From a virus, in IMG/VR virus record IMGVR_UViG_3300043446_001420, positions 1 through 23,776 of that record: DNA of 23,776 nt. The stretch is one strand, 5' to 3'. The position numbers were made by a program, and so were the translations under genes. Positions 1 through 23,776 of this stretch are shown in pieces. The notes under the pieces were generated by a model. It worked only from the letters and a program-made list of their open reading frames with translations. It did not search any database and was not told the origin of the DNA. Each line of letters starts with the position of its first letter. The first letter of the stretch is position 1.

Positions 1-1783
1 CATATTGCGTCAGCGTCGTCAGACCCGTACCGCCAAACGGCACGGTTACCGTGTTTAGGCTGATGTTATTGCCGGTCTTAACAAGCGGTGCGCTAACGGT
101 GAACGAACCAGAAGCCGAGTTCTGCGTAAACGTCAGCGCGGTAGAACCGACAGTAATCGTACCAGTCGTCGTCAGAACCCAAGACGTTGAGCCGTTCGTC
201 GTGCCACCCGACACAAATACAGCAGCGCCGGTCTCAATATAGTTCGGGCCGCTACCCGTCGTGTCAAAATCAGTGGCGCGCGTAAGAACCCAGTTTGTTG
301 AAACGGATCCAACGGTCGTAACAGTATAGACACCGTTTTGAGCGCCGCTGGTTTGATTCTTAACAAGAATGCGATCATTAAGGCTGGCGTTATATCCATC
401 TACAGAAAACGCAGCCTGAGTTCCAGAATTTGTCAGCGTCGCGCCAACGCCACTAGAACCATTGTTATATGTTGCGGTCAGGTCTGATAGCGTAGCGGCC
501 GCAGCAGCAGTGTGATAAGTCAGGTTGGCCACAGTGGCCACGGTGTTATCAACGTACTGCTTTGTGGAAGCCTGCAACGCCAGCGTCGGGTCTTGCGTCA
601 GCGTGACGGTCGTAAGGCCCGCAAGCGTTGTCGAAGTTCCGCCGAGCGCAATGTTGGTCGAGCCGATCGTGACAGAAGAATTGGTCAGGCCGCTATTCGG
701 AATTGTCGCAACAGCGGTAAACGCGCTCGTGCCGTTGCCAAACAGCCAGCCAGAAAGCGTCGTTGCGCCAGTGCCTCCGTTGGCCACCGGCAATGTGCCA
801 CTCACATGCGTCGTCAGGCCGATTTTGCCCCAAGACGGAGCAACACCGACACCGCCTGAAATCAGCGCATTGCCCGTCGCAACGTCATTGAGACGCGCAA
901 GCGTGTTTGACGTATCGGCGTATAGAATGTCGCCGGTCGTGTAAGATGGGAACCCCGTGCCGCCGTTGGGGGCAGGAAGAACGCCGGTAACAGTTGTGGC
1001 AAGATCAACCTGACCCCAAGAAGGTGCAGTCGCGGTGTTTCCAAGAAGCGCCTGACCTGTCGTGCCTGCGGCAGTAGCGGCAATAGCCGCCGTGCCGTTT
1101 CCGTAAAGAACGCCCTTGTTGGTGAAAGAGACAGCGCCAGTGCCGCCGTTTGGAACAGTCAGCGGGTTCGTAAGCGTAAGGCTTGTCGTTGCAGAAAGCG
1201 TTGTAAACGTACCGGCAGCGGGAACAGTATTGCCGATCGTGGTTCCGTTAATCGTCCCGCCGGTGATCGTGACGTTGGCCGGATTATATTGTGTCTGAAG
1301 AACCCATGACGGGTTTGCGCCGGGGCCGCCAGTGCCAAGGACGTATCCGTTTGTTCCGGGCGGAAGAGCCTGCCATGTTGAACTATCGCGATAAAGAACG
1401 GCCCCCTGAACCGCGCTAATCGTATCAAGAACCGCGCTAACAGTGGCGTCGGTCGGAACAGCGGAGCTTCCAGTGACGTTTGCCTTAACGGTATAAGCGC
1501 CCATAGGCGCAAGAAGGCTATTCGTAATGCCCTGCGCCGCAATCTGAAGCGTGACAGCGCCAGACGATACAGGCCCAAGTCCGCCATTTACTTGCAATGG
1601 CGAAGATGTCGAAATGCTGGTGATGGCAGGAACAGGATAAGTCGAACTAATGTAAGTCCCGATTTGGGATACGCTCGTTCGCTTGCTGGTGCCACTAGTT
1701 CCACCGGGCTGAACAATTTCAATTTGTTCGTCGCCGGAAAGACCTACGGCTGCTGGCAGTGTCGGAATTGGTTGATTGGCCAT
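1..1783 (-). CDS. Tail fibre / receptor-binding protein with GGTG modules, C-terminus cut by window edge
   Basis: The frame is open for 594 codons from ATG 1783 and runs off the left edge. AAGG lies nine bases before the start, and the start shares one base with the preceding stop (TAATG). The protein is rich in Gly, Thr, Ser and Ala and low in charge. It contains repeated NGGTG modules at about residues 213, 273, 336 and 583. The first three are about 60 residues apart and are flanked by similar segments (PSWGQVDLATTVTG and PSWGKIGLTTHVSG; LYGNGTAA and LFGNGTSA). A module with STKQYVDN (about 406) and DRILVKNQTSGAQNGVYTV (about 470) matches segments I know from many phage tail fibres. The product is probably a trimeric fibre that contacts the host. 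The receptor-binding tip is likely beyond the window. Its late position after the adaptor gene agrees. The family call is firm; fibre rather than spike is inferred. Confidence 0.85.
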   Translation of the reverse strand, partial: MANQPIPTLPAAVGLSGDEQIEIVQPGGTSGTSKRTSVSQIGTYISSTYPVPAITSISTSSPLQVNGGLGPVSSGAVTLQIAAQGITNSLLAPMGAYTVKANVTGSSAVPTDATVSAVLDTISAVQGAVLYRDSSTWQALPPGTNGYVLGTGGPGANPSWVLQTQYNPANVTITGGTINGTTIGNTVPAAGTFTTLSATTSLTLTNPLTVPNGGTGAVSFTNKGVLYGNGTAAIAATAAGTTGQALLGNTATAPSWGQVDLATTVTGVLPAPNGGTGFPSYTTGDILYADTSNTLARLNDVATGNALISGGVGVAPSWGKIGLTTHVSGTLPVANGGTGATTLSGWLFGNGTSAFTAVATIPNSGLTNSSVTIGSTNIALGGTSTTLAGLTTVTLTQDPTLALQASTKQYVDNTVATVANLTYHTAAAAATLSDLTATYNNGSSGVGATLTNSGTQAAFSVDGYNASLNDRILVKNQTSGAQNGVYTVTTVGSVSTNWVLTRATDFDTTGSGPNYIETGAAVFVSGGTTNGSTSWVLTTTGTITVGSTALTFTQNSASGSFTVSAPLVKTGNNISLNTVTVPFGGTGLTTLTQY

Positions 1784-2370
1784 TATAGCGTGCCTTGGAG
1801 TGCGGGTACGATAATGGTGCCTGCGATAGTCAGCGCGCCTGTCGCGACACTATTGAAGGTAACGGAGCCAGCCGATGATGCGGTCACGGTGAAGCTGCCG
1901 TTGTAGATGTTCGGAACCATGCCTGTAATGGTGATCGTGGCACCGATAGAAACGACGTAAGTGCTATTGAATGTAACAGTCGCGGACGTTCCGGTGCCCG
2001 ACGAAGTCAAGATCGGGAAAGACTGCCACTGGCTTGGTTCGGTAACGCGCGTGTCTCCCATTTGATCGACGCGAATGTTGCCGTCTTGGGTCACGCGAAT
2101 GTTTGTTTCGTCCTGAGCGTATGGCTCAACGCGAGCATTGGCCACAGGAATTGGATCTGGCGGCAGAATGACGGGTCTTTTTTGGTCTTGCGGCCTGTCG
2201 TAGCAAGGACTGCAAACCAGAATGCGATAGTTCAGAAGGCCGATGCCCGCGAAGTCGAACTGCCACTTGAGGTCTTTGAGGTTGTAGAGGAACCCGCAAC
2301 GATCGCAGACGCCAAATGCACGCGGCCTAGTCGCGTCAACTTGCGCTTTGCCATGCGGGCGAATGCTCAT
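1783..2370 (-). CDS. Virion-associated protein with zinc-ribbon-like CxxC pairs
   Basis: This 195-aa product starts at an ATG that overlaps the adaptor stop as ATGA. An in-frame start 75 bases upstream would add a basic stretch encoded inside the adaptor gene, so the overlap start is preferred. The N-terminal part has CDRCGF (about residues 22-27) and CSPCYD (about 54-59), two CxxC knuckles that could bind one zinc ion. Next comes a Pro-rich linker (LPPDPIPVANARVEP). The C-terminal 100 residues are rich in Thr, Ser, Val and Gly and look like a beta-sandwich, as in tail or fibre-associated proteins. Proteins of this shape occur in other short-tailed phages between adaptor and fibre genes (from memory). 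The function is unknown; a tail or fibre attachment role is inferred from position only. Confidence 0.75.
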   Translation of the reverse strand: MSIRPHGKAQVDATRPRAFGVCDRCGFLYNLKDLKWQFDFAGIGLLNYRILVCSPCYDRPQDQKRPVILPPDPIPVANARVEPYAQDETNIRVTQDGNIRVDQMGDTRVTEPSQWQSFPILTSSGTGTSATVTFNSTYVVSIGATITITGMVPNIYNGSFTVTASSAGSVTFNSVATGALTIAGTIIVPALQGTL

Positions 2371-3056
2371 CGATAGAATTGCCCAAGCGCCGGGTAAATA
2401 TACAAGTTCACGTCTTCCGTATCTTCGGCGGCGGCGTATTGCCAAGACTCTGTGTAGTCCATTTTGCGTTTATCTTCCAGCGCCGGCGCATAAATACGTG
2501 CAAGACGATATGCAAGACCGGCCGTGAAGGCGTCATACCAGCGATATGGAATGTCTGGGGTCTGGCCATTCGCAAGACCGGCGTCTTCGACCTGATACAT
2601 GGTCTGAAGTTTCAGCGTATACGTGTTATCTAAGTCTGGAACGCCCCACAAAGTGATTTGTGGCGTGATTTGACGGTTGAACCAGTAGATCGTAGGCGGT
2701 GCCTGCGTCGTTTTATTCGGGATTGCACCATATTCGTAGGTGCTGATCGGGCTGATAATGCGATCAGTGGTCACAGAGCCCGTCGTAATCGAGATGTAAG
2801 CGACCAAAATGCACACGGTGCGCGCTGGAAGCGTGTAAGTAGCCGTTCCCTGCGACAGCGAAACCGTTTGAAGCTCTGATTTCCAGAGGTTTACGCCTCT
2901 GTTAGCCCATTCTGACAGCAGCAGGTTGGCCTCAATCGAGGCCCGCTGCATGTGTTCGACAAGCAAGCCTGACGGCCTGATCTGAATACGGTCAAAAGCG
3001 TTCAGAACGAACGCGCTATTTGCAGGACTGAAGTCGTATGTGCCGCTGCTTGTCAT
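2367..3056 (-). CDS. Putative head-to-tail adaptor (P22 gp4 / T7 gp11-like)
   Basis: This 229-aa product starts at ATG 3056. The N-terminal third reads as helices, with an 'EHMQRASIEANLLLSEWANRGVN' type pattern spanning residues about 34-57. Adaptor and tail-tubular proteins carry such a segment, in which a helix ends in a 'W-x-N/D-x-G' turn. A beta-rich part follows, with TATYTLPARTV at about 70 and TDRIISPISTYEYGAIPNK at about 98. The C-terminal helical part contains WYDAFTAGLAYRLARIYAP (about 168-186), a pattern common in this group. The gene lies between capsid-proximal small genes and the fibre gene, where the adaptor sits in short-tailed phages. The fold is assigned by pattern only. A tail-tubular protein is the main alternative. 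Confidence 0.6.
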   Translation of the reverse strand: MTSSGTYDFSPANSAFVLNAFDRIQIRPSGLLVEHMQRASIEANLLLSEWANRGVNLWKSELQTVSLSQGTATYTLPARTVCILVAYISITTGSVTTDRIISPISTYEYGAIPNKTTQAPPTIYWFNRQITPQITLWGVPDLDNTYTLKLQTMYQVEDAGLANGQTPDIPYRWYDAFTAGLAYRLARIYAPALEDKRKMDYTESWQYAAAEDTEDVNLYIYPALGQFYR

Positions 3057-3081
3057 GTTTTTTCTCGGAAGAGGGGATGAA

Positions 3082-3101
3082 GGAAGGGCCGAAGCCCTTC
3101 C
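3082..3101 (-). terminator. GC-rich hairpin with cUUCGg tetraloop, terminator-like
   Basis: On the minus-strand transcript an 8-bp stem GGAAGGGC/GCCCUUCC closes a UUCG tetraloop. It starts seven bases after the TAA of the 56-aa gene and precedes the adaptor gene. The stem is very stable, but it is followed by UUCAUCCCC rather than a run of U. It could be a partial terminator or an mRNA-processing or stability element between capsid and tail genes. Confidence 0.5.
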
Positions 3102-3107
3102 CTCACC

Positions 3108-3278
3108 TTACTTGTGCAGACCACGAAGCGTTTGAGCGAGGCGGGCACGCTTGGCCAGCTTAGGATTGCTGGAGTGAGCCGCCTTCTCTAGCTTCTTTGC
3201 AGGGATCTTTTCACCTTCGGCAACATGGAGCGACTTACGAAGTGCCCCCGGGTGCCGTATAGCTTCACTGATCCACAT
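3108..3278 (-). CDS. Small basic phage protein, 56 aa (MWISEAIRHPGALRK type)
   Basis: The ATG at 3278 begins a 56-residue product starting MWISEAIRHPGALRKSLHV and ending in TAA at 3108. It is strongly basic (about a quarter Lys, Arg or His) and lacks membrane segments. Short proteins beginning with a similar M-W-I-x-x-A-I-x-H-P-G-A-L-R-K pattern are familiar to me from several phage structural regions, where they carry no assigned function. The gene follows a His/Lys/Gly-rich gene after 23 bases and precedes a tetraloop hairpin. Its role is unknown. Nucleic-acid binding inside the head is possible but not shown. Confidence 0.75.
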   Translation of the reverse strand: MWISEAIRHPGALRKSLHVAEGEKIPAKKLEKAAHSSNPKLAKRARLAQTLRGLHK

Positions 3279-3301
3279 GCGTCCGCCCCGCGCCCGGGCG
3301 A

Positions 3302-3655
3302 TCAGTCCCGTTCGGCACTCGTGCTGGCGTGAGCCGACGAGAGAGGGGACTTGTCCGCACCGACGCGACCGCCGGTCTTGCGACCCTTACGATCAAGACG
3401 GTGATGGGCCATGCCGCCTTCAGCGTGGTGGACCTTACCACCGTGCTTGTGGTGCATCGCCTTGCCGCCCTTCGCGTGATGGGCCTTACCACCGCGCTTG
3501 TAAGGCTTGAACGCAGCCTTGGCGCGAGACTCGGCGGGGGTCTCATCGTTCGTCTCATGCGAAGGAGCAACCGACTCGGCTTCATGCGCGACATTGCTGT
3601 CCTTCGCACTGTACCAAACCGGGCCGCCCTTAGCGTGATGCTTGCGACCTTTCAT
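3302..3655 (-). CDS. His/Lys/Gly-rich small phage protein with HHAKGG repeats
   Basis: The ATG at 3655 lies eight bases after AAAGGA and is preferred over the in-frame ATG at 3661, which would leave only two bases of spacing. The 117-residue product carries HHAKGG near its N-terminus. A central tract has repeated GGK-x-HH units (KRGGKAHHAKGGKAMHHKHGG and following, about residues 54-75) and ends with KTGGRVGADKSPLSSA. The composition is extreme: Lys, Gly, His and Ala dominate, so the protein is probably disordered or metal- or nucleic-acid-binding. A larger relative with the same KGG style is encoded at 9858-10757. Similar proteins lie near capsid genes in other phages, without known function. 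Confidence 0.7.
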   Translation of the reverse strand: MKGRKHHAKGGPVWYSAKDSNVAHEAESVAPSHETNDETPAESRAKAAFKPYKRGGKAHHAKGGKAMHHKHGGKVHHAEGGMAHHRLDRKGRKTGGRVGADKSPLSSAHASTSAERD

Positions 3656-3672
3656 TTTCATGATCCTTTCGA

Positions 3673-4152
3673 TCAAGAGATGGTATTCTGGGTCTGGACG
3701 TAGCGAACGACGATCGTGCCAGCGCCTGAACCAGTGTTGGTGGAGGTCAACTTGATCTGAATATCGGTAGAACCGACGTTCAGCCAGTTGGCCAGTTGCG
3801 TAGCATTGGCACCCGGGGTCGCGACAATGCGGCCCAGAGCAGAACCGTCAACAGCGCCCGCCGTAGTAAGAGCGGTTGCCGAAGCGGTCGAACCAATACC
3901 GACAGTCTTTGCCGTGCCGGTCCAAGCCGTGGTCACATAAAGCTCGATCGAGCAAATGAGACTGTTGGCAGGAACGACAATGTTCGTCAGATAGACGCCC
4001 GCAGACTGGCCAGTGCTGGCCGCCTGAGTAACCGCCTGATACTGAACGAGTTCGACAAATCCCGTGTTGGCGACGTTGTTGCCAAGAGTGCTGCCACTCG
4101 TGTCAATGATGCTGCCAACCGTAACCGGCCCGGTAAAAGTAGTGGTTCCCAT
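3673..4152 (-). CDS. Beta-rich head-associated structural protein
   Basis: This 159-aa product starts at ATG 4152, with AAGGAG upstream. It is rich in Thr, Ser, Ala, Val and Gly with very few charged residues. Alternating hydrophobic strands such as SLICSIELYVTTAW (about 84) and GTIVVRYVQTQNTIS (end) suggest a beta-sandwich. The N-terminus MGTTTFTGPVTVGS resembles the start of phage fibre or decoration subunits. It directly follows the major capsid gene, across a hairpin. A head fibre, vertex or decoration protein is the most likely role, inferred from composition and position. I do not recognise a specific family. Confidence 0.65.
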   Translation of the reverse strand: MGTTTFTGPVTVGSIIDTSGSTLGNNVANTGFVELVQYQAVTQAASTGQSAGVYLTNIVVPANSLICSIELYVTTAWTGTAKTVGIGSTASATALTTAGAVDGSALGRIVATPGANATQLANWLNVGSTDIQIKLTSTNTGSGAGTIVVRYVQTQNTIS

Positions 4153-4176
4153 TTGGGAATCTCCTTTCTAGGGTTT

Positions 4177-4202
4177 GGCCCCTCCCAGAATTGAGAGGGG
4201 CC
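4177..4202 (-). terminator. Hairpin after the major capsid gene
   Basis: An 8-bp perfect stem (GGCCCCTC/GAGGGGCC) with a 10-base loop begins eight bases downstream of the capsid TAA. On the minus strand it is followed by AAACCC, not by U residues. Attenuation or mRNA stabilisation that sets capsid expression apart from its neighbours is as likely as termination. Confidence 0.4.
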
Positions 4203-4209
4203 GTTTCGG

Positions 4210-5124
4210 TTACGAAGTCGGGAAGCTGCCGTAGATGGCGCGCGGATCGTTGTAGCCGAAGCTATAACGCTCGTAGCCCTTCACCAGCAGGTTATCGGTC
4301 ACAAAGTCAACTTGCATGTCCATTTCGAAGGGCATGCGCAGCATGTGAACGAGACCATCGACGTTGGTCGTGAGGAACCAAGCGTAGTTGGACGTCAAGA
4401 AGTCCAGTACGATGTAGCCCTCCGGCAGACCGCCGCTGGTGGTCAGGATCGCGTTGACATCGTTGTTCGCAGTGCCCGGACGAAGCTCCGTCTTGGTAAG
4501 ACGGATAGCAGTCGGCTCGAGCGCCGGCGGAACAACGAGGCGACGGGCGCGCGACAAAATACGCAGGCCGGCTTCGTTGTAGAAGCCAGTGCGGATGTTG
4601 ATCATCGCCTGAAGCAGCGTTCCTTCGCTGAGGTCAACGTCGGTGGTCGGCTTGTTCGCCCAAGTGCCGCCGTCATACGGATGCGCGGTCGAGCAAAGCG
4701 CCTGACCGTCACCGCCGATGGCCGCATTGTACGTCGTAGCCGTGTTGAGGATGTTCGCGCCCTGAATTTCCTTAAACTGCGCAAACGACTCTTGCAGTTT
4801 GAGGTTCGTGGGGTTGAACTGCGCCTTGTACAGGTTATCGTCGATCGCCTTGCGGGTGATCGCGTAACCAAGCGCCACTTCCTGATGCTCGAAGTTGAAC
4901 ACCCAACGCTCACCAGCGTTGTTGTCGAACGCCGTAGCGCCGCCTTCCGCCTTAAGCTGCGGGAGGCCGAGGAAGCGCATCTGGGTCGAACGCTCAAGAG
5001 CCATGTTCGACTTGTGGGTCGTGAAGACCTTGTCCCACTGACGCGGGATCATGTCATACGAACCACGGACGTCGAAGAGGCCCGGGAGGAGTTCGGACTT
5101 GATTTGACTAAGTGCGACAGCCAT
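4210..5124 (-). CDS. Major capsid protein
   Basis: This 304-aa product starts at ATG 5124 behind AGGAGGG at ideal spacing, the strongest ribosome binding site of the late block, as expected for an abundant protein. The N-terminus LPGLFDVRGSYDMIPRQW and the following KVFTTHKSNMALERSTQ segment, the central LSEGTLLQAMINIRTGFYNEAG helix region and the C-terminal FVTDNLLVKGYERYSFGY-DPRAIYGS ending are typical of HK97-fold capsid proteins of the Mu gpT-like type. 'P-P-A-L-E-P-T-A' at about 200 is a common turn in this family. The gene follows scaffold and a probable decoration gene. No protease gene or N-terminal delta domain is evident, so a separate scaffold is likely. Capsid identity is well supported by pattern and context. 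Confidence 0.85.
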   Translation of the reverse strand: MAVALSQIKSELLPGLFDVRGSYDMIPRQWDKVFTTHKSNMALERSTQMRFLGLPQLKAEGGATAFDNNAGERWVFNFEHQEVALGYAITRKAIDDNLYKAQFNPTNLKLQESFAQFKEIQGANILNTATTYNAAIGGDGQALCSTAHPYDGGTWANKPTTDVDLSEGTLLQAMINIRTGFYNEAGLRILSRARRLVVPPALEPTAIRLTKTELRPGTANNDVNAILTTSGGLPEGYIVLDFLTSNYAWFLTTNVDGLVHMLRMPFEMDMQVDFVTDNLLVKGYERYSFGYNDPRAIYGSFPTS

Positions 5125-5140
5125 TGTTCAGGCCCTCCTA

Positions 5141-5752
5141 TCAGATGCCAGTCGTCTGAAGCGTATTCGCTTCGACGATGACCCAGTTGTTAGCGGAGGC
5201 CGCATCAGAGCCGTTGCCGACACCCGGATACAGGCTGATGATACGGAACGGCAGAGTTGACGTCGTACCAGCAGTGTACATATCCAGATAGGCACCCGAA
5301 CGACCGCTAAGCGTGCTGCCGGTTCCCATAGCGACGTCGGCGTTCTGGCCAACATCCGCCTGAGTAACAGCAGACGCGGTGGTGTTGCTGTTGCCAGTCT
5401 GCACGACGAAGCGCGGAGCCGCGCCCGGCGAGCAGGGGATGACGTAAGCAACAATGCTCGACTGAGCCGAAGAGGCGACGTCGCTGCCCGGCCAATAGGG
5501 CGACCAGACGACGCGACCCTGCGAGGTCGAGAGGTATTCGCAGCCGACAAAAATGCCAACCATCTGCGATACCGCAGTACCAGCGGTCCAAGCGGCAATG
5601 TAACCGCCCGAACCAAGCTTCACGGGGTCACCCGTGTAGATTTTGTTGGTGTCAGAGTAGAGGATGGTAAAAGCGGCCTGTTCGAAATTCGGAGCAGCGC
5701 CCGGATTACCACCGATCTGGCTGAAACCAAACGGAGCGAAAGTGTTAGACAT
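5141..5752 (-). CDS. Putative capsid decoration/stabilising protein
   Basis: This 203-aa product starts at ATG 5752 with an AAGGA-type site and ends 16 bases before the capsid start. The N-terminus is MSNTFAPFGFSQIGGNPGAAP. The body is rich in Gly, Ala, Ser and Thr with short beta-prone stretches (AFTILYSDTNKIYTGDPVKL, GIFVGCEYLSTSQG, PFRIISLYPG). A segment like 'F-x-G-x-x-Y-x-S-x-x-G-x-x-x-x-S-P-Y-W-P-G' (about 68-90) is familiar from proteins found just upstream of capsid genes in short-tailed phages. The position and virion-like composition suggest decoration or cement. The function is not proven, and other head proteins are possible. Confidence 0.65.
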   Translation of the reverse strand: MSNTFAPFGFSQIGGNPGAAPNFEQAAFTILYSDTNKIYTGDPVKLGSGGYIAAWTAGTAVSQMVGIFVGCEYLSTSQGRVVWSPYWPGSDVASSAQSSIVAYVIPCSPGAAPRFVVQTGNSNTTASAVTQADVGQNADVAMGTGSTLSGRSGAYLDMYTAGTTSTLPFRIISLYPGVGNGSDAASANNWVIVEANTLQTTGI

Positions 5753-5788
5753 TCCGTCTATCCTTCTTTCCTTGGTGGATGCTCTTGT

Positions 5789-5802
5789 CTGGCGCGCGCC
5801 AG
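5789..5802. other. 14-bp perfect palindrome in a 98-bp gap
   Basis: CTGGCGCGCGCCAG is self-complementary and lies between the decoration-type gene and the upstream 185-aa gene. As RNA it would fold only with a tiny loop; as DNA it could be a dimeric protein site. Nothing else is evident in positions 5753-5850. Confidence 0.3.
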
Positions 5803-5850
5803 TTAGAGCGGGTTAAGCACCCAGAGCGCCTGAGTGTATTCGTGAACGAC

Positions 5851-6408
5851 TTAGTCTTCGATCCGCAACTGCGGGCGATTGACGTCTGCCGGTTCATAGG
5901 AACGGTTCACACGCGGACGCACGCCCGCATGATCGCCGGAGAAACCGCGAGGAAGCTGCTGACCGAGCTGCTGCCGCTGGTAATTAACCAGAGCGTTAGC
6001 CGCATCAATGTCTTCCTGACGCGCTTCATTCGTAAGCTCGGACGGACGCTCCATAAGGATCATGCCGTCGCGAGTAATGGGGCCGGTATAATTATCCGGC
6101 ATGAAGAAGCCCGGATGCCTCGACGAATCGACCGGCGTCCAGCCGTTCTCCGCCATGTGCATCATGTGGGCCACGTTTTCCTGACCAAGAACGGTCTGTG
6201 ATTTCCACTCGTATGACCAGCCGTCTGGAATGAGATGGGCGGGAACATAGAACCTGTCGACGTTAGTTCCGCGCTTGCGGGACAGAACCTTTCCGTCGCG
6301 GCCAATGACTTCCTTCTTGCCGTTTTCTCGAATGGGCTCGCGAACCGTCTCTCGGATCGGCTCTTTCGGGATGTCTCGGCGGTGAGTGCGAACGCGCGTA
6401 TTGTCCAT
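5851..6408 (-). CDS. Conserved-type phage head-region protein of unknown function
   Basis: This 185-aa product starts at ATG 6408 behind AAAGGAAA. The N-terminal 50 residues are highly charged (repeated 'REPIRE'-like units: PIRETVREPIRENGKKE). The middle has a structured block with RFYVPAHLIPDGWSYEWK (about 52-69) and NGWTPVDSSRHPGFF (about 87-101). The tail is Gln/Arg/Pro-rich. I recall proteins with the 'F-Y-V-P-x-x-L-I-P-x-G-W-x-Y-x-W-K' pattern next to scaffold and capsid genes in other phages, without an assigned role. It lies between scaffold and decoration-type genes, 14 bases after the scaffold stop. A role in head assembly is inferred from place only. Confidence 0.7.
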   Translation of the reverse strand: MDNTRVRTHRRDIPKEPIRETVREPIRENGKKEVIGRDGKVLSRKRGTNVDRFYVPAHLIPDGWSYEWKSQTVLGQENVAHMMHMAENGWTPVDSSRHPGFFMPDNYTGPITRDGMILMERPSELTNEARQEDIDAANALVNYQRQQLGQQLPRGFSGDHAGVRPRVNRSYEPADVNRPQLRIED

Positions 6409-6422
6409 TGGGTTGTTTCCTT

Positions 6423-7316
6423 TTACTGCATCGCGTCAGAATACTGACCTTGCTTCATCATGATCGCCTTCCGGCGCGCGTATTCCTTGACGCCGATAGG
6501 TTCTCCCTTGTTGGGGCCAGCGTTCCAGATAATGGAACCGTCTGTTGCGGCCCGCGCTTCCCCGGCCGAAAGCTTAACGACCGCCGGCCCTCCAGAAGAA
6601 ATGTCACCACCATCGCCGCGCGAAATAGGTGCAGATGGCATTCTCGTCTGCTTCTCTTGCTTTTGCTGAACTTCGGCATACCCGAGTTTCTGATCGAGGA
6701 ACCTGAAGTAGGCGTCGGTGTCGGGAGCGAAACCTTCCGCCTCTGCTTCGTAGTGAGCCGCGATCATCCGCTTGTTCTTCGTGGGGTCTGCAATCAATTC
6801 GCGGTGCTTACGCAGATATTCCTGAGAACGCTGAGTGAACCGAGAGATGTAGGCTTCCTGCGGATCCTGATTCTGCTGCGGCTCGGTCTTGCGCTGCTCA
6901 ATGTAGTTCTTGCCTTCCTTGAGCGCGTTTACCTTTGTGACGACCTCGGCCAAAGCCTCTTGAGCCTTGACAGTGCCTTCGAAATCGCCGCTTTCCATCG
7001 CGTCTTTAAGTTGCCGCTTGATGGTTTCTCGCTCCATCTCGACGGCGTGGATGGCGTTGTTGACTGCGTCAAGTTCGCTGTCGGCAACTTTTGCAGTCGC
7101 GACCTTGGCCTCACGTTCGGCCGTTTCGGCCCGCCGTCTGGCTTCTTCTTTTTCTTTTCGTTCGGCTTCAAGTTTTGCTTCATATTCCTGAGCCTGAGCT
7201 TTAATGACGTTGGACACGTCATCGGATGCGGTGGCCTCTTCCCTTGTTGCTTCGGCGGGAGCTGCTTGCTGCTGCTCCTCGACGATTTCAACCTCAATTT
7301 CCTTGTCGTCACTCAT
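6423..7316 (-). CDS. Putative capsid scaffolding protein
   Basis: This 297-aa product starts at ATG 7316 with GGAGAG five bases upstream. The N-terminus is very acidic (MSDDKEIEVEIVEEQQQ). Residues about 40-140 form a long heptad-like, Lys/Glu/Ala-rich coiled coil (EAKLEAERKEKEEARRRAE and on). A more globular, basic C-terminus ends IGVKEYARRKAIMMKQGQYS. Acidic head, long coiled coil and basic tail are typical of phage scaffolds, whose C-terminus contacts the capsid protein. The gene lies two genes before the major capsid gene. No protease domain is visible. Identification rests on architecture and position. Confidence 0.7.
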   Translation of the reverse strand: MSDDKEIEVEIVEEQQQAAPAEATREEATASDDVSNVIKAQAQEYEAKLEAERKEKEEARRRAETAEREAKVATAKVADSELDAVNNAIHAVEMERETIKRQLKDAMESGDFEGTVKAQEALAEVVTKVNALKEGKNYIEQRKTEPQQNQDPQEAYISRFTQRSQEYLRKHRELIADPTKNKRMIAAHYEAEAEGFAPDTDAYFRFLDQKLGYAEVQQKQEKQTRMPSAPISRGDGGDISSGGPAVVKLSAGEARAATDGSIIWNAGPNKGEPIGVKEYARRKAIMMKQGQYSDAMQ

Positions 7317-7424
7317 CTAGTCTCTCCTGCCGCAGCGCGCGGCTTCTGGGTTAGTCCCGGCTTTTCTTCGGACGGTAGCCGGGGAACCGCCAACCCACGC
7401 CACAGGGAGGTGTAGCGCCGAAGA

Positions 7425-7817
7425 CTAGAAAACGACGTCAGGGGACGGGATCTTTCCCTTGACGTGGACTTCTTCAAGCAAGCGGCAGAGCGTACCGTTG
7501 AGGATCAGCGGGAAGCCGTCGCTTACTCGATAAAATACCCAGTCGCCGATTTCGACGTTCTGGCCGTGGAACTTGTTTGTATCGTCGTCGACGAAGGCGA
7601 GCGGGCCTTTTTTAAGAACGAGGCCGGCCTTCCCCTGATAACGATCTTCGTTGCGCGTCTGATCCGCGAGAAAAATTCCTGCTTTGGTTTTCTCAGGCCG
7701 AACGTAGACAGCAACAAGGATCTGATTGTGCAGGATGTCGACCTTAGAAATGTCGCCAATCTTTGCACGAAGCTCTCCTGCCGGGTCTTCAGAATGAGCC
7801 ATCAAAGATGCGGGCAT
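7425..7817 (-). CDS. GroES-like co-chaperonin (Cpn10 fold)
   Basis: This 130-aa product starts at ATG 7817, with GGAGG seven bases upstream, and overlaps the previous stop by one base (TAATG). Residues about 27-115 follow the Cpn10 order: ILHNQILVAVYVRPEKT (first strand, like 'PLHDRVIVKR'), a mobile-loop-like TKAGIFLADQTRNED with the hydrophobic triplet IFL where GroES has IVL, then GLVLKKGP, VEIGDWVFYRVSDGFP (like 'VGDIVIFNDGYG') and CRLLEEVHVKG. T4 gp31 is a known phage GroES substitute needed to fold the capsid protein with host GroEL. No GroEL gene is in the window. Expression just before scaffold and capsid suggests the same role. An N-terminal extension and a C-terminal tail exceed GroES length (97 aa). 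Confidence 0.75.
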   Translation of the reverse strand: MPASLMAHSEDPAGELRAKIGDISKVDILHNQILVAVYVRPEKTKAGIFLADQTRNEDRYQGKAGLVLKKGPLAFVDDDTNKFHGQNVEIGDWVFYRVSDGFPLILNGTLCRLLEEVHVKGKIPSPDVVF

Positions 7818-7999
7818 TACGCGGCCTCCACATTGGCAGCGGTCGCATCAACAAGCTTCACTGCATTCACCGCATCAGCAAGCTTCTTGCTGAGGATGAC
7901 AGCCGCTTCAGCCGCCTGAAGACCGGCGGCCTTCACAGCAATGTCGATAAGCTGGTTCAGGACGTTGAGCTCCTGTTCCGTAAACGAGACTTGGATCAT
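7817..7999 (-). CDS. Small helical protein, 60 aa
   Basis: The ATG at 7999 sits five bases after AGGAGA and is preferred over a GTG directly before it. The product MIQVSFTEQELNVLNQLID... is a single helical, Ala/Val-rich domain (VKAAGLQAAEAAVILSKK, about 22-39). It has no signal peptide, membrane segment or cysteines. It is coupled to the GroES-like gene by TAATG. Small proteins of this 'FTEQELNVLNQLID-AVKAAGL' type occur beside phage head genes. No function is known to me. A partner or assembly chaperone role is possible from the coupling, but this is speculation. Confidence 0.7.
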   Translation of the reverse strand: MIQVSFTEQELNVLNQLIDIAVKAAGLQAAEAAVILSKKLADAVNAVKLVDATAANVEAA

Positions 8000-8020
8000 C
8001 ACATTCTCCTTGGGTTGAGG

Positions 8021-8548
8021 TTAGCCTACTTGAGTAATCGTTACCTGAAGCGACGGTGACGCCGGATATGCGGGCGGACCAGCCGATGCGGCCTGTGCTT
8101 GAACTTGGCAGTTTGTGCTATCACCAGCCATCCACAATTCAACATAATCGTTAGCATTTAGCTGAACGATGTTTGATCCGGTGATATAAACTGGGGGACC
8201 AGCGTTAAATTGCGTATTTTGAGCAGTATAAGCAACGTCAGTTCCGTTTTTACGCAGCCATATCCATAAATTCTTGTTGCTTCCCGCAGTAATGTGCGCC
8301 TGCGCGGTCCACACCAGAAGATAATAGCCATCCGCCGCAGCAGTTAATTTTGTAGACGCAACAAGACTAATGCCCTGCGTATTCACCGGAGTATCGAACG
8401 TACAAGCTTGCGGATTAGATACGTTTGCAATGCTTTGCGTTACGCTTGAAGCAAAATCACCGCGCGCAAGCTGCGTAATGTTAATTCCTCCGCCGCTTGT
8501 CGGGTTAACAAGCGAAAGACCAGAGCCTGCAATCGTAAGGCCGCTCAC
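8021..8548 (-). CDS. Putative C1q-like beta-jelly-roll virion protein
   Basis: The product is 175 aa if it starts at GTG 8548, which overlaps the previous stop as GTGA; no better site is seen. The N-terminal 40 residues are fibre-like (SGGGINITQLARG). The rest has the strand order of a C1q/TNF-type jelly roll: STKLTAAADGYYLLVWTAQA (about 65), KNLWIWLRKNGTDVA (about 93), TGSNIVQLNANDYVELWMAG (about 125) and LQVTITQVG at the end. The 'D-G-Y-Y-L-x-x-x' and 'L-N-A-N-D-Y-V-E-L' patterns are the recognisable parts. Such domains form trimers in phage head fibres and tail appendages. Virion surface exposure is inferred. Confidence 0.65.
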   Translation of the reverse strand: MSGLTIAGSGLSLVNPTSGGGINITQLARGDFASSVTQSIANVSNPQACTFDTPVNTQGISLVASTKLTAAADGYYLLVWTAQAHITAGSNKNLWIWLRKNGTDVAYTAQNTQFNAGPPVYITGSNIVQLNANDYVELWMAGDSTNCQVQAQAASAGPPAYPASPSLQVTITQVG

Positions 8549-8892
8549 AGCGGCACCGAGCTGGCTTGTACGAACGTGGCGGTAACGGAGCCAGAGCCAC
8601 TATTAAGAACAACGCGGCAGAAGAGAGGAACAAACTGATAGTTGGTCTGAACAGTTGAGCTTGCGCCAACCGCTGCCGTGTCAGCGCAGTTAACCCACGT
8701 CATGCTGCCCTGAGCCACAGGATTCGTGGGCGAGTTCGGGTCATCCATCGACTGCTGTAGCGTGTAGTTCACGGTGCCGCTTGCAGTAAGCTGCACGCCA
8801 ACTTGACCCGGTGCCCACTCGTCAAGGCGCACAAGATCGCTGTATTTCGTGCCGCCCGACGCATTTGAAACAGTTACGGTAATCGGTCTCAT
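8545..8892 (-). CDS. Beta-rich small structural protein
   Basis: This 115-aa product starts at ATG 8892 with a weak GGAA site. It begins MRPITVTVSNASGGTKYSDLV and continues with beta-prone, Thr/Val/Ser-rich sequence. A middle part, GTVNYTLQQSMDDPNSP (about 57-73), leads to an ending GSVTATFVQASSVPL. Charge is low and no membrane helix is present. The stop overlaps the GTG start of the C1q-like gene, so the two are likely made in step and may form one appendage. I have seen proteins of this kind annotated only as hypothetical in phage head regions. A virion role is inferred from context. Confidence 0.65.
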   Translation of the reverse strand: MRPITVTVSNASGGTKYSDLVRLDEWAPGQVGVQLTASGTVNYTLQQSMDDPNSPTNPVAQGSMTWVNCADTAAVGASSTVQTNYQFVPLFCRVVLNSGSGSVTATFVQASSVPL

Positions 8893-8893
8893 G

Positions 8894-9670
8894 TTAGCAG
8901 TTCCATGCTCTAAGGGATTTGTTGATGCGCGAGTTCGGATCGCGTGCTGTTTCCGCGCTGGTGAGCTTTTTTTTAGCGCCCTTCATTCTGGCGCAGAATG
9001 AATCGCGGCGCTTACCGCCTTCCGGCTGCGGGCGTTTCAGCGTGCCGCCCGTCTCTTGGTGATACGATCGGCGGCCCTTCTCGTTGAGACCGCCCTCGGG
9101 GTTCTTTCCTTCGGCGCGCTGCCATGCGGGAGTGCGGCCGCCGCTGGCGCGCCTATACTGTTTCGCCTGTTCCTCATGGAGGTTTCTGGCGTAAGCCTCG
9201 GCGGCTTCCGGCGAAGAGAACTTTCCGAGATGCTCGCCAGTCTTCCTATAATGACTGATGGCATCATCTGGCGACATGATATAGCCGCCCATCGGATGGA
9301 ACGGATCTTTGCGTACAGTCGGCACGAGAACCTCCGCGCCGTCTTCACCGAAGTTCATCGAGCGAACCGTGCTGATCGTTCCGTCTGGGTTGTAAACCAT
9401 TGGCCGCGACTTCAGATCAACATTGCCGCGTTCTAGCAATCCACCGCCGTCTTGCCTTTTGCGGCGTTTCTTATCGAGCCGCGTCTTCGCCGCCTGCTCA
9501 AACGCCTTCGCGGTCGGAGCGCCCGGCGCACCCGGCTTGCGCATTTTCTCGCCGGAGCCGTGCTTGATGCGCTCCTGCTTGGCGTGAATGTTCGCATACA
9601 ATCCACCGCCAGACCCGTATCGCTTGCGGGCCAGCTCGCGTCCGTCGCGGGAGATGGATTTGTAGATCAC
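8894..9670 (-). CDS. Composite basic protein with DUF6321-like C-terminus
   Basis: This 258-aa product is read from GTG 9670, which overlaps the previous stop (GTGA). Three blocks are visible. An N-terminal basic block contains LYANIHAKQERIKHGSGEKM (about 24-43). A central block (about 88-172) contains RPMVYNPDGTISTVRSMNFG, VLVPTV, a His-Tyr pair and FSSPEAAEAYARNLHEEQ; I recognise it from larger phage virion and lysis proteins. The C-terminal block has GGLNEKGRRSYHQETGGTLK, SFCARMKGAKKK and the terminal SLRAWNC, matching DUF6321 as I remember it. All three occur in phage virion regions, but none has a firm biochemical role. The protein may travel in the head or tail. The combination is the noteworthy point. 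Confidence 0.65.
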   Translation of the reverse strand: MIYKSISRDGRELARKRYGSGGGLYANIHAKQERIKHGSGEKMRKPGAPGAPTAKAFEQAAKTRLDKKRRKRQDGGGLLERGNVDLKSRPMVYNPDGTISTVRSMNFGEDGAEVLVPTVRKDPFHPMGGYIMSPDDAISHYRKTGEHLGKFSSPEAAEAYARNLHEEQAKQYRRASGGRTPAWQRAEGKNPEGGLNEKGRRSYHQETGGTLKRPQPEGGKRRDSFCARMKGAKKKLTSAETARDPNSRINKSLRAWNC

Positions 9671-9861
9671 GACTTCAACTGCCTCTCAACATCCGCCAGC
9701 ATCGTAAGCACGTTTCGGTATGCGTTAATGCCTGAGATGCGTTGCTTGTATTCCGTGTAGTCAGCGGCCGCTCCGCTCAGGAGGCCGTCAGAGAGGCGTG
9801 AGATTTCCTCGCTGACAGCCTCCGCGATCATTCGTGCGACCGTTGAGTCAAACGAGTTCAC
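9667..9861 (-). CDS. Small helical phage protein, 64 aa
   Basis: It starts at GTG 9861, overlapping the stop of the Lys/Gly-rich gene as GTGA, and ends overlapping the next GTG in the same way. The product is all-helical: [19 protein letters not shown], then [19 protein letters not shown] and [10 protein letters not shown]. The 'Y-T-E-Y-x-x-R-I-x-x-I-x-x-x-R-x-V-L' pattern is common in small phage proteins located after portal genes. The function is unknown. Its size and coupling to neighbours suggest a virion-assembly helper, which is inference. Confidence 0.65.
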
Positions 9862-10757
9862 CGCTTGTGACCGTACTCTTCAATCTTCTCGAGACGGCCT
9901 TCGCCCGAACCCGCGCCGTAACGCATCTTCGGATACACCGCCCCGCCCTTCTTGTAGGTGATCGGCGGATGCTTGCGGATCTCGGCGAGATCGCCCTTGC
10001 CCGGCGCGTGCGTGACCTTGGTGCCAAGGCGCAGGCTCTCGGCCTTGACCGGCGTGATGTTTGATTCAACACGCCCGCCCTTCTTGCGCATCGGCATCGG
10101 AGGCATGCCCGGAGGACCACCAGCGGGCGGCATGCCCGGCGCAGCCCCTGCGGGCGGCATCGGCATCGGGACAGGAACGCGCGGCATCGGTGCCGGCATC
10201 TGCGGCATCGCGGCCTTGTCTTCACCACCGGCCGGACGCGGCGGAGCCACGATCACGTTGACGTTCGTGCCGCCCTTTTTGCCCTTCTTGCCGCCCATGA
10301 GACGACCGCCGGACGCGCGCTTGGCGACGTGCCCGCCCTTCTTGAGCTTCGACAGGTCGGTATGCTCGCCGTGATGCTCCTGCTTGTCATGCATTGCCAT
10401 CGCGCGCTTGATCAGCTTCTTGTCGGCAGCAAGGTCGGCAGCATCAACGTGGCCGCCCTTTGCCCGCTGCGCCTCGATGCGGCGGATCTGCTCCGGCGTA
10501 TAAAGATCGGTCGGCTGCGGGCGAACGCCTTCAGGACGCGGGCGCGGCATTGGGACCGGCATGCGCGGACGACGATCAAGACGCTCGGCAGTAGGGCCAC
10601 CGTCCGCCTTCATCACCTTGCCGCCCTTCTTGCGGTGGGCGATCTTCGGCTTGGCGTGGCTCGCGCCACCGTGAGCCTTCTTGGTGTAGCCCCCGCACAT
10701 GCGGGTAATCTTATCGACGTGGGACTTCTTGGCATCATGCCGGTACATATGGGCCAT
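9858..10757 (-). CDS. Large Lys/Gly- and Pro/Met-rich protein with KKGG motifs
   Basis: This 299-aa product starts at ATG 10757, with AAGGA nine bases upstream. At least six short KGG/KKGG units are spread along it ([40 protein letters not shown]), often followed by a hydrophobic residue. A Pro/Met/Gly tract (about 185-230, [15 protein letters not shown]) separates the halves. The C-terminus is [19 protein letters not shown]. The overall charge is strongly positive and much of it is probably disordered. It directly follows the portal gene. Binding to packaged DNA or to the portal is plausible for such composition, but no family function is known to me. The smaller gene at 3302-3655 shares the KGG style. 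Confidence 0.65.
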
Positions 10758-10769
10758 AGCGGCGGTTCC

Positions 10770-12863
10770 TTATTGCGTGGGAAGGGGTGGAGTTTTGGTG
10801 ACCGTCCGCTCAGCGAGAGCCTCAGCCTCCGGATGCACCGCCAGCGTGCGGGCCAGATCAATCATTGCGAGCTGCTTCTTCAGCTCGCGGTCTTTCGTCT
10901 TCTCAATCATCTCAGCCTGCGCGATCGCAGCCCGCGTCTTGAGTTCGTCCATCTTGGCGGCGGCCTCGACCTGAACCTTCGCCATGCGAGGATCGGGCGG
11001 CTGCGCGGCTGGCATCGTCGGAGGCGCAAACAGGCTTTCAGGATTCTCCCAGCCCATGATCTTGAGAACCTGAAGATCAACCGCCTTGGGATCGTAGAGC
11101 GCCGGGCTCGCTGACTGTAGCTGCTTGACGGCCGTCGCCTTCATGAGGCGATGCAGATGCGACGGCGTGTTCGGATCGGCGACCGGCACGATGCCGTAGG
11201 TATCGACCGCCGCGAGGAACCGCTCTTTGTCCCAGTCCGTGGCGGGCCTTTTGTTGCCGCGCCAGAAAGCTTCCGGCTCTTCGCGGAACAGGTCGAGCAG
11301 GAGCTCGAACTCCTCGCTCTGGGCCTGATGCATGTTCTTGTGAACGGCGCTCTCGACCTTGGTCGCCTGCTCGATCAGGGCGATCGTGGTGCCGACCGGC
11401 GCGTCCTGCTTGCCCTCGCCGACCTTGATCTCGGCAGCGCCACCAACGCGCTGTGCGGCCTGCGTTACCTTGTCCATCATGCCGAGAAGGCCCGGCGTGA
11501 TGTCTTTATACGGCAGCGGCATCACCGCTTGATTGATCGGCATGCCTTGCGTATCGACGACAACACCAGAGCCGGCAGCAACGCGCATCTCATTCGTTTG
11601 TTGACGGGCGGCGAGCTTCGCGACGAGGAAGCCCGGGAAGTTGGCGAACATGCCGGTGTCGAGCGCCTCTCGCCATGCAGCGGTCAGGGCCGACGCCGAA
11701 TTGCCCAGCAAGTGCAGCAGGCCCCATCCGTACAGGCCAAAGCCGCGAATGTAGGGATAGTGGACGAACGTCGTGCGCGGATCGCAATCCTCGTTGTCCT
11801 CGTCCCAGTTGCGTCGAAGCTCCAGAATCTCGCGGCTGTCCTTGTCGATCGTCACGCGATACGGCAGCAGCAAGCCCTTGTTGCGCAGATGGCGCGGCGC
11901 GAACCGATCAAGGTCAAGTTCGCAATAGCATTCGTAGATCGTGTGTTCGCGGTCTTCCTGCCGCGTCGATTGAATGTCGATGCCCTCGATGTTGGCTTCC
12001 TTGAGATCAACCACCGAGTTCTGCGGCGTCGGTGGCGTCAATTCAATGTCGCGATACACGCCGAGGAACTTCATACGCTTCATGATCGCCGGGCGCATCT
12101 TGATGCGCTGCGTGATCCGGCCAGCATTGGCGAGGTCGGTCGCGGCGTTGTTCACGATCAGGTCTTGCGCGTCGATGCTTTCGGACACCGGACGCCGGCG
12201 CATCGGGTCCATGTAGACTTTCTTGAAGCCCGAGCCTCCGAACACCGTCATCAGCAACATGCGATCGGTGTCGGGGTAATACTCCTTCGCCTTCTTCGTG
12301 AGATAGAAGTTGAAGTCCTTCTCGAGGCAATCGGCCAACTCGTCCGACTGCGGCGATCGCTGGCCCACGTCCTTGACCTTGACGGGGCCGTCCGCCGGGA
12401 GAAGCTCGGCGCGTGCATTGGCCCATGCCATCAGAACGGATTCAAGCAGCAGCGGGTGCCGCACCACGGACATGCCCTCGACCGGCGCACTGGTCGATCC
12501 AACGTCGCCCTTCGGTTCTTCAAGCTTGAGGCCGAGAAGCTCAAGGCCCCTCGCCCGCGTCTGCAACCACTCGGCCCGTGACTGATCGTCCGCCTCGATG
12601 GCATCGATAAGCTGTTCGCCGATACGTCCAAGCTCGCTTTGGTCCATCCGCATCGCGAGATTGTCGTAGTGCTTGTTTTCGCCCTCATCTACCTTTGGCG
12701 AGAGGTCGACAGCCACGGATCCGTCAGGAAGCTCGGTCACGATGCCTTCGTCCGTCATTGCGGACGGGCCGCCGTTGTCGATCTCGATGATGACGTCCTG
12801 CGCAATGGCGTCATCCGGTCGATTGCCGGGTACGTTGCCGAGGTTCCAGATATTGTCAGCCAT
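10770..12863 (-). CDS. Portal protein
   Basis: This 697-aa product starts at ATG 12863, three bases after the terminase stop. Its size and position right after TerL fit a portal (head-tail connector) of short-tailed phages. Visible blocks are an acidic N-terminus, the helical HPLLLESVLMAWANARAELLP segment (about 137-157), a tail-facing region with DRMLLMTVFGGSGFKKVYMDP (about 200-220), YPYIRGFGLYGWGLLHLLGN (about 372-391), and the stem and crown region EIKVGEGKQDAPVGTTIALIEQATK (about 475-500). The C-terminal tail is a long Ala/Lys/Glu coiled coil (ARTLAVHPEAEALAERT). The portal forms the DNA channel and docks the terminase. The call is well supported by pattern and context. Confidence 0.85.
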   Translation of the reverse strand: MADNIWNLGNVPGNRPDDAIAQDVIIEIDNGGPSAMTDEGIVTELPDGSVAVDLSPKVDEGENKHYDNLAMRMDQSELGRIGEQLIDAIEADDQSRAEWLQTRARGLELLGLKLEEPKGDVGSTSAPVEGMSVVRHPLLLESVLMAWANARAELLPADGPVKVKDVGQRSPQSDELADCLEKDFNFYLTKKAKEYYPDTDRMLLMTVFGGSGFKKVYMDPMRRRPVSESIDAQDLIVNNAATDLANAGRITQRIKMRPAIMKRMKFLGVYRDIELTPPTPQNSVVDLKEANIEGIDIQSTRQEDREHTIYECYCELDLDRFAPRHLRNKGLLLPYRVTIDKDSREILELRRNWDEDNEDCDPRTTFVHYPYIRGFGLYGWGLLHLLGNSASALTAAWREALDTGMFANFPGFLVAKLAARQQTNEMRVAAGSGVVVDTQGMPINQAVMPLPYKDITPGLLGMMDKVTQAAQRVGGAAEIKVGEGKQDAPVGTTIALIEQATKVESAVHKNMHQAQSEEFELLLDLFREEPEAFWRGNKRPATDWDKERFLAAVDTYGIVPVADPNTPSHLHRLMKATAVKQLQSASPALYDPKAVDLQVLKIMGWENPESLFAPPTMPAAQPPDPRMAKVQVEAAAKMDELKTRAAIAQAEMIEKTKDRELKKQLAMIDLARTLAVHPEAEALAERTVTKTPPLPTQ

Positions 12864-12866
12864 TTA

Positions 12867-14501
12867 TCAGACCGGATAAAGAGCGGCAGTCCTGCCGACA
12901 CGGAAGCGATTGATTTCGGTGACTTCGTATTCGTGTTCGTGCCGATGCACGATCATGCCGCTGTCGCGCAGGAACTTCATGGCCTGCGTCGCGCTGTCGG
13001 TCAGATCCTTGTATCGGCCCTTGGGGAACGATTCCATTTCGGACATTACGGTCTCGGCCCATTCCTTGTCTGGCGCGTAGACGAGTAGCTGCGAGAACAC
13101 CGGCTGCACCGCGTGCGCGCGGGATACCTTGTCACCGTGCGGCTGCACAATTTGCACGCCCCAACCTTCGGTGCCATGCAAGCGCCTGATCTCTTGTGCA
13201 GCCGTCAGGCCAGACGCCTTGCCTTCGATGATGAGACGGTCAGCCTTGTACCGTTGGCATGTATGCGCGAGCCATTCGACGAGGCCCCATTGCCCCTGCG
13301 TGCGTCGAGCGAACTCCGCATTCGTCTCATTGGTAAGGCGCGGCTCGTACTTGCCGTGCATTTCGAGGTGCTTGCGCCATGCGTGCATGAGCATGATGCG
13401 CGGCGCTCCAGTCTTGTCGCGCCACAGGCCCCACACCGTGCAGCCTGTCGGATCGTTAGCTTCTTTCTCAGTGTATGCGGTGTCGGCCGACACCAGAACG
13501 AACTCCATCGGCGGGAAGCTGTCGTCTGGGCTTTCCCAGAGCTGCCACCAGTCCCGCTTGAAGATACCGCCGCCGCGCGGTGCGGGGGCTTGCTGATACT
13601 GACCAGCGTATGCGTATGGCCCGAGCGACGCCTTGAGATCATCGACGACTTTCGTCGGGAACCGTTCCGGCCAAGCAAGCTCGCCGTCTTCCTCTCGCCA
13701 GTCGGTCCAGATCGGCGTCGTGCAATGACGGCCCGCGTCATACTCCATCGGGATCATGAGATGGACGTAATCGGCGAAGCCGTTCTCGATGATCGTGCCG
13801 CTGACGTCTGCTTCATGCACGCGCTGCATGATGACGACAATCGCGGACTGCTCCATCGAGTTGAGACGGTTGCTCAACGATTCGCGGAACCACCTGACGG
13901 TCTCGCCGCGTACCGCTTCGCTCTCGCCCTCTTTAACATTGTGCGGGTCGTCAAGAATGATGCGATCGCCGCGCTCACCAGTGCCGATACCACCAACCGA
14001 CGTGGCAAGCTTTGAGCCTGTCTTGTCATTGGTGATCTTGACCTCGCCGATCTTGCGCGTCTTGAACTTGTCGCCCCACAACTCCTGATACTTTTGAGAC
14101 GTGATCAGGTCGCGGAACTTTCCGTTGTCGCGCTCGGTGAGGCCAGCAGCGTATGAGAACGCGACGTACCGCAGGTGCGGCATTTCCATCGGTCCCCATT
14201 CCCACGCCGGCCAGAACACGTCTGTTAGCAGCGACTTCATGAAGCCCGGCGGCACGTTGATCAGCAGGCGATTGATGTCGCCGAACGTGACGGCCTCGAG
14301 ATGCTGACAAATTGCATCGAGCGCCTCGCCCTCGACGAACTCCGTCTGCGGCTCAAGCACGTCCCAGAAGTAACGCACGAAATTAATCAGGCCGCCTTCT
14401 CGCGCTTGTTCCTTACGCAGCATGCGCAGGTTCAATTCGCGGTGTAGCGCGATCAAACGAGCGCGGCGCTCTGGATCAATTTTGAGCTGAGGCTTCGACA
14501 A
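12867..14501 (-). CDS. terL: Terminase large subunit
   Basis: The product is 544 aa if read from TTG 14501, which has GAAGG five bases upstream and overlaps TerS by 26 bases. No ATG is available until about residue 27, so the start is uncertain. The ATPase domain shows a Walker-A-like VPPGFMKS (about 83-90), Walker B RIILDD (about 180-185) and the coupling segment VVIMQRVHEADVSG (about 222-235). The linker YAGQYQQAPAPRGGGIFK is typical of this family. The RNase H-like nuclease domain begins VLVSADTAY with Asp at about 340, and further acidic residues follow (KDLTDSATQAMKF near the end). The enzyme packages DNA into the prohead through the portal and cuts concatemers. Identification is secure. 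Confidence 0.92.
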   Translation of the reverse strand: MSKPQLKIDPERRARLIALHRELNLRMLRKEQAREGGLINFVRYFWDVLEPQTEFVEGEALDAICQHLEAVTFGDINRLLINVPPGFMKSLLTDVFWPAWEWGPMEMPHLRYVAFSYAAGLTERDNGKFRDLITSQKYQELWGDKFKTRKIGEVKITNDKTGSKLATSVGGIGTGERGDRIILDDPHNVKEGESEAVRGETVRWFRESLSNRLNSMEQSAIVVIMQRVHEADVSGTIIENGFADYVHLMIPMEYDAGRHCTTPIWTDWREEDGELAWPERFPTKVVDDLKASLGPYAYAGQYQQAPAPRGGGIFKRDWWQLWESPDDSFPPMEFVLVSADTAYTEKEANDPTGCTVWGLWRDKTGAPRIMLMHAWRKHLEMHGKYEPRLTNETNAEFARRTQGQWGLVEWLAHTCQRYKADRLIIEGKASGLTAAQEIRRLHGTEGWGVQIVQPHGDKVSRAHAVQPVFSQLLVYAPDKEWAETVMSEMESFPKGRYKDLTDSATQAMKFLRDSGMIVHRHEHEYEVTEINRFRVGRTAALYPV

Positions 14502-14976
14502 GCTCGCCTTCGATGACTTGCGTTTCTTCCTTGATCAGAGCCAGAAGCTTATCGTCCGACACCTGATCAAATTCTCCAGCGCGACCCAGCTCGTGCTTCT
14601 GAACGTCACGCCACTTATCTGGCTGTCTATTCTTGAGCCAAAAGATCTGCGCGCTCGTCTGCGGCTGCGCGTATTGCTTGATCGTTTCCTTAATTATGTT
14701 GCCTTGAAACATGAAGGCTTTTTCTTCTTCGTATGTGTAGCCGACGGCGCACTGAAACAGACTGCGCTCGACGCGATTGTCCGAGATTTCGCGGCCCGCC
14801 TTCAGCGCCTCAGCGAACTCAGCGTGAGCGATGCGCCAGTTGTTGACCGTCGCGGTGCTGACGTTAAGCAACGAAGCAAGGTCGTCATCAGTTGCGCCGA
14901 AGCGGCAAGCGATCTCTGCCTGCTTTGCCATCTCGGGGCGATACTTGGTGACATTGCCCATCGCCGTAAAATTCAC
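14476..14976 (-). CDS. terS: Terminase small subunit
   Basis: The product is 166 aa from GTG 14976, or 161 aa from ATG 14961. A GGGGA lies directly against the GTG and 14 bases from the ATG, so neither start is clearly favoured. The N-terminal part is a helix-turn-helix DNA-binding domain: AEIACRFGATDDDLASLLNVS then TATVNNWRIAHAEFAEALKAG (about 21-62). It is followed by the oligomerisation region with ERSLFQCAVGYTYEEEKAF and KNRQPDKWRDVQ, a typical ending of TerS core domains. The acidic C-terminus probably contacts TerL. TerS recognises the packaging site and regulates TerL. The pair order TerS-TerL-portal is canonical. Confidence 0.88.
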   Translation of the reverse strand: MNFTAMGNVTKYRPEMAKQAEIACRFGATDDDLASLLNVSTATVNNWRIAHAEFAEALKAGREISDNRVERSLFQCAVGYTYEEEKAFMFQGNIIKETIKQYAQPQTSAQIFWLKNRQPDKWRDVQKHELGRAGEFDQVSDDKLLALIKEETQVIEGELVEASAQN

Positions 14977-14985
14977 TCCCCGCTT

Positions 14986-15198
14986 TTACGCCACATCGTC
15001 GTTTTTACGATCTTCGAACGCATTCTGTTCCAGCCCGATATGGACGAACTCTGGCGTTCCATCGAACAATTGCACGTACACGGCGCGGATTCTGCCGTTC
15101 TGCCGGCCGATCTTTGAGACGGTGCATGGCTGGCCCTTATAGGTCCAGTTCATGCAGAGCGAGTGCGGCAACTGTTCGAAGCGCATCAATTCGCCCAT
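14986..15198 (-). CDS. Small hypothetical protein before TerS
   Basis: The product is 70 aa from ATG 15198, or 66 aa from ATG 15186, which forms a TGATG overlap with the previous gene; the shorter form is equally plausible. It contains LPHSLCMNWTYKGQPCTVSKIG (about 10-31), strand-like segments and an AVYVQLFDGTPEFVHIGLEQ block (about 39-58). This suggests a small SH3- or Tudor-like beta barrel, which would fit a nucleic-acid or protein contact. No catalytic motif is seen. I do not recognise the family. It is transcribed with the terminase genes. Confidence 0.6.
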   Translation of the reverse strand: MGELMRFEQLPHSLCMNWTYKGQPCTVSKIGRQNGRIRAVYVQLFDGTPEFVHIGLEQNAFEDRKNDDVA

Positions 15199-15422
15199 TG
15201 GCCTTGGCTCTGGTGCATTTGCTGCGCGGCTTGCCGCATCTGCTGTTCCATGTGTTCCGCTTCCAGCGTGACGCGCTCAAGGAAGTCGTCGATGCTTTCG
15301 ACCTGCTCGGCGAGGATCTCGAGCTTTCGATGGGCGTCTCGCGCATTGACCAAGGCGAGACCAGCCAGCAGTGCCGAGCCGGTTGTCATGATCATTGATG
15401 CAGCAATAATAAATTCGGGCAT
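15186..15422 (-). CDS. Small membrane-anchored coiled-coil protein (spanin/holin-type candidate)
   Basis: This 78-aa product starts at ATG 15422. Residues 4-25 (FIIAASMIMTTGSALLAGLALV) form one hydrophobic helix without charges. The rest, about 27-78, is a charged, Gln/Glu/Met-rich coiled coil (LEILAEQVESIDDFLERV, EHMEQQMRQAAQQMHQSQ). An N-terminal anchor with a periplasmic coiled coil is the layout of inner-membrane spanins. Single-helix pinholins and general membrane proteins are alternatives. No endolysin or outer-membrane spanin is seen next to it. It lies at the start of the late block between the NusG-like gene and terminase. A lysis role is inferred from topology alone. Confidence 0.5.
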   Translation of the reverse strand: MPEFIIAASMIMTTGSALLAGLALVNARDAHRKLEILAEQVESIDDFLERVTLEAEHMEQQMRQAAQQMHQSQGQWAN

Positions 15423-15471
15423 GCTACCGCCATTGGCTGGCCAGCCTGTTTATCCGGCCATGCCTGAGCGG

Positions 15472-15954
15472 CTACTGCAATTCAGCAGTCGCCACTTCAA
15501 CGCGCGTCGAACGACCGAGGAGTTCCAGCAGAACGAACTCACGATCGCGAGCGGATTGACCAACCCACACAGCCGGGAGCCCAGTAAAGGGCCCATCGAT
15601 CAGTGTGACGCGCTGTCCGGCTTTGAAACGACTTGCCGGCTCCACGATGGTTTCTTCGATCTTCCGCACAGTCTCGATCACGCTATCACGTACCTGCATC
15701 GGCTGCTCGCGTTGGTGATCCATAATGATCGACGCTAGACCTCTCGTACCACGAAGGGACCACCAACGATCAGAATCAACTTCCACGAACAGATAACGCG
15801 GGAACAACGGCACATCGACTGTTACCTTTCGACCCTTCTTGACCCGTTGGCGGCGCGCCATCGGGCAGTAGGCTCGATACCCCTGCCTTTCGAGATGCAC
15901 CAGCGCGGTGCGCTCTCTATTTGGCTGAGATATGGCGACAGCCCAGTATGCCAT
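15472..15954 (-). CDS. NusG/RfaH-like transcription elongation/antitermination factor
   Basis: This 160-aa product starts at ATG 15954 with a weak TTTTAGG site. The N-terminal NGN domain is recognisable: MAYWAVAISQPNRERTALVHLERQGYRAYCP, the basic linker ARRQRVKKGRKV, and VPLFPRYLFVEVD (about 48-60), the hallmark strand of RfaH/NusG proteins. The C-terminal KOW motif is FKAGQRVTLIDGPFTGLPAV (about 110-129), followed by the strands of a small beta barrel. NusG paralogues bind the RNA polymerase clamp and suppress pausing or termination. The gene is first in a co-directional block of about 16 kb and directly beside the repeat-rich control region, so a role as late-gene processivity factor is likely. 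Its loading site is unknown. Confidence 0.85.
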   Translation of the reverse strand: MAYWAVAISQPNRERTALVHLERQGYRAYCPMARRQRVKKGRKVTVDVPLFPRYLFVEVDSDRWWSLRGTRGLASIIMDHQREQPMQVRDSVIETVRKIEETIVEPASRFKAGQRVTLIDGPFTGLPAVWVGQSARDREFVLLELLGRSTRVEVATAELQ

Positions 15955-15980
15955 GACGCAACCTAAAACGCTCCGCAGCC

Positions 15981-16000
15981 TACGTCAACCTACGTCAACC
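15981..16000. repeat. Tandem 10-bp repeat before the NusG-like gene
   Basis: TACGTCAACC occurs twice head to tail. On the minus strand each copy reads GGTTGACGTA and thus carries a TTGACG, a near-consensus -35 element. The best -10 for the gene-proximal copy (TTAGGT, 16-base spacer) is poor and would place transcription start almost at the gene. It may be a promoter or a regulator site. Confidence 0.35.
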
Positions 16001-16001
16001 C

Positions 16002-16465
16002 AAAAAGTAACACGTACACCCCTGTACGAGTTACTTTTCTTGTAACCCATTGATTTCGCCACATAAAAAAGTAGCACGTACAAAAAAAATCGAATTGTAC
16101 GTGTTACTTTTTTGCCTCTAACCCTTTGATAACAATACAAAAAGTGAATAGTGCTTCGTAAGAGTAGCTCGTAAAGCTACAGAATTGTCACCTTTATTTC
16201 TATAGATATCTATCTACTGACCCCCCTACCTCCCCCTACCCCCCCCCTATATAAATTTTTTTATCTATCTCTGGGATTACGCACGTGTTACTTTTACTCG
16301 CACTTTCTTCAATGATTTCAAACACTTAGTTGTTCCCCGGCCTCCTAAAAATTGTGTACGTGTTACTCCTGCAACTATTGCTAGAATAATTGAAAATACC
16401 TTAGCAACAACAATCACATACAATTTCCAAAAAATCGCCAAAAAATCCAAAAAGTAGATCGTACA
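16002..16465. repeat. Array of at least eight 16-bp sites, AAAAGTARCWCGTACA, in both orientations
   Basis: Sites read by eye: plus strand at 16002-16018, 16065-16082, 16161-16175 (weaker) and 16449-16465; minus strand at 16023-16038, 16096-16113, 16282-16297 and 16355-16369. The shared core is GTA-R-C-W-C-GTAC, an imperfect dyad with GTA/TAC arms, preceded by an A-run. Two pairs face each other: 16003-16038 (15 of 16 positions complementary, loop CCCC) and 16065-16113 (13-base spacer). I saw no copy elsewhere in the window. Repeated sites in the gap between two divergent transcription units suggest operators for a phage regulator or iterons of an origin. Which protein binds is not visible from sequence. 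Confidence 0.8.
16202..16262. other. G/C-run tract with palindrome and AT-rich stretch, possible G-quadruplex / unwinding element
   Basis: A perfect 12-bp palindrome ATAGATATCTAT (16202-16213) is followed by C-runs of 6, 5 and 9 (16221-16247) separated by one to five bases, then TATATAAATTTTTTTAT. On the minus strand the runs are G6, G5 and G9, enough for four G-tracts if G9 supplies two, so a quadruplex is feasible. The tract lies inside the repeat array next to easily melted DNA. Origin or promoter functions are possible; none is shown. Confidence 0.45.
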
Positions 16466-16672
16466 AAAATCTTTCAACCTATGCGTGTATATATCTGCGC
16501 CCACCCCGCCGCAGTTAAACCGCAGTCAAAACCACTGCGGGACTCATTCTAACCAGAATCAGCACCGCGCAGAATATCTCCATACAAATCATAGACTTAC
16601 CAACATTCCGGTAAAACCAGTCTGTTCCCAACTGGAAAAAACCCAATGATTTCAAAGGCCCCTGCACCCCGT
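16466..16672. other. Non-coding spacer with small hairpins, upstream of the early promoter
   Basis: No convincing gene is seen. A perfect 7-bp inverted repeat CCGCAGT/ACTGCGG (16520-16540) is preceded by two further CCGCAG copies (from 16509 and 16520). CCAGT/ACTGG (16617-16634) is a weaker hairpin with an A-run after it. Neither is followed by a U-run in a useful direction. These may be operators or leader structure. Confidence 0.35.
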
Positions 16673-16701
16673 TTGACATCCATGCGCCAACGTGGCGTAA
16701 T
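16673..16701 (+). promoter_or_regulatory. Sigma70-like early promoter P1
   Basis: TTGACA (16673-16678) is followed after 17 bases by CGTAAT (16696-16701), four of six matches to TATAAT. The spacer holds the inverted repeat CGCCA-ACG-TGGCG (16685-16697). The first downstream gene starts at 16733. The -35 and spacer start are nearly identical to those of the second element at 17346. Confidence 0.6.
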
Positions 16702-16732
16702 CACCTTGCGAACACCAACAGAGGAGCCACAC

Positions 16733-17065
16733 ATGACCACTCTCAATCACGATGACCTGATCCGCCTGCCGCAGTGGGACGTCTACGCCCGCGTCTCCAC
16801 ATTGAACGGCTATTGCCCAGCCTTCGCCGAGACCGCCCGGAAGCGCGGGGAGCCGGAAGCGTGGGTCACCTTCGCCGGCACCGCACTTTACGACAGCCGC
16901 CACTACTACGAGATCGAACGCGCAAAAACTGCGAGCGCCGTGGTCATCTCTACCAACGAAGTGGTGGAGATCGAAGGCCGCCTGTACCGGGCGACAGTCA
17001 TGCGGGGCAACGAGCGCCACCCGCGCAACAGCGACCCGATTCACTTCACCCCGGTGGCCGCCTAG
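16733..17065 (+). CDS. First early gene, hypothetical, 110 aa
   Basis: The ATG at 16733 has GAGGAG six bases upstream; an in-frame ATG 87 bases earlier has no ribosome site and lies upstream of the promoter. The product begins MTTLNHDDLIRLPQWDVYAR and looks like a small alpha/beta protein with a beta-rich second half (AWVTFAGTALYDSRHYYEIER, about 42-62; VVEIEGRLYRATVMRG, about 76-91). There are no cysteines beyond one, no membrane segment and no catalytic motif that I recognise. Being first behind the early promoter suggests a host-takeover or regulatory role, which is inference only. Confidence 0.7.
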   Translation: MTTLNHDDLIRLPQWDVYARVSTLNGYCPAFAETARKRGEPEAWVTFAGTALYDSRHYYEIERAKTASAVVISTNEVVEIEGRLYRATVMRGNERHPRNSDPIHFTPVAA

Positions 17066-17108
17066 CGCGGCCGCTACCTGCTCCCAACCCAAACCGAGGA
17101 ACCGCCCA

Positions 17109-17288
17109 ATGGACGCCGCCCCCAAATCCAAGCGCCTGTACCCCGCCTATACGGTCGAAGAACTCTATGAGGCCACGAAGTCGCCTTTCATCTCGGAAGA
17201 GGAGCGCGACCGCCTGAATCTGGCTATCCGCCAGCGCGACAAGGTCTCGCAGGACTACGTCCCGCTTTTCGTCGTCCCGCAACTCTAG
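17109..17288 (+). CDS. Small early hypothetical protein, 59 aa
   Basis: The ATG at 17109 follows GAGGA by eight bases, and TAG ends the frame at 17288. The product starts MDAAPKSKRLYPAYTVEELY and continues with a helical charged segment (SEEERDRLNLAIRQRDKVSQ, about 29-48) and a hydrophobic end. No family is recognised. It lies 43 bases after the first early gene and before the second promoter-like element. Directly after its stop, another frame reads LNRTLTPDEIERFDLRPA, which looks protein-like but has no start. A frameshifted longer ancestor is possible. Confidence 0.6.
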   Translation: MDAAPKSKRLYPAYTVEELYEATKSPFISEEERDRLNLAIRQRDKVSQDYVPLFVVPQL

Positions 17289-17345
17289 CAAACTGAACCG
17301 CACACTGACGCCGGACGAGATCGAGCGGTTTGATTTGCGACCCGC

Positions 17346-17374
17346 TTGACACCCATACGCCAATCTGACATAAG
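17346..17374 (+). promoter_or_regulatory. Sigma70-like early promoter P2, near copy of P1
   Basis: TTGACA (17346-17351), 17-base spacer, CATAAG (17369-17374), four of six matches to TATAAT. It shares CCCGYTTGACAYCCATR followed by CGCCAA with P1, but lacks the inverted repeat in the spacer. It precedes the gene at 17418. Confidence 0.55.
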
Positions 17375-17417
17375 TAAGACACCGGCCCGGCGGGGCCATA
17401 ACCCAGAGGAGCTTCAC

Positions 17418-17750
17418 ATGCCAGTCATCCACAAGGCCCGCAAAAACGACGTCATCGTCGTCGAGACCAATTCCAGCCATACTGACACGCTCTACAAGCG
17501 CGTGGAGTATAAATACTACTTCCTCGCATTTGCCGCGAAGGTCACGCGCAAGGGCATCGTCGAACGCTGGCGACAACCGGGTGGCATGGACTTCTGCCTC
17601 GACAAGAATCAGCGCGTGTTTGTCATCCGCGACGTTGATCGCCAGCGCGCTGCCGGCGAGTTGCTGCGCGACGCCGGGTTCAAAAATCACTTCGACGACC
17701 CGCAGAAAATCCGTGACGTGATCAATGATCGCGTCGAAGCCCTGCGTTAA
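17418..17750 (+). CDS. Early hypothetical protein, 110 aa
   Basis: The ATG at 17418 lies six bases after AGAGGAG; an upstream in-frame start has no such site and overlaps the P2 -35. The product begins MPVIHKARKNDVIVVETNSS. Beta-strand-rich sequence follows (KRVEYKYYFLAFAAKVTRKG, about 27-46; QRVFVIRDVDRQRAAGELLR, about 65-84) and a helical end. The layout resembles small alpha/beta regulatory or inhibitor proteins, but no motif identifies it. It is the first gene behind P2, with a 16-base gap to the next gene. Confidence 0.7.
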   Translation: MPVIHKARKNDVIVVETNSSHTDTLYKRVEYKYYFLAFAAKVTRKGIVERWRQPGGMDFCLDKNQRVFVIRDVDRQRAAGELLRDAGFKNHFDDPQKIRDVINDRVEALR

Positions 17751-17766
17751 TCGAGAGGAGCATCCC

Positions 17767-18054
17767 ATGATCGACTTCGAATTTGAAGAACTCCCTCTCA
17801 TCGTATCCGGCAACGCCGAGGCAGGACTTGTCAATGGCACCGCGACGATCACGCCTTGTCTGGGCGGTTTCCGCGTCGACGAAATCTATCTGCGCGCGTA
17901 TAACAATCCCGACATGAAGTGGATCAAGGTCAACCCGCGCAGCGAACTCCACGACACGATCGTGGCCCGCCTCGAAAGCGGCCGCTGGGAGGATCTGGTT
18001 CGAGACGCGCTCGCCGAGCATCGCGAGGATCTGCGCGAAAGGGAATACCGATGA
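17767..18054 (+). CDS. Early hypothetical protein, 95 aa
   Basis: The ATG at 17767 is six bases after GAGAGGAG. The product is acidic at its start (MIDFEFEELPLIVSGNAEAG). A beta-rich middle (TATITPCLGGFRVDEIYLRAY) is followed by a charged helical C-terminus (WEDLVRDALAEHREDLRERE). Proteins with the pattern 'G-x-A-x-I-x-x-x-x-G-G-F-x-V-D-x-I-Y-L' occur as unassigned small phage proteins, as far as I recall. Its stop overlaps the next start (ATGA), so it opens a run of coupled small genes leading to the GcrA-like gene. Confidence 0.7.
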   Translation: MIDFEFEELPLIVSGNAEAGLVNGTATITPCLGGFRVDEIYLRAYNNPDMKWIKVNPRSELHDTIVARLESGRWEDLVRDALAEHREDLREREYR

Positions 18055-18242
18055 GCGCAGAAGAAAACGCCGGGCGGTTACAAGCCGCCCTGCAAGTCGC
18101 ATCTGCATCATGCGACGAACTTGTCGAGGCCGTGTTCCTGCAAAGGCATAAGCTTACACTGGAACACGCACAACGTATCAGGAAGCATTTGGTCGACGCA
18201 TATGTCGCGGTCGATCGCATAGAGGAGGAAATGCAATCATGA
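18051..18242 (+). CDS. Small helical early protein, 63 aa
   Basis: The ATG at 18051 overlaps the previous stop, with AAGGG six to seven bases upstream. The product is entirely helical and Ala/Glu/His-rich (RLQAALQVASASCDELVEAV, about 9-28; HAQRIRKHLVDAYVAVDRIE, about 39-58). No family is recognised. It ends in an ATGA overlap with the GcrA-like gene, whose strong GAGGAGG site lies inside this gene's last codons. Confidence 0.65.
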   Translation: MSAEENAGRLQAALQVASASCDELVEAVFLQRHKLTLEHAQRIRKHLVDAYVAVDRIEEEMQS

Positions 18243-18628
18243 TCAAGTGGACACCAGAGCTGGATAACATAATCAGAGAATCTATCGTGGCTGGATATAC
18301 GGCGCGCGAGATCGGCATCAAGATTGGCGCTACGAAAAACGCCGTGCTTGGCCGCGCGAACAGGATGGGCCTACGGTCTGGCCGTACTGAAAAAAACAAC
18401 GTCGTGCGGTTTACTCCGCGATTCCGCATCTTGAAACCAACGCCACCGCCAGAGCCGGAAAAGGCCGCGAGCCCCGTCACGATGTTCAATCTCACGCCGC
18501 AGTCTTGCAGGTATCCCGTGTCCGGTGCGGGGCTTGGCACGATGTTCTGCAACGAAAACCGCATGAAAGGGCATTCGTACTGCCAGAAGCATTACCGCGT
18601 TGCGTATCGCCCCAGAGAAGTCCGATGA
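18239..18628 (+). CDS. GcrA-family cell-cycle regulator homologue
   Basis: This 129-aa product starts at ATG 18239, with GAGGAGG ten bases upstream. The N-terminal domain WTPELDNIIRESIVAGYTAREIGIKIG (about 4-30) followed by TKNAVLGRANRMGLRSG (about 32-48) is the GcrA helix-turn-helix, ending in a typical 'NAV-x-G-(R/K)-x-x-R-(L/M)-G-L' block. A Pro-rich linker follows (about 66-74). The C-terminal block SCRYPVSG, FCNE, YCQKHYRVAYRP (about 89-125) matches the GcrA sigma70-binding region. In Caulobacter, GcrA binds sigma70 domain 2 and acts at promoters with methylated GANTC sites. A phage copy could redirect host RNA polymerase. The family call is firm; the target promoters are unknown. Confidence 0.85.
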   Translation: MIKWTPELDNIIRESIVAGYTAREIGIKIGATKNAVLGRANRMGLRSGRTEKNNVVRFTPRFRILKPTPPPEPEKAASPVTMFNLTPQSCRYPVSGAGLGTMFCNENRMKGHSYCQKHYRVAYRPREVR

Positions 18629-18828
18629 ACCGCACGAAGTATCTCTACGAACTAAAGCGCCTCGGCCTGACACAACAGCAGGCCGGCGTTGCTCTTGATG
18701 TTTCTTCCCGCACCGGCCAACGCTGGGCTGCGAAGGGACCACCCGCGATCGTCGCCGCCATCCTGATCATGGTCGACGGTGATCGCCACAAACTAGAAGT
18801 TCTGATGAAACAAGCTAGGAGGTCGTGA
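18625..18828 (+). CDS. Small helix-turn-helix DNA-binding protein, 67 aa
   Basis: The ATG at 18625 overlaps the GcrA-like stop (ATGA). The product begins MNRTKYLYELKRLGLTQQQAG and continues VALDVSSRTGQRWAAKGPPA (about 22-41), a clear HTH: 'L-T-Q-Q-Q-A-G-x-A-L-x-V-S-x-R-T-x-x-R-W'. The C-terminal half is a hydrophobic helix (IVAAILIMV) and a basic tail. Similar tiny HTH proteins occur in alphaproteobacterial phages, usually unassigned. Transcription control of the phage's own promoters is likely. It could be the binder of the repeat array, but nothing in the sequence proves that. Confidence 0.7.
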   Translation: MNRTKYLYELKRLGLTQQQAGVALDVSSRTGQRWAAKGPPAIVAAILIMVDGDRHKLEVLMKQARRS

Positions 18829-19091
18829 TGTCTAATACAGTAGAACGTGAAGTGCGAAGGATTTTTCCTGACCATGACCTTGTGCGGTCTTTACGGAAAT
18901 ACTCTGTAGCTGAAAATGATATTTTTGATGTTGCAGCCGATGAAATTGAGCGGTTGGAGAGCGATATACACATTTGTAATTATATTATAAGTAAATTTTC
19001 TTCTGCGCTAAAAGACGCCGTTAAGTTAATCGACAACGATTTAGTCGGCCCGTGGATAGCGGCACACAAACTGGATGGAGTGCTGAAATGA
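18828..19091 (+). CDS. AT-rich small hypothetical protein, 87 aa
   Basis: The ATG at 18828 overlaps the previous TGA by one base (TGATG) and has AGGAGG five bases upstream. The product is helical and acidic (MSNTVEREVRRIFPDHDLVR; FDVAADEIERLESDIHICNY, about 29-48; SALKDAVKLIDNDLVGPWIA). No family is recognised. The DNA is visibly richer in A+T than the genes before it (for example the stretch around 18970-19010), as in the methyltransferase that follows. This suggests a different origin from the early genes upstream. Confidence 0.65.
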   Translation: MSNTVEREVRRIFPDHDLVRSLRKYSVAENDIFDVAADEIERLESDIHICNYIISKFSSALKDAVKLIDNDLVGPWIAAHKLDGVLK

Positions 19092-19300
19092 ACGACATCG
19101 TTGATGAAATGCTTAAGGCAATGGCCCAACAATCGAACAAAGCGTATTTCATGTTCATGGTTGTTGCGACAGGCGAAATCATAAAGCTGAATCGAATGAT
19201 CGACGACCTGATCGAAAAACACGACAGCGAAATAGAAGAAGCCGAGTACCGTGGTTACGACGAGGCGATGAGTTCTCTCAAGAAAAAGAAAAGAAAGTAA
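19088..19300 (+). CDS. Small charged coiled-coil-like protein, 70 aa
   Basis: The ATG at 19088 overlaps the previous stop (ATGA), with GGAG seven bases upstream. The product is MNDIVDEMLKAMAQQSNKAY, then a short hydrophobic part (FMFMVVATGEIIKLN) and a helical, acidic stretch (DDLIEKHDSEIEEAEYRGYD). It ends in a striking basic tail (LKKKKRK). No family is recognised. It is five bases before the methyltransferase start and is probably translated with it. Confidence 0.6.
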   Translation: MNDIVDEMLKAMAQQSNKAYFMFMVVATGEIIKLNRMIDDLIEKHDSEIEEAEYRGYDEAMSSLKKKKRK

Positions 19301-19305
19301 TTTTA

Positions 19306-20745
19306 ATGAAATATCTTTCAATTTGCTCTGGCATTGAAGCGGCCAGCGTTGCGTGGAAACCCCTTAAATGGGTGCCGCATGCATTTGCAGAGATTGAATC
19401 ATTTCCGTCGGCGGTGTTGGCACACCACTATGGTAGCAATTTACCAAACGGTCAGTTATCGACGGATGCTCCGCCAAATTATGGCGACATAACAAAATTC
19501 AAGGAGTGGCCTAATGCAAATATCGATGTTCTCGTCGGAGGAACCCCCTGCCAGTCCTTCTCGGTCGCTGGACTTCGCAAGGGACTTGCTGACCCGAGAG
19601 GAAATCTCTGTCTCACCTTCCTTGCAATCGCTGACAAATATCGTCCCTCTTGGATCATCTGGGAGAATGTCCCCGGCGTCTTGTCAAGTGGACAAGGAAG
19701 GGATTTTGGTGCCTTTCTCGGGGGACTGGGGCAACTCGGGTATGGGTGGGCTTACCGGGTTCTCGATGCGCAATATGTCCGAGTGGACGGCTTTCCCCGC
19801 GCAGTCCCTCAACGACGAAGGCGTGTGTTCGTTGTTGGACATCTTGGTGACTGGCGATGTTCCGCAGCGGTACTTTTTGAGCGCGAAGGCATGCTCGGGA
19901 ATTCTCCGCCGCGCAGAAAAGCGGGGGAAAGAATTGCCGACAGCCTTACTGTCGGCGCTAACCAGTATAGCGGATTCCAAGGAGAACCAGTCGTTGGAGC
20001 CTTAGATGCGCGCCACGCCGGTGGTTTCCAGAGCGTCCAATCTGCGGGCGCTGGGCATCTGTTGCCGATTGCCTTCTCATCAAAAGACTATGGCGCTGAT
20101 GCCACAAATGATTTGGCACCCACCTTGCGCGCAATGCCTCACAATGAAAGCCACGCAAACGCTGGGGGCCAATTAGCAATAGCCTTTTCTTTAATGCCAA
20201 TGAATAGTGGAAAAGATTTTAAGGGCCGCGAAACAGATATTGCGCAGCCCATCATGGCTGCCGGACCAACTGGAGGAAATCAAGGCGGAGATTATATTGT
20301 TCATGCTATCCAAGAGAGAGCAATAAGTGAAAATGCCGCTAATGGCCCCGATGGCATTGGGGTTCGTACAGATGGGGCCGCTTATACGATAGAGGCAAGG
20401 CAAGTTCCCCAAGCTGTTGCATTTGTACAAAATAGTAGAGATGAAGTACGACTGTTTAATGGTGATGGCCAAACGGTAGGAGCGTTAGCAGCTCAATCAA
20501 GAATAAAGCAACAAACTTACGTTGCTCCATCTTTTGGAATCAATGGCGTGCGTCGTCTTATGCCAATCGAATGCGAAAGACTGCAAGGTTTCCCCGATGG
20601 ATATACGGATATTTCGTACCGTGGAAAAAGAGCCGCCGACGGTCCTCGTTACAAGGCGCTTGGAAATTCTATGGCAGTCAATGTCATGCGTTGGATTGGA
20701 CGGCGAATTGAATCGGTTGAATGCATCTCCAAATCAAAAGTGTAA
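19306..20745 (+). CDS. dcm: DNA (cytosine-5) methyltransferase
   Basis: This 479-aa product starts at ATG 19306 with only a weak purine-rich site. All main C5-methyltransferase motifs are present in order: I, SICSGIEAAS (about 5-14, SAM binding); IV, GGTPCQSFSVAG with the catalytic Cys at about 82; VI, WENVPGV (119-125); VIII, VPQRRRRVFVVG (167-178); IX, RRLMPIECERLQGFPDGY (about 416-433); X, RYKALGNSMAVNVMRWIG. It transfers a methyl group from SAM to C5 of cytosine. The region between VIII and IX is unusually long (about 230 residues) and contains repeat-like segments (LAPTLRAM, AQPIMAAG) seen in phage orphan enzymes. No restriction partner is visible, so protection from host restriction is the likely use. 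The target sequence cannot be read. It overlaps another gene in a second frame. Confidence 0.93.
   Translation: MKYLSICSGIEAASVAWKPLKWVPHAFAEIESFPSAVLAHHYGSNLPNGQLSTDAPPNYGDITKFKEWPNANIDVLVGGTPCQSFSVAGLRKGLADPRGNLCLTFLAIADKYRPSWIIWENVPGVLSSGQGRDFGAFLGGLGQLGYGWAYRVLDAQYVRVDGFPRAVPQRRRRVFVVGHLGDWRCSAAVLFEREGMLGNSPPRRKAGERIADSLTVGANQYSGFQGEPVVGALDARHAGGFQSVQSAGAGHLLPIAFSSKDYGADATNDLAPTLRAMPHNESHANAGGQLAIAFSLMPMNSGKDFKGRETDIAQPIMAAGPTGGNQGGDYIVHAIQERAISENAANGPDGIGVRTDGAAYTIEARQVPQAVAFVQNSRDEVRLFNGDGQTVGALAAQSRIKQQTYVAPSFGINGVRRLMPIECERLQGFPDGYTDISYRGKRAADGPRYKALGNSMAVNVMRWIGRRIESVECISKSKV
19514..20005 (+). CDS. Nested out-of-frame gene inside the methyltransferase gene, 163 aa
   Basis: Within the methyltransferase gene, the frame shifted by +1 is open from ATG 19514 to TAG 20003-20005. 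The start has a full AAGGAG (19501-19506) seven bases upstream, better than that of the enclosing gene. The product begins MQISMFSSEEPPASPSRSLD and contains GDWGNSGMGGLTGF (about 70-83), DILVTGDVPQRYFLSAKACS (about 109-128) and GILRRAEKRGKELP (about 129-142). I recognise the 'DVPQRYFLSAKAC-GILRRAEKRGK-LP' pattern from other phage proteins, which argues for a real product. It covers motifs IV, VI and VIII of the enzyme. No known domain or function. A control or inhibitor of the methyltransferase, or an anti-restriction protein, is possible. Confidence 0.65.
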   Translation: MQISMFSSEEPPASPSRSLDFARDLLTREEISVSPSLQSLTNIVPLGSSGRMSPASCQVDKEGILVPFSGDWGNSGMGGLTGFSMRNMSEWTAFPAQSLNDEGVCSLLDILVTGDVPQRYFLSAKACSGILRRAEKRGKELPTALLSALTSIADSKENQSLEP

Positions 20746-20765
20746 ACAAAAAATCAATAATATCG

Positions 20766-23057
20766 CTATTTCATCTTATACCTCTTAACCTTCTTCTTAT
20801 TGTACTTGTGGACGGTCTCGAACTCCAAGACCGTCCCATTTTTTATCATCATGTTGAGGCACTTCTCGACGTCTGGCTTCTTGTAACGGCGCAGGCGGTC
20901 GAAGACCACCGAAATTGCCTCTCCGTCTTCTCCGCCGATGATGTGCGCGATCTTTGATTGCAGTGCCATCAATGGATTGTCCTTCTCGCGGTCGTTGCTG
21001 ATCACAAGGTTGGCCTTTGCATCAATGTCTCGCTTGACGAGAGCAAACGCCCACCGGACGTGTTCTTCCGTTCGAATGCCTTCCGGCACCGCAAGGATCA
21101 ATGAGATCTTGGCGACCAGCTCGTATGCGCGCAGGCCTAGAGCCTCAAGGTTGCTGACGCTTTTCAATTCCTCTGCGTATGCTTCGAACCAGTCGGAGAC
21201 GCCCTCCAGCATCTCAACGGCCCTTTCGGTCGTCGGCACCTGAGCCTTGTCGTAGTAATACTCGACGCGATTGACCTCGCTCATGTCGTATTCGCCGTTC
21301 GTGTAGAGCTGCGACAGGGCCGCCTTGAGCATGTCGGGCATGGGCCGCTTTTTGAACTTCTTCTTGGCCTTTGGAACGCTGTCATGCTCCACGAAGATAA
21401 GCGCGCGGCCGAGGAAACCATTTGTCGTTGATTGATGGTCGACCATGTTTGTGAACGTAGAGCTGGTTGTGAAGCCCATCAAAGACAGGAAGGGACGTTG
21501 CAGGCCGCTGTCTATGTTTGAGATCTGGTGCTGCAAGGATTGCACGCGAAGCTCAAGCTTCTTTGTGCTGCCCTTTTCTTCCATGTGTTTTTCGAGCTGC
21601 CTTTGCTCGCGCATAAGCTCGCCGAGGACGTGTTCTTTCATGTCTCCGGTCAGGAGCATATTGCCGTCCGCCTTGGTGTATGCAGACATGAGGTATCCGA
21701 TCGTGCCGTCAAGGTAGATCGCCCCGCCGCGTTGCTGGGCGTTCTTGACCTTCCCGAGCCATATGCCGAACTCGTCGATGAAGTAGAGCGCGGCTTGATG
21801 GCGCGTGAGGTTGCGGGCTATTTCCTGCTCTGACTTGATCGCGCCGTGCGTGGCTGGATGAATGCCGGCGGCTTTGTTAATTTCGGTCGCGGCCTTCAGG
21901 ATGGCATCCTTTCCAGTGCCTGAATCAGCGACGCAGAACACGAACGTGTTTGTCGTTACGTTGTCGAGGTCGTCCGTGTAACGCAGGCCCACAATGTTGC
22001 CGATGCAGTTGAGCGCGGTAGCCACGGCAACGTGTTCACGCGGTCTGCGGCACTGGTCATTGATCCATTCAGTGACGCGACCCACGAAGCCCGGCGGGCG
22101 CTTGAGATCGACGCCGGCAATGTCGAACGGCAAGCCGTCTTTCTGCTCAGGCTCTTGATAATCCGCGTAGAGACGCGCGGCGGTTTCTTCGTCGACCTCA
22201 AACTCCACCGACTGCTGCCATCCGCCTTGCTCGGCATAATGCACCAGCGTGCCCAGCGTGACCGGATTCGCCGACTTTCCGAACGAGTGCCAGCGTTTTT
22301 CCAGTGCATCTCGGCCCGGGTATTTCGTGCCGCCGCCGGACCACTTGTCCCACACGTCGAAGCCGGTTCCGCCCGTCGCATGATGGACGGCCATGCCGCT
22401 GCGAATCCAAGTCTCATGATCCGTGTCTGGATCGATGTGCTTGAGCATGTCGGCGAGGTCCGCATGCGAGACGTCAACATGCTGGCCGTTGATTTCGGCG
22501 CGGTGCCGCTCTGGTTTGCGCAGGAGGTCGATCAGCGCCTGTGGCGCGGCATCGATGTCTTCAGGCGTTCCAACGACGGCCTTGTAACGGTTGCCGCTGG
22601 CGTGCAGTGAGCCGGGGCCTACGACGAACCCGCTGCTTTTGAAATCAATGCCTTTGTATTCCTGCAAGTGACTTTGCAGCGCGAGGCCTTCGTCGATCTT
22701 GAAATACAGGTGCTTCGATCCGCCGCCGGATCCTGTCTCGACAATGAGACCAGCGCCTGCAATTTGCGGAACAACAGACAGCAAACGCTCATATGATTTT
22801 GTCCCGCCGTTTCGCGCATCGACGTCGATCACCAATAAACCACGAACGAGTACGCCGTAGCCGGTTTTGAACTGGTCGGACGCCTCTTTTACTTCGATCT
22901 GCTCTTCCGACCAGACGGGAGTATGCTGCCAATTGGAAACAAGGGGATGTTTCAACGCCGCCTTGCATTCAGGATTGCCGCATTCGCAGCGACCGTCTTT
23001 CGTGACGCCGTGAAGGCCAAAAATGCGGTGACCTGCTGACCAGAAATTCCTGTGCAT
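20766..23057 (-). CDS. Primase-polymerase / helicase fusion
   Basis: This 763-aa product starts at ATG 23057, sharing one base with the stop of the HTH gene (TAATG). The N-terminus has a zinc-knuckle-like C-x-C-x4-C plus KHP (about 24-38). A Prim-Pol domain (about 1-180) follows, with metal-binding VIDVD (76-80), SGGGSKHLYF (110-119) and GIDFKSSGFVVGPGS (136-150). A PriCT_2-like segment covers about 198-275 (WIRSGMAVHHATGG, GFDVWDKWS). The C-terminal ATPase (DUF3987-like) has Walker A ADSGTGKDA (about 377-385) and Walker B ALYFIDEFG (423-431), then a coiled insert at about 485-520. It should synthesise primers and unwind DNA at the fork. It is convergent with the methyltransferase gene, 20 bases apart. 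The domain call is strong; the helicase activity is inferred. Confidence 0.88.
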   Translation of the reverse strand: MHRNFWSAGHRIFGLHGVTKDGRCECGNPECKAALKHPLVSNWQHTPVWSEEQIEVKEASDQFKTGYGVLVRGLLVIDVDARNGGTKSYERLLSVVPQIAGAGLIVETGSGGGSKHLYFKIDEGLALQSHLQEYKGIDFKSSGFVVGPGSLHASGNRYKAVVGTPEDIDAAPQALIDLLRKPERHRAEINGQHVDVSHADLADMLKHIDPDTDHETWIRSGMAVHHATGGTGFDVWDKWSGGGTKYPGRDALEKRWHSFGKSANPVTLGTLVHYAEQGGWQQSVEFEVDEETAARLYADYQEPEQKDGLPFDIAGVDLKRPPGFVGRVTEWINDQCRRPREHVAVATALNCIGNIVGLRYTDDLDNVTTNTFVFCVADSGTGKDAILKAATEINKAAGIHPATHGAIKSEQEIARNLTRHQAALYFIDEFGIWLGKVKNAQQRGGAIYLDGTIGYLMSAYTKADGNMLLTGDMKEHVLGELMREQRQLEKHMEEKGSTKKLELRVQSLQHQISNIDSGLQRPFLSLMGFTTSSTFTNMVDHQSTTNGFLGRALIFVEHDSVPKAKKKFKKRPMPDMLKAALSQLYTNGEYDMSEVNRVEYYYDKAQVPTTERAVEMLEGVSDWFEAYAEELKSVSNLEALGLRAYELVAKISLILAVPEGIRTEEHVRWAFALVKRDIDAKANLVISNDREKDNPLMALQSKIAHIIGGEDGEAISVVFDRLRRYKKPDVEKCLNMMIKNGTVLEFETVHKYNKKKVKRYKMK

Positions 23058-23227
23058 TAACGCACCGACAGATATTTGGAGAGCTTTTTGATTGTCTCGG
23101 GCGAGGGATTTTTGTTGATACCCGAAGCTATGGCCCTGATCGTATTAACATGCAGGCTTGTTTTTCTTGCGACAGCAGCAAGGTTTCTGTCGGCCAATAA
23201 CGCGCGTATGCGCTTGATTTTTAACAT
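23057..23227 (-). CDS. Small HTH (XRE/Cro-like) DNA-binding protein, 56 aa
   Basis: The ATG at 23227 gives MLKIKRIRALLADRNLAAVA, then RKTSLHVNTIRAIASGINKN and PSPETIKKLSKYLSVR. The order 'N-L-A-A-V-A-R-x-T-x-(L)-H-V-N-T-I-R-x-I-x-x-G' with 'P-S-P-E-T-I-K-K-L-x-x-Y-L' is a classic XRE helix-turn-helix. A longer TTG-started form would run through the inverted repeat at 23253-23284 and is unlikely. The stop overlaps the primase start (TAATG), so repressor-like protein and primase are co-expressed. It probably controls its own promoter and the divergent ATPase promoter. Confidence 0.8.
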   Translation of the reverse strand: MLKIKRIRALLADRNLAAVARKTSLHVNTIRAIASGINKNPSPETIKKLSKYLSVR

Positions 23228-23252
23228 TGTGGGATTTCCGCTATCGGGGGAG

Positions 23253-23284
23253 TTGACATTCGTCGCGTCGAAGCCCAATGTCAA
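23253..23284. promoter_or_regulatory. Perfect 8-bp inverted repeat between divergent genes, operator/promoter candidate
   Basis: TTGACATT (23253-23260) and AATGTCAA (23277-23284) are exact inverted repeats 16 bases apart. Each arm supplies a consensus -35 TTGACA, one facing the ATPase gene and one facing the HTH-primase pair. The matching -10 regions (CAATGT, GAATGT) are poor. A dimeric regulator, most simply the adjacent HTH protein, could bind both arms. Confidence 0.55.
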
Positions 23285-23311
23285 GAGCGTAGCAGAGAGA
23301 AGGAGTGCTCA

Positions 23312-23776
23312 ATGAGCATAATGAAGACGATCAGTAAACCCACTGATCGGCCGGTAATCGTTACGATATGTGGCGATTCAGGCGTAGGTAAAACAAGCCT
23401 CGCAGCAACATTCCCCAAACCGATCGTGATCAGAGCAGAAGATGGCCTACAGGCCATTCCTGTCACTTCTAGACCGGATGCGTTCCCGCTTATTCAGGGC
23501 GCGGACGAATTGTGGGAACAGCTAAAGGCTTTGATCGGAGAGAAGCATGACTACCAGACCTTGGTGGTTGATTCGGTTACGGCACTAGAGCGACTATTCA
23601 TCACTCATGTGATCGAAACCGATCCAAAGAAGCCGAAAGGCATTCAACAAGCGCACGGAGGATACGGTGCGGGTCGAGATGCGGTTTCAGCGATGCACGC
23701 CCGTGTCCGTAAGGCTGCGGGAATACTCGCGGACAAACGTGGGATGCATACTGTGTTTGTTGCACATGCAGACACT
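23312..23776 (+). CDS. RecA-fold P-loop ATPase (AAA_24 / Sak4-like), cut by window edge
   Basis: The ATG at 23312 lies six bases after AAGGAG, and the frame is open for 155 codons to the right edge. Walker A is GDSGVGKT (about 21-28), preceded by a hydrophobic strand (VIVTIC). IRAEDGLQAIP (about 40-50) follows. Walker B is TLVVDSVTALE (about 83-93), and GGYGAGRDA (about 116-124) and VFVAHADT (148-155) come next. This order matches the phage nucleotide-binding family PF13479, which includes Sak4 single-strand annealing or recombination ATPases. A role in phage recombination or replication fits the divergent primase gene. The C-terminal part is missing, so the exact subfamily is open. Confidence 0.82.
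   Translation, partial: MSIMKTISKPTDRPVIVTICGDSGVGKTSLAATFPKPIVIRAEDGLQAIPVTSRPDAFPLIQGADELWEQLKALIGEKHDYQTLVVDSVTALERLFITHVIETDPKKPKGIQQAHGGYGAGRDAVSAMHARVRKAAGILADKRGMHTVFVAHADT

Follow-up and report, generated by a model that had tools for sequence, protein, structure and literature searches.

The window, meaning the whole stretch of DNA analysed here, is the virus record IMGVR_UViG_3300043446_001420 of 23,776 bases and is probably a fragment; most of the related phages measure 50-65 kb. Minus-strand genes fill 97% of positions 1783-15954. The initial annotation placed a NusG/RfaH paralogue at the head of a late block of about 16 kb, which the gene order bears out: the nusG-type gene opens the one-strand block and is followed by two small ORFs, the small (TerS) and large (TerL) terminase subunits, the portal, and then capsid and connector genes. 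The features of the divergent region and of the block are as follows.

16002-16465 (both orientations): array of eight copies of AAAAAGTARCACGTACA in the AT-rich divergent intergenic region
16304-16322 (-): element TTTGAAATCATTGAAGAAA, conserved in position among relatives that have nusG and those that lack it
15998-16118 (-): two head-to-head site pairs, predicted to form terminator-like hairpins in the leader RNA
15472-15954 (-): NusG paralogue of the RfaH branch, 160 aa, opening the late block (Pfam, NCBIfam, tree, residues, AlphaFold2)
15420-15433 (-): ATGGCGGTAGCATG, an ops-like element in the late non-template strand that follows the nusG stop by 38 nt
15186-15422 (-): 78-aa ORF whose start codon is the ATG of the ops-like element; no family match, replaced by another gene in L002, the closest relative
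14986-15198 (-): 70-aa ORF, kept in relatives with and without nusG (25-43% identity), where it precedes TerS; no family match
14476-14976 (-): terminase small subunit (phrog_309, 1e-45)
12867-14501 (-): terminase large subunit (phrog_38, 3.6e-84)
10770-12863 (-): SU10-like portal protein (Pfam SU10_portal, 7e-16)
1783-10757 (-): remainder of the minus-strand block, including capsid, adaptor and GroES-like genes
7425-7817 (-): GroES-like co-chaperonin gene inside the late block (Cpn10, 6.6e-6)
4210-5124 (-): major capsid protein
2367-3056 (-): SU10-type adaptor

On the plus strand, a homologue of the GcrA-like cell-cycle regulators is encoded at 18239-18628 (Pfam, 3e-17); GcrA-like genes and the relatives of the phage suggest an alphaproteobacterial host. 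A C5 cytosine methylase lies at 19306-20745 (+), a large part of which likewise hits a PHROG labelled as DNA primase, an overlap that perhaps reflects a shared or fused part.

The gene at 15472-15954 (-) encodes a member of the NusG family that belongs to the RfaH branch. Its NGN domain is of the NusG type (Pfam NusG, E=4.8e-15), residues 2-159 match PHROG 6386, 'transcription antiterminator' (9e-25), and E. coli RfaH is its top solved relative, aligned over the full length (1.6e-15; 27-29% identity). Among the NCBIfam models, the best score is that of RfaH at 115.3 bits, which is below the curated equivalog cut-off of 144.5; UpxY (83 bits, cut-off 100), NusG (50 bits, equivalog cut-off 135.7) and LoaP (37 bits, cut-off 125) score less and are likewise under their cut-offs. 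Its neighbours are phage genes, not the secE and rplK that accompany housekeeping NusG. In a phylogeny rooted on housekeeping NusG, the window protein and L002 (55% identity) group with the RfaH of E. coli and Pantoea (support 96/83), within a wider RfaH-side clade that includes alphaproteobacterial paralogues (99/96), the nearest rows to the window protein by path. The NusG-like proteins of rhizobial phages fall into a clade of their own (99/93) next to housekeeping NusG. A second tree left out L209, a mistranslated row, and three long branches. A single origin for all phage NusG genes is rejected (p-AU 0.016), and a clade of the window and the rhizobial phages alone is borderline (p-AU 0.055). 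The proposal of a specialised NusG paralogue thus agrees with its place on the RfaH side of the tree, and the protein is, as far as sequence can tell, very likely a late processivity factor.

The residues of the window protein, numbered as in RfaH, point the same way. The side chains of RfaH that directly contact ops are K10, H20, R23 and R73 (PMC5995543); three of the four (H20, R23 and R73) are kept, as are Q24, T72 and G74, while the base-contacting K10 is replaced by Q. At position 56, where F contacts RNA polymerase, the protein is of the RfaH type, and at 165, where the F of NusG contacts Rho (PMC7593976), it carries L, the Rho-contact loop of NusG being lost. E48, needed for the autoinhibition of RfaH, is V; I93 and R138 remain. 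The NGN and KOW motifs first read from the letters are recovered in the Pfam match, in the full-length RfaH alignment and in an AlphaFold2 model built on a 4-row alignment, which predicts an NGN domain and a beta C-terminal domain (mean pLDDT 85.6; C-terminal domain 82-88) matching the KOW structures of NusG and RfaH; with a 2-row alignment, the modelled KOW domain is unreliable.

A search for ops limited to the region upstream of nusG returned nothing above chance, and a whole-window search of Rfam gave no match; the ops-like element was noticed afterwards, on reading the stretch behind the gene. Past the nusG stop, the late non-template strand reads ...CCAATGGCGGTAGCATGCCCG..., in which GGCGGTAGCATG (15431-15420) differs from E. 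coli ops, GGCGGTAGCGTG, at just one of 12 positions. It is the single 11/12 match in the window, where 0.07 are expected on both strands together. In E. coli, RfaH recruitment is reduced, in most cases to nothing, by substitutions at bases 3-8 of ops, and T11 and G12 set the pause; the phage element has all of the bases required for loading (3-8) and pausing (11-12), the only change being G10 to A. As with RfaH, the element lies on the non-template strand of the target region, and it does so in three lineages (see below). From its sequence, the element at 15420-15433 (-) is well supported as an ops-type recruitment signal for the RfaH-like protein.

A protein search of IMG/VR and GTDB genomes for further relatives yielded only L002, which carries the same 14-mer ATGGCGGTAGCATG at the same spacing after nusG, with diverged flanks and a different next gene. 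An IMG/VR scan found the 14-mer in 115 stretches, about the chance level by a back-of-envelope estimate; among the loci fetched, L330 and L377, which are identical in the compared region and count as one lineage, have a nusG-family gene (33% protein identity to that of the window) directly before it. Their order is nusG, ops, an HNH-like gene starting at the ops ATG, and then TerS and TerL, both putative and read from the ORF sequence. The identical 14-mer lies 35-37 nt after nusG in L002 and L330/L377. Gene and ops are therefore common to three phage lineages, each with a different next gene, which in all three begins at the ATG of the element.

The arrangement extends to bacterial replicons. 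The ops core GCGGTAGC, chosen after the phage element had been seen, occurs at most 130 nt behind the gene in 13 of 33 alphaproteobacterial chromosomal or plasmid paralogue loci (P 1e-24, with 0.003 expected per 130-nt stretch). Because the 130-nt limit followed from the first loci, 40 held-out loci were then tested, of which 12 have the core behind the gene (P 4e-19). The loci are partly non-independent, so that the P values overstate the case, the effect being about hundredfold. Overall, about a third of the loci (25/73; L213-L242 and L255-L294, from alphaproteobacterial genomes) have the core 50-130 nt behind the gene, and one named plasmid paralogue sits in an exopolysaccharide locus. Placing the signal after the gene is, judging by these loci, possibly a general recruitment design of the alphaproteobacterial RfaH-like paralogues.

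The coincidence of the element with a start codon invites another explanation, namely that the NusG paralogue has no sequence-specific recruitment and acts in cis on the operon that encodes it while being translated, GGCGGTAGCATG being a conserved translation-initiation context. The shared start codon of the three phage lineages would fit, AlphaFold2 leans to an open, beta KOW domain, and cis action has been proposed for monomorphic RfaH (PMC13015549). Yet a start site would call for neither a stretch of 14 unvaried bases ahead of three different genes nor a match to ops, three of the four ops-contacting residues are kept, and, since most chromosomal copies of the core have no following ATG, the core is more than a start-codon context. 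This explanation is accordingly considered improbable, although it retains a small share of the likelihood.

The unusual repeat array next to the gene, to which the initial annotation drew attention, is real: eight copies, four per strand, lie in 16002-16465, and its motif gives 9 matches against 1.9 expected, a number reached in none of 100 shuffles. The hairpins predicted for the two head-to-head pairs have energies of -20.7 and -19.2 kcal/mol (z -5.5 and -4.8). The array was rejected as a recruitment site of the NusG paralogue, and this role is very improbable. In its favour, the motif occurs in the window and, arranged differently, in L002, both of which carry the gene, whereas L003, L004, L009 and L010, with no nusG at that position, do not have it in this form; this co-occurrence sets one lineage against one lineage. 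Sites on both strands and in head-to-head pairs are typical of double-stranded operators, however; the GTAGC forms, whose likeness to ops is weak, lie on the late template strand; the array region has no significant ops match; and the array is absent from L330/L377, which carry nusG and ops. The array thus probably represents operators or an origin, unrelated to recruitment. The 54-nt duplicated repeats before nusG in L002 fold as RNA hairpins no better than shuffles. The short element TTTGAWATCATTRAAGAAA is also found, at the same place, in L003, L004, L009 and L010, where the surrounding inverted repeats differ. Small DnaA domain IV proteins are encoded beside the AT-rich region in L003 (650-1117, -; Bac_DnaA_C 5e-17) and likewise in L010 (1654-2109, -); no such protein was found in the window.

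The nusG gene is sporadic in the phage group of the window: MW202675, CRP-901, GB2A, HTVC027P and several 45-70 kb contigs of the group have no NusG-family gene, and its function is therefore dispensable in the group. Between the conserved element and TerS, relatives without nusG have about 0.6-0.8 kb and those with it 1.3 kb, as would fit the gain or loss of a cassette.

That phages usually rely on N- or Q-type antiterminators is fair as a generalisation, but NusG-like ones are annotated at the early/late junction of many rhizobial phages (PMC12429752), and an antiterminator has been noted at the end of the early region in phiLM21-like prophages (PMC12429752). In every one of the 14 rhizobial prophage loci of sufficient length, the NusG-type gene is flanked by a replication-initiator-like HTH gene on one side and the terminase genes on the other. 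The cassette of rhizobial phages and prophages (L123-L135, L179, L201, L056 and L117-L122) reads HTH initiator, NusG-type gene, sometimes HNH, TerS and TerL, with very different terminases, and its NusG-type gene is a candidate equivalent of Q. These antiterminators (phi2LM21, phi3LM21, PPF1, Rivra; PHROG 6386) share with the window gene the early/late junction before the terminase; in contrast to it, they belong to the clade next to housekeeping NusG, are the last early gene and have no ops core, which was found behind none of their 18 loci. Phage NusG-like antiterminators are thus already known, and the window adds a variant, an RfaH-type member with its own ops.

Most unlikely is also that the gene is a captured host paralogue that disturbs host transcription by competing with NusG instead of serving late-gene expression: RfaH-type proteins do bind RNA polymerase more tightly than NusG (PMC7593976) and the autoinhibition residue E48 is absent, but the gene heads the late block and is linked to ops, and unrelated NusG-type genes recur at the same junction in rhizobial prophage loci.

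The preferred reading, held with good though not full confidence on the strength of sequence comparison, is that gene and ops work together as a cis-encoded RfaH/ops module for processive late transcription. By analogy with E. coli RfaH, on which all of the functional steps are modelled, transcription would enter the late block from the AT-rich divergent region, so that the RfaH-like protein is made first. RNA polymerase would pause at the ops behind the gene, exposing a GGTA loop of the non-template strand, and the NGN domain would load by binding this loop together with the clamp helices of the polymerase. The bound protein would stay on the polymerase over the remaining ~15.4 kb or so and keep host NusG off, the block being thereby shielded from Rho and from pausing, and the KOW domain may recruit ribosomes, the ATG of ops being the start codon of the next gene. 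With ops behind the gene, a feed-forward would result, whereby protection of the distal 15.4 kb has to await expression of the first gene.

The module is favoured by the RfaH-branch placement, the three kept ops-contacting residues, the presence of the loading and pausing bases, the 14-mer identical in three lineages, and the enrichment of the core behind alphaproteobacterial paralogues as opposed to NusG-type phage genes. Against it, conservation of the phage element could be partly translational, since the element also serves as a start-codon context; K10 and E48 are substituted; the models leave doubt about the fold state of the KOW domain; related phages of the group do without any NusG-family gene; and about 60% of the chromosomal relatives have no exact core.

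The window protein resembles E. coli RfaH as its tree sister, in H20, R23, Q24, T72, R73 and F56, and in an 11/12 ops. It differs from it in that the factor is encoded in its target block, whereas E. coli RfaH acts in trans, in that ops lies behind its own gene and overlaps a start codon, and in K10Q, E48V and a score under the curated RfaH cut-off. The alphaproteobacterial RfaH-like paralogues are like it in being its nearest tree rows with the ops core behind the gene, and unlike it in being borne by chromosomes or plasmids, with a longer gene-to-ops spacing. LoaP and UpxY are also NusG-family factors encoded beside their target operon, but their models score lower on the window protein than that of RfaH. 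No ops is known for LoaP or UpxY. After a single loading event, lambda Q and Caulobacter GafZ accompany RNA polymerase through a phage-like late cluster (PMC11150451), as proposed here; unlike the window factor, they are unrelated proteins that use promoter-linked DNA sites, and GafZ works with host NusG.

The recruitment of RfaH paralogues encoded inside their target operons has been stated to be unknown, E. coli RfaH being the sole paralogue with a detailed recruitment mode (PMC7593976). In word searches, phages are not mentioned in PMC7593976 or PMC13015549, and in PMC7819879 only in connection with lambda-type antitermination and Rho silencing; no description of an RfaH-type switch for phage late genes was found in the searchable literature.

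To sum up, factor, DNA signal and long target block occur together on one phage and, because they are co-located and the signal also lies behind many chromosomal relatives, recruitment can be tested in a simple reporter. The evidence leans, less firmly than for the module itself, towards at least two distinct phage groups using a complete cis RfaH/ops pair instead of N or Q for their late genes, and towards gene-then-ops being a general recruitment mode of cis-encoded alphaproteobacterial RfaH-like proteins. Since a relative of RfaH heads the block and a near-exact ops follows 38 bases on, the phage probably uses an RfaH-type switch for its late genes, which would add an RfaH-type device to the known late-gene switches of phages.
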